The position numbers and the translations under genes are program-made. The notes beneath the pieces are model-generated. The model saw nothing but the letters and a program-made list of their open reading frames with translations, did not search any database and was not told where the DNA came from. From NCBI RefSeq assembly GCF_004365355.1, contig NZ_SODP01000004.1, positions 342,266-406,265 of the forward strand: 64,000 nt of DNA, read 5' to 3'. The stretch comes from Kribbella pratensis (GTDB lineage Bacteria > Actinomycetota > Actinomycetes > Propionibacteriales > Kribbellaceae). Below, one piece after another: positions 1 to 64,000 of this stretch (positions within the stretch are counted from its first letter, which is position 1; each line of letters starts with the position of its first letter).

Positions 1-336
1 CTCCGGATTAGCCCCCCATCCCCCGTACTCCGGTCGAGCCCACCTGCCCGCGTTCTACGGCCAACCCCACGCCGACGTACGACTGCGAGCCCCGCCTGCC
101 CGCGCACTGCGGTCGACCCGCGCGCCGACGTACGACGGCCAAGCCCGACTGCCGACGCACGACAGCGAGCCCCACCGAACGCCGCGATCCGGCCGTTGTC
201 CTCCTCGTGCCGACGTACTCCGATTAGCCCCCCATCCCCCGTACTCCGGTCGAGCCCACCTGCCCGCGTTCTACGGCCAACCCCACGCCGACGTACGACT
301 GCGAGCCCCGCCTGCCCGCGTACTGTGGTCGACCCG
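1..336. repeat. Direct repeat pair of about 120 bp
   Basis: Bases 1-120 are repeated almost perfectly at 218-336 (one deleted G near the start and a few substitutions near the end). The stretch between them, 121-217, holds further degenerate pieces of the same unit (ccgacgtacgac followed by a Gly/Ala-like GC-rich run). No reading frame here has convincing protein character or a ribosome binding site, so I treat 1-956 as non-coding repeat-rich DNA, possibly continuing left of the window. Confidence 0.75.
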
Positions 337-795
337 ACGTGGCGCGCAGCCGCTCCGTCGCGCTGCTCCTCCCGCGACTGCTACGCCCGGCCCCACCCCG
401 CTCATCGCCGGTGTATCCCATCCGGCTATCCCGGACCCTGCGGGCTGTGCCCGCGAGTGCGCGCTCATCGCGTGGGCGACTGCGTAGGTCGGCGTTATGG
501 GCAAAAGCGGCGGGACTGCGCGAACGGTGCTCGCGTGGACCGCCTGCCCATGGCCGCGTGGTTCGGGAGACGCCAGGTATCGCCGTCGACGACCGACCGT
601 AGCAACGTCGGTCATGCCGCATTCCGACCGATGCCGGCGAGTTCCCTGCGGGTGAACCGGGCGATCGGCGCATGTCGCCGTAACCCGAATGCCCCATGTC
701 CGGCGACGTCGAGGTCGAGGTCGAGGAAGCGTCGCCTCGCCGCATTACGCGGCGCTTGATGGTCCCATCGAGCAAAACAGGACCTCCGCACCAGC

Positions 796-925
796 GGAGC
801 GAACATGCCGACGGAGCGAACATGCCGGACGGAGTGAACGTGCCGACGGAGCGAACGCGCCTTCGGAGCGGACATGCCCAGCGGCGTGGACATGCCCAGC
901 GGCGCGAACGTGCCGGCACGTTCGC
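796..925. repeat. Short degenerate tandem repeat (about 15-18 bp unit)
   Basis: A unit resembling ggagcgaacatgccgac recurs about seven times with drift (gaacatgcc, gaacgtgcc, gacatgccc). It ends in a small inverted repeat around 907-925 (gcgaacgtgcc, then ggcacgttcgc). The stretch lies downstream of the DUF222/HNH gene. No gene is visible between 337 and 956. Confidence 0.65.
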
Positions 926-956
926 TCTGGTGTGGCGCCACGACGGATGCGGGTCG

Positions 957-2759
957 TTAGATGAGTGCTGTATCGGGCCAAGGGTCCGGGTGAATCGGAT
1001 CGCTTGAGGTCAATGGCCTGCCGTGAGTTCGCCCAGCGATGTCAGTGGCGTCGCTCGCCGCGGACTCGCCCCAGACCGCGAAGCGGGCGGCTTCCTGCAT
1101 CATCGTTTCGTCGGCCGACCAGCGACTGGAACGCCGCCCTGAACGCCCGTTGGAACGGCGCCTCGGCGCGGCAGATCCCGTGGCAGGTCCCGTGCCAGGT
1201 CTTGCGACGGCAGCGCCGTCTGGTCGCTGGGCAGCGGCGTCGGGTCGCTGGGCAGCGGCGTCGGGTCGCTGGGCAGCGGCGTCGGGTCGCAGAGCGACCG
1301 GCGCTTCGAGGAGAGCTGAGATGCTCGGTGTTGGTTGGGGTGGTGGATCGGCCCAAGTGGGGCGGGATACCTGGACGAGTCCGTCGGTGATGGTGATGAC
1401 CCAGTGACCGGCGTGGAGGGCGCGATGGTGTGCCCGGCAGAGCAGCACCAGGTTGTGGATCGCGGTCTCACCGCCGTCGATCCACGACCGGAGATGGTGT
1501 GCGTCGCAATGGATCGGCGGGGCGCCACACACCACGCAACCCTTGTCGCGAACGTTCAAGGCGCGACGCATCGCCCGTGTCACCAGGCGCTCGGCCCGTC
1601 CGACGTCGAGAGGCTCGGAGTTGGATCCGAGCACCAGCGGGATGATCTTCGCGTCGCACGCCATGCGCCGGATCGCCGCAGCCGATAGCCCCGGGCCGTA
1701 CACGAGTTCCCCGGTCGCGTCGGCAAGGGCCGACTTCAGGTCCTCGAAGTCGATCGTGACGGTGATGTTCGCCTTCGCGCCGAATCCAGGTACCCAACGA
1801 TCCGCACGATGCGCGGCGCCGTCCTGCGCGGCGCCGTCCTGCGCGGCGCCGTCCTGCGCGGCGCCGTCCTGCGCGGCGCCGTCCTGCGCGGCGCCGTCCT
1901 GCGTGGCAGACAACCTTGCGGAACGCGCAGCTTGAGCGTTCGCGGCCACATCGTCTGCCGCACGGACCGGCAGAAGGTTTTCGGCGCCGGCGTCCGTGGC
2001 ACACGTCTCGGTGGCGGGTGGCTTGAAGCCGCTCTCGGCGGCCGCGGCGGCGATGGTCAGCGTGGCTGTGAGGGCGTCGGCTTGGCGCTTCTCGCGGGAG
2101 CGTGGGTCGAGCTCGCCGTCTGCAGTCTTGTGGGGCCGGGCGGCGGCGTGGATGCGGGATCGGAGCAGCTCGGCGTTCTCGTTGGCCAGGTAGCCGCGGA
2201 ACTTCACGCCGTTCTCAGCCTCGACCAGGGTCAGCGATTCGCGGGCATACGCAGCGTTCTCGTCGGGCTCGGGACCGTCGGAGTCCAGCAGGTCACAGAT
2301 CTGCCGTGCGGCCTTGGCCAGCTCGCCCGGCGACAGGTGCGCGGCGAGGTTGACCAACTGCTCCTCTGCCACCTCCAGGTCCTCCACCGCGACCCTCGAG
2401 GCGACGCGCTCCAGCGCCGTGACGATGGCGCTTGCCTGGGCTGGCCGCAGCGGCCGAGTCCCATCGGTGAGGGCTGTCGACACCGCGTCGTACTTCGGCA
2501 GACTGCGGGACAGCTTGACATCGCGATGGGCGTCGCGGCGGTCGATGCGGTGGCGCATGGCAAGTAGCTCGGCGGTGTCGCGGGCACCGAACTCCGAGGC
2601 CAGGCCGATCTCGTCGACACGGGCGATGAGCTGCAGGCGGTAGGTCAACAGCTGGGTGACTGCAGCGTCCACTTGGTCGATGGTCGGCAGCAGCTCGCTG
2701 TCGCTCATCGACCAGACCGGCCGCTCACCCAGAGGCTCCATGCCCACAACGATAGGCAC
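957..2759 (-). CDS. DUF222 / HNH endonuclease-domain protein
   Basis: This 600-residue protein has the two-part layout of the actinobacterial 13E12/DUF222 family. An N-terminal helical DUF222 region covers about residues 20-300, and an HNH nuclease module sits near residues 405-445 (CVVCGAPP, then DAHHLRSWIDGG, then NLVLLCRAHH). These proteins are numerous in actinobacteria and often repeat-associated; their biological role is not settled. Two in-frame tandem repeats expand low-complexity linkers: six copies of a 15-bp unit (QDGAA) before the HNH module, and about 3.5 copies of a 21-bp unit (AAQRPDA) after it. GTG at 2759 is the longest start, but ATG at 2741 is equally plausible. Family assignment is firm; function is unknown. 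Confidence 0.85.
   Translation of the reverse strand: MPIVVGMEPLGERPVWSMSDSELLPTIDQVDAAVTQLLTYRLQLIARVDEIGLASEFGARDTAELLAMRHRIDRRDAHRDVKLSRSLPKYDAVSTALTDGTRPLRPAQASAIVTALERVASRVAVEDLEVAEEQLVNLAAHLSPGELAKAARQICDLLDSDGPEPDENAAYARESLTLVEAENGVKFRGYLANENAELLRSRIHAAARPHKTADGELDPRSREKRQADALTATLTIAAAAAESGFKPPATETCATDAGAENLLPVRAADDVAANAQAARSARLSATQDGAAQDGAAQDGAAQDGAAQDGAAQDGAAHRADRWVPGFGAKANITVTIDFEDLKSALADATGELVYGPGLSAAAIRRMACDAKIIPLVLGSNSEPLDVGRAERLVTRAMRRALNVRDKGCVVCGAPPIHCDAHHLRSWIDGGETAIHNLVLLCRAHHRALHAGHWVITITDGLVQVSRPTWADPPPQPTPSISALLEAPVALRPDAAAQRPDAAAQRPDAAAQRPDGAAVARPGTGPATGSAAPRRRSNGRSGRRSSRWSADETMMQEAARFAVWGESAASDATDIAGRTHGRPLTSSDPIHPDPWPDTALI
1208..1290. repeat. 21-bp in-frame tandem repeat in the HNH gene
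   Basis: About 3.5 copies of gggtcgctgggcagcggcgt plus one base, encoding AAQRPDA heptads on the minus strand in the C-terminal linker. The unit length is a multiple of three, so copy-number change keeps the frame. Confidence 0.85.
1811..1900. repeat. 15-bp in-frame tandem repeat, six copies
   Basis: Six perfect copies of gcgcggcgccgtcct, encoding QDGAA pentads on the minus strand between the DUF222 and HNH parts of the protein. Perfect identity suggests recent slippage. Confidence 0.9.
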
Positions 2760-3011
2760 TCCCTCCGACAGTTTTCAAACTCGAATCCCCTTATTTTCAA
2801 GGCGATCCAGCCATCAACCAAAGATGACTGACGTGCTCTCCCAAGTCTTGCCACCACCTCGATCTGGTTCCTGCAGATCCCCTCTCGAGACTGTTCCACG
2901 AACGGCACGCTGAAGACGTGACCGGGGTTCCCGCACGGGATGCCCGCTACGCAGGCGGACGTCATCAACGGACCTGCTGGCCTTCATCGGTCCTGCCGCC
3001 AGGAACCTGGG

Positions 3012-3896
3012 CTAGCGGGTGAGGGGGACCTCCTTGGTCAGATGGGAGAGCTTCGAGGGGTTGCGGACCGAGTAAAGGCCGGTTATCTGGCCGTGGTCGA
3101 TTCTCAGGGCGGTGACGGTGTCGATCTCGCCGTTGAAGCGGAGGATCAGGGCCGGTTGGCCGTTGATCTGGGTGAGGTCGAGGGTGGCTTCGGTGAGGCG
3201 GTCCACGGCGACGGCCAGGAGGCGGGCTACCTTGTCGGCGCCGACGACCGGGCGCTGGACGGCTTGGACGACACCGCCGCCGTCGCCGAGGAAGACGACG
3301 TCGGGGGCGAGGATGTCGACCAGGCCTTGGAGGTCGCCGGTTTCGATCGCTCGCTGGAAGGCGGCCAGTGCCTTGCGGGTCTCGGTTGGATTGACGGGGC
3401 CGGCCGGGCGACGGGCGGCTACGTGGGAGCGGGCTCGGTGGGCGATCTGGCGGACGGCGTCCGGCTTCTTGTCGACGGCCTCGGCGATCTCGTCGTACTC
3501 GAGGCCGAAGACCTCACGGAGGACGAAGACGGCACGTTCGGTGGGCTTGAGGGTCTCGAGGACCAGGAGCATTGCCATCGAGACGCTGTCGGCGAGTTCT
3601 ACGTCCTCGGCCACGTCGGGCGCGGTGAGGAGCGGCTCGGGTAGCCACGGGCCGACGTACGACTCCTTGCGGCGGCCCAGGGTGCGGAGGCGCTGGAGGG
3701 CCTGGCGGCTGGCGATCCGGACCAGGTACGCGCGCTGGTCCAGGACCGTGTCGAGGTCGACGCCGACCCAGCGCAGCCAGGTCTCCTGGAGGACGTCCTC
3801 GGCGTCCGCGGCCGAGCCGAGGAGCTCGTACGCGACCGTGAACAGGAGGTTGCGATGGGCAACGAAAGCCTCGGTGGCCTGGTCGGTACCGGTCAT
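3012..3896 (-). CDS. ECF41-type sigma factor (SigJ-like) with SnoaL-like C-terminal domain
   Basis: This 294-residue protein is an extracytoplasmic-function sigma factor. Region 2 lies near residues 10-75 (FTVAYELLGSAADAEDVLQ), region 4 near 115-170 (RAVFVLREVFGLEYDEIAE), and a SnoaL-like extension near 185-290. All three ECF41 hallmarks can be read: WLPEP in the linker, GDGGG in the extension, and NPSKL near the C-terminus. In this family the extension tunes sigma activity in place of a classical anti-sigma factor. I chose ATG 3896 because AAGGAG sits eight bases upstream; a longer upstream frame has no such signal. It is divergent from an AhpD-like gene, the usual ECF41 partner. Confidence 0.9.
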   Translation of the reverse strand: MTGTDQATEAFVAHRNLLFTVAYELLGSAADAEDVLQETWLRWVGVDLDTVLDQRAYLVRIASRQALQRLRTLGRRKESYVGPWLPEPLLTAPDVAEDVELADSVSMAMLLVLETLKPTERAVFVLREVFGLEYDEIAEAVDKKPDAVRQIAHRARSHVAARRPAGPVNPTETRKALAAFQRAIETGDLQGLVDILAPDVVFLGDGGGVVQAVQRPVVGADKVARLLAVAVDRLTEATLDLTQINGQPALILRFNGEIDTVTALRIDHGQITGLYSVRNPSKLSHLTKEVPLTR

Positions 3897-3934
3897 GCTG
3901 GACTCCTTGTACGCGCGGGTGTCACCCAACAGAT

Positions 3935-3958
3935 GCCGGCCGCCGTACTTCTGTGACA
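3935..3958 (-). promoter_or_regulatory. Possible ECF41 autoregulated promoter
   Basis: Reading the minus strand from 3958, TGTCACA is followed after 16 bases by CATC, about 40 bases before the sigma-factor start. The published ECF41 promoter pattern, as I recall it, is TGTCACA-n16-CGTC, so the -35 matches fully and the -10 in three of four bases. A TGTCACC facing the AhpD-like gene lies at 3920-3926 but has a poorer -10. Confidence 0.4.
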
Positions 3959-4058
3959 CGAAGCCCGGTATGGCGCTCGTCACGTCCGGCGGGCGTCACG
4001 GCGAACGGGCCGGCGGCATCTCGTGGTCATCCAGTAGATCTCATGAATGAGGACGATG

Positions 4059-4550
4059 ATGACCGAACCCCGTATCGACGTGATGCAGAACGAGCTCGGC
4101 GCCAAGCTGGCCAAGCGGTTGTTCGCGGTCCACAACCTGCTCCAGCAGACCGGCCTGCCGCACGTGACGCAGAACCTGGTGATGCTGCGCGCCAGCCAGA
4201 TCAACGGCTGCGGGCACTGCATCGACATCCACTCCAAGGAGGCCGCGGCGGAGGGCGAGACCACGACCCGCCTGAACCTGGTCGCCGGCTGGAGGCACTC
4301 GACGGTCTTCACCGAGGAGGAGCAGGCCGCGCTGGCGCTCACCGAGGAGGCGACCCGGCTGGCGGACGCCTCGGAGGGTGTCTCCGACGAGACGTGGGCC
4401 CGCGCCGCGAAGTACTACGACGAGGACCAGCTGATCGCGCTGGTGACGCTGATCGCCATGATCAACGCCACCAACCGGATGGCCGTGACGCTCAACCAGC
4501 TCGGCGGTTCCTACGAGCCGGGCCTGATGTCAGCGACCGTCAACAGCTAG
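4059..4550 (+). CDS. AhpD-like carboxymuconolactone decarboxylase family protein
   Basis: About 163 residues with the AhpD/CMD peroxidase-like motif CGHCIDIH near residues 48-55: a CxxC redox pair and the following His. Members reduce peroxides or decarboxylate ring lactones; the true substrate here is unknown. Divergent placement from an ECF41 sigma factor is typical, and this gene is the expected target of that sigma. ATG 4059 is favoured because AGGA lies five bases upstream; ATG 4056 and 4047 are in frame. Its last 21 bases overlap the end of the convergent DinB gene. Confidence 0.85.
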   Translation: MTEPRIDVMQNELGAKLAKRLFAVHNLLQQTGLPHVTQNLVMLRASQINGCGHCIDIHSKEAAAEGETTTRLNLVAGWRHSTVFTEEEQAALALTEEATRLADASEGVSDETWARAAKYYDEDQLIALVTLIAMINATNRMAVTLNQLGGSYEPGLMSATVNS

Positions 4551-5045
4551 ATCCCAGATCCGCTCGGACTCCCAGGCGTACTCCCACGCCTGGATGTCCG
4601 GCGGCTCGATGCCGAGGCCGGTGAGGATGGCGCAGACCTGCTCACGGTGGTGGTTGGCGTGGTTGATCGCCTGGGCGATGAAGATGCCGACCCGGGTACC
4701 TCGGGTGTTGTTGTCGACGACGATCACGCGTTCGACGTCGATCGGCTGGGTCAGGAAGACCTCCCACAGCGCGCCGGCCTCGGCGTTCCAGCCGGCGATG
4801 GTCTCGAGGTCGGTCGCGGGGTCGCTGTCCACGTAGTCGAGCGGCCGGTCCACGATCCGGCGCAGGTAGCTGCCGTCGCACCGGACGATGTGGTCGAGGG
4901 TCGCGAGGATGCCGCCGTACGTGCCGACGCCGGTGATCTCCAGCTGTTCGGCCGTGAGTTTCCGGTCCAGGCAGAACCGGGTCAGGCTGCCGGTCGCCCA
5001 GTTGTTGTGCCGGATGGGGTCGTACAGCAGGTCGTTGAGTCCCAT
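4530..5045 (-). CDS. DinB-superfamily protein
   Basis: 171 residues with a four-helix DinB-like pattern: an N-terminal NNWATGSL segment, then GILATLDHIVRCDGSYLRR and a C-terminal HANHHREQVCAILTGLG. The spaced His residues are the likely metal ligands. Actinobacterial relatives are thiol-dependent (often mycothiol) transferases or detoxification proteins; the substrate cannot be told from sequence. ATG 5045 begins MGLNDLLYD. A TTG three codons earlier is possible but has no ribosome binding site. The 3' end overlaps the convergent AhpD-like gene by 21 bases. Confidence 0.8.
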   Translation of the reverse strand: MGLNDLLYDPIRHNNWATGSLTRFCLDRKLTAEQLEITGVGTYGGILATLDHIVRCDGSYLRRIVDRPLDYVDSDPATDLETIAGWNAEAGALWEVFLTQPIDVERVIVVDNNTRGTRVGIFIAQAINHANHHREQVCAILTGLGIEPPDIQAWEYAWESERIWDLAVDGR

Positions 5046-5120
5046 GCAGGCCAAGCTAGCCGTGCCCGCCCGGCCCGGGGTACTGCATTTCGCCCCGGGC
5101 GAGGCGCAGGCGCGGCGGAA

Positions 5121-5531
5121 TCAGCTGGCGCCGATGTTGACCATCCAGTTGATGCCGAACTTGTCGGTCACCATGCCGAACTCGTCACCCCACATCTGCT
5201 TCTCCAGCGGGACCGTCACCTTGCCGCCGTCGGCGGACAGCTTCTCGTAGTACCCGCGCAGCTCGTCGCCGTCGCCGCTCAGGCTGATCGAGATGTTGTC
5301 GCCCGGGTTGTACGGCATGCCCTGCGGGGTGTCGGAGGCCATCAACGTGAACCCGCTGGGGGTCTCGAGCTGGGCGTGCATCAGCAGCTCGTCGTCCTCC
5401 GGGCCGTGGCCCGCGCCGAACTCCTTGAAGGTGTTCTTGGCCAGGTCCCCGCCGAAAACCCCCTGGTAGAACTCCATCGCCGGACGCGCTTCACTCTTGA
5501 ACTGAATGTACGGATTGAGCCGGGATGCCAT
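5121..5531 (-). CDS. PhnB-like VOC superfamily protein
   Basis: 136 residues of the glyoxalase/VOC fold, closest in pattern to the PhnB/3-demethylubiquinone methyltransferase-like group: NPYIQFKSEARPAMEFYQ at the start, LLMHAQLE in the middle, WGDEFGMVTDKFGINWMVN at the end. Proteins of this group are often uncharacterised. GGAAGGAA lies about eight bases before ATG 5531. Nothing in the neighbourhood fixes a substrate. Confidence 0.85.
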   Translation of the reverse strand: MASRLNPYIQFKSEARPAMEFYQGVFGGDLAKNTFKEFGAGHGPEDDELLMHAQLETPSGFTLMASDTPQGMPYNPGDNISISLSGDGDELRGYYEKLSADGGKVTVPLEKQMWGDEFGMVTDKFGINWMVNIGAS

Positions 5532-5651
5532 CGAATCGTTCCTTCCCCCAACGAGCCGAACCCTCTGGTACGGCGCTTATGCCCGCACAGTAGACCCGGC
5601 CGCCGACAGTCCGCGACACCTCGAACCCGGCCGTCCGGTTAAGGTCTCGGG

Positions 5652-6026
5652 ATGATCCTGCGACACATCACCATCGATGCGGCCGACCCCTACGAGCTGG
5701 CGCAATTCTGGAGTACCGTGACCGGCTGGCCGGTCGCCGATGGCGACGTACCAGGCGACGACGAGGTGCTGGTCGTGGCGCCCTCGCCGGTTCCCGGGCT
5801 GTTGTTCATCGCAGTACCCGAAGGTAAGTCGGTGAAGAACCGGGTGCACCTGGACTGGGGCCCGACCGAACGCTCCCGCGACGAAGAGGTCGAGCGCATC
5901 CTCTCCCTCGGCGGCACGATCTACGAGGACCACCGCCTCCCCGACGGCCGCGGCTGGGTCACCATGAAAGACCCCGAAGGCAACGAGTTCTGCGTCGAAC
6001 GCAGCGAAGCCGAACGCGCCGGCTGA
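5652..6026 (+). CDS. VOC superfamily (glyoxalase-like) protein
   Basis: 124 residues with a single VOC module: ILRHITIDAADPYELAQFW at the N-terminus, VHLDWGPTERSRDEEVERI in the middle and MKDPEGNEFCVER at the end, where the Glu is a usual metal ligand. Relatives are small dioxygenase-, lyase- or resistance-like proteins of unknown substrate. It is divergent from the PhnB-like gene with about 120 bases between, so the two may share a control region, but no operator is apparent. Confidence 0.85.
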   Translation: MILRHITIDAADPYELAQFWSTVTGWPVADGDVPGDDEVLVVAPSPVPGLLFIAVPEGKSVKNRVHLDWGPTERSRDEEVERILSLGGTIYEDHRLPDGRGWVTMKDPEGNEFCVERSEAERAG

Positions 6027-6159
6027 CCGGCTCGGGTTCCACGCGTCGTGGTCGAACGCCCACGGTCCGTCAGCGGCGACCCCCTGCGCCCGGTTCGGCT
6101 TAAATGCGGCATGGGCCGGAACCCTATGCGTGGGTCCGGTCTTCGGGGATGCTTGAGGG

Positions 6160-6294
6160 GTGAAGTGGTGGTGGCGGCGGAAGAAGAAGGCTGCTGAGGA
6201 GGACGGGGAGCCTCGGCGGCGGGGGATGCGGCGGGACGAGGTCAAGGACCTTCGGGCTCGTCTGACGGGTGAGGGGTACACGCTGAAGCACTGA
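6160..6294 (+). CDS. Small very basic protein (44 aa), hypothetical
   Basis: GTG at 6160, after a ttgagg-like binding site, opens a 44-residue frame. It starts with Lys, three Trp, two Arg and three Lys, passes through an acidic patch, and ends RARLTGEGYTLKH. The strongly patterned composition and the purine-rich leader suggest a real gene, but I recognise no family. It precedes the SGNH hydrolase by about 110 bases and might be co-transcribed. Confidence 0.4.
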   Translation: MKWWWRRKKKAAEEDGEPRRRGMRRDEVKDLRARLTGEGYTLKH

Positions 6295-6403
6295 CCGCCC
6301 GATGCAACCAAATGGGCGGCCGGAGCGTTTAGTAAGTAGGAGCCGGGGGATGCACCAGGTTCGGGGCGCGCCGCGTCACGTCGCGGCGGGGAGACGACGA
6401 CTC

Positions 6404-7258
6404 ATGCTGGGGGGTGGGCGCACGCTGAAACAGGCCCACATCCATCCTCACCACGAGCGTGTCTCGCTGCTCCGGGCGTTCCTGGGGTCCGTCGCCTCGA
6501 TCTTCGTCACGCTGGTGGTCCTGGCCGTGCTCGCGGGCGTGCTCGTCGTCCTCGAGCCGCGGACCACCGATGCCGACACCACAGCCGACGGCAACGGTTC
6601 GTACAGCGTGCCGACGACAGGAGCCGGCCGGTACGGATCGGGCACGCTCGGCCCGTGGCAGGACCTGGTCCGGCGGATCTCCCCCGAGGACCAGATCCGC
6701 GACACGCTCACGTTCGACGGCATCTTCCTGTTCGGCGACAGCATCGCCGTACAGGACAGCGTGTCCCTCGAACGGCGGCTGGCCGACAGCACCGGCGACT
6801 CGATCGCCTTCCACGACTGGTCCGGTCAACCCACCTCGGCGGCCGTCGACGCACTCGAGGAGTGGTCGCGTGACTACGGTCTGCCCCGGCGGATCGTGAT
6901 GGCCGTCGGTACGAACGACATCTTCGACCCACCCGCGTTCGCCGCCCAGGTCGAGCGCGCGATGAAGATCGCCGGGCCGAACCGGACGGTGTACTGGGTG
7001 AACGTTTACGCCAGCCGCACCAAGCAGCCGCCCGCCGTACGCGATGCGGATCTCGCGAACAGCGCCTGGGTCAACAACGAGCTCTACGAGGCTTCGCTCC
7101 ACCACCCGAACCTGCGGATCATCGACTGGTCCTCGTTCCTCACTTCCCGGCCGGACGGGCCCACGCCGTACCTGCGCGACGGCGTGCACACCAGCGAGCC
7201 GCTCGGCGGCAGTGCCCGCAACGAGCTGATCACCGAGGCAATCAAGAACAGCCGCTAG
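6404..7258 (+). CDS. Membrane-anchored SGNH/GDSL hydrolase
   Basis: About 284 residues. A single hydrophobic segment near residues 21-50 (LGSVASIFVTLVVLAVLAGV) anchors an outward-facing SGNH domain. Its blocks can be read: FGDSIA with the nucleophile Ser near 113, VGTNDI near 168, and DGVHTSE near 259-265 carrying the Asp-x-x-His pair. Such enzymes deacylate or deacetylate esters on carbohydrates or lipids; the substrate is open. ATG 6404 is chosen with ggggag about eight to twelve bases upstream. An in-frame ATG at 6302 would add a hydrophilic stretch that does not look like a signal sequence. It lies just upstream of a secreted lyase-like gene. Confidence 0.85.
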   Translation: MLGGGRTLKQAHIHPHHERVSLLRAFLGSVASIFVTLVVLAVLAGVLVVLEPRTTDADTTADGNGSYSVPTTGAGRYGSGTLGPWQDLVRRISPEDQIRDTLTFDGIFLFGDSIAVQDSVSLERRLADSTGDSIAFHDWSGQPTSAAVDALEEWSRDYGLPRRIVMAVGTNDIFDPPAFAAQVERAMKIAGPNRTVYWVNVYASRTKQPPAVRDADLANSAWVNNELYEASLHHPNLRIIDWSSFLTSRPDGPTPYLRDGVHTSEPLGGSARNELITEAIKNSR

Positions 7259-7638
7259 GACAACCGCTCGGAACGCCCTGATTCTGCAGGCGATCCGGCG
7301 AGGTCGATGCTGCCCTTCCGGGCAACGCCCAACCGGAGTGGCCGATCCGAGGCAACCTTTTGACCCCCTCGCGACATCTATACAACAGAGGAACCAAGCT
7401 GAACCTCAGGGGGAATCGATGGCGACGTACCCGACCGGAGTATGACCGGCAGCCAATTTGATGCCGGAAGCAACCTTCCGTGGTCCGCCGGCCGTTTCTG
7501 AAGTGCAGCGTTTCTCAACTACGCGCGTCTCTGAAGTAGCAACGAAAACACCCTGACCATTTCCCGGGGATCGCCCGACCCGAATTCAGGTCTAGGCCAG
7601 AACGGGCATGCCCGAAAGCATGCGGGGGAGGACGAACG
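7259..7638 (+). promoter_or_regulatory. Intergenic region upstream of the lyase-like gene
   Basis: 380 bases without a gene. The only clear structure is a perfect 12-bp palindrome, CGGGCATGCCCG at 7603-7614, about 25 bases before the next start codon and overlapping where a leader or operator would lie. GGGGGAGGA at 7624-7632 is the ribosome binding site of the next gene. Confidence 0.4.
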
Positions 7639-9528
7639 ATGCCCGCGAGACATCTGCGCACGACCAGAACGACGCTCCGACTCATGATCCCGCTGCTCGT
7701 GAGCGCCGCCGTCCTGGCCGCCGTCCTGGTGATCCCGTGGGGCGGCTCCGAGCCGGAGGCGGCGCCGGACCCGACCGTGAGCCACACCCCCGAACCGCCG
7801 ACGGCACCGCCGACGCCGGTGAAGCAGAACACGTACACGTGCCCGGCGTACAGCGGGATCGACCACGCGAACCCGGTCGCGAACCTCTACCAGGACAAGT
7901 TCACCTGGGGTACGACGCCGCCCACGAAGGTCGGCGACGGCAAGGGAAACATCAACTGGCGGATCAACCCGGACAAGAACCCCAGCTGGTACATGTGGCT
8001 GCACTCGCTTCGTTGGCTGGGGCAAGGAATCAACGCCGGCGCGCGCGGTGACAAGCGAGCGCTGCAACGGGTCAGCAACATCGCGCGCGACTGGGTCAAC
8101 GACAACCCGTACTCCTGGAAGTCCGACGTCGGCGCGTACGAGTCGACGATGCACCGCACCAACGTGCTGATCTGCCTGCGGGAGGCGGTGCTGTCCGGGT
8201 TGCATGTGGTCAAGTTGCCGCTGACGTACACCTGGCTCGACGACGCGCTCATGGAGCACGCGTGGTTCCTGCAGAAGAACTACAGCGGCGACTGGAACCA
8301 CGGCACCGACGAGAGCCTCGCGCTGTTCGGGATCGGGTGCACGCTGCAGCGCAACGACCTGAAGAAGATCGCGTCCGATCGGCTGACGAGCGCGATCAAG
8401 ACGTCCATCGACACGCAGGGGTCGACGAACGAGCAGTCCACGGCGTACGCGCAGTTCAACTACGCGCTCTGGGGACGGGCAATCGACGTACTGCGCAAAT
8501 GCGGGGTCGATCCCGGTACGACGATCGTCGCGCGCCGCCGGGAACTCGCGAAATGGCTCGCGCTGGCAACCAACTCCCTCGGGAACCTGCCGCAACTGGG
8601 CGACTCGGAGGTCGTGCGGACGGTGCCCGTTCCGGGGACCGTTCTCGAGTACGCCGGGACGCTCGGCAAGCAAGGGATCCGGCCGACGCAGCGGGTCGGG
8701 ATCTTCGACGGTGGGTATGTGTTCGGGCGGACCGGGTGGGGCGAGACGCGACCGTTCACGCAGGAGTCGACGTACAGCATCCGGTTCGGCCCGTCGCAGA
8801 AGCTGCACGGGCACAACGACCACACGTCCGTCACGTACACGTCCCACGGGCGCGACATCCTGATCGACGGCGGGCATGCCGGGTACAAGATCGACGACTG
8901 GCGGTTCTGGGCGAAGAGCCAGTTCGCGCACAACGAGCTGACGGTGAAGTCCGCGACCGGGCATCCGGAGACCAAGCTGGTGCGGTCGTCGATCGGCGCG
9001 ACGTCGGAGTACTACGAGCTGCACGATTCGCCGGGCGCCGGTATCGACCGGACCCGCGACGTGCTCGTGCTGAAGGACCCGGACCTGATGGTCGTGCTGG
9101 ACCGCGGTACGTCTGGGTCCGAGGAGGACTACTCGACGCTCTGGCACCTGCCTTCTGACCAGAAGGTGGTTGTCAGCGGCAACCGTGCGGTGGCCGCCAA
9201 GCCGGGCGATCGGGTGAAGACGACGCTGCTGCAGATCCCGTTCCAGCAGCAGACGACGCCGATCGAGGTTGTCTCCGGTTCGCAGGATCCGATCCAGGGG
9301 TGGCACTACAAGACGATCGACAAGCGGGCGCCGGCGCCGGTGGTGAAGTTCAACCGCTCCGGACACGACGCGAGCATCCTGTCCGTGATCGCGGCGACGC
9401 GCACCAAGGCCGTCGTCAGCTACACCACCACGCAGCAGGGCTCCCGCATGCTGCTGAACCTGAAGGTCGACGGCGTGACCACCGTCATCGCCGTCGCCGC
9501 AGACGGGACCCTGCAGCGCATCAAGTAG
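7639..9528 (+). CDS. Secreted or anchored heparinase II/III-like polysaccharide lyase
   Basis: 629 residues. A short basic tip and one hydrophobic segment (about residues 15-34) precede a Pro/Thr-rich linker. An alpha-toroid-like region follows, with WYMWLHSLRWLGQG, NHGTDESLALFGIGC and NEQSTAYAQFNYALWGRA, then a beta-rich C-terminal part. The C-terminal block GHNDHTSVTY followed by GRDILIDGGHAGY is the heparinase II/III C-terminal pattern with candidate catalytic and metal His residues. These enzymes cleave uronic-acid polysaccharides by beta-elimination; the polymer is unknown. A close paralogue lies at 16839-18752. GGAGG seven bases before ATG fixes the start. Confidence 0.85.
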   Translation: MPARHLRTTRTTLRLMIPLLVSAAVLAAVLVIPWGGSEPEAAPDPTVSHTPEPPTAPPTPVKQNTYTCPAYSGIDHANPVANLYQDKFTWGTTPPTKVGDGKGNINWRINPDKNPSWYMWLHSLRWLGQGINAGARGDKRALQRVSNIARDWVNDNPYSWKSDVGAYESTMHRTNVLICLREAVLSGLHVVKLPLTYTWLDDALMEHAWFLQKNYSGDWNHGTDESLALFGIGCTLQRNDLKKIASDRLTSAIKTSIDTQGSTNEQSTAYAQFNYALWGRAIDVLRKCGVDPGTTIVARRRELAKWLALATNSLGNLPQLGDSEVVRTVPVPGTVLEYAGTLGKQGIRPTQRVGIFDGGYVFGRTGWGETRPFTQESTYSIRFGPSQKLHGHNDHTSVTYTSHGRDILIDGGHAGYKIDDWRFWAKSQFAHNELTVKSATGHPETKLVRSSIGATSEYYELHDSPGAGIDRTRDVLVLKDPDLMVVLDRGTSGSEEDYSTLWHLPSDQKVVVSGNRAVAAKPGDRVKTTLLQIPFQQQTTPIEVVSGSQDPIQGWHYKTIDKRAPAPVVKFNRSGHDASILSVIAATRTKAVVSYTTTQQGSRMLLNLKVDGVTTVIAVAADGTLQRIK

Positions 9529-9545
9529 GTGCCGGATCTGCAGCC

Positions 9546-9610
9546 CATCACAATCGCGGAACCCGCCCGGCGCTGAGCGTGGCCTCATGCCCGGCACTGC
9601 GATTGTGATG
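9546..9610. terminator. Bidirectional hairpin between convergent genes
   Basis: CATCACAATCGC at 9546-9557 pairs perfectly with GCGATTGTGATG at 9599-9610, and the 41-base loop can pair further (GCCCGG with CCGGGC-like segments). It sits between the ends of the lyase gene and the DUF664 gene, as a shared rho-independent terminator without a U-tail would. Confidence 0.6.
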
Positions 9611-9625
9611 GCGTGGCGATCCGGG

Positions 9626-10210
9626 TCAGCTGGTCTTCGCGCCGACCGGCTTCCACTCCCGCGGCGGGTCCTCGCCGACCCGGCCGTCGACGGCCTCGCG
9701 GATGAGGTCCGCGTGGCCGGTGTGGCGTCCGTACTCCTCGATCAGGTCGCAGACTAGGCGGCGCAGGCTCGCGTGCTGCCCGTTCGGCCAGCTGATGTCG
9801 GCCGGCTGGTCGAGCCCGCCTTCCGCGATGGCTGCGGCGAGCGTCGCGCGGGAACGCTCGACTGCACCGTCCCACAGGGCGTAAAGCTCCTCCGGGGTGT
9901 TGTCGACCGCGGAGTTGAACTCCCAATCGTTGTCGTCCCGCCAGCCGTTCTCCACCCACGGCCCGCCCATCGGCAACCCACGGAACTTCACGTTGAACAT
10001 GTAGTCCTCGTTCGCCGCGAGGTGCTTCGTCAACCCGCCGAGCGTCATCGACGACTTCCCGATCCGCGTGTTCAGCCCGTCGGCGTCCAGCTCGTCCACC
10101 TTGTACCGGAACGTCGTACGCAACCGATCCAACGCCCCGACCAGCTGCTCCGCATCACTCCCCGCCAGAGGCGGTTCCCACCACGGCGAAACCCACTCAT
10201 TCTCAGCCAT
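9626..10210 (-). CDS. DUF664 / DinB-superfamily protein
   Basis: 194 residues of the DUF664 group of DinB proteins. SSMTLGGLTKHLAANEDYMF and the C-terminal IEEYGRHTGHADLIREAVDG carry the spaced His ligands of the metal site. Actinobacterial members are thought to be mycothiol-dependent transferases; the substrate is unknown. ATG 10210 begins MAENEWVSPWW. It converges on the lyase gene and is divergent from the DUF2199 gene with a 63-base gap that probably holds both promoters. Confidence 0.85.
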   Translation of the reverse strand: MAENEWVSPWWEPPLAGSDAEQLVGALDRLRTTFRYKVDELDADGLNTRIGKSSMTLGGLTKHLAANEDYMFNVKFRGLPMGGPWVENGWRDDNDWEFNSAVDNTPEELYALWDGAVERSRATLAAAIAEGGLDQPADISWPNGQHASLRRLVCDLIEEYGRHTGHADLIREAVDGRVGEDPPREWKPVGAKTS

Positions 10211-10273
10211 GCCAGCACGCTAAACCCCATTCCGGACACTCCCCTTCCGGAACCACCAGCCATACTTCTCGGC

Positions 10274-10768
10274 ATGTCAGCCGACACCTGCCCGAGCTGC
10301 GGCCGGGCCCTGGACGCCCACGATCGCGACATCCGGTTCACGCTGCCGGACCCTGTTCTGGATCTGCCGGACCAGGAGCGCACGCCCGACACCTGGCTCA
10401 GCCATGGGACGCCTCGCGAGTCCGTGATGATGCAGGTTCCGGGGGCCGGGGCGTTCGTCCGGGTTCTGCTGCCGGTACAGCTCGACGGCGGTTATCGGGT
10501 GACGTTCGGCGCCTGGCTCGGCATCCATCCCGCTCAGTTGCAGCCGACGTTCGCTGTCTGGTGGGAGCCGGAGTACGTCGACCTACGTCTCGAGGGCTTC
10601 CTGGCCAACAAGATCGCCCCGTGGGGCTTGCTCGCGGCTCCGGTCATCGCAACTGTCCGCAACCCCGACGAAACGCCCTACCTCACCGAGTCCCCCGACC
10701 CGGCCCTCACCGCCGTACTCACCAACACCTGGCCCCACGAGAAGGTCCTCCCCCATCTACCCGACTAG
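10274..10768 (+). CDS. DUF2199-family protein
   Basis: 164 residues. It opens with a zinc-ribbon-like CPSCG and continues with the DUF2199 pattern FVRVLLPVQLDGGYRVTFGA, then PWGLLAAPV. The family is small, conserved and of unknown function. ATG 10274 starts MSADTC. The next gene follows after 28 bases on the same strand. Confidence 0.8.
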   Translation: MSADTCPSCGRALDAHDRDIRFTLPDPVLDLPDQERTPDTWLSHGTPRESVMMQVPGAGAFVRVLLPVQLDGGYRVTFGAWLGIHPAQLQPTFAVWWEPEYVDLRLEGFLANKIAPWGLLAAPVIATVRNPDETPYLTESPDPALTAVLTNTWPHEKVLPHLPD

Positions 10769-10796
10769 GGTTCGGCGGGGGGGACGGTATGCGGGG

Positions 10797-11249
10797 GTGA
10801 TCGCGCGGTACGGCGGTCAGGTGGCGCTTGTCCGGGAGCGGTATGAGGCGTGGGACGCGCCGTACTGGAATCTTCCGAGCGGCGCCGTCGAAGAAGGCGA
10901 GACCCCAGGCGCCGGAGCGATTCGCGAGCTGCGCGAGGAGTCGGGGCTGCTGGCCGTCGAGGCGGATCTTGAGCTCGTGTGGACGACTGAGGTGTGGACC
11001 GGCGGTCGCGTGACGTCGCGGTCGTGGAACTACCTGGTGAACGTGCAGAACCCGGCGTTCGCGATCGACGATCCGGACGGGTCGGTCCTGGAGGTGCGTT
11101 GGTTCTCCGCGGAGGACGCCGTACGACGGCTCGGCCGGCTGCCGTATCCGCCTATCGCGGTGCCGGCGATCGACTACCTGACGTACGGGGTGCGACGTCA
11201 GGAGTGGACGTTCACGTTGGACGGCGTGGACTGGAGCTGGGACTCATAG
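10797..11249 (+). CDS. NUDIX hydrolase
   Basis: 150 residues with a complete Nudix box near residues 28-50 (GAVEEGETPGAG, then RELREESGL), fitting the GX5EX7REUXEEXGU pattern that binds magnesium and hydrolyses nucleoside-diphosphate-X substrates. The substrate cannot be predicted. It uses a GTG start at 10797. Its stop overlaps the end of the convergent GNAT gene by six bases. Confidence 0.9.
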   Translation: MIARYGGQVALVRERYEAWDAPYWNLPSGAVEEGETPGAGAIRELREESGLLAVEADLELVWTTEVWTGGRVTSRSWNYLVNVQNPAFAIDDPDGSVLEVRWFSAEDAVRRLGRLPYPPIAVPAIDYLTYGVRRQEWTFTLDGVDWSWDS

Positions 11250-11792
11250 GTCTCGGCGTACGACGACGTTGTGTTTGGCGTGGGTGCGGTTCTCGGCGTA
11301 CTGCGTGAAGCCGGCGTCGAGGAAGGTGGGGAGGACGCCTCGACCCGGGTCGGCGGGCATGGTCTTGACGGGGTAGGCCTCGATGACGCGGGCGCCTTCG
11401 GTGCGGGCGTAGTCGACGGCTGCCTCGATCATCGGCAGGGTCAGGCCGCGGCGGCGGTAGCCGGCCCTGACGAAGAGGCAGTTGATGGCCCAGATCGAGT
11501 CGTCGTCGCGGTCGTCGATCGGCAGCACGCGTGAGTGGACGATCGCGTAGTACTCCGGCCGCGGCGCCACCGCGCACCAGGCGGCCGGGCGCTGGTCGAC
11601 GTATCCGATCAGGCCGACCGGCATGCCTGCTTGGACGAAGCGCTCGAGCGCGGCTCGGTTCTTCTCGCTGCCGGCGAACTCGCGAGGGGGCAAGCGGCGT
11701 GCCATGCACCAACATCCGCGCGTGCCGCCGCTGGGTCCGAAGAGCTCGACCAGGTCGTCCCATCGCTCCTGATCAACGGGGTGGACCTCCAT
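11244..11792 (-). CDS. GNAT-family N-acetyltransferase
   Basis: 182 residues with the GNAT acetyl-CoA-binding segment near residues 105-125: INCLFVRAGYRRRGLTLPM, which contains the RxxGL-like pyrophosphate loop. A long N-terminal arm carries a CWCMARRLPPREF stretch seen in a subgroup of GNATs. The acceptor substrate is unknown. ATG 11792 is chosen; no strong binding site is visible and TTG at 11804 is possible. It is divergent from the kinase gene at 11856. Confidence 0.8.
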   Translation of the reverse strand: MEVHPVDQERWDDLVELFGPSGGTRGCWCMARRLPPREFAGSEKNRAALERFVQAGMPVGLIGYVDQRPAAWCAVAPRPEYYAIVHSRVLPIDDRDDDSIWAINCLFVRAGYRRRGLTLPMIEAAVDYARTEGARVIEAYPVKTMPADPGRGVLPTFLDAGFTQYAENRTHAKHNVVVRRDL

Positions 11793-11855
11793 CGACGCAT
11801 TCAACCACGGGAATCCGGTCGCGCTTGCTGATCGGCCGTGGAAGGGTCGGGCACC

Positions 11856-12791
11856 ATGAGCGCCTCCGACCTGACCGGCTTTCTTCGCGGGCGAGGCGTT
11901 GACGCGCTTGACGTCGTACCGCTCCTCGGCGGCGAGAAGAACCGCAGCTGGCTGGTCGACGGCACGTTCGTTGCCCGGAGCTACAGCACGAGCACGCGGG
12001 ACGAGGTGGAGTATGAGCTGCACGCGATCGAGTTCCTAGCGGGTGCCGGATTCCCCACGCCCGCTCCGATCGCGGCCGACGACGGATCATTGTGGGGTTG
12101 GATCGACGACCGCCCAGCGGCGCTCTTCGTATACGCCGCCGGCGCACATCCATCCGACCTGATCGACGGCTACTTCTCGACCGACCTACGACTCGGACGC
12201 GCCGCCGCAGCACTCGCCGCCCAGCTGCACACCTTGACCGCAGACCGAACCTTCCCCGGCCGACGGACCACGCGACTCGATCCCCTCGAGCGCATCGAGT
12301 CGTTCCTGCGCTCGCCGTACGCAGATCTGCCGGTCCTTCGAGATGCGACCCATCACCTGACTGTGTTGCGGCAGAAGATCGCGGCCGTCTACGCCAACCC
12401 AGCCGGCCTCCGCCAAGGCCTGGTCCACAACGACATCAGCGCCGTCAACCTTCTCCTCGACGAGCCCGGCAACATCACGGCCCTCATCGACTTCGACGAC
12501 TGCATGACGTCCTTCCACCTCTACGACCTAGGCCGCGTCGCCGAAACCTGGGGCCGCACCCCCGACCGCCACGCAGACCTCACCCGTATCCACCAACTCA
12601 TCGAGGCGTACGACGCAACCCGCCCCCTCACCACCCGCGAATCCGACCTCGCCGTAGATCTCATCGCCACCTACGCCGCTGCCACCGGAACCGACTACCT
12701 CACCAACCTGCTCCGCGCCGGCGCTGGAATCGAAAGCCCCGCAGACAGCTACTCCATACTCTTCTTCCTCGACCTGATCGGAGAGCAATGA
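11856..12791 (+). CDS. Aminoglycoside phosphotransferase-fold kinase
   Basis: 311 residues of the APH/choline-kinase fold. The catalytic loop is GLVHNDISAVNLLL with the Asp base and downstream Asn, and ALIDFDD carries the metal-binding Asp. Substrates in this superfamily include aminoglycosides, choline, homoserine and other hydroxylated compounds; nothing here selects one. GAAGGG lies nine bases before ATG 11856. The stop overlaps the next start as ATGA, so the phosphatase behind it is translationally coupled and may act on the same or a related phosphorylated molecule. Confidence 0.85.
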   Translation: MSASDLTGFLRGRGVDALDVVPLLGGEKNRSWLVDGTFVARSYSTSTRDEVEYELHAIEFLAGAGFPTPAPIAADDGSLWGWIDDRPAALFVYAAGAHPSDLIDGYFSTDLRLGRAAAALAAQLHTLTADRTFPGRRTTRLDPLERIESFLRSPYADLPVLRDATHHLTVLRQKIAAVYANPAGLRQGLVHNDISAVNLLLDEPGNITALIDFDDCMTSFHLYDLGRVAETWGRTPDRHADLTRIHQLIEAYDATRPLTTRESDLAVDLIATYAAATGTDYLTNLLRAGAGIESPADSYSILFFLDLIGEQ

Positions 12792-13417
12792 GACACATCT
12801 ACCTCGTCACGCACCCCGAGGCCCAGCACCACGTCGACGACCTCGTCGGCGGCTGGCACGACTCAGTCCTGACCGCCCGCGGACACCAGCAGGCCGAACG
12901 CATCGCCGACGTACTCGCAAACAGAATCGGACCCCAGCCGGTCGAGATCTACTCCTCAGACCTACGCCGAGCCAGCCAAGCGGCCGAACGCATCGCCCGC
13001 AGATTCTCCGTCGAGGTCCAACTCGACGCACGCCTCCGCGAAAGATCCAACGGCGAGGCCGACGGCCGTCCCCAGACGTGGCTAGCCGAGCGTCGCGTCC
13101 CACTTCCCGAGTACGGCGACCGCCTAGCCCACCATGACGGCCCAGCCGGCGCCGAAACCCGCCTGGCCTTGGTCGAACGCCTATACCCCGCCCTCGCCGA
13201 CATCCTCACCAGCCCCGCCACGAACCAGATCATCGTCTCCCACGGCTCTGCCTCGAGCTACCTGATCGCCGCCTGGATCGGCATGCCGATGACCTCGACC
13301 GACCGCGTCTTCTTCCCCCTGACCTCAGGCAGCATCACGACCCTCCGTCGCAACGACACCCACTTCAGCCACCAGGTCCTCACCCTCAACGAGACCGACC
13401 ACCTGGAGCACCAATAA
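12788..13417 (+). CDS. Histidine phosphatase-family protein with altered N-terminal motif
   Basis: 209 residues of the phosphoglycerate mutase-like fold. The usual RHG motif reads THP (LVTHPEAQHH): the catalytic His is kept, but the phosphate-binding Arg and the Gly are replaced. YSSDLRRASQAAERI and the second His in IIVSHGSASSYLIAAW are conserved. It may be a specialised or weakly active phosphatase. It starts within the ATGA overlap with the kinase gene and is followed by a strong terminator. Confidence 0.8.
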   Translation: MRHIYLVTHPEAQHHVDDLVGGWHDSVLTARGHQQAERIADVLANRIGPQPVEIYSSDLRRASQAAERIARRFSVEVQLDARLRERSNGEADGRPQTWLAERRVPLPEYGDRLAHHDGPAGAETRLALVERLYPALADILTSPATNQIIVSHGSASSYLIAAWIGMPMTSTDRVFFPLTSGSITTLRRNDTHFSHQVLTLNETDHLEHQ

Positions 13418-13423
13418 CAGCAC

Positions 13424-13449
13424 CCCCCAGGCCACTGACCTGGGGGTTT
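13424..13449. terminator. Rho-independent terminator
   Basis: CCCCCAGG, a 7-base loop, CCTGGGGG and TTT. It lies between the phosphatase gene and the convergent tRNA-Thr gene and could serve both directions. Confidence 0.8.
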
Positions 13450-13451
13450 GA

Positions 13452-13527
13452 TGGAGCCGCCTGTCGGAATCGAACCGACGACCTTCTCATTACGAGTGAG
13501 ACGCTCTGCCGACTGAGCTAAGGCGGC
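13452..13527 (-). tRNA. tRNA-Thr (CGT)
   Basis: A canonical cloverleaf on the minus strand. Acceptor GCCGCCT pairs with AGGCGGC, the D-stem is GCTC/GAGC, and the anticodon stem TCTCA/TGAGA encloses the loop CTCGTAA (anticodon CGT, reading ACG). The T-arm is GTCGG-TTCGATT-CCGAC. The discriminator is T and CCA is encoded. This looks like a housekeeping gene, unlike the tRNAs that follow on the other strand. Confidence 0.93.
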
Positions 13528-13704
13528 GGGTGCCGAGGCAAGAGTGTAGCGGGAGTCGGGGGGTGATTCCGAATCGGTTGCTGGTGGAGGGGGTGGGGGT
13601 GTGGCCCGGATCACCCGGGGACGGGCGGCGGGGAACCTGCGGGGGGCGGCGTACGTCGGACGGGCGAGGAATTAACCGGTGGAATGAATGATGCGGGAAA
13701 TGCG

Positions 13705-13736
13705 TTGACTTCGTCGAGCGGGATGGGCGAGACTAT
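13705..13736 (+). promoter_or_regulatory. Possible promoter of the tRNA/RtcB cluster
   Basis: TTGACT at 13705-13710 is followed, 18-20 bases later, by gagact/gactat near 13729-13736, in a locally AT-richer stretch about 35 bases before a short ORF with a strong ribosome binding site. The -35 is good and the -10 is weak. Confidence 0.4.
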
Positions 13737-13769
13737 TTCCCGCAAGGACCGAAACCCTGAGGAGACATC

Positions 13770-13916
13770 GTGTACGGCGCAAGCACCCTGACAAAGACCT
13801 GGCGGCGTGGCCGCATGGTTTTGTCGGCATGTCTGCGATCCGTGAACGACAACGCCTTCGAATACCACCGGCTCAGCATCGAGCCGAGCCCGCGTGCAGG
13901 CGGTCCGCCTGGGTGA
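13770..13916 (+). CDS. Short leader ORF (48 aa) ahead of the tRNA/RtcB cluster
   Basis: GAGGAG five bases before GTG 13770 opens a 48-residue frame beginning MYGASTLTKTWRRGRM and ending SPRAGGPPG. The protein matches no family I know. It stops ten bases before a pair of hairpins, the second ending in a T-run, so it has the placement of an attenuator leader peptide. It lacks a run of identical codons, so the sensed signal, if any, is unclear. It could also be a genuine small protein. Confidence 0.45.
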   Translation: MYGASTLTKTWRRGRMVLSACLRSVNDNAFEYHRLSIEPSPRAGGPPG

Positions 13917-13925
13917 TCTCCGCGT

Positions 13926-13984
13926 CTGGAGACCTCCAGGAGCCGTCTGAGCCGGGCACCGGCAGCAGGCGGCTCTTTTCTTTT
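13926..13984 (+). terminator. Double hairpin with T-run (terminator or attenuator)
   Basis: CTGGAGACCTCCAG (13926-13939) is a small perfect hairpin. It is followed by GAGCCG (13940-13945) pairing with CGGCTC (13970-13975), with GCCGG-gca-CCGGC nested inside, then ttttctttt. This is the only intrinsic terminator with a clear T-tract in the cluster. It lies between the leader ORF and the first tRNA, so it either ends the leader transcript or attenuates the cluster. Confidence 0.7.
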
Positions 13985-14021
13985 GCCCGGAATCCGGGTC
14001 TGCTTCGCCTGCGCATTATTT

Positions 14022-14041
14022 CCGGTATTCACGAATACCGG
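14022..14041 (+). promoter_or_regulatory. Perfect inverted repeat upstream of tRNA-Pro
   Basis: CCGGTATT-cacg-AATACCGG, 8-bp arms, is followed by the palindrome-like caattgacaattg (14048-14060) and an AT-rich cacattaataa just before the tRNA. It could be an operator or part of a second promoter (ttgaca at 14051), although the spacing to taataa is too short for a standard -10. Confidence 0.4.
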
Positions 14042-14071
14042 CACGAACAATTGACAATTGCACATTAATAA

Positions 14072-14147
14072 CCAGCTGTAGGCCAGTGGCCAGGCCACCT
14101 CATTTGGGTTGAGGAGATCGGAGGTTCGAGTCCTCCCAGCTGGACCA
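14072..14147 (+). tRNA. tRNA-Pro (TGG), atypical sequence
   Basis: A canonical 76-base cloverleaf with encoded CCA. Acceptor CCAGCTG pairs with CAGCTGG, the D-stem is GGCC/GGCC, and the anticodon stem CCTCA/TGAGG encloses the loop TTTGGGT (anticodon TGG). The T-arm is GGAGG-TTCGAGT-CCTCC and the discriminator is A. The body sequence is unlike the usual CGGGGTG-type actinobacterial tRNA-Pro, suggesting a specialised or acquired copy. Confidence 0.88.
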
Positions 14148-14186
14148 GGCGCCCGCAGCATGCTTGCTACCGGCCGAGCGGGCGCC
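14148..14186 (+). other. Perfect 9-bp hairpin directly after tRNA-Pro
   Basis: GGCGCCCGC (14148-14156) pairs with GCGGGCGCC (14178-14186). It begins at the base after the tRNA's CCA and has a 21-base loop that contains agcatgct. It could guide tRNA 3' processing, stop transcription, or be a structured spacer. Confidence 0.6.
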
Positions 14187-14192
14187 ACAGAC

Positions 14193-14235
14193 GTGCCCTG
14201 CGACGGAAATCCGCAGTACATCCGGCGCAGGGCAC
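14193..14235 (+). other. Perfect 10-bp hairpin before tRNA-Arg
   Basis: GTGCCCTGCG (14193-14202) pairs with CGCAGGGCAC (14226-14235), with a small inner cgga-aat-ccg helix. It ends three bases before the 5' end of tRNA-Arg. Confidence 0.6.
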
Positions 14236-14238
14236 CGA

Positions 14239-14312
14239 ACGCCCGTGGCTCAACTGGACAGAGCACCGGCCTACGAAGCCGGGGGGTGCAGGTTCGAATC
14301 CTGCCGGGCGTG
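14239..14312 (+). tRNA. tRNA-Arg (ACG)
   Basis: A 74-base cloverleaf: ACGCCCG pairs with CGGGCGT, the D-stem is GCTC/GAGC, and CCGGC/GCCGG encloses the loop CTACGAA (anticodon ACG). The T-arm is GCAGG-TTCGAAT-CCTGC and the discriminator is G; no CCA is encoded. Position 1 is A rather than the usual G. Confidence 0.88.
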
Positions 14313-14314
14313 CT

Positions 14315-14388
14315 GTGTCCGAAGCAGAAGCGGGCGATGCACCGGGACGTGGCCCCGGAGGAAGCGGGTTCGAGCCCCGCCGGACACC
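14315..14388 (+). tRNA. tRNA-like element, anticodon-position GTG (His-like)
   Basis: It starts two bases after tRNA-Arg and folds as a 74-base cloverleaf: GTGTCCG with CGGACAC, a 3-bp GCA/TGC D-stem, CCGGG/CCCGG around the loop ACGTGGC, and T-arm GCGGG-TTCGAGC-CCCGC. The anticodon position reads GTG and the discriminator is C, as in tRNA-His. Position 8 is A instead of T, position 33 is C instead of T, and the preceding base is T rather than the G a tRNA-His needs. It may be a decayed tRNA, a processing substrate, or a decoy. Confidence 0.55.
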
Positions 14389-14496
14389 CTCAGTACGCCG
14401 GCCTCACGCACAGTCGCCGGACGCAACACCACGCAGTACCGAGATCTCCGACCTGGGCACGCCGGGTCGGGCACACTGGAAGGGAGGAGGTCCCAG

Positions 14497-14943
14497 ATGA
14501 GCGGTGTGATCGTCCTGAACGCCTCGTACGAGCAGCTGCACGTCGTGTCGATCCCGCACGCCATCCGGATGCTCGTCCGCGAGGTCGCCGTCGTCGAGGA
14601 GGCCCACGACGGCGCCAGCATCGGACCGTTCCCCCTCCCCCGCGTACTGCGTCTCGTCCGGTACGTGGTGATGAACTGGCGGTACGCGTCCGGCCGGCTG
14701 CAGTACACGCGCGCCGGCGTGCTGAAACGCGACAAGTACCTCTGCGCGTACTGCGGTAAGCCCGGTGCGAGCACGATGGATCACGTGATCCCACGATCAC
14801 GTGGCGGACGCGGCGAGTGGCTGAACGCCGTCGCCGCGCACTCCGGGTGCAACGAGAAGAAGGGCTCGCGAACACCGGAAGAGGCCGGCATGCCACTGCT
14901 GTGGCAGCCGTGGATCCCTTCCCGTGCCGAGCTAGCGCTCTGA
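14497..14943 (+). CDS. HNH endonuclease within the tRNA/RtcB cluster
   Basis: 148 residues. A conserved N-terminal part (VLNASYEQLHVVSIPHAIRM) precedes an HNH module near residues 84-130: CAYCGKPG, then MDHVIPRSRGG, then SGCNEKKG. This is the stand-alone HNH type common in actinobacteria and cyanobacteria, where its role is unclear; here it sits between tRNA-like genes and rtcB. ATG 14497 has an excellent binding site (GGGAGGAGG, six bases upstream). It may cut DNA during conflict, or RNA ends later sealed by RtcB; both are guesses. A perfect hairpin begins at the base after its stop codon. Confidence 0.88.
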   Translation: MSGVIVLNASYEQLHVVSIPHAIRMLVREVAVVEEAHDGASIGPFPLPRVLRLVRYVVMNWRYASGRLQYTRAGVLKRDKYLCAYCGKPGASTMDHVIPRSRGGRGEWLNAVAAHSGCNEKKGSRTPEEAGMPLLWQPWIPSRAELAL

Positions 14944-14966
14944 CGCGACACCCATCCGGTGTCGCG
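14944..14966 (+). other. Perfect 9-bp hairpin after the HNH gene
   Basis: CGCGACACC-catcc-GGTGTCGCG starts immediately after the TGA of the HNH gene and ends 11 bases before the Gln-like tRNA element. There is no T-run. Confidence 0.7.
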
Positions 14967-14977
14967 GCGGAGCGCGA

Positions 14978-15050
14978 TGCCAGGTGGGCGCCGGCGACCC
15001 ACCCTCGGTTCTGACCCGAGGCCCCGCAGGTTCGACTCCTGCCCTGGCAG
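14978..15050 (+). tRNA. tRNA-like element, anticodon CTG (Gln-like)
   Basis: A 73-base cloverleaf between the HNH and rtcB genes. TGCCAGG pairs with CCTGGCA, CTCGG/CCGAG encloses the loop TTCTGAC (T33 present, anticodon CTG), the T-arm is GCAGG-TTCGACT-CCTGC, and the discriminator is G. The D-arm is irregular: the best helix is TGGG/CCCA starting right after the acceptor stem. No CCA is encoded. It may be a functional but divergent tRNA or a mimic. Confidence 0.6.
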
Positions 15051-15079
15051 CTGCACGTACACGACAAAGGGAGGGAACC

Positions 15080-16270
<1,191 letters not shown>

Positions 16271-16272
16271 AC

Positions 16273-16307
16273 AGGTTCCTGCCGTCCCAGGGTGACGGCA
16301 GGAACCT
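16273..16307 (+). other. Perfect 14-bp hairpin after rtcB
   Basis: AGGTTCCTGCCGTC (16273-16286), loop ccagggt, GACGGCAGGAACCT (16294-16307), beginning two bases after the rtcB stop and ending two bases before the Ser tRNA. It could be a terminator without a U-tract, or the same kind of structured spacer seen elsewhere in the cluster. Confidence 0.75.
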
Positions 16308-16309
16308 CA

Positions 16310-16400
16310 GGTGAGATCCGCCTGTGGGTAGGGGCAGCGGTTTGCTGAACCGTCGGTCGGCTGGCATGTCGGCTCGTGAGTTCGAATCTCACTCTCACCG
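16310..16400 (+). tRNA. tRNA-Ser (GCT), atypical long-variable-arm tRNA
   Basis: A 91-base type II cloverleaf. GGTGAGA pairs with TCTCACC, GCGGT/ACCGT (one G-U) encloses the loop TTGCTGA (anticodon GCT), a variable region of about 22 bases follows, and the T-arm is GTGAG-TTCGAAT-CTCAC with discriminator G. The D-stem is short (GCC/GGC) and the variable arm pairs poorly, so it is divergent from a housekeeping tRNA-Ser. No CCA is encoded. Confidence 0.75.
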
Positions 16401-16402
16401 CT

Positions 16403-16428
16403 GGGCGGCCGGGATCGACCGGCTGCCC
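16403..16428 (+). other. 10-bp hairpin after tRNA-Ser
   Basis: GGGCGGCCGG-gatcga-CCGGCTGCCC, nine Watson-Crick pairs and one G-U, two bases after the tRNA-Ser discriminator. It continues the alternating tRNA and hairpin pattern. Confidence 0.6.
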
Positions 16429-16461
16429 TGCCACAACCAAAAAATGAGAGGAGGACCGGCT

Positions 16462-16653
16462 ATGGCCGACCTCAGGAAGAAGCGGGTGCCCGGCGGTAGG
16501 ACCGGTGCTCCGGTGAAGCAGGGTCATGCGTTGCGGCGGGTGCAGCTCGCCTGCGGGCATGTGCAGCGGGACCGGATCGCCCACGCGGGCGATCACGTGT
16601 GGTGTGAGGCCGACTGCTCCGACTGGATCCGGGTCATCTCGGTCGAAGAGTAA
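16462..16653 (+). CDS. 63-residue Cys/His protein at the end of the cluster
   Basis: ATG 16462 follows GAGAGGAGGACC. The N-terminal third is very basic (ADLRKKRVPGGRTG). The C-terminal half has CGHVQRDRI, then WCEADC, a CxH plus CxxxC arrangement that could hold zinc. I recognise no family. Its size, charge and candidate zinc site suit a nucleic-acid-binding accessory of the RtcB/HNH genes. It is followed by a strong hairpin that closes the cluster. Confidence 0.75.
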   Translation: MADLRKKRVPGGRTGAPVKQGHALRRVQLACGHVQRDRIAHAGDHVWCEADCSDWIRVISVEE

Positions 16654-16679
16654 GCAGTCGAAGAGTAGTCACTCGGTTA

Positions 16680-16716
16680 CGCCGCCCGCCGTCGTCAGGG
16701 GAGACGGCGGGCGGCG
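16680..16716 (+). terminator. 14-bp GC-rich hairpin closing the cluster
   Basis: CGCCGCCCGCCGTC (16680-16693) pairs perfectly with GACGGCGGGCGGCG (16703-16716) across a 9-base loop, 27 bases after the 63-residue gene. There is no T-run, which is common for actinobacterial terminators. Confidence 0.7.
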
Positions 16717-16838
16717 CACCGAGCTCGCCGGAAACTCACCAGAACTCATCGCAACTTTCTCCACCAACTCACCATCGTGCGGTTGTACAGGTTGTCACCG
16801 CCGGCCGGGGGGCCGCGCGCGAGTGGGTGGGGAAACGC

Positions 16839-18752
16839 ATGATGAGATGGTTACTGGTGCTCGGCCTCGTTACCGCGGGGCTCGCAGGCACCACCGGTGT
16901 CGCGACGGCTCAGACCGGGCCAGGGATCGCGATCGCCGCCGATCTTCCGGAGCCTGAGGCAGCGCAGTTCGTGCCAGGGGCAACAAACGTGGTCCCGGCG
17001 ACCGCGGTGGCTGCGAAGAGTGCCCAAGCGATCACCACAGCAACCGGCGGCACCTATACCTGCCCGGGTTTCAGCACTGTCGACGACGCGACACCGCTCT
17101 CGTCCGTGATGCAGGACACCTACACGTGGGGCGGGTTCAAGCCGTACAAGGTTGGTGACGGCAAGGGAAACATCAACTGGAAGCTGAACCCGTACAGCAA
17201 TCCCAGCTGGTACATGTGGTTCCACTCACTCCGTTGGATCGGCCAAGGAATCACGGCCGCCAGCCTGGGCGACACCGCCGCGCTCGACCACGTGACGACG
17301 ATCGTCCACGACTGGGTTCGCGACAATCCGTACTCCTGGAAGGGTGACGTCGGCGCCTGGGAGTCGACGATGCACCGCACCAACGTGATCATTTGCACCC
17401 GGCAAGCAGTCCTCGCCGGATTGAACGTGGCCACCCTGCCGACGCAGTACGCATGGCTGGACGCTGCACTGCTGGACCACGCGACGTTCCTGGTCAACAA
17501 CTGGAGCGGCGCCTGGAACCACGGCACCGACGAGAGCATCGCGCTGTTCGGCGTCGGCTGCACGCTGGACCGCACCGACTACATGACGCTCGCGCAGCAG
17601 CGCCTCAACGCCGGCATCACGACCTCGATCGATGCCGAGGGGTCGACCAACGAACAGTCGACGGCGTACGCGCAGTTCAACTACTCCCTCTGGGGCCGTG
17701 CCGTCGACGTACTGCGGGCGTGCGGCGCCGACCCCGGTACGACGATCACGGCGCGCCGCGCGCTGCTGGCCAACTGGCTCGCGCTGGCAACCAACTCGCT
17801 CGGCAACCTGCACCAGATCGGCGACTCCGAGGTCGTCCGTACGGCGCCCGTCGCCGGCACCCCGCTCGAGTACGCCGGAACGCAGGGCGCGACCGGTGTC
17901 GCCCCGACGGACCGTGTCGGCATGTTCTCCGCGGGCTACGTCTTCGGCCGCTCCGGATGGGGCAACTTCGCGGGCCAGTCGTCGTACAGCATCAGGTACG
18001 GGCCGACGCGGCAGCTGCACGGGCACAGTGACCACACGTCGCTCACCTACACCGCTCGCGGCCGGGACATCCTGATCGACGGCGGCCACGCCGGCTACCA
18101 GAACGACGTCTGGCGGACCTGGGCTAAGAGCCCGTTCGCCGGCAGCGCGATGACGACGCCGCTCTCGGCCGACACGTTGCCCGCGACCAAGCTGACCCGG
18201 TCCCAGGTGAAGCCGGGCTCCGATTTCTTCGAGTTCTCCGACGTACCCGGGGCCGGCATCAGTCGCATTCGCGCCGTACTCGTGCTGAACAATCCGGACC
18301 TGGTCGTCACGCTCGACCGCGCGTCGTCGAAGACCGCCCAGCAGTTCCAGACGCTGTGGCACCTGCCCGCGGACCAGAAGGCGACCGTGTACTCGCGGAC
18401 CACCGCCCTGGCATCGAAGGCGGGCGAGGACACCCGGACGATCCTGTTCCAGGTGCCGTACCGGCAAGCCCTTCCGCCCGGCGCGATCCTGCTCAAGCAG
18501 GCGCAGACCAAGCCGATCCAGGGCTGGACCTACCCGAACATCAACACCCGGCTCTCGGCGCCGACCCTGATGTTCGCGCGCTCCGGCACCACGGCGTCGA
18601 TCCTGTCGTTCATCGCCCCCGTCAAGGCGACCGGCGCCGTCACCTACGCGACTCGCTGGTCCGGTACGACGTACGTGGTCGACCTGAGCGTTGCCGGTGT
18701 ACGCACGTCGATCGGCATCACCGCGGGCGGCTCCCTGGTCCGCCTGACCTAA
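16839..18752 (+). CDS. Secreted heparinase II/III-like polysaccharide lyase (paralogue)
   Basis: About 637 residues with a classical signal peptide (MMRWLLVLGLVTAGLAGTT, then GVATAQ). It is collinear with the protein encoded at 7639-9528: VGDGKGNINWKLNP, WYMWFHSLRWIGQG, NHGTDESIALFGVGC, NEQSTAYAQFNYSLWGRA, then GHSDHTSLTYTARGRDILID. The one clear change in the C-terminal motif is GHSDH for GHNDH. A cleavable signal replaces the anchor segment of the other copy, so the two enzymes may work free and cell-bound. ATG 16839 follows GGGGA; GTG 16827 is an alternative. Catalytic specificity is unknown. Confidence 0.85.
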   Translation: MMRWLLVLGLVTAGLAGTTGVATAQTGPGIAIAADLPEPEAAQFVPGATNVVPATAVAAKSAQAITTATGGTYTCPGFSTVDDATPLSSVMQDTYTWGGFKPYKVGDGKGNINWKLNPYSNPSWYMWFHSLRWIGQGITAASLGDTAALDHVTTIVHDWVRDNPYSWKGDVGAWESTMHRTNVIICTRQAVLAGLNVATLPTQYAWLDAALLDHATFLVNNWSGAWNHGTDESIALFGVGCTLDRTDYMTLAQQRLNAGITTSIDAEGSTNEQSTAYAQFNYSLWGRAVDVLRACGADPGTTITARRALLANWLALATNSLGNLHQIGDSEVVRTAPVAGTPLEYAGTQGATGVAPTDRVGMFSAGYVFGRSGWGNFAGQSSYSIRYGPTRQLHGHSDHTSLTYTARGRDILIDGGHAGYQNDVWRTWAKSPFAGSAMTTPLSADTLPATKLTRSQVKPGSDFFEFSDVPGAGISRIRAVLVLNNPDLVVTLDRASSKTAQQFQTLWHLPADQKATVYSRTTALASKAGEDTRTILFQVPYRQALPPGAILLKQAQTKPIQGWTYPNINTRLSAPTLMFARSGTTASILSFIAPVKATGAVTYATRWSGTTYVVDLSVAGVRTSIGITAGGSLVRLT

Positions 18753-18763
18753 CGCGGTGCGGG

Positions 18764-20143
18764 TCAGAAGGCTTGGAGGACCTTCCCCGGGTTGAGGAGG
18801 TTGTCGGGGTCGAAGGCTTGTTTGATGCGGCGGTGGAGCTCGAGGCCGACCGGACCGAGTTCGGTCTCGAGCCAGCCGGCCTTGAGGGTGCCGATGCCGT
18901 GTTCGCCGGTGATCGTCCCGCCGAGGCGGAGGCCTAGCTCCATCACAGCGCCGAACGCCTCCAGGCCTCGCTCCTCGGCCGCCGGGTCGTTGCGGTCGAA
19001 GACCACGGTCGGGTGCATGTTGCCGTCGCCTACGTGCCCCGGGCAACAGATCAGCACCTGGTACTTCGCGCCGATCTCGGCGATCCCGCGCAGCAGCGCA
19101 ACCAGCTGCGAACGCGGTACCGACACGTCGTCGATCAAGGTGGTCCCGAGCGGCTCCAGCGCGGAGTTCACCAGGCGGCGCGCCTCGAGCAGCATCCGCG
19201 ATTCCTCCACGTCCGAGGCCTCCGCAACCTCGATCGCGCCGTGCTCTGCGCAGATCGCCGCGATGCGTGCCACGTCCTCGGCCGCGCGGGGCCCGCGATC
19301 GGACTGCGCGAGCAGCATCGAGCCGACATCGCCCGGCAGACCCATATCGCGGTAGTCCTGGATCGCCCGCAGCGTCGGTTGGTCGAGGAACTCCAGCAGC
19401 GACGGCCGCAGCCCCGAGGCCATCACCGCCGCCGCGGCTGCGATCCCGTCCTCGATCGAGCGGAACGTCGCCGCCGCGGTCAGCGCGGCCTCGGGCGCCG
19501 GACGCAGCGCGAGCGTCGCCTCGGTGACCACACCCAACGTGCCTTCGGATCCCACGATCAATCGGGTCAGGTCGTAGCCGGCAACGCCCTTCGCCGCACG
19601 CCGACCGGTACGGACGATCTCACCCGACGCCAGCACCACCTCGACGGCGCGCACGAAGTCCGACGTCACGCCGTACTTCACACAACACAACCCACCGGCG
19701 TTGGTCGCGATGTTGCCGCCGATCGTCGACATCTCCCACGACGACGGGTCGGGCGGATAGAAGAGGTCCTTCTCCAGCACTGCCCGCGAGAGGTCCGCGT
19801 TCACGACACCCGGCTGGACCACGGCGACCTGGTCCTCGACCGAGATCTCGAGGATGCGGTTCATCCGCGCGGTCGACAGCAACAAGCAGCCGTCGATGGC
19901 GTTGGCCGCGCCCGACAGCCCGGTCCGCGCCCCCTGAGTGACAACCGGTACGCCGAAACTCCCCGCGGCTCGCAGGACCTCCGCGACCTCAGTGGTCGAG
20001 GTCGGTCGCGCCAGCACCCGCGGCACACCGGCCGGCGAGAACGTCGCGTGGTCGTGCCGATGGCTGTCCAGCACATCGGGATCGTCGACAACCGCCGCCT
20101 CCCCCAACGCGGACCGGAGCCGGGCTACGAGCGCGTCAGTCAT
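18764..20143 (-). CDS. FAD-linked oxidase, GlcD-like (D-2-hydroxyacid dehydrogenase)
   Basis: 459 residues. The PCMH-type FAD-binding half has VPVVTQGARTGLSGAAN, STIGGNIATNAGGLCCVKYG and RLIVGSEGTLGVVTEA. The FAD-oxidase C-terminal half has CPGHVGDGNMHP and GTITGEHGIGTLKAGWL. Such enzymes oxidise D-lactate, glycolate or other D-2-hydroxyacids to 2-oxoacids, passing electrons to quinone or a partner protein; no GlcE/GlcF partner is nearby. It is the last gene of the sugar-acid operon and starts inside an ATGA overlap with the gene before it. Confidence 0.88.
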   Translation of the reverse strand: MTDALVARLRSALGEAAVVDDPDVLDSHRHDHATFSPAGVPRVLARPTSTTEVAEVLRAAGSFGVPVVTQGARTGLSGAANAIDGCLLLSTARMNRILEISVEDQVAVVQPGVVNADLSRAVLEKDLFYPPDPSSWEMSTIGGNIATNAGGLCCVKYGVTSDFVRAVEVVLASGEIVRTGRRAAKGVAGYDLTRLIVGSEGTLGVVTEATLALRPAPEAALTAAATFRSIEDGIAAAAAVMASGLRPSLLEFLDQPTLRAIQDYRDMGLPGDVGSMLLAQSDRGPRAAEDVARIAAICAEHGAIEVAEASDVEESRMLLEARRLVNSALEPLGTTLIDDVSVPRSQLVALLRGIAEIGAKYQVLICCPGHVGDGNMHPTVVFDRNDPAAEERGLEAFGAVMELGLRLGGTITGEHGIGTLKAGWLETELGPVGLELHRRIKQAFDPDNLLNPGKVLQAF

Positions 20144-21006
20144 GCCTCATCCTGTTCGGCTAGCAGCCGCAGGATCAACTCCGCCCGCCGGACACGCTCC
20201 CGTCCGAGGGCTTCCGCCGTACTGGCCAGGTGTGCTCCGACCGGGTAGATGTTCGGCGCATTTCGCAGGCCCATCTTCAGGTAGACGGGTGCCGCGACGC
20301 GGACGATCTCCGGTACGTCGTAGAACCGGACGTGCCCGCCCTGGTCGTCGGGGACCTCGATGTACATGTCGATCGGCACCGTCGTCACCGAGCGGATCTC
20401 CGCCAGCACCGGCACCGGCAGGTCGGTCGACACGTTCAGGCTGGTCGCGCCGAGACGCTCGTACAGCTGGGCGGTCGGTGCGTTCGGCAACGGCATCAGC
20501 ACCGAGGTCTTCAGCACCAGATCCGCAGGCAGCTCGCCCTCGACCTTCAACCGGCCCATGATCTCCAGCACACCGATGTCCCCGACCAGCAGACTCCTGA
20601 CGCCGAGCTCCACCGCACGAAAAGCGTCGCACAGCGAGGCCGCGACCTGATCGTTGCCCCTAGCAACACCGCCGACGGCGGCCGAAACCTTCGCCTGACC
20701 GCCGATGTCCCATGAACCGCGGGGCCCGAGAAACAGGCAAACCTCGACACCGGCGGAAGCGCCCAACGAAAGCATCTCCTCGATCTCGCCGTCCGTCAGC
20801 ATCATCACGCCGCTGCCCTGCGACACCCGGTCGATCGTGATCCCGCGTGACTTGGCCTCCTCGAGCACCGCGGTCATCACCCCCGGCCCCTCACACGAGG
20901 GGATCTCGACCTTGTACGGCGACCCGTCCGGGAACGTCCGGGTCGAAGTGTCCCCCGGTGCGAAACCGCGATCGGCGAGCAGGGCACGTGCTTCGCGAAG
21001 GTTCAT
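20140..21006 (-). CDS. U32-peptidase-like / TIM-barrel protein, function unknown
   Basis: 288 residues. The pattern of alternating strands and helices (YKVEIPSCEGPGVMTAVLEE, VEVCLFLGPRGSWDIGG, LVLKTSVLMPLPNAP, SLNVSTDLPVPVLAEIRS) suggests a TIM barrel, and the layout recalls U32-peptidase-like proteins. I see no convincing catalytic motif. Its start overlaps the LarA-like stop by one base and its stop overlaps the GlcD start by four, so it is tightly coupled to both and probably acts on the same metabolites. Confidence 0.6.
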   Translation of the reverse strand: MNLREARALLADRGFAPGDTSTRTFPDGSPYKVEIPSCEGPGVMTAVLEEAKSRGITIDRVSQGSGVMMLTDGEIEEMLSLGASAGVEVCLFLGPRGSWDIGGQAKVSAAVGGVARGNDQVAASLCDAFRAVELGVRSLLVGDIGVLEIMGRLKVEGELPADLVLKTSVLMPLPNAPTAQLYERLGATSLNVSTDLPVPVLAEIRSVTTVPIDMYIEVPDDQGGHVRFYDVPEIVRVAAPVYLKMGLRNAPNIYPVGAHLASTAEALGRERVRRAELILRLLAEQDEA

Positions 21007-22306
21007 CACTCGCTCCAAGGTCCGAGGCTCCCGCTCGACGTCAGGTCGCGCGCCGTACCAATGATCTCCAGGTCGAAACGCTCAGCCGCCTCGTCGAGCA
21101 GTGCCGGCGTCACCATCAGCTCGTGCGGAGACAGCGTGTCCCTGATCCGGGCCAGCCGCAGCTCGGACCAGTGCCGTCGCCCGCACATCGTCACAGCTGC
21201 GAGTACGGCGGCCTCGTCGTCCTCCATCACCATCGGCAACCGGGAACGCCGGGCACCGCCGGCGCCGGAGGTCAACGCGTTCACGTAACTCGCCCGCAGG
21301 TCGATCTGCTCCAGCAACCGCGCCGGGATGACGTCGGCGAGCCCGAGACCGGACGCGTTCCCATGCGAGGCGGGCGTCAACGAGTGCACGCTGATCGCCG
21401 CGATCGAGGGCGATTCGAACTCCGGGATCCCGTGCACCCAGCAACGACCGATGACGTTGGTGTCCATGCCCGCGCCGGACTTGTCCTTGCCCAGCTCATC
21501 GATCACCAGGACGTCGAGCTCGTCGAACGGCAGCCGGCCGAGCATGCTGGAAGCCCTTTGCAGCAATGCGTTCTCAGCCGCTCCGGCGATTCCGTCGGCC
21601 TCGACGAATTCAACCGACGCGGTCCGATCGAGCGAGTTCTCCAGGATCGCGAGACCGCCGAGGATCTTGCCCTGCGCAACGACCATCCGGGCCGCCGCTT
21701 CGATGTTGCCGCCGAGCGACGGGATGCCGCCGGCGTGCAGCGACGCGGCGCCGCGATGGTTGCCGAGGCCGATCGCGAGGATCTTCGCGATCCCGCTCTC
21801 GATCTGTCCGTGGAAGTCGGTGTGCGGTTTGACCCGGTTCACCAGGAGTACGCCGTCGGCCTTGGCCGCGATCGCGTCGTGGTGGATCTCGGTGCCGTCG
21901 TCCAGCGTGCCGACGACGACGGTCTCCATCGTCGCCTCGATCGGGCAGCCGACGGACTCCGGCGTGATGCCGAGCCCTTCGAGCATCTCCCGCTGCCCGT
22001 CCGCGGTGGCGCCGCCGTGCGACCCCATCGCCGGGATCACGAACGGTGCCGCGCCGACGTCCTTCAGCCACTCGACAGCGGCCTTCACCACCGGCACGAG
22101 GTCGCGGATCCCACGGCTGCCGGCAGTGACCGCGATCCGGGCGTCGGGCAGGATCCGTTCGCGAAGCGGTTCGAGCGCAGCGCGCGCGTCGGCGTACGGA
22201 TCGGCCGAGGTCTGCACCTCCGACAGGATCCGCCTGATCGGCGTCACCTGTGGGAGGGTGCCGGACGGCCGGAGTCCTCGAACCGCCTCGAAGGGTCCCC
22301 AGCTCA

Positions 22307-22307
<1 letters not shown>
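21006..22307 (-). CDS. LarA-like (DUF2088) racemase-family protein
   Basis: 433 residues. An N-terminal DUF2088 region carries VIPAMGSHGGATADGQ and NRVKPHTDFHGQIESGIAKI, with the His residues that in lactate racemase act as catalytic bases; the C-terminal half is the variable LarA-like domain. True LarA needs a nickel-pincer cofactor made by LarB/C/E, none of which are in the window, so this may use other 2-hydroxy or sugar acids. It overlaps the dehydratase upstream and the U32-like gene downstream by one base each. Confidence 0.82.
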
Positions 22308-24108
<1,801 letters not shown>

Positions 24109-24112
<4 letters not shown>

Positions 24113-25560
24113 CGCGACACCTCGTCTGTGGTCACGGTTCCGTTCACCCGGCGGCTGATACCGGCCGGGTTCGAGTCCTTGAGTACGTCGGGAAGCACCG
24201 CGTCGGGAGCGTCCTGGTATGCCACCGGGCGCTGGAACCGGCGGGCCGCCGTCACGCCGACGCTGGTGTGGATCGAGCCGACCGTGGACGGGAAGGGGCC
24301 GCCGTGGTGCTGCGCCCAGCTCACCGCGACGCCGGTCGGCCAGCCGTTCCACAACACGCGCCCTGCCCGGGCCGTCAGCAGCGGAAGGAGCTCACGTGCT
24401 TGGTCGGCGTCCGAGTCCTCCGCGTGAAGAGTCGCAGTCAGATTCCCCTCGAACGCCTCGATCGCTGCCTTCAGCTGGTCGGCACCGTCGTACTCGACGA
24501 CGATGGAGACCGGACCGAAGCACTCCTCGAGGATCTCGTCGCGGCGGGCGAGTAGCTCGGCGACCGTGGTCTGCAGGAGAGTCGCGGCGCCGGTCGACCA
24601 GACCCGGAGGCCGTCGACCTTTTCGAGGCGGTCGAGGCCGGAGCTGAAGCCGTCCCTGATCCGGTCGTTGAGCATCGGGGCCTCGGCGACTCCGCCGACT
24701 GCCTCGACGAGTTGCTCTTGCAGGCCGTGGCCGGTCGGCAGGAAGAGCAGCCCGGGCTTGGTGCAGAACTGCCCGACGCCGAGCGTGAACGAGTCGACGT
24801 ACCCGCTGGCAATGTCCTTGCCCCGAGCATCGATCGCGGCCTGCGTGACGAAGACCGGGTTCAGGCTACCGAGCTCGCCGTAGAACGGGATCGGCTCCGG
24901 GCGGGTGACCGCGATCTCGTGCAGCGCCTTCCCTGCCGGGACCGAGCCGGTGAAGCCGGCCGCGGTGATGCGCGGATCCTTAAGCGCAGTGACACCGACG
25001 TCGAAGCCCGCGATCAGGCCGAACGTTCCGTCCGGTGCTCCGGCAGACTTCAACGCCTCGATCATCACCTCCGCGGTCCGCGCGGAGAGCTCCGGGTGCC
25101 CAGGGTGTGCCTTGACGATCACTGGGCAACCGGCCGCGAGCGCGGAGGCGGTATCGCCGCCGCAGACGCTGAACGCGAACGGGAAGTTGCTGGCGGCAAA
25201 CACAAGTACCGGCCCGAGCGGCACGAGCACGCGACGGAGATCCGGCCGCGGTACCGGCTTGGCCTGCGCGTCGGCGGTGTCGATGATGACTTCCAGCAGC
25301 GAACCTTCTTCGAGCACGTCCGCGAACATCCGCAGCTGGCCGGTACTCCGGGCGACCTCGCCGGTCAACCGGGCCTGAGGCAACGAAGTCTCACGCATCG
25401 CGATCGGCACCAGCTCGTCGGACGCCGCATCCAGCGCGTCCGCGACGGCGCGGATCCACCCGGCCCGCACGCCCGGCTCGGACGCACCGAACGCGGGCGC
25501 AGCAGCTGCCGCGGCGGCGAGCGCCTGCTCGAGCTCGGCCGGCGTGGTGTCGTGCGTCAT
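24109..25560 (-). CDS. Aldehyde dehydrogenase, probable 2-oxoglutarate semialdehyde dehydrogenase
   Basis: 483 residues of the ALDH superfamily. VFAASNFPFAFSVCGGDTAS is the phosphate/adenine-binding region, PFYGELGSLNPV carries the general-base Glu, and GVGQFCTKPG carries the nucleophile Cys near residue 266. The SNFPFAFSVCGGD wording is typical of 2,5-dioxovalerate dehydrogenases that finish oxidative pentose or hexarate degradation by making 2-oxoglutarate. It is coupled by 4-base overlaps to genes on both sides. Confidence 0.88.
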
Positions 25561-26450
25561 CGGGTTCCCTCCAGGTTGTCGGTTGCGAGGAACGTGAACG
25601 GTTCCCGGCCTACCGCCACGGTATTCGTGAGCGTGCCGACCTCGTCGATCGTGATCGTGATGACGTCACCCTCGGCGAGCGCGAAGTCCAGCTCGGGAAC
25701 GATCCCGGTGCCGGTCGCGAGGATCACACCGTCGGGGAAGTCGTTCGGCAGGAACAGTACGTCGATCAGGTCCTGCAACTCCCGCACCAGCTTCGCCGTC
25801 GAGGTGGTGTCCGAGAACACCTCCGCGCCGGCCCGCTCGATCACCAGCCGGATGGCGAGGTTCTTCGGATCGGTGACCTCCCACACCGGACGGATCCCCG
25901 AAGCCAGCGCACAGCCACCCGCGAACAGCTTCGCCTGCGGCACATACAGCGGGTTGACGCCCTCGATCGAGCGCGAGCTCATGTCGTTGCAGACCGTGAA
26001 CCCGACGATCTGACCGTGGCTGTTGGCAACGACCGCCAGCTCCGGCTCGGGTACGTCGTGACCGGAGTCGGTCCGGATCCCGACCGGCTCGCCGTCCACG
26101 ACCACGCGCCAGGCCGGCGCCTTCTGGAACAGCTCAGGCCGGTCGGCGCTGTAGACCTTGTCGTACACCGACTGCTCGGTGCTCTCCTCCATCCGGGCGC
26201 CGCGCGACCGCTCGTACGTCACGCCCGCACACCACACCTCACCCCGCCCGTCGAGCGGAGGCAGGAACTTCAGCCCCTCGACCGGCTCGCCCTCCCCGAG
26301 CTTGCCAACCGCGGCTTGCAGATCCTCGAGCGGGAGTTGCAGCAACTCCGCGAAGGTGTTGATGCCGGGGAGCGACGCCACGGTCTCACCGGTGCGCACA
26401 CCGGGGATCGGGCGGCCGTCCACCGGGGAGAGATATCGGACCAAGTGCAT
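25557..26450 (-). CDS. Fumarylacetoacetate hydrolase-family protein, probable 2-keto-3-deoxy acid dehydratase
   Basis: 297 residues. The FAH fold is shown by WCAGVTYERSRGARMEES, the PEPELAVVANSHGQIVGF metal-site Glu residues and CNDMSSRSIEG. Within sugar-acid operons, FAH-family enzymes dehydrate 2-keto-3-deoxypentonates to 2-oxoglutarate semialdehyde, the substrate expected for the downstream aldehyde dehydrogenase. ATG 26450 has AAAGG about ten bases upstream; in-frame ATG 26465 and TTG 26477 are alternatives. Confidence 0.85.
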   Translation of the reverse strand: MHLVRYLSPVDGRPIPGVRTGETVASLPGINTFAELLQLPLEDLQAAVGKLGEGEPVEGLKFLPPLDGRGEVWCAGVTYERSRGARMEESTEQSVYDKVYSADRPELFQKAPAWRVVVDGEPVGIRTDSGHDVPEPELAVVANSHGQIVGFTVCNDMSSRSIEGVNPLYVPQAKLFAGGCALASGIRPVWEVTDPKNLAIRLVIERAGAEVFSDTTSTAKLVRELQDLIDVLFLPNDFPDGVILATGTGIVPELDFALAEGDVITITIDEVGTLTNTVAVGREPFTFLATDNLEGTR

Positions 26451-26479
26451 TGAGAGGCCTTTCATTTCTTCGAGCACAG

Positions 26480-29194
26480 TTACATCGACGTGCCGAGCAG
26501 ACCACGGGTGATCTGGAAACCAACATTGCCGGAGGCAACAGCTTTGGGGACGAGTCGACGACTCGCAACAGCGGCGATGGTGTCGAGCCCGATCCGCGCC
26601 TGCTCTGCCGCGTCACCGGTCGCGACCGCGTCCAGGTCGTCGCCGTACGTCGCAACCGTCTCCGGATCGTTGCTGAACTCAACGACCGGCACGAACCGCT
26701 GCGCCGACAAGGTGCCGCCGGCAACATGCGCCAGGATCTGCTGGACACCGGTCGCACCGAACCCGGTCGCGGTCTCCATCCAGTCCGTCCCCGGCATCCG
26801 CATCACGTGCCACCCCGGCGCCACGAACCGCTGCCCGTGCGCGACCGTCGGCCCGACCGGCTCCGCCGACCCGAACGCCGCAGTACGGAACCCGTCATGC
26901 GCCAGCAGTGCGCCACGCGACGACAGTACGACGGAACCACCCGAGCCGACGATCTCGCGGCCGATCAGCGCGAGCGCCTCGGCTGTCGCGTCCGAGAACG
27001 GACCTCGCGCTTCGAGGCCGACGGTGAGTGCACCGAGGTTTCCACGTTCATCGACCGGCGCGGCCAGCTGGAAGCTGCTGAACCAGTCCTTGACCTTCTC
27101 GCCGACCGCGTCGAGACCGCCGTCGGCCTGGATGCTCGCCCAGCCGAAGCGGGACGGATCCGCGCCGGCCTCGACGAGACGCGAGCGGAAGTAGTCGTTG
27201 TGGGTCTTCTCGCAGCCGTGCTCTAGCAGCAGCGCCATCCGGGTGTTCGGGTGCAACAGATACCCGAGCATGGTCCGCGCGAACGTTTCTTCGGACGCGC
27301 CGCCGCTGCTGCCACACCCCTCGGTATGCGGCAGCGCGACCATCCGCGTGACCGCGTCGCCGGCCCATTTCTCCAACTCCGCCTGGGCCGCGATGCGCAG
27401 CGCAATCTGACCGGAGCACAGGCTCGTCGGCAGGATCAGGCCGACTGCCTCGGGCACCAACCGGTCGTCGACCCGCAGAAGCTCCGTGGGGGTCCGGCTG
27501 TCGGAGATGAGGCCATGGAGCGGCAGGCCGTCGAGCGGAGCGTCCCGGTCCTCCGCCGGGAGGTCGGTGAGCTTGCGGCTCATCCGGCCGTCGGTGCTGA
27601 TCGAGATTCCCTCGACCGGGCCGACCTGCTTCCAGTTCCGCCAGATCGATACCTGGCTGTGGCCGGCGCGTTCGCCCGCGCTCTTCTCCCCGGACGCGAC
27701 CCGGACCGTGAGGTCGAACGTCTCCGCGGTCAGGTCCGCCATCGGCGTACCGGTCAGATATTTGCCTGCATCAACGTCCATCTCGGCGTGCAGGCGCTCG
27801 TACCGGGCGCTCGTCGTGACGAATTTGAGCGTGGGCACGAACGGGAAGTTGGTGATCGAACCGTTGCCGGTGGTGAAGAAGATCAGGTTGCAACCGCTGC
27901 CGATCTGGCCGGCGACCGATTCCAGGTCGTTGCCCGGGCTGTCCATGAAGATGTAGCCGCTGCCCGGCAGCGGTTCGCCGTACTCGATCACGTGGTCGAG
28001 CCGGACCTCGCGCGGAAGCTTGCGCGCGGCACCGATCGACTTCAGCACGATGTTGTACAGCCCGCGGTACACGTTGCCGCCGGAGGGGTTGCCCTCGGCG
28101 GTGTGGCCGTGCCAGCCGACGCGTTCCTTGAACGACTTGATGATCTCGAGGAAGCGCCGGGCGGTCGCGAGATCGCGGACGTTGTTCAGCACGTACGGCT
28201 CGGCGCCGATCAGCTCGTCGGTCTCCGCGAGTACCGCCGTACCGCCGTGCCGGATCAGCTCGGCGCTGACCTGACCGGCCAGCGGGTTCGCCGAGATGCC
28301 GGAGAACGCGTCGGACCCGCCGCACTGCAGCGCGATCTTGAGATCCGCCAGCGGGACCTCCTGGCGCTGCTGAGCATCGACGACCGGCAGCCACGGCTCG
28401 ATCAGCGCACCGGCGATCGTCAGGTCGTGCTCGAAGCCGGCCTTCCGGGTGAAGTAGGCGTGCGGCACCTTGATCGACGGGTAGCCGTTCTCGGCCATGA
28501 AGTTCTTGATCGCCTCACCCGAGACGACGTCGCCCTCGGTGTCGACGATCAGGACTGCGCCGACGTTCGGGTTCAGCGTGAAGCCGGCCAGCGTGGCGAG
28601 CAGGAAATGCAGGTTGTTCGGTACTTCGTCCTCGCCGCCCTCTGTATGCGCAACCGGTACGACGCCGTCGCCGGCCGCCGCGCCGTCGAAGCGCCGCGCG
28701 AGCTCCGTGACGAATCCGCTACTGCGCGAACTGGTCGCCATCAGTACGACGTGGTTGCGCGTGCCGGCCGGGCCCTGTTCACGCGGGTAGCCGAGGAACG
28801 TGCCGGGCTGCTCGACGCTCGTCACCTGGGCGCCGAAGTTCAGCGCGGACTCGTCCAGCTCGTACGGGTCGAGCGGCTCGTTGGTCGCACTCGGCACCTC
28901 GGGCAGGCCCTCGACGCCACGGGCCGTGACAGCGGCGAGGCTGGTCGGCGTACACACATAGTCACCGGGGACAAGGTCGCGAGACGCCCGGGCGAAGGCG
29001 GTGTTCCACGAGGTCAACGCATCGCCGGTGCTGGTCGGGGCAACCACGAAGCGGTGCCCTTCGAGCACGGTGTGTGGCAGCGTCACCGTCGTACCGTCCA
29101 ACTGAACCTCGATACCGGCCTCCAGCCGCCGGGAGGCGATCGCGACGTTGTCCCCGGGCTCGGGCAGAACGCCGACCTCTTCGAACCTCACCAT
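26480..29194 (-). CDS. UxaA/GarD-type altronate/galactarate dehydratase, long form
   Basis: 904 residues, longer than the usual 490-520 of UxaA or GarD. Residues 1-100 look like the SAF domain (VAIASRRLEAGIEVQLDGTT). Residues 110-520 match the UxaA catalytic region (CGGSDAFSGISANPLAGQVS, GHTAEGNPSGGN, FMDSPGNDLESVAGQI, GCNLIFFTTGNGS). Residues 560-900 form an extra domain with its own Cys/His-rich TEGCGSSGG and EHGCEKTHND motifs, resembling a second copy of the N-terminal catalytic half. UxaA and GarD dehydrate altronate or galactarate. It is the first gene of the operon; GGGAAGG lies about eight bases before ATG 29194. Confidence 0.85.
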   Translation of the reverse strand: MVRFEEVGVLPEPGDNVAIASRRLEAGIEVQLDGTTVTLPHTVLEGHRFVVAPTSTGDALTSWNTAFARASRDLVPGDYVCTPTSLAAVTARGVEGLPEVPSATNEPLDPYELDESALNFGAQVTSVEQPGTFLGYPREQGPAGTRNHVVLMATSSRSSGFVTELARRFDGAAAGDGVVPVAHTEGGEDEVPNNLHFLLATLAGFTLNPNVGAVLIVDTEGDVVSGEAIKNFMAENGYPSIKVPHAYFTRKAGFEHDLTIAGALIEPWLPVVDAQQRQEVPLADLKIALQCGGSDAFSGISANPLAGQVSAELIRHGGTAVLAETDELIGAEPYVLNNVRDLATARRFLEIIKSFKERVGWHGHTAEGNPSGGNVYRGLYNIVLKSIGAARKLPREVRLDHVIEYGEPLPGSGYIFMDSPGNDLESVAGQIGSGCNLIFFTTGNGSITNFPFVPTLKFVTTSARYERLHAEMDVDAGKYLTGTPMADLTAETFDLTVRVASGEKSAGERAGHSQVSIWRNWKQVGPVEGISISTDGRMSRKLTDLPAEDRDAPLDGLPLHGLISDSRTPTELLRVDDRLVPEAVGLILPTSLCSGQIALRIAAQAELEKWAGDAVTRMVALPHTEGCGSSGGASEETFARTMLGYLLHPNTRMALLLEHGCEKTHNDYFRSRLVEAGADPSRFGWASIQADGGLDAVGEKVKDWFSSFQLAAPVDERGNLGALTVGLEARGPFSDATAEALALIGREIVGSGGSVVLSSRGALLAHDGFRTAAFGSAEPVGPTVAHGQRFVAPGWHVMRMPGTDWMETATGFGATGVQQILAHVAGGTLSAQRFVPVVEFSNDPETVATYGDDLDAVATGDAAEQARIGLDTIAAVASRRLVPKAVASGNVGFQITRGLLGTSM

Positions 29195-29226
29195 CGTTCG
29201 CGCCTTCCCATAGCTTGCTCCGCGCG

Positions 29227-29245
29227 GAATCGTGCATGATGCATG
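29227..29245. promoter_or_regulatory. Palindromic operator between the sugar-acid operon and its GntR gene
   Basis: ATCGTGCATGATGCATGAT is a near-perfect 19-bp palindrome (one mismatched pair; core TGCAT-g-ATGCA). It sits 33 bases upstream of the dehydratase start and 71 bases upstream of the GntR start. It is the natural binding site for the divergent FadR-type repressor, probably released by a sugar-acid intermediate. Confidence 0.7.
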
Positions 29246-29315
29246 ATTACCAGTGTTACCCTGCCGAAACCTGCCCGGTGGGGTCAAGGGCGCGACCAGA
29301 TTCCGGAGACAGCTG

Positions 29316-30014
29316 ATGGCGGAGGCGTTGGGGCCGATGGAGCCGGTATCGCCGGTGGACCGGCGAGTGCTGCGGCGGCAGATGCTCGCCGACGACGTGT
29401 ACGAAGCCATCAAGACGATGCTGATGGACCACGTCATTCGGCCCGGCGCCCGGATCTCGATCGACGGGCTGGCGCGCGAGTTCCAGGTGTCGTCGACGCC
29501 CGTCCGGGAGGCGCTGGCGCGGCTGGAGTCGGAAGGGCTGGCGGTCAAGGAGCCGCTCAAGGGCTACCGAGCGACGCCGCTGTTGACGCTCGAGGAGTTC
29601 GACGATCTGTACCGCTTCCGGCTGCTGCTCGAGCCGTGGGCCGCGCGGCGGGCCGCTGAGCTGATCTCTTCCTCGGGGCGCGAACTGTTGCGCGCCGAGT
29701 TGGCGAACGCGGTCGAGCCGACGTCGGTCGACTACGCCGGGTACAAGTCGCTCACCGCGCATGACAACCGGTTCCACTCGCTGATCGCGTCGCTGTCGGG
29801 GAGCGAGCAGGTCCGCCTGGCCTTCGAACGCACCCACTGCCACCTGCACATCTTCCGGCTCCACTACGACCGCGACATCGGGCCGGAGGTCCTGACCGAA
29901 CATCGCATGCTGGTCGAGGCGATCACATCCGGTGACCCGGCGGCTGCGGAGGCCGCGATGACCCAACACATCGAAAACTCGATGACGCTCCGCCTCCGAC
30001 GCATCTACGAATGA
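29316..30014 (+). CDS. GntR-family regulator, FadR/FCD subfamily
   Basis: 232 residues. The winged helix-turn-helix lies near residues 25-85 (ISIDGLAREFQVSSTPVREA), followed by an all-helical FCD ligand domain. Its metal-site residues are suggested by DLYRFRLLLEPWAARRAAE, HDNRFHSLIA and EHRMLVEAI. FCD regulators commonly respond to organic or sugar acids. Divergent placement and the palindrome between make it the likely repressor of the operon at 18764-29194. ATG 29316 has ggag about nine bases upstream; longer starts lack a binding site. Confidence 0.9.
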   Translation: MAEALGPMEPVSPVDRRVLRRQMLADDVYEAIKTMLMDHVIRPGARISIDGLAREFQVSSTPVREALARLESEGLAVKEPLKGYRATPLLTLEEFDDLYRFRLLLEPWAARRAAELISSSGRELLRAELANAVEPTSVDYAGYKSLTAHDNRFHSLIASLSGSEQVRLAFERTHCHLHIFRLHYDRDIGPEVLTEHRMLVEAITSGDPAAAEAAMTQHIENSMTLRLRRIYE

Positions 30015-30457
30015 CCCGGCGCCCGTTCCCACTGGTGGTGCCGCCGGAGCTTGCGGCGTACATCCTGGACTTCCACTGGGACCTCGAACTGCTGCACGCC
30101 CTCGACCTGCCGGTGGTTGAGTTGTCCGTCGCCGACTTGGCACATCACCTCGATCTGCCGTTCTGGGCGTACGGCGGACGTCCGTTTCGGGTGACGCCTC
30201 GGCAGGTGGGGGCGGATCCGGTGACGTATCGCGAGCAGTACGAACGCACACTGGCAGCTGATCTGCGTCATCCGCTGGACGTCGTACGACGCCGCGACGA
30301 GCGGATCACGATCCTTGACGGCGTGCACCGTTTGCTGCGGGCCGAGCTCGAGGGTCGGGCTGTTGTTGAAGTTCGCGTGCTGCCGTGGGAAGACCTCGAT
30401 CAGATCGCTGTGCGGGGGCGGTCTCCCACCCCCGCACGCGACACGTCTACTTCGTGA
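30011..30457 (+). CDS. ParB/sulfiredoxin-like domain protein
   Basis: 148 residues. ITILDGVHRLLRAELEG contains the DGxHRxxA element of the ParB/sulfiredoxin nucleotide-binding fold, and the rest is compatible with a small single-domain member. Partitioning proteins are much longer, so this is not a chromosome-segregation ParB. It overlaps the GntR stop by four bases and is probably translated with it. The C-terminus overlaps the convergent glycosidase gene by 11 bases. Confidence 0.65.
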   Translation: MTRRPFPLVVPPELAAYILDFHWDLELLHALDLPVVELSVADLAHHLDLPFWAYGGRPFRVTPRQVGADPVTYREQYERTLAADLRHPLDVVRRRDERITILDGVHRLLRAELEGRAVVEVRVLPWEDLDQIAVRGRSPTPARDTSTS

Positions 30458-32036
30458 TGACCAGCGCGTCGCCCACCGGACGTTCGCCGGCCGCATCCGA
30501 CGGCGTGTTCAACACCTTGCCATCGGCAACCATCGTCGTGGACCCGCCGCCGTCGAGGTTGATCGCTTCGGTCAGGTGGAACGACTTGGCAACGGCGGCC
30601 GCTTCGGAGATCGACAGGCCGAGGCTGTTGACGTTGCGACCGTCGGCGGTGATCAGCACCGTGCGGCCGTGGTCGTCCACGCCCGCGATCGTGCGCGGAT
30701 TCCGCTTGTGGACCCAGCCGTAGTAGAAGCTCGCCGTACCCTGCACCATCCCGTCCGCCGCCGCGGTCGCATGGATCTGCCCGTCGCGGACCAGCTCCGG
30801 TCCGCCGTTGACGATCGTCGTACGGCGGGACAACGGAACCGGTCGACCGCGCTCGTCGAACAAGGTCGAGCGGACCGTCAGAGGCTTGCCGACTCGAGCG
30901 GCGGCCAGCAGCGGCGCTACGAGGTTGCCGATCGCCTGCACGGTGCGCCCGCCCTCCGGGATCGCCCCGCCGCGAGTCGTCGTACGGATCGCAGTCACGA
31001 TCCCGCGCCGGTCGAGCACCACCTCGGCACCGGGTCCGCTGGGCGTGGCAACGCCGTACGACTCGTCGAACGCGATCAGTTCATCCGCGTCGGTGCAGGT
31101 CGTGTCGTGCATCGGCTTCGCGGTCGGCAGGTCATCCGCAGTACCGCCGCAGTTGCGGATCAGCCCGGGCACGCGGTTCAGGCCGTCGAGCGGGAGCGGC
31201 TTGCCGACGCCGCGGACCTCGCCACGCCAAGTGAACCGGTCGACGGATGTGCCGCGCGGGCCGAGCACGAGGGCCGGGCGGCCGTTGGTCGGCTCGCTGA
31301 CGAGGCGTCCGTCGTACACCCCGACGCCGGCCGGATCGCCGGGCGCTCCGGACTTCGGATCGAGGACGAAGAAGCCGGCGTTGATCGCGGCCGTCGCACC
31401 GGTCAGGGTCGCGAGCGTGCTGGTCGTCTCGCGCTGCTCGATGTCCGGACCGTACGTCGCATCGAGCGTGCCGCGGAACGTCTTCGGGTCGATCGTCAGG
31501 ACCTGGACGTGCCAGGGACCGGTCGAGCCGGCGATGTCGTCGGGCTCACCGTCCCAGCCCGTGTAGATGCTCGATCCGCTCAGCCCGGCCGCGGTCACCT
31601 TGGTACGCAAGGCGTCGGCGTCGGCCTTGTTCGCGAACAGTCCGAGGCGGACGCGGTACCCGAGGCTGCCACCGCCCGCGTCGGCGAGGCGCGGCGTCGG
31701 CACATCCTCGACGCGGGGCTCGAGGCCCGCGGCGCGGAGCTTGTCAGCGGCCTTGTTCGCGGCGGCCTGATCGGAGATCGCGGCCGCGGGCGCGTCCGGA
31801 TCGGGCGAGGAGGAGGGGATCGCGATCTCGACGGTCCAGCCGGCGTTGGTGTCGGTCTTGCCGCGGACGATCGTCGTCAGCGTGACGCCCGGCTGGAGCG
31901 TACGGGTGTCGCGGGTCTCGGTGAGGTTGTCCGGGCCGAGTGGCAGATGCTGCGTCGGCGGGGTGGCGACAGCGGTCGTGCCACCGAGGGTCAGGGAAAG
32001 GCAGAGGGCGGACAGGCCCAGACGTCGCAGGGTCAT
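30447..32036 (-). CDS. Secreted NAGPA-type phosphodiester glycosidase-domain protein with SPOR repeat
   Basis: 529 residues. A signal peptide (LGLSALCLSLTLGGTTAVA) is followed by a SPOR-like segment near residues 85-145 (YRVRLGLFANKADADALRTK). The C-terminal half is the phosphodiester N-acetylglucosaminidase-like domain, recognised by TAAINAGFFVLDP, VQAIGNLVAPLLAAARVG and NLDGGGSTTMVADG. The SPOR part suggests a cell-wall location where it would act on phosphodiester-linked sugars of exported glycans. It overlaps the convergent ParB-like gene by 11 bases. Confidence 0.85.
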   Translation of the reverse strand: MTLRRLGLSALCLSLTLGGTTAVATPPTQHLPLGPDNLTETRDTRTLQPGVTLTTIVRGKTDTNAGWTVEIAIPSSSPDPDAPAAAISDQAAANKAADKLRAAGLEPRVEDVPTPRLADAGGGSLGYRVRLGLFANKADADALRTKVTAAGLSGSSIYTGWDGEPDDIAGSTGPWHVQVLTIDPKTFRGTLDATYGPDIEQRETTSTLATLTGATAAINAGFFVLDPKSGAPGDPAGVGVYDGRLVSEPTNGRPALVLGPRGTSVDRFTWRGEVRGVGKPLPLDGLNRVPGLIRNCGGTADDLPTAKPMHDTTCTDADELIAFDESYGVATPSGPGAEVVLDRRGIVTAIRTTTRGGAIPEGGRTVQAIGNLVAPLLAAARVGKPLTVRSTLFDERGRPVPLSRRTTIVNGGPELVRDGQIHATAAADGMVQGTASFYYGWVHKRNPRTIAGVDDHGRTVLITADGRNVNSLGLSISEAAAVAKSFHLTEAINLDGGGSTTMVADGKVLNTPSDAAGERPVGDALVITK

Positions 32037-32106
32037 AGGACGTTCCTACGTTCCGCCCTCCCCTGTCGCAACCTGAGCGGAGCGTCGTGTTCTTGAACAA
32101 CAAACG

Positions 32107-32445
32107 TCACTCCAGCGGCGCACCGCCGTACGAGACCTCGTTGCCATCCGGGTCGAAGAACGTCGCATGCCGTACGCCGTTGTCGTACGTCTCCCGTACC
32201 GCGGGGACGAGGCCGCGGTCGGCGATCGCCCGCAGTACCGCGTCGAAGTCCTCGACGAACAGCGTGTGCTGCGCATGCCCCGCGTGCTCGGGCACCACTT
32301 CGATGTAGAGGAACTGGTGCTCGCCGAGCTCCCACACCGCCTCGATGTCATTGGGCAGAAAACTTGGCGGCCCACCCAGCAACTGCGTGTACCAGGCGAC
32401 CGCCGTGTCGTAGTCGCGCACGGATACTCCCGCAAACAGGTCCAT
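32107..32445 (-). CDS. VOC superfamily protein
   Basis: 112 residues of a single VOC module: FAGVSVRDYDTAVAWYTQLLG at the start, WELGEHQFLYIEVVPEHAGH in the middle, and FFDPDGNEVSYGGAPLE with the terminal Glu metal ligand. The enzymatic role is unknown. It is divergent from another VOC gene that starts 33 bases away, so their expression signals overlap. Confidence 0.85.
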   Translation of the reverse strand: MDLFAGVSVRDYDTAVAWYTQLLGGPPSFLPNDIEAVWELGEHQFLYIEVVPEHAGHAQHTLFVEDFDAVLRAIADRGLVPAVRETYDNGVRHATFFDPDGNEVSYGGAPLE

Positions 32446-32477
32446 ACCGAACCCTATCGACAGGTAGCCTCGGCCAG

Positions 32478-32858
32478 GTGCGTGTCGATCGGCTGGATCA
32501 CCTTGTTCTGACGGTTGCGGATGTGGATGTGACCGTCGACTTCTACCAGCGGGTGCTGGGGATGAAGCCGGTGAGCTTCAAGGGCGGCCGGCGGGCGCTC
32601 GCCTTCGGGAGCAGCAAGATCAACTTGCACCAGGCCGGGCACGAGTTCGAGCCCAAGGCCGAGCACCCCGGCCCTGGCACCGCCGACCTGTGCTTCATCG
32701 TCGACGAGCCGATCGACCGGATCCAAGCCGAGCTCATTGCACACGGCGTTGATATTGAGGAAGGTCCGGTCGAGCGCACTGGCGCGACCGGACCGATCCT
32801 CAGCGTGTACTTGCGCGACCCCGACCAAAACCTGATCGAGCTCAGCAACTACCTCTAG
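32478..32858 (+). CDS. VOC superfamily protein (glyoxalase/dioxygenase-like)
   Basis: 126 residues beginning at GTG 32478. LDHLVLTVADVDVTVDFYQ, then INLHQAGHEFEPKAEHPGPG with conserved His, then YLRDPDQNLIELSNYL carry the extradiol-dioxygenase/glyoxalase-like metal ligands. Relatives include virulence-protein-like VOC dioxygenases; the substrate is unknown. No strong ribosome binding site is visible. Confidence 0.82.
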   Translation: MRVDRLDHLVLTVADVDVTVDFYQRVLGMKPVSFKGGRRALAFGSSKINLHQAGHEFEPKAEHPGPGTADLCFIVDEPIDRIQAELIAHGVDIEEGPVERTGATGPILSVYLRDPDQNLIELSNYL

Positions 32859-33524
32859 TCGACTTCCGGGGTCGCCGTCCTCGTTGACTAGCACCGCGCG
32901 GATCCTGTACGCCCAACCGGAGACCTGGTTCAGTACGCGCCGCACAGGAAGGACCTGTCCTCCGGGCGGAGGCCCTGTCCACCCCGGTGACGATTTCAGG
33001 TCACACCGCGGCAACTCACCATGGTTGACCGGGATGGTCCCGTCCGCGCTCCCGTGCAGCAGCAGCGCCGACGCGGTGATTGTTCTCAGCTCACAACCCA
33101 GTCCTTCGTGTACGAGGCATCGTCGTCGATCGGCCCATACGGGCCTGCATTCAGCCTCGACGCGGCCACCTTCGTCAGCCACCCGCACGTCCCGCCGAAC
33201 ATCTTCACGTCAGTGTCGGGGAACCAGCGTCGTTAGTCGAAACCCGAGCTATGTAGGACTTCTCGCACGTTGGTTCCTGCAGCGGTGGTCCCAACGTAGC
33301 CACCGCCGACGGCACCCAGCTGGGCGTCGCGTCCCCGCCGGTGTCCTGCTCGTGCACGACCTGCCGTCCGACCACTCATATTCCGCTCGATCACGCCTGC
33401 CAACGCCTCAACGCCGGCACACCCTGACATAGGCGGCATCGGAGCAGCGACCCGCACCACGACACCTTGGTCCTTCGGACCGACTCATAGACATTTCGGC
33501 GACTGAGTGTAACGATCCATGCCT
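32859..33524. other. Decayed or non-coding stretch upstream of the defence-like cassette
   Basis: About 670 bases with no intact gene. Minus-strand remnants can be read: an alpha/beta-hydrolase-like piece (ASALLLHGSADGTIPVNHGE, about 33020-33090) and the broken frame described separately. The stretch separates ordinary chromosomal genes from the cassette that starts at about 33.5 kb. Confidence 0.45.
33086..33460 (-). pseudogene. Remnant gene with an in-frame stop
   Basis: A minus-strand frame reads GTNVREVLHSSGFD, then TAA at 33233-33235, then continues in the same frame as RRWFPDTDVKMFGGTCGWL, VAASRLNAGPYGP and SYTKDWVVS before a second stop. The text on both sides of the internal stop looks like protein, so this appears to be a gene broken by one nonsense change. 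I do not recognise the family. Confidence 0.35.
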
Positions 33525-33550
33525 ACTCTCCGATACGACCTACGGAGAGT
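33525..33550 (+). promoter_or_regulatory. Inverted repeat upstream of the four-gene cassette
   Basis: ACTCTCCG, ten bases, CGGAGAGT: perfect 8-bp arms about 210 bases before the ATPase start, just after a taacgat that could be a -10. It may be an operator or a 5'-leader hairpin of the cassette. Confidence 0.45.
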
Positions 33551-33757
33551 GACCGATGACGCTTCGAGCATCGTCGGTTTGAGCGCAGTTGCTCTTATCC
33601 ACAGCGGATGGAGCACTGATTTGCCACCTGGGGGACCAGTGGGGGGATGTATGGGGACGGGCAGTCTTTGGTTGCTCACGTTGAGGTCGGCCGGCCTGGC
33701 TCGCCAGCTGACGCGCCAGCAGGTCAGGAGCTGCCGGTCGAGGCGGGGGGTTCGATC

Positions 33758-35257
33758 GTGAGCGACTTCGACGTAGTTGAAACCATCACACTCAAACCCG
33801 ACGCGAGTTTGGTGAAGAGCCTCGGGGCGCATCACACCCTCGAGTCTGCGGTCGCCGACCTGGTCGACAACTGCCTCGATGCTGGGGCGACCAAGGTAGT
33901 CGTCCAGCTTCTTACCTCGGCCGACCAGCTCGTACAGGTCGAGGTCATCGACAACGGATGCGGGATGGACTCGAGCGCCGCCGACAAGGCGATGACACTC
34001 GGCCATCAGCGAGAGTACGCCGACCATGACCTCGGCCACTTCGGCATCGGGCTCAAGGCCGCTTCCTTCGGCCACGCGGACACCCTGACTGTCTGGTCGT
34101 CCCGGCGCGACATGGTTTCCGTCGGCCGTCGCATTCGACGAGCCGACTTCTCGAAGGACTTTTCCTGCGAGGTTCTTTCCGAACACGCGGCAGCTACGGC
34201 CGCCGCCCATCGGAAGCGAGTGACTGGCACCAGCAGCGGCACATCTGTGGTGTGGACTGACCTGCGCGGTACCTACCGCGGCACGAACGCCGACGAGGCG
34301 CGGACGTGGATGTCGAACGCCGAGCGAAGCCTTCGGTCACACCTCGGCGTAACCTTCCATCGCCTGATCGCCAAGGAGATCCTCGACATCGAGATCATCG
34401 TTGACGATATCGAGTACGCCGATGAGGCAATCGGCACTCCGGTCAGGGCGATCGACCCCTTCGGGTACCCCGCCTCGGGCCGTCCGGGATATCCGAAGAA
34501 CATCGTGGCGGAGTCTGGTGATCAGCAGGTCATCCTTCAGTGCCACATCTGGCCGCCGAAGGTGGACATTCCGGGCTTCCGGATCAGCGGCAAGACCGGT
34601 GGAAGCTTCCAGGGGTTTTATATCTACAGACGCGATCGACTTTTGCAAGTAGGCGGCTGGTCGGAAGTCGCCAACTCTTCGGCGCATCGCCAGCTCGCTC
34701 GCGTCGTTCTCGATGACGAGACGGCGATCGGCTCTCTGCTGACTATGAACCCCGAGAAGGCCGGCCTGCGCTTCGAACCGATCTTCAGGGACGCCCTCGC
34801 CCACGCGGAGGCGGCGGACGGAACCACCTTCGACTCCTATCTGAAGGATGCCGAAGCCGCTTACGTCGAGGGAAATCGGCGGATCAGCAGGCGTCAGCCC
34901 GTCATTGCGCCCGAGAAAGGGTTCGGTCCGAAGCTGCGCAAGTCGATCGGCGCGGAGTTGCCGCTGCTGCACTCCGACGCGCTCAACATACAGTGGAAAC
35001 GACTGTCGGAGGACGAGTTCATCGACGTTGACTTCGGCAACAGCACGCTCTGGCTCAACTCCCGTTACCGCTACCTGTTCGCTCCGGAACGTGGGAGCCT
35101 GAACGATGCGCCGGTACTCAAGGCGCTCCTCTTCCTGCTTACCCATACAGTCTTCGAAGGCGCCCATCTCGGGCCGAAGGACAAGGACAACATCGCGCTC
35201 TGGAGCGCGATCCTCAGCGCCGCAGTCGAGGCTGAGGAGGCGATGCGCGGTGATTGA
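33758..35257 (+). CDS. GHKL ATPase, MORC/Hsp90-like (cassette gene 1)
   Basis: 499 residues. The GHKL ATP-binding site is complete: N-box SAVADLVDNCLDAGA near residues 31-45, DNGCGMD near 65-71 and GHFGIGLKAAS near 93-103. A C-terminal region (about 200-499) is of the prokaryotic MORC-like type found beside nucleases and Z1 proteins. Such ATPases probably clamp DNA and couple ATP to nuclease action. GTG 33758 follows ggcgggggg; an in-frame ATG at 33647 would add 37 residues. Its end overlaps the next gene by eight bases. Confidence 0.85.
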   Translation: MSDFDVVETITLKPDASLVKSLGAHHTLESAVADLVDNCLDAGATKVVVQLLTSADQLVQVEVIDNGCGMDSSAADKAMTLGHQREYADHDLGHFGIGLKAASFGHADTLTVWSSRRDMVSVGRRIRRADFSKDFSCEVLSEHAAATAAAHRKRVTGTSSGTSVVWTDLRGTYRGTNADEARTWMSNAERSLRSHLGVTFHRLIAKEILDIEIIVDDIEYADEAIGTPVRAIDPFGYPASGRPGYPKNIVAESGDQQVILQCHIWPPKVDIPGFRISGKTGGSFQGFYIYRRDRLLQVGGWSEVANSSAHRQLARVVLDDETAIGSLLTMNPEKAGLRFEPIFRDALAHAEAADGTTFDSYLKDAEAAYVEGNRRISRRQPVIAPEKGFGPKLRKSIGAELPLLHSDALNIQWKRLSEDEFIDVDFGNSTLWLNSRYRYLFAPERGSLNDAPVLKALLFLLTHTVFEGAHLGPKDKDNIALWSAILSAAVEAEEAMRGD

Positions 35258-36263
35258 CCACCCCGGCGTCGACGCCACCGAACGATCCCAGGATGCGCGT
35301 CATCTAACCGTCGAGAACCTCGACCTCGTCTGGTCGGGCCGGCACCCGGTGGTTCTCCCACTCTCGGGAGAACCGGAATGCCGGCTCGACGTGCACCCGC
35401 CCAACGGAACGATCACGCTGATCACCGCCTTCACACCGCCGGAACCCGACGTCGCCAAGTGGCGCAATATCACCTTCCAGCGAGTGATGTCCGACGAGCA
35501 GGAGCTCGCGGAGCTGAGAGTCGTGATCGCAGACAACCTGCACGGTGCGTACGGTCTGCTGACGAGTGTGGCCGACCAGTTGCAACTGCACCACGAGCCG
35601 CTCGCTTCCGCGGTGGCGATCTCGATCAAGAAGCACCGCGATCTGTTCGCGGGTCAGGCCGGTCTCACCACGGAGAAGGAATTGGGGCTCTTCGGCGAGC
35701 TGTTGGTGCTTGAGTATCTGATCGAGATGATCGGCGCCCGTCGCGCGATTGAGTCCTGGCAGGGTCCACGGTCGGAAGAGCACGACTTCGTCCTGCCGGG
35801 GATCCATCTTGAGGTCAAGACGACGTCAGGCGAGCACCGCAAGCACATGATGCACGGGTTCACACAGCTTGAGTCAGTACGGGGAATCCCGCTCAGCCTC
35901 GTCTCCATTCAGCTGACGCGGGCTAGCCATGACGGCGGTTTTAGTCTCGGTCAGATGGTTTCTCGCGTCCGGGCGAAAGCTGGCGGCTACCGCCCACCCG
36001 TCGACGCGAGCCTTGAGGCCGTGGGATGGGATGACGGCCACGCTGACCTGTACACCACGTTCTGGACTCGGCGGAACACGCCGCGCGCTTTCGACGTCGA
36101 CCAACGGTTCCCGGCCCTGACCTCGGCCCGCCTTGAGGCCGCGATCCCCAACTTCAAGGCGGTCGCCAATCTCGCCTACAGCGTCGACCTGACGCATTTC
36201 ACGTCCGACGTGCTGCCAGAGCCGCTGTTGGGTTTCGTCACCACTGATACGGAGCACTCATGA
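35250..36263 (+). CDS. PD-(D/E)XK nuclease-like protein, DUF4420 type (cassette gene 2)
   Basis: 337 residues. The active-site signature reads HDFVLPGIHLEVKTTSG, with Asp 179, Glu 188 and Lys 190 in the D-x(8)-E-x-K spacing of PD-(D/E)XK nucleases. FGELLVLEYLIEMIGARRAI forms the preceding helix with the expected Glu. It is the probable DNA-cutting subunit of the cassette. The GTG 35250 start lies inside the ATPase gene with GAGGAGG nine bases upstream, and its stop overlaps the Z1 gene as ATGA. Confidence 0.82.
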   Translation: MIDHPGVDATERSQDARHLTVENLDLVWSGRHPVVLPLSGEPECRLDVHPPNGTITLITAFTPPEPDVAKWRNITFQRVMSDEQELAELRVVIADNLHGAYGLLTSVADQLQLHHEPLASAVAISIKKHRDLFAGQAGLTTEKELGLFGELLVLEYLIEMIGARRAIESWQGPRSEEHDFVLPGIHLEVKTTSGEHRKHMMHGFTQLESVRGIPLSLVSIQLTRASHDGGFSLGQMVSRVRAKAGGYRPPVDASLEAVGWDDGHADLYTTFWTRRNTPRAFDVDQRFPALTSARLEAAIPNFKAVANLAYSVDLTHFTSDVLPEPLLGFVTTDTEHS

Positions 36264-39244
36264 CCATGCCAGAGGACTGGACGGTGCCGGCGTGGGCGAT
36301 GCCGTTGCGAAACCTGCTGCAAGGCTTTGCCGAGCAGGCGCCTCGACCGCTGCTTCCGGCGCTTGCCATGTTCGGCGGCGAGGTTTCCGAGGCCGAGCTG
36401 GTCGACTTCATCCAAAGCGCGCCGGTCAACGACAACGCATTCATCGCGCTCCGGCTAGCCTTCGCCAAGTGGGACGGCAGCGACGACATCGTGCTACACG
36501 ATCCACAAGGCGCCGAGACGGCGTCCGGAACGATCGCACGGCGACTTGCGGTAGTGGCAGCTCTCGGGCTGTCCGCCGACACCGAGGCGACGATCCGGGC
36601 GGTCATCCCCGTGCATCAGGAAACCACGATCGTCATCAGCCGAGAGTTCGAACCGTGGTACGAGGATGCGCGATCGCAGCGCAGCTCGCTCTATTGGGAC
36701 GATTACGAGAAGTACCTCGCCGAGGTCAAGAAGTGGCCCACGTCATCGATCACGACGCTCGACCGGAGCACCAACTCGGTGATCGAGCGGCTGAGTGACC
36801 CGACTCGCAGCGAGATCAAGCAGACCAAAGGCTTAGTTGTCGGCTACGTGCAGAGCGGAAAGACAGCGAACTTCACCGGCGTCATCGCAAAGGCCGTCGA
36901 CGCCGGCTACCGGCTGGTTGTCGTCATGACCGGCACAATCGAGATCCTCCGCTCCCAGACCCAACGTCGCATCGACATGGAGCTGATGGGCGTCGAAAAT
37001 GTCCTCGCCGGCCAGGATCCGTCAGACCCGGACGTAGCGAAGGGACTCGATTACCAGCAGGACGAAGACTGGTTGGCCAACAGGTTCGTCGAGCACAGTG
37101 AGCGTGCGCTCAACCAGCCCGGCGTGGCCCGCATTCGCCGCGTGACCACGCATCACAACGACTATAAGAGCCTGCCCCAGGGGATGTCGCAGCTTCGCTA
37201 CGAGCGGCACGACAAGACCAGACCCCTGAACGCGCCAGAGAACCTCCTCCACACCGACGCGTACGTAGTCATCGTGAAGAAGAACTCGGCACCGCTGAAG
37301 AAGCTGATCAGGGACCTGCAGCCCTTACAAGCCATGCTCAGCGAGCTTCCCGCTCTGATCATCGACGACGAGTCAGACCTCGCCTCGGTCAACACCAAGG
37401 ACCCGGCCAAGTCAAGCGACCGGACCACCATCAATCAGCTCATCACCAAGTTGATGGATATCGTCCCCCGAGCGCAGTACGTCGGGTACACGGCAACACC
37501 GTTCGCAAACGTGTTCATCGACCCCGACGATGAACGCAACCTGTTCCCGTCGGACTTCGTGCTCTCACTCCCGCGGCCCGCGGACTACATGGGGGTTCAG
37601 GAATTTCACGACGTGGACCCCGATTGGGAGAACGTGGAGAAGACCGTCGCGACCTCCAACGAGCTGGCGTACGCACGTGCTATCCAAGGGGATCCGCTCC
37701 GGGACTCTGAGCTCCGCAAGGAGGAGCTGCGCGAAGCTCTCGACTCCTGGGTGCTCAGCGGTGCCATCAAGAAGTACCGCGAGTCGGTGACCGGACGGAC
37801 GTACCGCCACCACACGATGCTCGTTCACGAGGAACTGACGAACAAGACACAGTCCGAGTCTGCTGTTGTCGTTCGTGCTCTGTGGAACACAGGGAGATTC
37901 ACCTCTGGAGAGGGCCTCAGGCGGCTGCGGAAACTCTTCGACAACGACCTTCTGCCGGTCATGAAAGCGCGCGCCAACGGTGAGCCGGTACCGGCCGACT
38001 TCGACGACGTGAAGCCGTTCGTAGCCAGAGCTCTGGCGGAGATGGACAGCGGCGGCTCGGATCCCGTGCTCGTTGTCAACTCCGACAAGGCGGTCCAAGA
38101 ACAGCAAGAGGCGCTCGACTTCGACGCTGGACGCGTCTGGCGAATCCTTATCGGCGGCGCGAAGCTCAGCCGGGGATTCACGGTCGAGGGACTCACAGTT
38201 TCGTTCTTCCGTCGCAAGGCCGGGCAGGCAGACACGCTCATGCAGGCCGGCCGATGGTTCGGTTTCCGCGAGGGCTACCGCGACCTCGTCCGGCTGTACA
38301 TCCGGCGCGACAAGGTCGTCGACCTCTACGAAGCATTCGAGGCTCTACTGCTCGACGAGGAGGCTTTCCGAGACGAGCTGGCGAAATACGAGGGATTCGA
38401 CGAGGACGGAAGACCGATCGTCGAACCGCGACAGATTCCACCGCTGGTTAGCCAGCATTTGCCGTGGCTAAAGCCGACCGCGCGAAACAAGATGTTCAAC
38501 GCCGTCGTGAAGTCACGGGCCTCAGTGGGGGCGTTCCACCAGCTGTCGTCAATCCCACCGCGGGGAGCCGACGAGAATGAGCAGAACCTAAGGGAGGTCA
38601 TCCTTCCGTTGCTGAAAAGGGCGACCAACGACGCGACCTTGCAGTATGAAGACGACGACAAGAAGATCAAGGACCAGGAAACGAAGGTCGGGCTCATCGA
38701 TGCAGCCGAGTTCCTCGCGTACTTCGACAAGCTGAAGTGGCACGAAGATTACGCGACTGTCATCGATCCCCTGAAGTCCTTCATCACCACTGCGACGGAG
38801 AAGCAGCGCATCAAAGATTGGGCAATCGTCTGGCCGCAGCGCAGAGGTCCCGGACGCGCGCTTGTCTTCGAAGAGTTGCAACAGCCAGCACCGATCTGGA
38901 AGCGCAAGCGCCGCGAGTCCCCCCGCATCGATTTTACCGGGGAGAACAAGCGCAACCTTCGAGCAGCGGAGGCTGTGCCGGCGGGACGGGAAACGCCCGT
39001 CCTAGGGGCTAGTCCCACCCGTGGAGTACTAGTCATCTCATTGGTCGCGGACCAAGCCGAGACGAGTGAGAGCGAGCCGGTCACCCCCAACAAGGTTGTC
39101 GGAATGATCTCTTTGCGGGTTCCCGACAGATCTGTTCGGAGCAAGCGCGACCATATCCAATACTCGGTCATCGTCGCGGACGCAGACGACGCAGCCATCG
39201 ACAAGTCGCTCCGACCGGACCATGAAGGTGGCCACGATGCATGA
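36260..39244 (+). CDS. Z1-domain ATPase/helicase-like protein (cassette gene 3)
   Basis: 994 residues. Walker A is GYVQSGKTANFTG near 194-206, Walker B LIIDDESDLAS near 366-376, then YVGYTATPFANVFIDP near 408 and the Z1 region GGAKLSRGFTVEGL near 630 with QAGRWFGFREGY near 662. Z1 proteins are superfamily-II-like translocases found with nucleases and MORC-like ATPases. It probably moves on or remodels DNA for the neighbouring nuclease. It starts within an ATGA overlap. Confidence 0.9.
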   Translation: MTMPEDWTVPAWAMPLRNLLQGFAEQAPRPLLPALAMFGGEVSEAELVDFIQSAPVNDNAFIALRLAFAKWDGSDDIVLHDPQGAETASGTIARRLAVVAALGLSADTEATIRAVIPVHQETTIVISREFEPWYEDARSQRSSLYWDDYEKYLAEVKKWPTSSITTLDRSTNSVIERLSDPTRSEIKQTKGLVVGYVQSGKTANFTGVIAKAVDAGYRLVVVMTGTIEILRSQTQRRIDMELMGVENVLAGQDPSDPDVAKGLDYQQDEDWLANRFVEHSERALNQPGVARIRRVTTHHNDYKSLPQGMSQLRYERHDKTRPLNAPENLLHTDAYVVIVKKNSAPLKKLIRDLQPLQAMLSELPALIIDDESDLASVNTKDPAKSSDRTTINQLITKLMDIVPRAQYVGYTATPFANVFIDPDDERNLFPSDFVLSLPRPADYMGVQEFHDVDPDWENVEKTVATSNELAYARAIQGDPLRDSELRKEELREALDSWVLSGAIKKYRESVTGRTYRHHTMLVHEELTNKTQSESAVVVRALWNTGRFTSGEGLRRLRKLFDNDLLPVMKARANGEPVPADFDDVKPFVARALAEMDSGGSDPVLVVNSDKAVQEQQEALDFDAGRVWRILIGGAKLSRGFTVEGLTVSFFRRKAGQADTLMQAGRWFGFREGYRDLVRLYIRRDKVVDLYEAFEALLLDEEAFRDELAKYEGFDEDGRPIVEPRQIPPLVSQHLPWLKPTARNKMFNAVVKSRASVGAFHQLSSIPPRGADENEQNLREVILPLLKRATNDATLQYEDDDKKIKDQETKVGLIDAAEFLAYFDKLKWHEDYATVIDPLKSFITTATEKQRIKDWAIVWPQRRGPGRALVFEELQQPAPIWKRKRRESPRIDFTGENKRNLRAAEAVPAGRETPVLGASPTRGVLVISLVADQAETSESEPVTPNKVVGMISLRVPDRSVRSKRDHIQYSVIVADADDAAIDKSLRPDHEGGHDA

Positions 39245-41357
39245 TGTCGACTTTGTCGACACGCACCCTCGAGTCTGGTCGGACGCCTTTCCCTGGCTGC
39301 GCGGCAGCCTGTCCGGCGACGACGAGCTTCGGTCGTGGCGCGACATGGCGATGGACGATGCAGCGGGGATGGATCGCCGACGAGTCTTGAGCTCTGTTGT
39401 GTCTCTCGCGATCAATCACTTGGAGAAGTGGCCTATCGGCGAGGTCTTCCCCGGAATGCCTCTGGAGATGCCGATCGATGACCTCGACCTGACCGTCCGG
39501 GCGTACAACGTCCTCCACCGCGAACGAAAGCTGACGACCAGCGACTTGGCAGACGTGCGCATTGAAGATCTCCTCGCCTGCCGCAATGCCGGGATCGGAA
39601 CTGTACGGGACATCCTCCGGAACCTGGCTGACCGATCGACTTCTTTGCCGCAGGCGTCGTTGGCTGATGACACCACCATGTTCGTGGAACCCGCATCGTC
39701 TGCTGCTTTGCTCGGTGGCCTCATCAACGACATCGAGGCCCTCGCCGAGTGGAACCTGCTGCTGGGGCAAGAGGACCGCGGACTCTTGGCACCGCTGGCG
39801 CTCGGAGCGCCAATGGAGATTGCCGCAGCTCGCGAGCGGATACTCGCATTGTCGGCGACCGCAGTCGCGCCGCCGTCGAGTGCCGACGTTGCCGAGGTGC
39901 TCGAGCAGGCGATTCTTGGCATGGACGAACGGTTCCGCGTCATCTTGGCCCGGCGCCTGTTCGCGTGGAAGCCCATGCGCCTGGAGCAGCTCGGGCAGGA
40001 GTTCGGTGTGACTCGGGAGCGAGTTCGCCAGCTGGAATCCAAGGCCCGGTCGAAGTTGTACGAGGTAGTCGCGGAGGGCACCCCGGCGGGGCAGGTGGCG
40101 GCCGTCGTCCGCAGTGAGGTCCGCGGCGTGCGGCCGTTACAAGAGCTGCTGACCGAGATCCCTGCGCTCGCGCGCACCGTCGAGAGCGTCGGCCAGCCGG
40201 CGTGGCGGGTCATCGACATTCTCGACGACTCCTACGAGATTGCCGATGGCTGGTGTGCAGAACCGAGCCTTGACGCCGCCAAGCGTGAGACGGCGATTTA
40301 CCTCGACGAGCTAGCCGACGAATTCGGCGTGGTCAGACTCGCCGACGTTGGCCTCGTCGGCTCCGGTGAGCCTGGCACTCTGCCTTGGCTTACCGAATGG
40401 CTACAACACCTCGGATGCGACGTGCGCGATGGCTTCGTACTGCTGCGCACGAGCTCAGTAGGTGATGTCGCGGCAGCCGCGCTGTCCATCGAGGGCGGAC
40501 CGCTGACCCTCGAGGTGCTCTTCGAGCGGGCCAACCGAGGATCGATCGGTAGCCTCCGTAACCAGCTCAACACTGATCCTCGTTTTCACAAGGTCGATGT
40601 CGAGCACTGGGCCTTGACCGCGTGGGGTATGGACGGCTACAGCAACATTCGGACGGAGATCGCCAAGCTCCTTGAGCAGGCGGGCGGAGAGCTGCCGCTG
40701 GCGACCATTGTTGAGTCGCTCGTCGAACGCTTCGGCGTTTCCCCGGCATCCGTCAACGTCTACGCGGGGAGCGCGCCATACGAAGTCCGCAATGGAATCG
40801 TGCGCTCTGAAGCGATCCGTACTGCCGGCGGAAAGAACCCGGCCAAGGTTCAGGGCTACTACCGCCGCGGCCAAGACTGGCTGCATCGAACGACTGTCAC
40901 ACGTGATCACCTGCGGGGAAGTGGGTGGGGAGCCTCGACCGCGATCGCGACCATCGTCGGACTGTCGCCTGGCGAGACGGCCGAGCTGCCGACTCGACTC
41001 GGACCTCAGAAGTTCTCGTGGAAGAACCACCAGCCGGCGTACGGCAGCATCAAACGGTTCCTCGAGGCGGACGACCTCGGCATTGGCGACGAGGTCTTCC
41101 TCGTCTTCCGCGGTGACGGGACCTTCGATGTGGAGAAGCTGGCCGAGCCCACCGAGGAGCCGCGACGGCAAGCACTCCGGCTGGTTGGCGCCGACATGAA
41201 CCTTGCGGGCCAAGAGGCGGTCGACGCGCTCGCCGCAGCGATCAAGTATCCCGCCGGAGACGATGTCGAGACCGTCGCAGCTGGTTATGCCGCCAGACGA
41301 GAGCAGCCGATCGCGGAGTTGCTGGGGCAATGCCAATCTGACTTCGGCGCGTCCTAG
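39237..41357 (+). CDS. Protein with sigma-region-4-like HTH and alpha-CTD-like segment (cassette gene 4)
   Basis: 706 residues. A segment near 97-128 (LTTSDLADVRIEDLLACRNAG) resembles the helix-hairpin-helix end of the RNA polymerase alpha C-terminal domain. A segment near 248-275 (LEQLGQEFGVTRERVRQLES) is a clear sigma-70 region-4 helix-turn-helix. The remaining 420 residues are unfamiliar, with repeated winged-helix-like stretches and a C-terminal part near 555-660. It lacks region 2, so it is not a complete sigma factor. It probably gives the cassette DNA binding or transcription sensing. ATG 39237 has AAGGTGG about six bases upstream; ATG 39222 is possible. Confidence 0.75.
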   Translation: MHDVDFVDTHPRVWSDAFPWLRGSLSGDDELRSWRDMAMDDAAGMDRRRVLSSVVSLAINHLEKWPIGEVFPGMPLEMPIDDLDLTVRAYNVLHRERKLTTSDLADVRIEDLLACRNAGIGTVRDILRNLADRSTSLPQASLADDTTMFVEPASSAALLGGLINDIEALAEWNLLLGQEDRGLLAPLALGAPMEIAAARERILALSATAVAPPSSADVAEVLEQAILGMDERFRVILARRLFAWKPMRLEQLGQEFGVTRERVRQLESKARSKLYEVVAEGTPAGQVAAVVRSEVRGVRPLQELLTEIPALARTVESVGQPAWRVIDILDDSYEIADGWCAEPSLDAAKRETAIYLDELADEFGVVRLADVGLVGSGEPGTLPWLTEWLQHLGCDVRDGFVLLRTSSVGDVAAAALSIEGGPLTLEVLFERANRGSIGSLRNQLNTDPRFHKVDVEHWALTAWGMDGYSNIRTEIAKLLEQAGGELPLATIVESLVERFGVSPASVNVYAGSAPYEVRNGIVRSEAIRTAGGKNPAKVQGYYRRGQDWLHRTTVTRDHLRGSGWGASTAIATIVGLSPGETAELPTRLGPQKFSWKNHQPAYGSIKRFLEADDLGIGDEVFLVFRGDGTFDVEKLAEPTEEPRRQALRLVGADMNLAGQEAVDALAAAIKYPAGDDVETVAAGYAARREQPIAELLGQCQSDFGAS

Positions 41358-41389
41358 AGATAGGGCGCTGACCCGGGGAGAGTGGAGTG

Positions 41390-41411
41390 CTCGCGGAGCA
41401 GCCGCCGCGAG
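41390..41411. terminator. Hairpin between convergent genes
   Basis: CTCGCGG-agcagccg-CCGCGAG, a perfect 7-bp stem 33 bases after the cassette's last stop and 49 bases before the end of the convergent oxidoreductase gene. There is no T-run. Confidence 0.45.
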
Positions 41412-41459
41412 GAGCGGCGTGACGATCGTAGCGGCGGTCGCCCCGCGAACGAAGGTCGG

Positions 41460-42656
41460 CTACACAGGCGCGTCGCCGTGGTCGGGGATTTCCAGTTGTA
41501 CGCCGCCCTGGAGCGCGGACTGGTGGGCGATGATGCCGGGGAGGGTGTAGCGGGCGGAGATCCAGGCGTTGATCGGCGGGAGGGTCTTGTCGGCTACCGC
41601 GCGGACGAAGTCGTCCGCGAGGAAGTGGTGGGAGCCCTCGTGGCCGTTGTGCAGGCCGGCGAACTCCTTCGGCAGGCGGCTGCGGTCGTGCACCGGCGAG
41701 AGGCCGGAGCGGAACGCGTCGCGCAGCGCGGGGTCGACGTTCGCCAGGTCGGCGTCGTCGAGTGAGCTGCTCGGCTTGGTCTCCATCAGGTGGGAGACAT
41801 CCTCGACGCCTTCCTTGTTCTGCCACAGTGTCGTGGTGGCGAGCTGCTCGAAGCTGCCCTCGGTGCCGAACACGCGCAGCCGCGACTCGCGGATGTGCGA
41901 CGGGTACCCGACGCGGCGCATCTCGTTCGTCCGCATGATGCCGCCGTCGGCGAGCTTGAAGAGCGCGGTCGCGTTCGAGAAGTCGTTGTTGAACTGGCTG
42001 ACGTCCTTGTCGAAGACGCCGTCGCCGCGGTCGTCCTCGACCCCGATCGCCGACACGTGCGTGGCGTGCTGACCGGTCACCGAGAGAACGTTGCCGACGG
42101 CATGCGTCGGGTAGAGCAGCGGCGGGAACGACGCGGTCTTCTTCCAGTCGTCGCCGCCGGAGTACTGGTACGCCGCGTAGAAGCCGAGGTCCATGTCGTG
42201 GACGTAGTCACCCTCGGAGTAGAACACCCGGCCGAACGCACCCTCGGCGAGCTTCTGCCGGCAGTACACCGACGACGGGTAGTAGAAGCTGGTCTCGCCC
42301 ATCATGTACGTCAGGCCGGTCTCCTTGACCAGCTCGATGATGCGCGCGATCTGGTCCGCCTCGATCGCCATCGGGACCGTCGAGTACACGTGCTTGCCGG
42401 CCTCGAGCGCCTTGATCGCCATCTCCCCGTGCAGCCACCGCTGCGTGAAGATCGCGACCGCGTCCAGGTCCGACTCGAGCATCTCCTCGAACGACGCGTG
42501 CGTGACTGCGATGCCCTGCTTGGCGGCCATCTCCGCGGTCCGCTCCGGGATCACGTCGGTCAGCCGCACCTCGGACACATCCGGGTGCGCGGACCACAGC
42601 CGCAGGAACGAAGGAGCAAACTGTCCGGCGCCAACCACGCCGATGCTGATTCCCAT
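41460..42656 (-). CDS. Gfo/Idh/MocA-family oxidoreductase
   Basis: 398 residues. The Rossmann fingerprint ISIGVVGAGQFAPSFLRLW is at the N-terminus, followed by LDAVAIFTQRWLHGEMAIKALEAGKHVY and a C-terminal substrate domain. The usual EKP motif reads STVPMA, so the nucleotide/substrate Lys is replaced, which may change catalysis. Relatives oxidise sugars, inositols or their derivatives. ATG 42656 begins MGISIGVV. A perfect inverted repeat lies 25 bases upstream. Confidence 0.85.
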   Translation of the reverse strand: MGISIGVVGAGQFAPSFLRLWSAHPDVSEVRLTDVIPERTAEMAAKQGIAVTHASFEEMLESDLDAVAIFTQRWLHGEMAIKALEAGKHVYSTVPMAIEADQIARIIELVKETGLTYMMGETSFYYPSSVYCRQKLAEGAFGRVFYSEGDYVHDMDLGFYAAYQYSGGDDWKKTASFPPLLYPTHAVGNVLSVTGQHATHVSAIGVEDDRGDGVFDKDVSQFNNDFSNATALFKLADGGIMRTNEMRRVGYPSHIRESRLRVFGTEGSFEQLATTTLWQNKEGVEDVSHLMETKPSSSLDDADLANVDPALRDAFRSGLSPVHDRSRLPKEFAGLHNGHEGSHHFLADDFVRAVADKTLPPINAWISARYTLPGIIAHQSALQGGVQLEIPDHGDAPV

Positions 42657-42680
42657 GCACGCTAGGCAATCACACATTTA

Positions 42681-42697
42681 TGTTCTACGGAAGAACA
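42681..42697. promoter_or_regulatory. Operator-like inverted repeat
   Basis: TGTTCT-acgga-AGAACA, perfect 6-bp arms in an AT-rich island 25 bases upstream of the oxidoreductase start. No regulator gene is adjacent. Confidence 0.55.
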
Positions 42698-42704
42698 AAT
42701 TCAC

Positions 42705-42922
42705 ACGTTGGAACATGTGCCCCCAGCCGACCGCCGCCTCCGGCGGCACGAGGAGCCACGTTGGAACCTGTGCCCCAAACCCACGCCACCTCCGGCGGCG
42801 GCACGAGGAGCCGCGCTGGAACCTGCGCCCCAAACCCACGCCACCTCCCGCGGCGGCACGAGGAGCCGCGTTGGAGCGTGTGGGAGTCCGAGTCCACCGC
42901 CTCCAGCGGCGGGCTGGACGGG
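42705..42922. repeat. 55-bp tandem repeat, about 3.5-4 copies
   Basis: Units start at 42705, 42758, 42813 and 42868 (53, 55, 55 and a degenerate last copy). Each begins acgttgg/gcgttgg-like and ends with ggcacgaggagcc. The units touch with no spacers, so this is not CRISPR. No gene is visible in 42657-43069. Confidence 0.85.
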
Positions 42923-43069
42923 CGGTGGTGGACCGCCTGGTCTCCTGCGGACCGATTGGACTTTGGGCGCCCACCAACCATTTTCGTCGCGGCGAAACGG
43001 TTGATGGGTGCTCAAAGTGCCGTCCGGACGCGCGGGGTGGGCCGGTGTGGGCGGTGTGGGGGTGGGCGG

Positions 43070-43753
43070 TCAGTGGGGGTGGGGTGAGGTGAGGAGGTGG
43101 GGGTTGTCTGTGGTGATGCCATCGACGCCGAGAGCTACGGCTGTGGCGAGGGTTTCGGGGTCGGGGACCGGCCAGGCGGTGGCGGACAGGCCGGCGGCGT
43201 GGAGTTCGCTGACGGCGGCGGGGGTGAGGCCGGTGATGCCGCAGAGCGCCCAGGTGGCGTGGGCGGCTCGGGTGCGGGTGATTACGTCGGGGATGTCCGG
43301 AGTACGGCCGAAGATGTGGCCGGTGGTCACGTCGGGGAAGGCCTCGCGGATCGCCAGCAGGATCTCGGGGTGGAAGGACGTGACCAGCGTCCGGGCGGCG
43401 AGTGCCCGGTCCGACTTCAGGGATTGGGCGAGCAGCGGTACGGCGGACTCGGCCTTGATCTCCGCCTGGATGCGGACGTCGACGGCAGCGACCGTCTCGG
43501 CCCAGGTCGGGACCTGCTCGCCGAGGCCCGCATCCAGTGCCCGGAGCTGCGCAAGCGTCAACGAGGCGACCTCGCCCGACCCGGAGGTGGTCCGGTCGAC
43601 GGTGGCGTCGTGCATGATCACGAGCTCCCCGTCGGCACTCACCCGCAGGTCGAGCTCGATCTCGTCGCAGCCGTCCGCGACCGCCCGGCGGAACGAACGC
43701 AGCGTGTTCTCCGGCTCCGTCCCCAGCGCACCGCGATGCCCGGTGATGATCAC
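43070..43753 (-). CDS. Glycerophosphodiester phosphodiesterase
   Basis: 227 residues. The GDPD fingerprints are present: ITGHRGALGTEPENTLRSF near residue 4, ADGCDEIELDLRVSADGELV and MHDATVDRTTSG, supplying the metal-binding Glu/Asp and catalytic His residues. It cleaves glycerophosphodiesters to glycerol-3-phosphate and an alcohol. There is no signal peptide, so it acts inside the cell on imported substrate. The GTG 43753 start follows GAGGGA, and it lies 31 bases behind the ABC binding-protein gene as the last gene of that operon. Confidence 0.9.
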   Translation of the reverse strand: MIITGHRGALGTEPENTLRSFRRAVADGCDEIELDLRVSADGELVIMHDATVDRTTSGSGEVASLTLAQLRALDAGLGEQVPTWAETVAAVDVRIQAEIKAESAVPLLAQSLKSDRALAARTLVTSFHPEILLAIREAFPDVTTGHIFGRTPDIPDVITRTRAAHATWALCGITGLTPAAVSELHAAGLSATAWPVPDPETLATAVALGVDGITTDNPHLLTSPHPH

Positions 43754-43784
43754 GACAGCAGTCCCTCGTCCGACCCGGTGATGA

Positions 43785-45104
43785 TCACAGCACCTTCTCC
43801 TCGTAGAGCCGTTTGACCTCGGTGCCGATCGCTTCGAGCCGCTTCGCGACCGAGCCGAACACCTTCTTCGGTTGGGCATTGTCCGCGTAGATCTGCTGCA
43901 GGCCGGTGTAGATCTGCACGTTCGCGTTCCGTCCGTACAGCCGGATCGCGTCCTGCTTCCGCGCGTTCTCCAGCTGCGCGATCGCCACCCCGTAGTTCGG
44001 CTGCTCGGCGATCAGCTTCTTCAGCTCGGCATCCTCACGCGCCTTGTTCACCACCGGCAGGTAGCCGGTCTGCGTCGTCCACCAGGCCGAGTTCTCCGGA
44101 CGCGCCAGGAACTGCAGGAACGTCGCCGCGGCCTGCTTGCGCTCGTCCGAGATGTTCCGCAGCATCCCGATCCCGCCGCCGCCGGTCGCGAGCCCGGTCG
44201 CGACCTCGGACGGGATGAAACCGGCCCCGACCTTGAACTTCGCCTTGCTGCTGATGGTCTTCATGCCACCGGTCGATTCCTGGATCACCGCGACCAGCCC
44301 GTTGGCGAAGTCCGTACTCGGGCTACTGGCCATGTACGCCGCCCCGAGATCGTGCACCATCGACCGTTGCCACTCACCGGCCGCGACGGCGCCGGCCTCG
44401 TCGATCGTCACGTCCAGCCCGCGCGAGTACGCGCCGCCGAACTGCCAGACGTTCCCCTGGAACTGCCAGTCCCCGTCGATCTTCGCGAACGCGATCGTCC
44501 GCAGCGACCGCCCACCGGACTGCACCTTCGCCAGTGACGGCACCCACGACCGCAGCTCGCTCCAAGTCCGCGGCGCCCGATCCGGCAGCCCGGCCTTCTC
44601 GAACGCGTCGCGGTTGTAGTACAGGATCGGCGTACTCCGGGCGAACGGAACCGCCCAGCTCTGCCCCTTCACGACGTACTCCCCGAACAGCTTCTCCTGA
44701 TAGACCCCCGGCCCGAAGCCGTCGTTGAAGTAGCCGTTCAGCGGCTCGAGCGCCTCGTTCAGGAAGAACCGTTCCCAGGTGACGTCGGACAGTACGGCGA
44801 GATCCGGCGCCTGCTTCGCGACCAGCGCGGCCGCGACCTTCTGCGCGACGTCGTCGTAGCTGCCCTGGAACTGCGTCTCGACGTAGACGTGATCCTGCGA
44901 ATCGTTGAACTTGGCAACGAGTTTGTCGACTGCCTTGCCGTTGACCCCGCCGTACGGCGACCAGAAGACCACCCGCGTGCGGTTCGCGTACTGCTTCGGC
45001 ACCGCCCCGGCCGGCTGCGAGTAGACCGCATCCACAGACCGGTACCCACAGCCCGCCAGCGTCGCGCCGGCGGCGAGCCCGAGGAACATCCTGCGCTTGA
45101 GCAT
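43785..45104 (-). CDS. Sugar/glycerophosphodiester ABC transporter, solute-binding lipoprotein
   Basis: 439 residues. A lipoprotein signal (MLKRRMFLGLAAGATLAGC) places the protein on the outer face of the membrane. The rest is a family-1 solute-binding protein (VVFWSPYGGVNGKAVDKLV, APDLAVLSDVTWERFF, SWAVPFARSTPILYYNRDAF). A GDPD gene behind it and an inositol-phosphatase-type gene in front suggest a UgpB-like role. ATG 45104 is preferred because GAAGGG lies six bases upstream; ATG 45110 overlaps the upstream stop. Confidence 0.85.
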   Translation of the reverse strand: MLKRRMFLGLAAGATLAGCGYRSVDAVYSQPAGAVPKQYANRTRVVFWSPYGGVNGKAVDKLVAKFNDSQDHVYVETQFQGSYDDVAQKVAAALVAKQAPDLAVLSDVTWERFFLNEALEPLNGYFNDGFGPGVYQEKLFGEYVVKGQSWAVPFARSTPILYYNRDAFEKAGLPDRAPRTWSELRSWVPSLAKVQSGGRSLRTIAFAKIDGDWQFQGNVWQFGGAYSRGLDVTIDEAGAVAAGEWQRSMVHDLGAAYMASSPSTDFANGLVAVIQESTGGMKTISSKAKFKVGAGFIPSEVATGLATGGGGIGMLRNISDERKQAAATFLQFLARPENSAWWTTQTGYLPVVNKAREDAELKKLIAEQPNYGVAIAQLENARKQDAIRLYGRNANVQIYTGLQQIYADNAQPKKVFGSVAKRLEAIGTEVKRLYEEKVL

Positions 45105-45106
45105 CG

Positions 45107-45919
45107 TCATCCCTTCAGAGCTCCCTGCGTGATTCCGCCGACGATGTAGCGCTGGGCGATCAGGAAGATCAGCAGCATCGGCGCTAGCACCAGCAGCGTG
45201 CCGGCCATGATCGTCCCCCAGGCCGCGAGGCCCTCCTCGTCCTTCAGGATCAGCAGGCCGACCGGCAGCGTCCGCATCGAGGCGGTATTGGTCACGATCA
45301 ACGGCCAGACGAAGTTGTTCCACTCCTCGACCGCGGTGATCACCACGACCGTGACCAGCATCGGCTGCGACATCGGCAGTACGACGCGCCACAGCGTGCG
45401 CAGGTGTCCCGCGCCGTCGACCGCGGCCGCATCCGTCACCTCGGTCGGTAGCGTGAGGAAGTGCTGGCGCATCAGGAACGTCGCGAAGGCAGATCCGATG
45501 CCGGGGATGATCAGCCCGGCGTACGTGTTGATCCAGCCGAGTGTTGCCACGGTCAAGTAGTTCGGCAGCAGCGTCACGTGGCCAGGCACCATCATTGCCC
45601 CGAGCACCAAGAAGAACAGCACCTTCTTGAAGGGGAATCGCAGGTACGCGAAGGCATACGCCGTCAGTACGGCATTGATGACCTTCAGCGCCGTACCCAC
45701 GACCGTGATGATCGTTGAGTTCAGGAAGTACCGGTCGAACGGCGCGGCCTTCCAGGCCAGGCTGAAGTTCTCCCAGGTCAGATGCGGCCACCACGCCGGC
45801 GGCCACTGGTAGATCTCACTCGGCTGCTTGAACGCCGTGGACAGCAGCCAGTACAGCGGTCCGAGGAACACGGCCGCCACACCGATCAGTACGACGTACT
45901 GGATCGCGCGGAGCTTCAT
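45107..45919 (-). CDS. ABC transporter permease (MalG/UgpE type)
   Basis: 270 residues with six predicted membrane segments and the EAA loop near residues 170-195 (DAAAVDGAGHLRTLWRVVLP), where the shared ATPase docks. N-terminal text KLRAIQYVVLIGVAAVFLGP is typical of the second carbohydrate-uptake permease. No ATPase gene is in the operon; actinobacteria often use one MsiK-type ATPase for many such systems. It overlaps the preceding permease by four bases. Confidence 0.88.
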   Translation of the reverse strand: MKLRAIQYVVLIGVAAVFLGPLYWLLSTAFKQPSEIYQWPPAWWPHLTWENFSLAWKAAPFDRYFLNSTIITVVGTALKVINAVLTAYAFAYLRFPFKKVLFFLVLGAMMVPGHVTLLPNYLTVATLGWINTYAGLIIPGIGSAFATFLMRQHFLTLPTEVTDAAAVDGAGHLRTLWRVVLPMSQPMLVTVVVITAVEEWNNFVWPLIVTNTASMRTLPVGLLILKDEEGLAAWGTIMAGTLLVLAPMLLIFLIAQRYIVGGITQGALKG

Positions 45920-46866
45920 CGGTAATGCACCCGCCTCTCCATCACCTTGGCCTGCACCGTGGTGACGACCAGCAGGATGACGAACATGATGATCGACAGC
46001 GTCGCCGCGCGGCCCGCGTTGAATGCCTGGAAACCCTCGTTGTAGATCGACCAGCTCAGCGTGGTGGTGGCATCACCAGGGCCACCACCGGTCATCACCG
46101 CGATCACGTCGAAGGCCTGGAAAGTGCCGATCACCGTGGTGATCAGCAGGAAGAAGGTGATCGGGGCAAGCAACGGCAGCTTGATCGCCCGGAACCGGGT
46201 CCAGGTCGAGGCGCCGTCGATCGCGGCCGCCTCGTCGAGCTCCTTGGGCAGGCCTTGCAGACCGGCCAGGTAGATCAGGGCCGCGAAGCCAACGTTCTTC
46301 CACAGGTAGACGATGACGAGCCCGGGCAGCGCCCAGTCGGAGTTGTTCATCCAGTCCGGCGGCTCCGCGCCGAACGGCTCGATCAGCGCCCGCAGCAGGC
46401 CGTAGCCGGGGTCGAAGATGAACGCCCAGATCGTGGCGACCGCCGCACCGGACAGGATGTGCGGCGCGAACGCGATCGTCCGGACCGCGCCCCGGCCCTT
46501 GAGCGGCAGGTTGAACAGGAACGCAAGCGCCAGCCCGATGATCAGGCTGCCGACCACGATCAGGCCGGTGAACACGACCGTGATCCACAGCGTCTTGTGG
46601 AACGCCGGGTCGGTCAGCGTACGGCCGTAGTTGGCCAGGCCGATGAACTTCGGCCGGGCGGCGATCATGTTCCAGTCGGTCAGGCTGAGGAACGCGTTGT
46701 AGATGATCGGCCAGTACGCGAAGACCGCGATCACCAGCAGGTTCGGCGCGACGAGTAGGGCGAACAGCCCGTACTCGCGACGGCGCCGGCGTTTCAGCTG
46801 ATCGTTGCCGGTGGCAAGTGTTCGTTCGTCCGGATGCGTCCGCGCCGGCAGTTCTACTACCGTCAC
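45916..46866 (-). CDS. ABC transporter permease (MalF/UgpA type)
   Basis: 316 residues. A cytoplasmic basic tip is followed by six membrane segments; EAA loop ELDEAAAIDGASTWTRFRAI lies near residues 213-232. It pairs with the permease downstream. Its start is within an ATGA overlap with the inositol-phosphatase-type gene, making all five genes one coupled unit. Confidence 0.88.
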   Translation of the reverse strand: MTVVELPARTHPDERTLATGNDQLKRRRRREYGLFALLVAPNLLVIAVFAYWPIIYNAFLSLTDWNMIAARPKFIGLANYGRTLTDPAFHKTLWITVVFTGLIVVGSLIIGLALAFLFNLPLKGRGAVRTIAFAPHILSGAAVATIWAFIFDPGYGLLRALIEPFGAEPPDWMNNSDWALPGLVIVYLWKNVGFAALIYLAGLQGLPKELDEAAAIDGASTWTRFRAIKLPLLAPITFFLLITTVIGTFQAFDVIAVMTGGGPGDATTTLSWSIYNEGFQAFNAGRAATLSIIMFVILLVVTTVQAKVMERRVHYR

Positions 46867-47732
46867 ACCGACCTCCTAGGGGTGAGGATGTCGAGAAGTC
46901 CGGCCGCGAGGGAGGGCGCGGCCGCCAGGATGCCTTCTGGAAAAGCCGTTCCGGGTCCGCGGACCACGGTGGCGCCGGCCTCGCGGGCGATCAGCGCGCC
47001 GGCGGCAATGTCCCAGGGCTGGATGAGGTGCTCGTAGTACGCGTCCGACGTACCGTCCGCGACCGAACACAGGTCGAGGGCGGCGGATCCGCCACGACGG
47101 ATGTCGCGTACGGCGGGGAGGAGCCGGCGGAGGTGCTCCGCCTGTTCGGCGCGGCAGTCGGGGAGGTAGGCGAAGCCCGTGCCCACCAAGGCCGTCTCCA
47201 ACCCGACCTCCCGCATCGGCCCCAACCGCCGACCGCCATACCAAACCGTTTGGTATGGAGCGTCGTCGCGGGCATACCAAACGGTTTGGTATGGCGGGGT
47301 GTCGCGGCGATGAGCGCCGCCGTTGCGGGTGGCGGACCAGGTGGTGCCGGTGCGAGGTTGGTGGACTGCGCCGGCAACGGCGCCCTGTTCGTCTTCGACG
47401 GCGATCGAGACGCACCAGTCGGGACGGCCGTACAGGTAGTTGACCGTGCCGTCGAGAGGATCGATCACCCAGGTCAGGCCAGTGGCCGACGGGGACGCAC
47501 CTTCCTCACCAAGCAGCCCGTCGCCGGGCCGGGCGGACGTCAGACCGTCGGTGATGAGCTTCTCGGAGGCGCGGTCGGCCGCGCTGACCGGGTCGCTGAC
47601 CGAGGTTTTGGTTTCGACATCGGCGGCGTCGATCGAGAGACTCTGCTGACGGACCAGCAGCTCCTCGCCTGCCGCGACGGCCAGCCGGACGGCCAGTTCA
47701 CACAGGTCAACAGGTGTCGAGGGGGCGGGCAT
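46863..47732 (-). CDS. Inositol monophosphatase-family protein with inserted repeat segment
   Basis: 289 residues. The FIG superfamily motifs are present: GLLGEEGAS (metal Glu), WVIDPLDGTVNYLYG (metal Asp residues) and QPWDIAAGALIAREAGA. It probably removes phosphate from inositol-1-phosphate or a similar sugar phosphate. Residues about 145-165 hold an insertion in which PYQTVWY appears twice 12 residues apart, encoded by two palindromic DNA copies. First gene of the ABC/GDPD operon, so phosphate removal may follow GDPD cleavage of an imported phosphodiester. Confidence 0.85.
   Translation of the reverse strand: MPAPSTPVDLCELAVRLAVAAGEELLVRQQSLSIDAADVETKTSVSDPVSAADRASEKLITDGLTSARPGDGLLGEEGASPSATGLTWVIDPLDGTVNYLYGRPDWCVSIAVEDEQGAVAGAVHQPRTGTTWSATRNGGAHRRDTPPYQTVWYARDDAPYQTVWYGGRRLGPMREVGLETALVGTGFAYLPDCRAEQAEHLRRLLPAVRDIRRGGSAALDLCSVADGTSDAYYEHLIQPWDIAAGALIAREAGATVVRGPGTAFPEGILAAAPSLAAGLLDILTPRRSV
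47236..47293. repeat. Two 21-23-bp palindromes inserted in frame in the phosphatase gene
   Basis: Copy 1 has arms CCATACCAAAC and GTTTGGTATGG around C 47247 (47236-47258). Copy 2 has CATACCAAAC and GTTTGGTATG around G 47283 (47273-47293). Their centres are 36 bp apart and are reverse complements of each other. The sequence resembles TetR-type operators. Confidence 0.9.
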
Positions 47733-47773
47733 GCCGGTGAAATTATCACCGCTTGATGGTTACGTATAGAGAA

Positions 47774-49162
47774 TCACTGTGATTTTCTCGCGAAGATCAC
47801 ATCCAGGAGCAGAATCACCGCGATCCCGCCGACCAGTAGGCCAAGGCGGTGCAGGCCGGCGTCGGTGGCCGGGCCGGCGAAGACGAGGGCGATCGCGGCG
47901 GCGGCGAGGTTCGCTCCGACGTACTGCGAGGTGCGGAACAGGCCGGCCGCGGCACCGGCGACCTCGGGCGGGGCGGCGCGGTACACGGCCAGTTGGTTGC
48001 CGAGCCCGTTGAACCCGTTCGGTACGCCGAGGATCGCGCTGATCAGGACGAGCACGGCGATCGGCGTACCGGTGTGAACTCCGAAGGCGAGCGCGGCGCC
48101 CCCGACCAGGAGGCCGGCCGAACCGATCAGGAGCAGCAGCCGGTCTCCGTGGCGGCGAGCGAGTTTGGTCGCGATCGCGACGGTGATCGCACCGAGGGTC
48201 GCGATCGGCAGGACGACCAGTCCGACCTGTGTCGGGTCGAGCCCCCGGCCTTGCTCGAGCCAGCCGGGCAGACCGTAGAAGATCGCGTAGAAGGCGACAT
48301 ACGTGAGCATCGTGCGGAGGTAGCCGAGGGACAGCGGCGCGCTGCGGGCCAGCAGGCGTACGTCGACGAACGGGGTCGTGGAGCGACGTTCCCAGAGGAT
48401 GAAGAGCACAACGAGCGGGACTGCTGCGCCGAGCAACCACCAGTTCGGGTTGGTGGTCAGTGAGAGCAGGACCAGCATCAGCGTGGTCATCGCGAGCGTG
48501 AACAGGACCAGCCCGGCGAGGTCGATCTCCCGCCAGAGTTTCCGGTCGTCGTCCGCCGGCCGGGGCGGATCCTTGGGCACAAGCCGGAGTACGGCGACGC
48601 CCGCGACGGCGGCGACCGGTAGGTTGACGAGGAAGATCGCCTGCCAGTCGAACGTGCCGACAAGGAGACCGCCGACGCTCGGGCCCAACGCCGCGGAGGT
48701 TTGGGCGAAGACGGACAGCAGTCCGAGCGCACCCACGGCGGAAGCCTTGCGACGGTCGGCAATCCTGCGGATCATCGCAACGCCCGAGGGGAACTGCGCG
48801 CCGGTCCCGATTCCGAGCAGGACCCGCGCGACGATCAACCACCCGAGGCTCGGCGCGAGCGGGGCCAACGCCGACACGACCGCCACGAGCGCTAGTCCGG
48901 CAAGGAACACTCGCCGGGCACCGACGAGATCAGCGAGCCGCCCGGCCGTCGGCGCCGAGACCGCGGTCGCGAGGTACAGCCCCGAGACCAGCCACTGCGT
49001 CTCGGTGCCCGCGTGGAAGTCCGCGCCGATCGCGACCAGCGCGACGGCGATCATCGAGGAGTTCAGCGGCTGCAGCAACGTGCCGAGACCGACCGAGGCG
49101 GCATACCGCGCCGGCAGCTCCCCGGTCCGAACTGCCTCCCGTTCCTCCACGGCCTTGGTCAC
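47774..49162 (-). CDS. MFS drug-efflux transporter (DHA2 type)
   Basis: 462 residues with about 12-14 hydrophobic segments. Motif A-like GRLADLVGARRVF lies near residues 78-90 and the motif C-like ALGPSVGGLLVGTF near 155. It pairs with the MarR regulator whose stop overlaps its start by four bases, the usual arrangement for a repressed multidrug pump. The substrate is unknown. The stop codon lies inside an inverted repeat (aatcac-t-gtgatt, 47773-47785). Confidence 0.88.
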   Translation of the reverse strand: MTKAVEEREAVRTGELPARYAASVGLGTLLQPLNSSMIAVALVAIGADFHAGTETQWLVSGLYLATAVSAPTAGRLADLVGARRVFLAGLALVAVVSALAPLAPSLGWLIVARVLLGIGTGAQFPSGVAMIRRIADRRKASAVGALGLLSVFAQTSAALGPSVGGLLVGTFDWQAIFLVNLPVAAVAGVAVLRLVPKDPPRPADDDRKLWREIDLAGLVLFTLAMTTLMLVLLSLTTNPNWWLLGAAVPLVVLFILWERRSTTPFVDVRLLARSAPLSLGYLRTMLTYVAFYAIFYGLPGWLEQGRGLDPTQVGLVVLPIATLGAITVAIATKLARRHGDRLLLLIGSAGLLVGGAALAFGVHTGTPIAVLVLISAILGVPNGFNGLGNQLAVYRAAPPEVAGAAAGLFRTSQYVGANLAAAAIALVFAGPATDAGLHRLGLLVGGIAVILLLDVIFARKSQ

Positions 49163-49590
49163 TCCACGACCTCCGAGAGTTGGTCCATGAGGCGGGCGGC
49201 CAGGTGGAGAAGTTCTTGTTCAGTGGGGGTGAGGGTTGCGTCCATGGCCTTCGCGAGGAAGGTGTCCCGGCGACGGCGGTCTTCGCGGACGAGAGTGGCT
49301 CCGGCGGGCGTGATCTCGAGAAGAACCTGCCGTCGGTCGGCGGGATTATCAGCACGGCTGATGAAACCGCTCGCCACCAGGTCGGTCGTGGCGCGCATCA
49401 TCGTCTGCGGGGTGACCCGCTCGGCGGCGGCCAGGTCGGCGTTTGTCATCGCGCCTTCGCGTTCCAGCCAGCCCAGCACGTTGAACTGGGAGTAGCTGAG
49501 CTCACCCTCGGGACGCTCCTGCCGCAGCCGGCGGACCAGACGGAACAGGCTGGTCCGGATCTCGTGGGCAGCAACATCCGTCGAACTCAT
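49159..49590 (-). CDS. MarR-family transcriptional regulator
   Basis: 143 residues with the MarR winged helix near residues 45-105 (NADLAAAERVTPQTMMRATT as the recognition region, then SGFISRADNPADRRQVLLEI as the wing). It is co-transcribed with the MFS pump and a perfect palindrome touches its start codon, so it is very likely an autorepressor released by a pump substrate. Confidence 0.9.
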   Translation of the reverse strand: MSSTDVAAHEIRTSLFRLVRRLRQERPEGELSYSQFNVLGWLEREGAMTNADLAAAERVTPQTMMRATTDLVASGFISRADNPADRRQVLLEITPAGATLVREDRRRRDTFLAKAMDATLTPTEQELLHLAARLMDQLSEVVE

Positions 49591-49611
49591 ACCATCAGCA
49601 TAGCTGATGGT
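49591..49611. promoter_or_regulatory. MarR operator palindrome
   Basis: ACCATCAGC-ata-GCTGATGGT: perfect 9-bp arms with a 3-base spacer, filling the whole 21-base gap between the MarR start and the MgtC stop. Confidence 0.8.
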
Positions 49612-50310
49612 TCAATCGTCGTCGTCGTCCCGCAGCCGCACCCCGGTGACCCCGTCGAGGTCGTCCAGTGCGAGCACCAGGTGCTGCAACGGCGCCCGAC
49701 CGGTGAACCGCATCGACGCCAGTACCTGCGGTCGCGACCCGTCCCGCCGCTGCACCTCGGTCCCGAGCACAGACGCCTCGAACCCCATCGACGTAGCGGT
49801 CGAGAGGATCGACCGCAGTACGCCGGAGCCGTCGTCGTACCGCACCGTCACGATGCGGCGACGGTCCGGCGAGGGCAGGACCCGGGCCAGCCGGGCGAAC
49901 GGACCGACCGCAACAAGATACAGCACGGTCGCGGCGACCGCGAGCACCGGCATCCCGGCTCCGCAGGCCATCCCGATCGCCGCCGTCATCCAGATCGTGG
50001 CCGCGGTTGTGAGCCCGCGGACCACGTCGCGCCGCATGAAGATCACCCCGGCGCCGAGGAATCCGACGCCGGACACGACCTGGGCGGCGATCCGGGACGG
50101 GTCCAGGTTGACCTCCGTCCCGAGGACCGCGTTGAAGCCGAAGCCGGAGACCAGGGTGAACAGGGCCGCGCCGGTGCCGACCAGCGTGTGCGTCCGCATT
50201 CCCGCGCTCTTCTGCCGGATCTGCCGTTCGATGCCGATGATCATCGACAGCACGAACGCGATCAGCAGCAGAAGGAGTTCGATCCCGGTACTCGATGTTG
50301 CCAGTTTCAT
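49612..50310 (-). CDS. MgtC/SapB-family membrane protein
   Basis: 232 residues. Four to five N-terminal membrane segments carry the family pattern GIERQIRQKSAGMRTHTLVG and QVVSGVGFLGAGVIF. A soluble C-terminal part (about 150-232) resembles an ACT-like domain. MgtC proteins are linked to growth in low magnesium and to inhibition of membrane ATPases; the exact role here is unknown. It ends at the MarR operator, so the next gene's promoter probably lies in or beside its 3' end. Confidence 0.88.
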   Translation of the reverse strand: MKLATSSTGIELLLLLIAFVLSMIIGIERQIRQKSAGMRTHTLVGTGAALFTLVSGFGFNAVLGTEVNLDPSRIAAQVVSGVGFLGAGVIFMRRDVVRGLTTAATIWMTAAIGMACGAGMPVLAVAATVLYLVAVGPFARLARVLPSPDRRRIVTVRYDDGSGVLRSILSTATSMGFEASVLGTEVQRRDGSRPQVLASMRFTGRAPLQHLVLALDDLDGVTGVRLRDDDDD

Positions 50311-50331
50311 GGTTCGTACCCTGTGCCCCGA

Positions 50332-51351
50332 CTACGCGGACACCAGTCCTACCGGGTCCTTTCCGGACAGGAAGGCTGCCACCGCCTCCGCGGCGATCGA
50401 GCCCGCCCGGTGGGCGGTCTGCCGGGTTGCGCCGGCCAGGTGAGGGGTCATCACGATGTTCGGCGCCGTCAGCAATCGCGACCCGGCGGGCACGGGCTCA
50501 GCGGGAAACACGTCGAACGCCGCCGCCCCGAGCTGGCCCGACTCCAGCGCGTCCACCGTTGCGTCATAGTCGAGCAGACCACCGCGCGCAGTGTTGACCA
50601 GTACGGCGCCGCGCTGCATCGAGGCGAGCTGCTCCGCACCGATCATCCCACGGGTCTGATCTGTTAGCCGGGCATGCAGGCTCACCACGTCGGACCGCCT
50701 CAGCAGCTCGTCGAGATCCACCAACTCGATGCCCTCCGGCGCCTGATCGACGTACGGATCGGCGACCAGGACATGGGCGCCGAAGGCAACCATCACCCGC
50801 GCGACCCGTTGCCCGATCGCGCCGTATCCGACCAGCCCGACGGTGGATCCGTCGAGCTCGCCGCCGCACTCGTCGTACGCGTAGAGGTCGGACCGCCACT
50901 CGCCCAGCTCCAGCGTCCGCTGCAGTCGCGGAAGGTTGCGCAGGGCACCCATCATCAGGGCGACCGCGTGCTCCGCGGCCGCCACCGCGTTGCGCCCGGG
51001 CGTCGACGCCACCGCAATCCCTCGCCTCGCCGCAGCGGCAACGTTCACGTTCACGGGGCCACCGCGGCAGACGACCAGGTACCGCAGGTCGGGCGCGGCA
51101 TCGAGCACCCGCTCCGTGAACGGCCCCATTTGCGTGACCGCGAGCTCGACCCCGGCCAGCGCCTCGATCAGCTGGTCCTCGACATCGCTCGCTTCGTCCA
51201 CCTCGGCGACCCGCCCGTACGGCGTCAACGGCCACGGCAACATGACCTCACGAAACTCGAATGCGACGTCCGGGATCGTGCTGAGCGCCGCGGCGAGCAG
51301 TTCGTTGCGTACGAAGTGGTCGCCGGCGAGCAGCGTCCTGACGGTTCTCAT
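50332..51351 (-). CDS. D-2-hydroxyacid dehydrogenase (SerA-like)
   Basis: 339 residues. The NAD-binding fingerprint STVGLVGYGAIGQRVARVM is followed by the catalytic Arg in LVNTARGGLLDYDA, the Glu region, and the His in TPHLAGATRQTAHRAG. It lacks the ACT domains of serine-making SerA. It is coupled to a FGGY kinase by an ATGA overlap, so it probably oxidises or reduces an acid in the kinase's pathway. ATG 51351 has AGGAG five bases upstream. Confidence 0.88.
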   Translation of the reverse strand: MRTVRTLLAGDHFVRNELLAAALSTIPDVAFEFREVMLPWPLTPYGRVAEVDEASDVEDQLIEALAGVELAVTQMGPFTERVLDAAPDLRYLVVCRGGPVNVNVAAAARRGIAVASTPGRNAVAAAEHAVALMMGALRNLPRLQRTLELGEWRSDLYAYDECGGELDGSTVGLVGYGAIGQRVARVMVAFGAHVLVADPYVDQAPEGIELVDLDELLRRSDVVSLHARLTDQTRGMIGAEQLASMQRGAVLVNTARGGLLDYDATVDALESGQLGAAAFDVFPAEPVPAGSRLLTAPNIVMTPHLAGATRQTAHRAGSIAAEAVAAFLSGKDPVGLVSA

Positions 51352-52808
51352 CGATCTCCTGTGAACGTGGGTGCTGGGTCGGACCAGCGCGGGCGGGCCG
51401 CCTCGATCCGGCGCAGGTAGTGGGCGTATCCCTCGGCGTAGAACTCGGCGCGGGCCGGATCCGGGTCGACCTGGCGGGTCTCGGCGATCCACTCCGCGCC
51501 GGCGCTGTCCGGGTCGACAGCGCGTCGCGCGCAGATCACCGCACCGCGCGCGGCGACCTGTTCGGCCTCGGCTGTGTGCAACGGTGCGTTCAGTACGTCG
51601 GCGAGGATCTGGGTCCACTCGCTGCTCCGGGCGCCGCCGCCGCAGACCGTCACACGACCGGTCCACCCGGCTGCGTCGAGGCAGTGGCGAGCGGCGTACG
51701 CAATTCCTTCGCAGGTGGCGCGGACCAGGTCGGCCGTGGTCGTGGCCAGCGAGATGCCGTCGACCGTTCCGCGGGCACGGGTGTCGACGAACGGCGCACG
51801 TTCACCAGCCTCGGACAGGTAGGGCAGGACGGTCACGCCGGACGCGCCGGGCGGGCTTTCGGCGAGCAGACCGGGCAGTTGAGCAGTACCGACGCCGACA
51901 AGCGCGAGCACGCGATCGAGAGCCGCCGTACCGACCATGGCCGGCATCGCGCGCAGCCAGACGCCGGGGGTCCAGGTGCCGAGGAACAGGCCGGCGGGCT
52001 CGCCGTCGACGGGCAGTTCACGGGTGACGACCTGGCACGCCAACGTCGTACCGACAGTGAGAAGCGCGTCTCCCGGATCGGTCACTCCCGCGCCGGCCGC
52101 AGCGGCGGGAAGGTCGTACGGCCCGGCTGACACCCTGGTCCCAGCGGCCATGCCGGTCGAGTTGTCTCGCAACTCGCCAACCGGCCCGCCCACCGCGACA
52201 GGCGCCAATAGGTGACGCACCTCGGACAGCCCGGTCGCCGCGAGCGCCTCCGCGTCGTACTCCCCGGTCCTGGGATCAAGAAACGGCGCCGACGCATCGG
52301 AAACATCCGTCGCCCGTACTCCGGTCAACGCCTGCATCACAACGTCCTTGCAGTACGCCGCCGTACCGGCCCGATCGATCACCTCAGGCTCTTCCGCCCG
52401 TACTGCGGCCAGCAGCGGCCCGGACGCACCAGGAAACATCCGGTTGCCCGAACGCCGGAACACCTGCTCGGCGACACCATCCGTCGTCCAGCGCTCGAGG
52501 ATCGGGCTCGACCGCGCGTCGAGCCACGAGATCGCCGGGCGGACCGGCGTACCCTCGTCGTCCACCAGCCAGAGGCCGTCACCTTGCGCGGTGATCGCCA
52601 GCACACCGGGCCGGGTCCCGACTGCGCCGGCCAGCTCCTGCACTACCTCGTTGACCGAGGCAACGATCTCTGCGGTCTCGTGCTCGAATCGCCCGGTACT
52701 GCGATGAACCAGGCGCGTCGGCCGGGAGGCCTCGGCCAGCGGCCGGCCGTCGGCGTCGAAGGCGACCGCCTTGGTCACGGTGGTGCCGACGTCTACTCCG
52801 ACGTCCAT
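51348..52808 (-). CDS. FGGY-family carbohydrate kinase (second copy of the operon)
   Basis: 486 residues with the FGGY fold: DVGVDVGTTVTKAVAFDADG at the start (phosphate loop 1), ITAQGDGLWLVDDEG, DALLTVGTTLACQV and VTVCGGGARSSEWTQILAD (adenosine region). The substrate (pentose, pentulose or polyol) cannot be chosen. ATG 52808 has GGAGGG seven bases upstream. It lies behind a 160-base hairpin that separates it from the regulator gene. Confidence 0.88.
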   Translation of the reverse strand: MDVGVDVGTTVTKAVAFDADGRPLAEASRPTRLVHRSTGRFEHETAEIVASVNEVVQELAGAVGTRPGVLAITAQGDGLWLVDDEGTPVRPAISWLDARSSPILERWTTDGVAEQVFRRSGNRMFPGASGPLLAAVRAEEPEVIDRAGTAAYCKDVVMQALTGVRATDVSDASAPFLDPRTGEYDAEALAATGLSEVRHLLAPVAVGGPVGELRDNSTGMAAGTRVSAGPYDLPAAAAGAGVTDPGDALLTVGTTLACQVVTRELPVDGEPAGLFLGTWTPGVWLRAMPAMVGTAALDRVLALVGVGTAQLPGLLAESPPGASGVTVLPYLSEAGERAPFVDTRARGTVDGISLATTTADLVRATCEGIAYAARHCLDAAGWTGRVTVCGGGARSSEWTQILADVLNAPLHTAEAEQVAARGAVICARRAVDPDSAGAEWIAETRQVDPDPARAEFYAEGYAHYLRRIEAARPRWSDPAPTFTGDR

Positions 52809-52823
52809 ACGCACCCTCCTCAA

Positions 52824-52983
52824 TGCTGCAGCTCAGGTGTCCTTCGAGTGATTGCGGTGTCCAGGTGCGTGCATCGGGGTGCTTGAGCAGTGGCCTCGAT
52901 GCGGAGCATCGTGGGCGCTGGTCAAGTGCCGCGAGGTGCGTGCCTGGGCGCCGCAAGCGCCGAAGGACACCTGAGCTGCAGCG
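52824..52983 (+). repeat. 160-bp imperfect palindrome, foldable as a long RNA hairpin
   Basis: It fills the space between the FGGY gene and the DeoR gene. The outer 20-odd bases (starting GCTGCAGCTCAGGTGTCCTT) pair perfectly with their partners ending near 52983, and the centre is CGATGC-gga-GCATCG (52897-52911). In between, of about 17 differences between the arms, about 11 are of the kind that become G-U pairs in a plus-strand RNA. The flanking genes run on the minus strand. Confidence 0.85.
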
Positions 52984-52984
52984 T

Positions 52985-53785
52985 TCATAGTTTGGCTACC
53001 TCCACGGTGGCGCCGTGGTCGCGCAGCGGTTCGATCAGATCCTGCGGGGTTTTCTCGTCGACGATGACGACGTCGAAATCGGTGAGCGGCGCGAGCCGGT
53101 GCAGAGCGGTGCGCTGCAGCTTGGCGTGGTCGACCAGCAGCACCTTGGTCCTTGCCGAGCGCAACATCGCCCGCTTCACCAGGACGATTTCCTCCTCCTG
53201 GTGGAACGCATGCGTCGACGACACCGCGGACACCGAGCAGAACAGCAGGTCGGTGTGCAGCGCCTCGACGGCCTCCGCGCACGGCATCCCGCCGAACGAG
53301 TCGTGGGTCGCGGAGTAGATCCCGCCGAGCGCGAGCAGCGTGATGTCGCGGAGCTGGGACAGCCGGGTGATCGCGGGCAGGAAGTTCGTTGCCACGGTCA
53401 ACGGTGTGATGTCCTCGATCAGGTCGATCAGGGCCAGCGCGCTGGTCGAGTCGTCCAGCATCACCGACATCCCCGGCTCGATCATCGCCCGCGCATGCCG
53501 GGCGATCGCGGCCTTCTCCGCGTGCGCGGTGTTCAGCCGGTACGCGACGTTGCTCTCGAATACGCTGGTCGGCTGCGCGCTGACGCCGCCGCGGTACTTG
53601 CGGACCACGCCCTGCCGCTCGAGCTCGTCCAGGTCGCGGTGCACCGTCATCACGCTCACCCCGAACGCCTCGACCAGGTCGTTGGCCGAGACCGAGCCGT
53701 GCTTCACGACGTACGCCGCGATCTCGGCCTGCCGGCGCGCGGGCCGGCTCAGTTCGGTGGTGTCGCCATCGACTTCCGATGTCAT
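52985..53785 (-). CDS. DeoR-family transcriptional regulator
   Basis: 266 residues. The DeoR helix-turn-helix lies near 30-50 (VSANDLVEAFGVSVMTVHRD, then LDELERQGVVRKYRGG). The sugar-phosphate-binding C-terminal domain (about 85-260) is marked by MLDDSTSALALID and LALGGIYSATHDSFGG. Such repressors sense a phosphorylated sugar, here probably a product of one of the two kinases in the same operon. The ATG 53785 start overlaps the phosphatase stop. Confidence 0.9.
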   Translation of the reverse strand: MTSEVDGDTTELSRPARRQAEIAAYVVKHGSVSANDLVEAFGVSVMTVHRDLDELERQGVVRKYRGGVSAQPTSVFESNVAYRLNTAHAEKAAIARHARAMIEPGMSVMLDDSTSALALIDLIEDITPLTVATNFLPAITRLSQLRDITLLALGGIYSATHDSFGGMPCAEAVEALHTDLLFCSVSAVSSTHAFHQEEEIVLVKRAMLRSARTKVLLVDHAKLQRTALHRLAPLTDFDVVIVDEKTPQDLIEPLRDHGATVEVAKL

Positions 53786-54411
53786 TCCTGGATCTCCATT
53801 CGCACAGGATCGGGCACAGGCGGAACGTTGTACGCCTCGAGACCCACTGTGCCGTCCTGCCACCGGAAACGCACCAGTGCCGCGGGACCGAGCGCAGGTA
53901 GCAGTCTGCGGTAGTCGTTCAGTCGCAGTCCGAGCACCCTGCACACGAGCAGCCGGATGAGTGTGTTGTGCGCGACGACGAGGACCCGCTGACCCTCGTG
54001 CCGCTCGGCGATCTCCCCGAAGACCTCGTGCACCCGGTCGGCCGCGTCGGCGGGATGCTCGCCGCCCGGGAAGTGATCGAGCACCGGGTCCAGCACGAAC
54101 GCCTTCGCCACCGCCGGCGGCAGTTCGCTGATCATCTTGCCCTCGGCCGAACCGAAGTCGACCTCCCGCAGCCGGGCATCCAGAGTCGGCTCCAGATCCA
54201 AAGCCTCAGCGATCGGTCCGATCGTCTGCCGGGCCCGCAGCATCGGTGAACACCACAGCGCGTCCGGCGCGTAGTCCAGCGCCCAGTCCTTCAACTGTTC
54301 AGCCTGCCGTACGCCGACCTCGTCGATCGGGAGGTCCGTCGAACCGGTGTACCGGTTGCCGTGATGCCATTCGGTCCGGCCATGGCGGGCCAGGACGATC
54401 GTCGTTCTCAT
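53782..54411 (-). CDS. Histidine phosphatase (phosphoglycerate mutase-like)
   Basis: 209 residues with intact motifs: LARHGRTEWHHGNRYTGSTD at the N-terminus with the RHG catalytic His, LWCSPMLRARQTIGPIAEA, and LVVAHNTLIRLLVCRV with the second His. It removes phosphate from a small metabolite. Both ends overlap its neighbours by four bases, so it is a fixed part of the kinase operon and may dephosphorylate an intermediate. Confidence 0.88.
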   Translation of the reverse strand: MRTTIVLARHGRTEWHHGNRYTGSTDLPIDEVGVRQAEQLKDWALDYAPDALWCSPMLRARQTIGPIAEALDLEPTLDARLREVDFGSAEGKMISELPPAVAKAFVLDPVLDHFPGGEHPADAADRVHEVFGEIAERHEGQRVLVVAHNTLIRLLVCRVLGLRLNDYRRLLPALGPAALVRFRWQDGTVGLEAYNVPPVPDPVRMEIQE

Positions 54412-55766
54412 CCGCGATACCCCCGACGGTCGAGCTCCGCGACAAATGCGCCGTACAGGTCGTCAAGCCGTTGGCCGCCCGGTTCGAGCACGCGATCCAC
54501 TCGGACCATGCGGCGCGCGGTGCCGGTGAGGTCGGTCCCGCCGGACGCAGCCAGGACAGCCATGCCGTACGCCGGATCCGGTACGGCCGGAAGCTCCACC
54601 GGTACGCCGAGAACGTCGGCGCGAAGCTGGTTCCAGTACCCGCTCCGCGTCGCTCCCCCGGTCAGCGAGACCGAGCGGACTGGATCGGCGCCGAGCGTCT
54701 CGAGGTGCTCGAAGGCGAGCCGCTCGATGAACGCGACGCCTTGCAGCACGGCGAGGTACGTGTGGAGATCGTCGGCGGTGGTGCCGAGGGTGAAGCGCTC
54801 GGCCTGCGGCGCGACGAAGGGGAACCGCTCGCCGGTCTTGGTGAGTGGATACGTGACGGCATCGATCGGGCCCCGGGCGCGGGCCGCGCGGTCGAGAGCG
54901 TCGAGGTCGGCCCCGGGAAGAAGCTCGGTGAGTACGCCGGCGCCTGTGCTGGACGCGCCACCGGGGAGCCACCCGCCGTCGGGATGACGATGGCTGTAGA
55001 CGGCGCCGGTGGGGTCCGTCAGCAGCTCGTTGCTGACGCCTTTGAGGACGAGCGTCGTACCGAGGACGGAGTTCCAGGCGCCGGGGCTGAGTGCACCGGC
55101 GGCGATCTGGGCGGCGCAACCGTCGGTCATGCCCGCGTGGACGGGAACGCCGGCGGGTGTGCGGCCGAGCTCGACGCCGGGACGGACAACCTCGGGGAAG
55201 GCGGACAGCGGGAGGCCGAGCTTCTCGAAAGCCGCAGTCGGCCAGGCCTCGGCAATCAGGTCATATCCGGTCTTGAGGGCGTGGCTGGTGTCAGTGGCGA
55301 CGGGATGGCCGACGAGGTGGGCAGCCACGAAATCGGCGCTGTGGACGACGCGACGATCGGCGAGGTCGTGACCGTCCGCGACGAGGTCGAGGATCTTCGG
55401 TAGGGCCCAGGTGGGTTGCATGCTCGTGGCCCAGCGGTCCGGGTCGGCGTCCACGATCTGGTCGCGACGGGAGGCCGCGCGCGCGTCGTCGTACATCAGG
55501 GCCGGGGTGACCGGTCGGCCGGAGCGGTCGGTCAGGAGGAAGGTGCCGGAGGTCGAGCAGATCGCGATGCCGTCGAGCCCGGTCGTGCCGACCTCAGCCA
55601 GGACTGCGTCGACGGCGTCGAGCCAGCCCTGTGGATCCTGCTCGTGGCGGACGCCGTCACGGTGGCTGGTGAGCGGGCGGGTTGCACGGGCCAGCACGCG
55701 GCCCTTGGCATCGGCCAGCACGGCGCGCACACTTTGCGTGCCGAGGTCGAGACCGATCCAGCCCAC
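54408..55766 (-). CDS. FGGY-family carbohydrate kinase (first gene of the operon)
   Basis: 452 residues. WIGLDLGTQSVRAVLADAKG opens the protein, ICSTSGTFLLTDRSG and GAWNSVLGTTLVLKGVSNEL follow, and VSLTGGATRSGYWNQLRAD is the adenosine-binding part. It belongs to the xylulose/glycerol-kinase superfamily with the substrate undetermined. It is first in the operon, behind a palindromic operator. Confidence 0.88.
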   Translation of the reverse strand: MGWIGLDLGTQSVRAVLADAKGRVLARATRPLTSHRDGVRHEQDPQGWLDAVDAVLAEVGTTGLDGIAICSTSGTFLLTDRSGRPVTPALMYDDARAASRRDQIVDADPDRWATSMQPTWALPKILDLVADGHDLADRRVVHSADFVAAHLVGHPVATDTSHALKTGYDLIAEAWPTAAFEKLGLPLSAFPEVVRPGVELGRTPAGVPVHAGMTDGCAAQIAAGALSPGAWNSVLGTTLVLKGVSNELLTDPTGAVYSHRHPDGGWLPGGASSTGAGVLTELLPGADLDALDRAARARGPIDAVTYPLTKTGERFPFVAPQAERFTLGTTADDLHTYLAVLQGVAFIERLAFEHLETLGADPVRSVSLTGGATRSGYWNQLRADVLGVPVELPAVPDPAYGMAVLAASGGTDLTGTARRMVRVDRVLEPGGQRLDDLYGAFVAELDRRGYRG

Positions 55767-55782
55767 GAAGCCTCCCAGGTGA

Positions 55783-55809
55783 GTGTTATCTAGGTTGATA
55801 ACATAACAC
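55783..55809. promoter_or_regulatory. DeoR-type operator upstream of the kinase operon
   Basis: TGTTATC-taggtt-GATAACA (55784-55803) is a perfect 7-bp inverted repeat. Overlapping GTGTTAT and ATAACAC arms extend it to about 55809. It is AT-rich in GC-rich surroundings and lies 17 bases upstream of the first kinase start, so it is the probable target of the operon's DeoR protein. Confidence 0.7.
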
Positions 55810-55901
55810 CAGAAGGCGATAAGAACGCGCCAGCCTCGTGGCCGAACGCGGACACACCACGGCTCCCGCAGCCGGTCGGCCGACGGGAGCCGGATTGACG
55901 A

Positions 55902-56135
55902 TCAGGAGTGCATCAGCACCAGGGCCGGGTCGACCGTCGCCAGCTCGATGCGGCCGGCGTCGACCGCGCCGTACGCGCCGATCGGGCCGCTGCTGCGGCG
56001 GCCGTTGCGGTTGGTCCAGAAGCCCCAGCCGGCCGGTGCGTCGGGCCAGGCCGGGTCGGGCTCCCAGCCCATCGGCGGACGCCAGCTGTCACTCGGTGGT
56101 TCAGGCCAGTCGGGTGGAGCGTTGAACTTGTGCAC
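55902..56135 (-). CDS. Small Trp/Pro-rich protein (77 aa)
   Basis: 77 residues. The first 40 match the module FNxPPxWPxPPxxxWxPPxGW, then PDPxWPxAPxGWxFW, that also opens the larger protein at 56437-57072. The tail (GPIGAYGAVDAGRIELATVD) has no known motif and no membrane segment. The module is frequent in actinobacterial membrane-linked proteins and its function is unknown. This may be a truncated or stand-alone copy of the neighbour's module. Confidence 0.65.
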   Translation of the reverse strand: MHKFNAPPDWPEPPSDSWRPPMGWEPDPAWPDAPAGWGFWTNRNGRRSSGPIGAYGAVDAGRIELATVDPALVLMHS

Positions 56136-56360
56136 GAGCGGTCCCTCCGGATTCCCCAGCGATCCGCTGATTCGCGAACTGCCTGACAGATCAACGACCT
56201 GGCGCGCCGAATGTCACGGATAAATCTTCGTAAAGTTTCATCCGGCACACGGCCACCTATCTCACCACCAGAACCTCACCCCGGCAACCGTTCTCTCACC
56301 AGCCGGACTGCACGTGCAGCCTCACCGGCATTAGCTGCCTCCTCCACAACCAACCTCAAG

Positions 56361-56427
56361 TTGTCCACAGCAACCGTCCACCTATCCACAACCAGACCCT
56401 GTTATCCACAGGCGTTTCTGTGGACAC
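56361..56427. promoter_or_regulatory. Cluster of DnaA-box-like sites
   Basis: Four sites in 67 bases: TTGTCCACA (56361-56369), CTATCCACA (56382-56390), TTATCCACA (56402-56410, the perfect consensus) and the reverse-strand GTGTCCACA (56419-56427). A weaker cgtccac lies between. It occupies a gene-free stretch (56136-56436) otherwise rich in tcaccac-like text. No dnaA, dnaN or AT-rich unwinding region is visible. Confidence 0.7.
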
Positions 56428-56436
56428 AGCGTGGCC

Positions 56437-57072
56437 TTACTCGCAGGCGACTCCGTCGCCGTCACGATCGAGATGTGCGGCGTACCCCGGGTCGCCCCGG
56501 TAAAGCGGTGCCTTGCCGGCGGCCCGGACAGCCGCGCAGTTGGCGTAGTACACGCTGGTCTCCGGAGCTTTTGTCGTTTTGGGTTCGGTGCTCTGGGTGT
56601 TCTGGGCCAACGGCACCGGCGCGGTGGTTCTCGTGGTCCTGTGGCTCGTCGGCGGCGCCGGGACCGTGACGGTCCGGGCAGGCAGCGGCGGCTGGGTGAC
56701 CGTTGCCGTCGGCCCAGGAACGGTCTGCTGCACGGTGACCGCCGGAGCCGTCACCGTCGTTGTCGGACCGGGGACGGTGACCGTGGTGCCAGGCGTCGAC
56801 GAGACCGCGGCCGGGCTGTTGTTCGCGCCGATCGCCGCCAGGATCACGATGAACGCGACCGCTCCCGCGGCCCAGCCCGCGATCAGCTTCACCGGCGGCT
56901 CGGCGCCGTACCTTCCGTTCGGTCCGCGCGTCCGCAACCCACGCGCATTCAGCCAGAACGCCCAGCCGGGCGGCGCCGGTGGCCAGGACGGGTCCGGCTG
57001 CCAGCCGGGTGGCGGTTGCCAGTTCGCTTCCGGTGGCGTCGGCCAGGCCGGTGGTGGATTGAAAGTTGCCAT
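56437..57072 (-). CDS. Trp/Pro-rich, single-span membrane protein with Excalibur domain
   Basis: 211 residues. The N-terminal Trp/Pro-rich module (1-40) is followed by a membrane segment near 62-80 (VKLIAGWAAGAVAFIVILAA) and a Thr/Val/Pro-rich linker (90-150, many TVTVP-like repeats). The C-terminal Excalibur calcium-binding domain ends in DRDGDGVACE with YYANCAAVRAAGKAPL before it. The Excalibur part would be outside the membrane and bind calcium, often in wall-linked proteins. ATG 57072 begins MATFNPPP. Confidence 0.85.
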   Translation of the reverse strand: MATFNPPPAWPTPPEANWQPPPGWQPDPSWPPAPPGWAFWLNARGLRTRGPNGRYGAEPPVKLIAGWAAGAVAFIVILAAIGANNSPAAVSSTPGTTVTVPGPTTTVTAPAVTVQQTVPGPTATVTQPPLPARTVTVPAPPTSHRTTRTTAPVPLAQNTQSTEPKTTKAPETSVYYANCAAVRAAGKAPLYRGDPGYAAHLDRDGDGVACE

Positions 57073-57167
57073 GGTGAGTTCCCCCTCCGGGGTTACATCC
57101 GGTCACCGTGACGTTGTGTTACATCTCGAAGAGAATGAGTTCGAGCTGCTCGGCTCGGTCCGCCGGA

Positions 57168-57413
57168 TCAGGCGGCGATGGTCTCGCTGATCCGGGACGG
57201 AAGCGCGCCGGCGGCAACCGCCTGGTCGAGCACGGCGAGCTGGGAACACGCGAGCGCGACCGCTTCGGCCTGGGTACGGCAACCGGCGGCGTACCAGTAG
57301 GGATCGTCCGGCTGACGATCATCCGCGTCGTCGATGTCGGCGTACCAGCAGTCGTGCCGGTAGTTCACGACCCGAACCTTGAGCTTCATGTGGGGTGAGA
57401 CGCCATACCTCAT
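57168..57413 (-). CDS. Hypothetical protein (81 aa)
   Basis: 81 residues: a short N-terminal piece, KLKVRVVNYRHDCWYADIDD, then an acidic turn with two Tyr/Trp, then a helix (TQAEAVALACSQLAVLDQAV). The beta-beta-alpha look with a regular AEAVALA helix recalls small HicB-like folds, but no partner toxin gene is beside it. ATG 57413 has GAAGGA eight bases upstream; ATG 57389 has none. Confidence 0.55.
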   Translation of the reverse strand: MRYGVSPHMKLKVRVVNYRHDCWYADIDDADDRQPDDPYWYAAGCRTQAEAVALACSQLAVLDQAVAAGALPSRISETIAA

Positions 57414-57478
57414 CCACAAGTTCCTTCGACCCAGGTCCTGAGGTACTCCGCCACATCGTTCGATCCTGGCGCAAAGGG

Positions 57479-57495
57479 TTTACAACGTTGACAAA
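57479..57495. promoter_or_regulatory. LacI-type operator candidate before the GH43 gene
   Basis: TTTACAACGTTGACAAA has a perfect CAACGTTG centre with the CG step typical of LacI-family sites and loosely matching flanks. It lies 58 bases upstream of the glycosidase start. No LacI gene is in the window. Confidence 0.45.
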
Positions 57496-57552
57496 GAGCC
57501 AGTAGAACCTTGAGCGAGACCGGTCCGCCCCCCAGGTTTCGAGAGGTGTGCC

Positions 57553-58965
57553 ATGAGGTTCTTCCGTGCCGCAGTGACCGCAACAGCCGCCGTACTGCTG
57601 ACCGGCGTCCTGGCTCCCGCCGCACCAGCCGCTCAGAAGCAGGAGGGTGTCGTGGCCTCGCAGACCTTTCGGAATCCGGTGAATTCGGCCGCGGATCCGT
57701 CGTTGATGTTCTACAACGGCAAGTACTACGTCGCGACCACCCGCGGCGACCGGATCGGGATCTGGTCGTCGGCCAGTCTCGCCACGCTGCTCGTGCAACC
57801 GGAGCAGGTGGTGTGGCGGGACTCGGACACCTCGCGCAACACGCAGATGTGGGCGCCGGCGTTCCGCCACGTCGGCGGCCGTTGGTACATCTACTACACG
57901 GCCTCGGACGGCGTCGACGCGAACCACCGGATGTATGTCCTCGAGTCGGCCGGCGACGACCCGCTCGGACCGTACTCCTTCAAGGCCAAGATCGCGGACT
58001 TCGATGAGTACGCGATCGACGGCGAGCCGATCACGGTCAACGGTCAGCAGTACTTTGTCTGGACCGGCCCCGGCCGCGGTCAGGGCGGACCGGCGCAGCT
58101 GTACATCGTCCGGATGAGCAACCCCTGGACGGCGAGCGGCGACCGCGTCGCGATTCCCGCGGACGGTGGTTGCTCGGAGGTCCGCGAAGGACCGACACCG
58201 CTGTACAGCGCGACCCGTACGTTCCTGACCTACTCGACGTGCGACACCGGCAAGCCGGACTACCAGCTGTGGATGAAGAGCATCGCGAACGGCGCCGACC
58301 CGATGGTGGCGTCGAACTGGGTCCAGCACGCCGGCCCGATCTTCTCCCGCAACGACGAGACCGGCGTCTGGGGTCCGGGCCACCACTCGTTCTTCAAGTC
58401 GCCCGACGGCACCGAGGACTGGATCGCGTACCACGGCAAGAACACCAGCACGTACACGTATTCATTCCGTACGACGCGGGTCCAGAAGATCACCTGGAAC
58501 GCCGACGGCACCCCGAACCTCGGCCGACCGCTCGCCGCCGGCGCCACGCAGAACCTGCCGTCGGGCGACCCCGGTTCGTCGAACTACTGGATCAACGACA
58601 CCGACAGCACAGTGGTGTACGCCGGGAACTGGAGCTCGGGATCCGGCTGCGGCAACCAGTGCTTCTGGGGTAACGACCACTGGAGCGGCGAGACCAACGC
58701 GACCGCCACGATCCACTTCACCGGCACACGCGCCGCACTGCTCAGCGTCGCCGACACCGGAAACGGGATCGCCGCGATCTCCGTCGACGGCGGCCCCGAG
58801 CAGCGCATCGACTACTACAGCTCGATCCGCGTCGGCGAGCAACTGATGTACATCAGCCCCACGCTCGCCCCCGGCGCCCACACCTTGAAGGTGCGAGTCA
58901 CCGGCGACAAGAACCCGGCGTCCACCAGCACAGTCATCAGCCTGGACCGCATCGAGGTCTACTAG
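57553..58965 (+). CDS. Secreted glycoside hydrolase family 43-like enzyme
   Basis: 470 residues with a signal peptide (FFRAAVTATAAVLLTGVLAP, then AAPAAQ). The five-bladed propeller typical of GH43 shows the Asp base in NSAADPSLMFYNGKYYV, the pKa-tuning Asp in EYAIDGEPI and the acid Glu in CSEVREGPTPLY. A C-terminal beta-sandwich (about 335-470) looks like a carbohydrate-binding module. GH43 enzymes release arabinose or xylose from plant glycans. It converges on a sugar ABC transporter that may import the product. Confidence 0.88.
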   Translation: MRFFRAAVTATAAVLLTGVLAPAAPAAQKQEGVVASQTFRNPVNSAADPSLMFYNGKYYVATTRGDRIGIWSSASLATLLVQPEQVVWRDSDTSRNTQMWAPAFRHVGGRWYIYYTASDGVDANHRMYVLESAGDDPLGPYSFKAKIADFDEYAIDGEPITVNGQQYFVWTGPGRGQGGPAQLYIVRMSNPWTASGDRVAIPADGGCSEVREGPTPLYSATRTFLTYSTCDTGKPDYQLWMKSIANGADPMVASNWVQHAGPIFSRNDETGVWGPGHHSFFKSPDGTEDWIAYHGKNTSTYTYSFRTTRVQKITWNADGTPNLGRPLAAGATQNLPSGDPGSSNYWINDTDSTVVYAGNWSSGSGCGNQCFWGNDHWSGETNATATIHFTGTRAALLSVADTGNGIAAISVDGGPEQRIDYYSSIRVGEQLMYISPTLAPGAHTLKVRVTGDKNPASTSTVISLDRIEVY

Positions 58966-59006
58966 CCGATCAGGTACGACGTACCGCGAGCCCGTCGACC
59001 TGGTCG

Positions 59007-59828
59007 TCACCCCTTCAGGCCGGAGGCGAAGCCGCGGATGACGTAGCGCTGGAGGACCAGGAACAGCAGCAGGATCGGGAGGGCGGCGAGGATCAAGCCG
59101 GCCGCGACCAGCCCGTAGTTCGACGTGTATTGGTTGACGAACGCGAACACCCGCACCGGGACGGTCTCGTGTCCGGAGCCGCCCAGATAGAGCAACGGTG
59201 TGAAGAAGTCGTTCCAGATCTGTACGGCGTTCAGGATCAGGACTGTTCCGGTGATAGGCCGGAGCAACGGGAAGATCACGTGCGCGAACGCTTGCAGATG
59301 CGAAGCCCCGTCGATCAGCGCGGCGTTCGTGTAGTCCGCCGGCAGCGAGCGGATGAAGCCCGTGTACAGGAAGACCGTGAACGGCAGCTGGATCCCTGTG
59401 TAGAAAAGGATCATGCCCTGATAGGTCCCGAGCAGACCGAGATTGTCGACGAGTTGGTACAGCGGGATCATCCCCAGCTGGAACGGCAGGATGATGCCGA
59501 CCAGGAACAGGATGTAGAGGCTGTAGCTCAGGCGGGTCGCCGTACGAGCGAGGAAGTACGCCGCGAGCGAGCCCAGCGCGATCAGCAGCAGAACGCTGAC
59601 GACTGTGATCAACGTGCTGTTCAGTAAGGCCGAGCTGAGTCCGGCCGACCGCCAGGCCTCGCCGAAGCTCCCCACGCTCGGCGGGGACGGCAACGACAAC
59701 GGCCGGTTCGCGATCTGCTGGGGATCCTTGAACGCCAGCGTAACCAGCACGTACACCGGGAACAGGAACCCGATCGCGACCGCGATCATCACCAGCTCCA
59801 GCAGGAACGTGCGCGGGCGATACTTCAT
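59007..59828 (-). CDS. Carbohydrate ABC transporter permease (MalG type)
   Basis: 273 residues with six membrane segments and the EAA loop NAALIDGASHLQAFAHVIFP near 187-206. It is the second permease of the cassette; its start overlaps the first permease's stop as ATGA. No ATPase gene is included. Confidence 0.88.
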   Translation of the reverse strand: MKYRPRTFLLELVMIAVAIGFLFPVYVLVTLAFKDPQQIANRPLSLPSPPSVGSFGEAWRSAGLSSALLNSTLITVVSVLLLIALGSLAAYFLARTATRLSYSLYILFLVGIILPFQLGMIPLYQLVDNLGLLGTYQGMILFYTGIQLPFTVFLYTGFIRSLPADYTNAALIDGASHLQAFAHVIFPLLRPITGTVLILNAVQIWNDFFTPLLYLGGSGHETVPVRVFAFVNQYTSNYGLVAAGLILAALPILLLFLVLQRYVIRGFASGLKG

Positions 59829-60766
59829 GCCGCCGTCTCCCTCGACCTCAAGTACCCGATCTGCAGGAACGACACGGCCGCGACGAAGATCGCCAGTACC
59901 AGCGCGACCGCGGTGCTGTAGCCGAACTTCCCGAACACGAACGCCTGCTTGTACAACACCGTCGAGAGCGTGTCCGTCGCGTACCCGGGTCCGCCGTTCG
60001 TCATCGCGATGATCTGGGTGAACAGCGTCAGGCCGCCCACCGTCGACAGCATCACGTTGATCGTCACGGCCGGCGCGAGGAGCGGCCAGGTGATATGGCG
60101 GAAGCGGGCGACCGTACCGGCGCCGTCGACCATCGCGGACTCGTGCAGCTCGGCCGGCACGCCTTCGAGCCCGGCCAGGAAGATCACCATCGAGTACCCG
60201 GCGCACTGCCAGATCACCGTGAACGCGACCGACCACAAGGCCAGCGACGGATTCCCCAGCCAGTCCTGCCGCAATGCACCGAGTCCGACCGCTCCGAGGG
60301 CCGCGTTCAGCCCCGCGTCCGGCGCCGGGTTGTAGACGAACTTCCACAGGAACGACACGATCACCGGGCTCACCACGACCGGCGCGAAGAACACCAGCCG
60401 CAACGCCATCCGACTCTTGATCCCGGTGTGTACGCCGAGCGCCAGCAGGAGCCCGATCCCGTTCTGCACAACGACGATCGCGACCGTCAGCAGCAGCGTG
60501 TTACGCAACGCCCCGAGCGCCTGGCTGTCGTGCGCCAACTGTTTGAAGTTGTCGATCCCGACAAAGGTCTTGGCGTTCCCGATCCCCGACCAGTCCGTGA
60601 ACGCCGACCCCGCACCCGCGATGCTCGGATACAACACCACCACGGCGTACACCAGCACAGCCGGCACCGCGAACCACCACGGCGGGACGATCCCGCCTCG
60701 CCCCCTTCCCTTACCCGCGGCCTTTCGTCGTACCGATTCAGGTGTTGGAGCAACAACGGCTGTCAT
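59825..60766 (-). CDS. Carbohydrate ABC transporter permease (MalF type)
   Basis: 313 residues. A Lys/Arg/Gly-rich cytoplasmic tip is followed by six membrane segments; EAA loop ELHESAMVDGAGTVARFRHI lies near 205-224. It is separated from the binding-protein gene by 159 bases with no gene or clear terminator, enough for a partial read-through control. Confidence 0.88.
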   Translation of the reverse strand: MTAVVAPTPESVRRKAAGKGRGRGGIVPPWWFAVPAVLVYAVVVLYPSIAGAGSAFTDWSGIGNAKTFVGIDNFKQLAHDSQALGALRNTLLLTVAIVVVQNGIGLLLALGVHTGIKSRMALRLVFFAPVVVSPVIVSFLWKFVYNPAPDAGLNAALGAVGLGALRQDWLGNPSLALWSVAFTVIWQCAGYSMVIFLAGLEGVPAELHESAMVDGAGTVARFRHITWPLLAPAVTINVMLSTVGGLTLFTQIIAMTNGGPGYATDTLSTVLYKQAFVFGKFGYSTAVALVLAIFVAAVSFLQIGYLRSRETAA

Positions 60767-60925
60767 TGGACCGGTCGCGGGCTCCGGACATCCATGGAAG
60801 GAGTGCGCCGCGACTGCCTCCCTTCGAGGACGCGGAACTGTCGGTTCGGGTCTCGCCTACGCGTGAACCTCAACTGTCTGCCTCCGCGTGGTAGTTGGAA
60901 TCCCCGCTTTGCAGTCGGGAGGACG

Positions 60926-62218
60926 TCAAGCTTTCTTCCGGTAGGCCTCGTCCATTTTTTTCAGGGCGGCGTCGACGGTTGTCTTGCCGCCGAGGAGTTC
61001 CTGGACGACGGCGAAGTGGGTCGGCTGTACTTCGGCGTTCGGCCAACGCTGGTCCATGAAGGGGACCGCCTTGTTCGCCTTCAGCGCGGGCAGGAACAGC
61101 GTCAGCGCCGGGTCGACCTTCGCGTCGCCGTACAACGGGACGCAGGAGACGGCCTCGGCCCAGGTGTTCAGGTTCTCCTGTTGGCCGCAGTAGTCGAGGA
61201 ACGACTTGGCCTGATCCGACTTCTTGCTCTTCGCGCTGACCGCGATACCGACCACGACACCGGCCGGAATCCAGTTGTCAGCGGCAACATCCGTGGCCGG
61301 GAACGGGAACATCGACAGGTCGTCCGGCGTCTGCGACGCGGCCCGGAACGCCGACAGCACGGCGGAGACCTGGACCGCCATCGCAGCCTTGCCGGTGGCA
61401 ACCATCGAAGTGGCCTGCTCGTACGTCGTACCGTTCGGGTTGTCGTTGAAGAAACCCTTCTTCTGCAGCTCGAGGTACTTGTTCATCGCGTCGACCCAGC
61501 CGGACTCCGCGAACGAAGCCTGGCCGGCGAGCATCTTGTCGTCGAAGTCGGGCGTCTTGGCGTAGACCGTGCCCGGGACCAGCGCGTACGGGATCAGCTG
61601 GGTGATCCACGGCGTCTGCGCGCCGAGCGCGATCGGGACGATGCCCTTCGCCTTGAGCTTCTCGCAGACCGACAGCAGCTCTGACCAGGTGGTCGGCGGC
61701 TCGACGCCCGCGGTCGCGAACGCCTTCTTGTTGTAGATCGCGCCGAGCATGCTCGAGCCGGGCGAGAAGATGTACGTCTTGCCGTCGCTCTGGAACGCGC
61801 CCTTGAAGCCGTCCGGGATCTTCTGCGTCCAGGACTGGCTGCTGAGGTCGGCGAGCAGTCCGGCCTTGGCCAGCTGGGCCATCGACATCGCGCTGCCGTT
61901 GCCGGGGTAGACGACATGTACGTCGGGTGCGTTGCCGCCGCCGAGCTGGGTCCGGAGCGCGGTCTGCACCTGGTCGGCCGGTGCGAACGAGAGGTTGAAG
62001 TCGAAGCCGGAGTGCGACGACTTGTACGCGTCGAGCACCTTCCGCAGGCCGGCCTCCTGGTCGCCGACGCCGATCACCTTGAGCGTGCCGCCGGACGACG
62101 ACGAGCCGCTGCCGCCTCCGCCGCAGGCCGCCAGCGTGCCGACCGCAGTGGCGGCGACAGAGGCACCGCCGATCAGCTGCAGGAGCCGCCGTCGGCTGAC
62201 GGACTGGTCGAGTGCCAT
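60926..62218 (-). CDS. Sugar ABC transporter solute-binding lipoprotein
   Basis: 430 residues. A signal with three Arg (SVSRRRLLQLIGGASVA) and a lipobox GTLAAC followed by Gly/Ser-rich text make it a probable Tat-type lipoprotein. The mature part is a family-1 binding protein (PDVHVVYPGNGSAMSMAQLA, PPTTWSELLSVCEKLKAKGI). Proximity to the GH43 gene suggests pentose-containing oligosaccharides. First gene of the transporter operon, with an inverted repeat upstream. Confidence 0.88.
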   Translation of the reverse strand: MALDQSVSRRRLLQLIGGASVAATAVGTLAACGGGGSGSSSSGGTLKVIGVGDQEAGLRKVLDAYKSSHSGFDFNLSFAPADQVQTALRTQLGGGNAPDVHVVYPGNGSAMSMAQLAKAGLLADLSSQSWTQKIPDGFKGAFQSDGKTYIFSPGSSMLGAIYNKKAFATAGVEPPTTWSELLSVCEKLKAKGIVPIALGAQTPWITQLIPYALVPGTVYAKTPDFDDKMLAGQASFAESGWVDAMNKYLELQKKGFFNDNPNGTTYEQATSMVATGKAAMAVQVSAVLSAFRAASQTPDDLSMFPFPATDVAADNWIPAGVVVGIAVSAKSKKSDQAKSFLDYCGQQENLNTWAEAVSCVPLYGDAKVDPALTLFLPALKANKAVPFMDQRWPNAEVQPTHFAVVQELLGGKTTVDAALKKMDEAYRKKA

Positions 62219-62257
62219 GGGTCCTCCTGAGCGCCGGAGATACCGGCGAAGAGTGTG

Positions 62258-62282
62258 AAGTAACCGCAGGATCGTGTTACTT
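62258..62282. promoter_or_regulatory. Inverted repeat upstream of the sugar transporter
   Basis: AAGTAAC, eleven bases, GTTACTT, a perfect 7-bp inverted repeat 40 bases upstream of the binding-protein start. It may be the operator for the cassette, or part of its promoter. Confidence 0.5.
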
Positions 62283-62414
62283 TCGTCACCGGGACGCTAC
62301 GTATGGCCCGGGAGAGTGTCAAGCCCTCGTTGAAAGGATTCAGTCAGGAGCGGTCCGAAAAGGTCTCCACCGGGGTTTTGGGCTCGTGCCCGTCTCTCCT
62401 GAGAAGATGGCGCC

Positions 62415-62522
62415 GTGTCCGTGACCGCCTCCCCGCATCCGGCCGGTACGCCGTACTCCGTACTGCTGCCCGGCGGTCCCGCTCTGTCCACGCGCTCGAC
62501 CTGTGGGCCGGTGCACGCGTGA
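62415..62522 (+). CDS. Short upstream ORF (35 aa), possibly coupled
   Basis: GTG 62415 opens a 35-residue frame, MSVTASPHPAGTP to STRSTCGPVHA, whose TGA overlaps the GTG of the next gene by four bases. The overlap fits translational coupling, but the peptide has no recognisable feature and the overlap may be chance. Confidence 0.3.
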   Translation: MSVTASPHPAGTPYSVLLPGGPALSTRSTCGPVHA

Positions 62523-63232
62523 GACGAGTCCTCCTGGCCGGCCTTTTGCTGCTGGCTCTGGCGCTTGGCGTAGGCGGCGGGTACTACACCGGCGACCGCC
62601 TGGACGCCCCAGAACCAACCGCCTCCGGCACCGCCGGCCCCCTGGGCACCGTGTCGGAGTCCCCGTCACCCACTCCCACGGAGCCGTCCCTGCCGGTGAA
62701 GACCCCGGTCCCGAGCAACCTCGAGCCCCTCCAGCCAGGCCTCGAATACACCCGCCGCTCGTTCACCGTCACGCCACAGGACGAGCCGTCGGTACAGCTC
62801 TCGATCGAGATCCCCCAGGGCTGGAAGCAGACGCGCGACCCGAAGCGGCCGCAAGAGGTGAAGTACCTGGACGACCAGAAGGAGCGAGGGGTCCGGATCG
62901 AGGCGGTCGAGCCGGTCGACACGACTCCCGCGGCAGCGATGGCCCAGCTCATCGTCGACCTGAAGAAGAGCCAGGCGCCGGAGAACGACGTACGGATCGT
63001 CAGCCACACCACCGGCCAGATCAACGGCGAGGACGGTGATCCCCGCCCGGTCGCGACGCTGATCTACACCTATATCCCGGGCGAGACGCTCCGCTATGTG
63101 ATCGTGCGCTGGATCGCGATCGACGGCCAGCTGACGAACGTCGAGATGAGTATCACCGGCATCCCCGAGGACGCCGCCGCGCTGGACGAGGTTCTGCAGC
63201 GGACCTCGACGTCGGTCCATCAGGTCGGCTGA
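62519..63232 (+). CDS. Membrane-anchored extracellular protein, LpqN-like (weak)
   Basis: 237 residues from GTG 62519. One hydrophobic segment (VLLAGLLLLALALGVGGGYY) is followed by a Pro/Ser/Thr-rich linker. A compact alpha/beta domain from about 75 reads PSVQLSIEIPQGWKQTRDP, then LIYTYIPGETLRYVIVRWIA. The domain order and IPxGW motif loosely recall LpqN/LpqT-type proteins; function unknown. The next gene encodes a related protein. Confidence 0.7.
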   Translation: MRRVLLAGLLLLALALGVGGGYYTGDRLDAPEPTASGTAGPLGTVSESPSPTPTEPSLPVKTPVPSNLEPLQPGLEYTRRSFTVTPQDEPSVQLSIEIPQGWKQTRDPKRPQEVKYLDDQKERGVRIEAVEPVDTTPAAAMAQLIVDLKKSQAPENDVRIVSHTTGQINGEDGDPRPVATLIYTYIPGETLRYVIVRWIAIDGQLTNVEMSITGIPEDAAALDEVLQRTSTSVHQVG

Positions 63233-63323
63233 GCGCTTTCACGGAATTGTTACCTCGAGACATGCAACCTGAGACTGTACTCAGGTGTCTTCTGTTGAGT
63301 AAGGAACTGGGGAAGGTGGGGGC

Positions 63324-64000
63324 GTGAAGAGGACGATGTCGCGGCGCGCGCTGCTCGGCGCCGGCCTGCTCACGCTGGCCGGGGTCGGTGGCGCCGGCGG
63401 GTACGGCGTCGGCCTGTTCCTCACCGAAGAACCCAGCCTGGCCGGTACTGCGGCGCCGCTGCCGATGGCAGCCACCTCGGAGCCAGGGACGACGCCGACC
63501 ACACCGGCCCCGCCGCCGAAGCAGATCGTCCCCGACGACACCAAGGCGCTGGACAAGGACGACCTGGAGTACAGGATCCGTGAATTCACCGCGACCAGCG
63601 TGGTGCGGTCGGATGTCCGACTCAAGGTGCCGAGGGACTGGGGTTTCACCCAACCCGATCCCCCGAAGATCGGCCGCTACACCGACCCGACCTCCAAGCG
63701 CTGGATCCGGATCGAGGCCGGGTTCACCATCCGTCGGCCACCCGCTGAGTCGATGGCCCAGAGGCTCACGGACCTCGCCACGGTGCCGGCCGCTCAGATG
63801 CTCTCGATCAAGTCCAGCACCGTGGACCCGCAGACCAAGGAAGCAACGCTGGTCTACACCTACGTGCCGGAGAACTCGCTCCGCTACGTGATCATCCGGT
63901 GGGTCGCCAACCACGAGGGTCTGTGCACCTTCGAGATCGCGGTCACAGGGCTGCCACAGGACCGGGAAGCCATGGAAGACATCCTGGACCACGCGGCCAA
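63324..64000 (+). CDS. Related anchored/exported protein, cut by the window end
   Basis: GTG 63324 (after ggaaggtggg) opens a frame that continues past the end of the window without a stop. An SRRALLGAGLLTLAGVGG signal with two Arg suggests Tat export or anchoring, then a Thr/Pro-rich linker, then a domain parallel to the preceding protein: VRLKVPRDWGFTQPDP, then LVYTYVPENSLRYVIIRWVA. The two look like tandem duplicates. ATG 63336 is an alternative start. Confidence 0.75.
   Translation, partial: MKRTMSRRALLGAGLLTLAGVGGAGGYGVGLFLTEEPSLAGTAAPLPMAATSEPGTTPTTPAPPPKQIVPDDTKALDKDDLEYRIREFTATSVVRSDVRLKVPRDWGFTQPDPPKIGRYTDPTSKRWIRIEAGFTIRRPPAESMAQRLTDLATVPAAQMLSIKSSTVDPQTKEATLVYTYVPENSLRYVIIRWVANHEGLCTFEIAVTGLPQDREAMEDILDHAA

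Follow-up and report, generated by a model that had tools for sequence, protein, structure and literature searches.

A MORC-nuclease-Z1 cassette with a sigma-like fourth protein in Kribbella pratensis: a candidate antivirus system without a linked C5 or HmaB-type methylase

How would a restriction-like gene set spare the DNA of its own host if the methylase that usually accompanies it is missing, and what might a protein built like parts of RNA polymerase do in its place? This question is raised by a four-gene cassette in a 64,000-nucleotide stretch of Kribbella pratensis DNA (contig NZ_SODP01000004.1, positions 342,266 to 406,265), hereafter the window. An earlier note on this DNA concluded that self and non-self must here be told apart in another way, which holds only if the core of the cassette can cut host DNA.

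Gene content and insertion of the cassette

The earlier note viewed the four overlapping genes as one unit, and our analysis agrees: between window positions 33758 and 41357, four open, co-directional genes each overlap the next, by 8 nt (MORC/nuclease), 4 nt (nuclease/Z1), and 23 nt (Z1/SIG). The start it gave, 33525, had to be moved; this is not a gene start, and 33758 matches the start context of relatives. The insertion and its genes are as follows.

32859..41464, no strand: whole insertion (island), by alignment to congener locus L124
32859..33757, no strand: leader of the insertion, no recognised gene (methylase/Hma remnant search, promoter scan)
33758 (GTG)..35257, plus strand: MORC-type GHKL ATPase, 499 aa (HATPase_c_3, 8e-22; MzaB, 8e-31, below cut-off)
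35250 (GTG)..36263, plus strand: DUF4420 PD-(D/E)XK nuclease, 337 aa (DUF4420, 2.7e-38)
36260..39244, plus strand: Z1 superfamily-II helicase/ATPase, 994 aa (Z1, 1.7e-48; MzaC, 6.7e-77, below cut-off)
39222..41357, plus strand: SIG, 711 aa, with alpha-CTD, sigma region 4, and a predicted winged helix and B3-like domain (RNA_pol_A_CTD, 4e-11; Sigma70_r4, 3.6e-10; structure model)

The Pfam matches of all four proteins exceeded the gathering scores, with the ATPase and the nuclease queried as longer open reading frames from 33647 and 35106. The fourth gene indeed encodes the sigma-4/alpha-CTD-like protein that had been noticed earlier. In all four genes, conservation is far higher at the first and second codon positions than at the third, a pattern that reflects protein-level constraint on every one of them.

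Congener locus L124 (G034) aligns to window positions 28002-32858 and 41465-42749 with a single base between the two blocks, so that the cassette lies in one 8.6 kb insertion, and the site is free of the insertion in all eight congener loci examined. The GC content of the insertion is 63.1%, versus 67.8% in the remainder of the window. Its ends carry no target-site duplication, no shared terminal repeat of 10 nt or more, and no tRNA gene, which rules out a recognisable mobile-element mechanism. Viral contigs were scanned with six exact peptide patterns each for SIG and Z1; no relative of either was found within the reach of such patterns, which is close relatives only, and a viral origin was set aside on this basis. 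The same site is occupied by a NACHT protein in one congener. The "decayed DNA" described earlier beside the cassette is a stretch of about 0.9 kb (32859-33757) in which no gene can be recognised. This leader belongs to the insertion itself. A search for vestiges of methylase or Hma genes in it gave nothing convincing; the best tblastn match spanned 18 residues at E 0.029. A sigma-70-type promoter match is absent from 32859-33900, and repeat and promoter scans of the leader revealed nothing telling.

The MORC-nuclease-Z1 core and its methylases

The catalytic motifs of the three core proteins are conserved. The ATPase retains the GHKL motif residues and the key positions of the MORC signature GhXhhpXXRhl, which reads GFYIYRRDRLL, with the G, both Y, R, R, and L kept in 19-21 of 21 sequences. 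In the nuclease, E150, D179, and E188-x-K190 (residue numbers being those of the open reading frame minus 48) are invariant in 25/25 sequences and constitute a candidate active site, assigned by position only. In the Z1 protein, the Walker A motif (G195-T202), the DDE triad (369-371), and a DTLMQAGRWFG stretch are conserved in 27-30 of 30 sequences at the listed positions; the last of these is the helicase motif DThhQXuRhFG, whose listed positions are kept in 27-29 of 30. Sequence searches of solved structures returned no match for Z1 or the nuclease, and a Pfam search of the four cassette proteins found no PLD match.

Such sets were expected to carry a methylase, and they do: a C5 or HmaB-type methylase adjoins 13 of 14 complete MORC-nuclease-Z1 trios, the window trio being the only one without. 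Neither kind was found in the window by tblastn (E ≤ 0.01) or by a profile search of its open reading frames, HmaB being the one adenine methylase type covered. The absence noted earlier is thus confirmed for these two kinds, and a hidden C5 or HmaB-type gene in the window or leader is excluded by the same searches. Once incomplete relatives are counted, other loci too do without a C5 methylase: a MORC-Z1 pair without a DUF4420 gene (L071) has none within 500 kb, and a lone divergent Z1 (L079) has none in its genome. Nor need the neighbouring methylase always be active, since the C5 gene of L078 and the HmaB genes of L118 and L120 read as pieces. One locus, L080, is cut by a contig end, and one of the 37 plasmid records with a Z1 match was inspected.

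The SIG protein and its relatives

The domains of SIG, all on the plus strand, are as follows.

39462..39629, plus strand: alpha-CTD-like domain, residues 81-136 (PF03118, 4e-11; aligned to solved alpha-CTDs)
39912..40061, plus strand: sigma region 4, residues 231-280 (PF04545, 3.6e-10)
40608..40823, plus strand: predicted winged helix, residues about 463-534 (model of residues 409-711)
40869..41147, plus strand: predicted B3-like DNA-binding domain, residues about 550-642 (VIA-align rows on the model)

In the alpha-CTD, all 10 members of the window's branch carry R93, N96, and G124. The R93 and N96 positions are not kept in six of 16 sequences, which belong to the branch that holds the MZA-like and Zac loci and one DUF4011 locus; the SIG of L085 also lacks the sigma-4 helix. 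The sigma-4 motif R265-E-R-x-R-Q is kept in 15 of the 16 family members. When SIG was compared by sequence with solved structures, the matches listed (60 of 83) covered only the alpha-CTD and sigma-4 stretches. The full-length model was poor (mean pLDDT 53), and a model of residues 409-711 reached a mean pLDDT of 74.6. On the latter, rows 1-17 of the best 50 VIA-align rows are B3-type structures (Z 6.6-8.0, 88-95 aligned residues, rmsd 2.5-3.2), and winged-helix rows scored Z of about 5.6-6.6. The model was built from three sequences, Foldseek gave E 0.016 or worse, and a Z of 8.0 or below may, per the tool, denote only a common arrangement. In this prediction, the C-terminal half comprises a winged helix and a B3-type DNA-binding fold of the kind seen in some restriction enzymes. 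Within the B3-like part, RGSG (565-568) and G608 are invariant in 16/16 SIG proteins.

The four-gene order, sought in other genomes as the earlier note had proposed, is present in Nocardioides sp. ChNu-153 (L024/L086), where SIG and the trio stand together in the same order (SIG 58%, Z1 74% identity). The closest SIG relatives elsewhere are the first genes of Pbe operons (39-41% identity), which sit with DndC and overlap PbeA by 4 nt in four of four chromosomal loci; SIG is thus the last gene here and the first there. In the SIG tree, the window pair joins these Pbe-linked proteins with a support of 85/91, below the starred level. Other SIG proteins adjoin MZA-like, DUF4011-helicase, and Zac genes; two are divergent from their neighbours, one next to ZacABC (L066) and one next to a C5 methylase (L025), and three of 16 loci have no clear defence neighbour. 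Conversely, 12 of the 14 complete trios have no SIG nearby. An order-wide SIG search matched 388 of 391 genomes, and the weak matches listed cover only the alpha-CTD or sigma-4 stretch, the pattern expected of ordinary polymerase genes. Our searches of open-licence papers turned up no description of a SIG protein shared among several defence systems. SIG is the more unusual part of the cassette than the missing methylase, and it may be an interchangeable DNA-recognition or sensing subunit that steers the MORC-Z1-nuclease core.

Proposed mechanism, alternatives, and known systems

We propose that the cassette is a horizontally acquired DNA-restriction-type antivirus system with four roles, a reading whose chances we regard as evenly balanced. 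SIG would bind DNA and set the place or time of action, the Z1 protein would serve as an ATP-driven motor, the DUF4420 protein would cut DNA, and the MORC ATPase would clamp or remodel DNA and couple recognition to cutting. With no C5 or HmaB-type methylase linked, host protection would come from the target choice of SIG or from activation only during infection. That the genes defend, that their products form one machine with SIG as its recognition part, and how self is spared are inferences. Several points favour the reading as a whole: SIG and the trio stay linked in ChNu-153, the Z1/SIG and SIG/PbeA genes overlap, codon constraint extends to all four genes, and the congener site holds a NACHT protein. 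The motif-level fit of the trio to the MORC/helicase/novel-nuclease operon of Iyer 2008 (PMC2292703) and its relationship to the MZA families also count in its favour, as do the modelled likeness of the B3-like fold to domains of LlaJI.R1 and BfiI, the B3-like domain carried by the nuclease partner of Z1 in CglI/NgoAVII, and the VP1/RAV (B3-type) proteins of some MORC operons. Against it, RGSG and G608 do not vary, as recognition surfaces serving different systems should; the B3 assignment comes from a model built on three sequences; and 12 of 14 trios do without a nearby SIG.

That last count, together with the divergent SIG genes of L066 and L025, fits a different view, in which SIG merely regulates transcription of the cassette and all effector activity resides in the trio. 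Both its alpha-CTD and its sigma region 4 have folds that bind promoters, with key residues kept. However, SIG has 711 aa, including a sizeable C-terminal half; its gene comes last here but opens the Pbe operons, where it overlaps the next gene; and sigma-like MzaA is counted as an MZA component. We consider such a regulator unlikely, though worth keeping in view. A modification-dependent (type IV-like) system, in which SIG would recognise phage DNA by its modified bases and leave the unmodified DNA of the host alone, suits the missing C5 or HmaB-type methylase and the predicted likeness to the restriction enzyme domain of LlaJI.R1. Yet 13 of 14 trio relatives carry methylases, and the DndC beside the nearest SIG relatives signifies modification of host DNA, the opposite logic, which makes this reading improbable. 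Marginally less credible still is SIG as a decoy of host RNA polymerase, whereby phage proteins attacking sigma region 4 or the alpha-CTD would hit SIG and release the nuclease machinery, so that no DNA-level self-recognition would be needed. T4 takes over both surfaces, AsiA binding sigma region 4 and the alpha-CTD being ADP-ribosylated (PMC2988021); SIG combines the two, its key residues are invariant in the window's branch, and SIG proteins recur next to different effectors. The loss of R93 and N96 in six of 16 sequences and of the sigma-4 helix in L085 speaks against a decoy.

A protecting methylase acting in trans is very improbable. The host genome yielded a single C5 methylase gene, located on another contig (G000:C3:40837-42534), and the adenine methylase search was confined to the HmaB type. 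However, relatives of this C5 gene occur in 18 other congeners (10 of them at 68-77% identity), none with the four-gene cassette and four with other Z1 loci, and a dedicated C5 methylase in trans was rejected on these grounds; the notion that a methylase elsewhere always co-occurs thus finds no support for the C5 kind. Searches of the host genome also gave no match to DUF499/HmaC (a control genome gave one), to HmaB (a search run without a positive control), or to DndC. Finally, a decaying remnant without function, to which the missing upstream Hma genes of the nearest relative and the leader with no recognised gene might point, is scarcely credible given four open frames, conserved catalytic residues, and change concentrated at third codon positions.

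If the four genes of the proposed antivirus system do defend without a methylase, they amount to a natural experiment in which the MORC-Z1-nuclease core is uncoupled from DNA methylation, and four genes would be enough to test how this core spares host DNA. SIG would moreover be a candidate recognition or sensing part common to several different defence systems. A bolder proposal, which we hold only tentatively and think rather unlikely, is that SIG defines a family of defence subunits exchangeable between systems, in which a polymerase-copying alpha-CTD and sigma region 4 are joined to winged-helix and B3-like parts in at least five effector sets (MORC-Z1, Pbe, MZA-like with AIPR, DUF4011 helicase, and Zac). 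Such subunits would rely on promoter-like DNA, or on being attacked by phage as polymerase copies, to distinguish invader from self, and the cassette could do without a methylase for that reason.

Among known systems, the cassette shares a GHKL ATPase, a Z1 protein, a PD-(D/E)XK protein, and a sigma-70-like protein with MZA, which is given as validated, citing Gao 2020 (PMC9523054), and none of whose five components is a methylase by NCBIfam and PADLOC names. Joining these families to a sigma-like protein without a methylase is therefore known already and not new in kind, and the earlier note was overstated on this point. Plain MZA membership is rejected: MzaB, MzaC, and MzaD score 107, 259, and 66 bits against NCBIfam equivalog cut-offs of 850, 1500, and 420; SIG scores 37 bits against the MzaA cut-off of 800, in a match confined to sigma region 4, a domain that closes MzaA (624-701 of 726) but falls in the N-terminal half of SIG; and no window open reading frame matches AIPR (MzaE), a profile that does find AIPR in MZA-like loci. 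Judged by these comparisons, the cassette appears MZA-like but not MZA. With the MORC type-3 operons (Iyer, Abhiman, Aravind 2008; PMC2292703), it has in common a signature-bearing MORC, a DThhQXuRhFG helicase, and a nuclease fitting E-D-ExK. Those operons often include DNA methylases, some MORC operons have VP1/RAV (B3-type) proteins, and the text consulted names no sigma-like partner; the cassette adds SIG and has no C5 or HmaB-type methylase that we could find. The ChNu-153 locus has an upstream HmaB (a DNA-adenine methylase in PADLOC) and HmaC, the latter overlapping MORC, both absent from the window. In CglI/NgoAVII, according to passages of PMC4267653, a Z1 motor is paired with a PLD nuclease that is fused to a B3-like DNA-binding domain and accompanied by a C5 methylase, with no MORC protein named in the three-gene system; the cassette has neither the PLD nuclease nor the C5 methylase, and its predicted B3-like fold (Z ≤ 8.0), which is also similar to domains of LlaJI.R1 and BfiI, both restriction enzymes, lies in SIG. 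DndCDEA-PbeABCD phosphorothioation defence has a SIG relative as the first gene of its Pbe operons; the cassette has no Pbe genes and its host no DndC match. Lastly, PglW of type 2 BREX has an alpha-CTD-like domain followed by wHTH modules (PMC12839542), as does SIG, whose residues 82-280 match PglW weakly in PADLOC (E 0.0046); SIG showed neither a kinase nor a NERD nuclease domain, and the cassette gave no further BREX match.

Gene content and insertion site

The cassette of four overlapping genes proposed in the earlier note, with a sigma-4/alpha-CTD protein (SIG) as its fourth member, was borne out by gene calls and by Pfam hits, all above the gathering score.

Genes of the cassette
33758–35257, + strand: MORC-type ATPase (HATPase_c_3, 8e-22)
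35250–36263, + strand: DUF4420 nuclease (DUF4420, 2.7e-38)
36260–39244, + strand: Z1 protein (Z1, 1.7e-48)
39222–41357, + strand: SIG (RNA_pol_A_CTD, 4e-11; Sigma70_r4, 3.6e-10)

The genes are co-directional, with successive overlaps of 8 (MORC/nuclease), 4 (nuclease/Z1), and 23 nt (Z1/SIG). The left edge needed correction: 33525 lies upstream of the likely MORC start, and the alignment of relatives begins at 33758. We compared this 8.37 Mb genome within a set of 38 genomes of the genus. Because the alignment with one congener (G034, locus L124) runs through 32858 and resumes at 41465, with one base between, the inserted piece was delimited to 32859–41464 (~8.6 kb), comprising the four genes and a 0.9-kb leader. 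Its GC content is 63.1%, vs 67.8% outside, and neither a target duplication nor a shared terminal repeat of at least 10 nt was seen at its ends. The insert sequence (matches >150 bases) was absent from all eight congener loci fetched (L122–L129), which were drawn from the loci whose right-hand flank gene is most alike. In the other genomes of the genus set, no Z1 relative exceeds 47% identity, and a full-length SIG relative occurs in two, G002 and G018, both times within a Pbe locus. Congener G012 carries a 1005-aa NACHT protein at the same chromosomal spot (L122:4994–8011, minus strand); the spot has therefore received more than one defence-like insert and may be a small defence hotspot. Intergenic DNA at 42690–43010 shows short repeated units in ORF translations on both strands.

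Domains, neighbours, and possible roles of SIG

The SIG set (n = 16) comprised the window, 10 further genomes from the order search (E < 1e-20), a second copy in Nocardioides sp. ChNu-153 (3.8e-17), Leifsonia, and three of 16 plasmid matches. By sequence, nothing of a sigma factor beyond region 4 is recognisable in the window's SIG; the sigma-4 recognition helix is retained in 15/16 sequences. In the alpha-CTD part, R93, N96, and G124 are kept in all 10 members of the window's SIG branch. The B. subtilis-type alpha-CTD has R, N, and G at the aligned positions, and the E. coli counterparts, R265, N268, and G296, contact DNA. A model of the C-terminal part alone (residues 409–711, from three sequences, mean pLDDT 74.6) contains a predicted winged helix (about 463–534) and a further domain at about 550–642. 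For the latter, Foldseek's top 22 matches all belong to the B3 type, with E 0.016 as the best value, and VIA-align rows 1–17 are also B3-type (Z 6.6–8.0), including the N-terminal domain of the restriction enzyme LlaJI.R1, with the BfiI recognition domain in row 48 (Z 5.7). Several match titles omit the term B3; ARF, VRN1, FUS3, LEC2, At1g16640, and LlaJI.R1 contain B3-type domains. Since a VIA-align Z below 8 can reflect merely a common arrangement, the modelled domain is probably, rather than securely, B3-type.

SIG adjoins the MORC–nuclease–Z1 trio at 2/16 loci, PbeA/PbeC at five (L059, L060, L061, L062, and plasmid L082), an MZA-like set with AIPR at two, and a PDC-S37/Hhe-type DUF4011 helicase at two (L057:1825–10552; plasmid L083); at one locus each it is divergent to ZacABC or beside a divergent C5 methylase, and nothing clear was found next to it at three (L063, L064, L085). 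PADLOC called Pbe in L059 and PbeC in L061; the Pbe proteins of L060, L061, and L062 and PbeA of L082 are 66–79% identical to those of L059, and PbeC of L082 was assigned by bit score. All four chromosomal Pbe loci have a 4-nt SIG/PbeA overlap and DndC 8–9 kb away. In the SIG tree, the window/ChNu-153 pair joins the Pbe-linked SIGs (support 85/91).

Two side observations concern these loci. The SIG-type protein forms an extra first gene, overlapping PbeA, in the five actinobacterial Pbe operons, and the PbeABCD descriptions, as excerpted (PMC6459918, PMC10853773), name no SIG-like protein. On a Microbacterium plasmid, the DUF4011 helicase adjoining the SIG-type protein splits into several ORFs.

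Judged from this anatomy, the likeliest mode of action, at about an even chance, is a division of labour in which SIG would recognise DNA, Z1 would be the motor, the DUF4420 protein would cut, and MORC would clamp. That SIG is a mere regulator seems rather unlikely. It is improbable that the cassette reads modified phage DNA, and marginally more so that SIG is an RNA polymerase decoy sensing phage takeover, for which T4 offers a precedent: AsiA binds sigma region 4, and the alpha-CTD is ADP-ribosylated (PMC2988021, in excerpt). These likelihoods overlap and do not sum to one, because the decoy and modified-DNA readings likewise make SIG the sensing part.

Methylases, history, and intactness

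The Z1 set (n = 30) took in the window, eight other genus matches, order matches below E 1e-60, class matches below E 1e-50, Z1 genes that adjoin SIG in L065 and L067, and one of 37 plasmid records; eight gene-family profiles were searched across these loci. The window's Z1 branch holds 22 loci, 14 with a complete trio in a row. A methylase lies near 13 of the 14: C5 in L018, L069, L072, L076, L077, L078 (in pieces), and L084; HmaB, a DNA-adenine methylase by its PADLOC name, in L024/L086, L118 and L120 (both in pieces), L119, and L121; and both in L073/L087. Among the other eight loci, a C5 gene is close in L016, L017, L070 (between two Z1 sets), and L075 and 12 kb away in L074; none was found within 500 kb in L071 or in the genome of L079, and L080 ends at a contig end.

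The sole C5 gene found in the window's genome sits on another contig; neither DUF499/HmaC nor DndC was found there, nor was HmaB, in a search without a positive control. The absence of a methyltransferase claimed in the earlier note is thus shown specifically for C5 and HmaB, the kinds present beside related cassettes, with the window alone among 14 trios in having neither. Protection by a methylase in trans is quite improbable. The note had asked about one co-occurring elsewhere, and relatives of the genome's C5 gene (E ≤ 1e-30) occur in a further 18 genomes of the 38 (10 at 68–77% identity), none with the cassette; four of these 18, G003, G015, G020, and G033, carry other Z1 loci.

Nuclease–Z1 pairs in two loci are followed by a 700-aa protein whose N-terminus carries an HTH, and then by tandem C5 methylases (L017:12084–14177, L016:5138–7291); its copies in L016, L072, and L076 give a weak AIPR-profile signal (24–33 bits). 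In L074, a 1019-aa protein directly before Z1 (5314–8373) has a MORC-type ATPase domain in its C-terminal half, no DUF4420 gene was found, and the downstream genes include one for an NB-ARC/TPR protein.

The Z1 tree places ChNu-153 as sister to the window (SH-aLRT 100), and G161 and G609 then join (100). Hma genes lie upstream in ChNu-153 and G161, where HmaC overlaps MORC; in G609 a 174-aa HmaB-like piece adjoins MORC, and a C5 methylase is also present. On the simplest account, this small branch started out with a linked Hma pair, which was lost en route to the window, and SIG was gained before the window/ChNu-153 split; with only four tips, both suggestions are weak. Had the core depended on Hma methylation for sparing its host, losing the pair should have been costly, yet the core is intact. 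At six loci HmaB–HmaC immediately precedes the trio, either overlapping it or separated by a few bases, as a recurring two-system composite:

L086:9774–17433, L087, L118, L119, L120, L121: HmaB–HmaC + trio

Motifs were read from alignments of 21 MORC, 25 nuclease, and 30 Z1 sequences, all from fetched loci, with MORC and nuclease residues counted from starts 33758 and 35250. The window keeps D34, D37, N38, D65, and G69 in MORC, along with its signature GFYIYRRDRLL; E150, D179, and E188-x-K190 in the nuclease; and G195–T202, DDE 369–371, and DTLMQAGRWFG in Z1. Identity to the ChNu-153 orthologues is 0.68–0.80, 0.76–0.84, and 0.39–0.51 at codon positions 1, 2, and 3, a pattern that, at the sequence level, is the mark of protein-level selection. 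The genes look functional, and decay of the cassette is very improbable.

Comparison with known systems

The nearest named system is MZA; in the excerpted source, mzaABCDE is called validated, mzaA is a sigma factor, and the wider family combines a C5 methylase with Z1 and a PD-(D/E)XK protein (PMC9523054). Assignment of the cassette to MZA was ruled out: the scores of its proteins fall far short of the NCBIfam thresholds for MzaB, MzaC, MzaD, and MzaA, and a profile search of the window ORFs found no AIPR protein in it. The cassette may be MZA-like in what it does; by motif, it fits with the MORC type-3 operons of Iyer and colleagues (PMC2292703), whose published motifs, as excerpted, are matched by the window's conserved residues. 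CglI/NgoAVII offers the closest biochemical model: according to the excerpted source, its Z1 protein is active as an ATPase only when complexed to a nuclease having a B3-like DNA-binding domain (PMC4267653).
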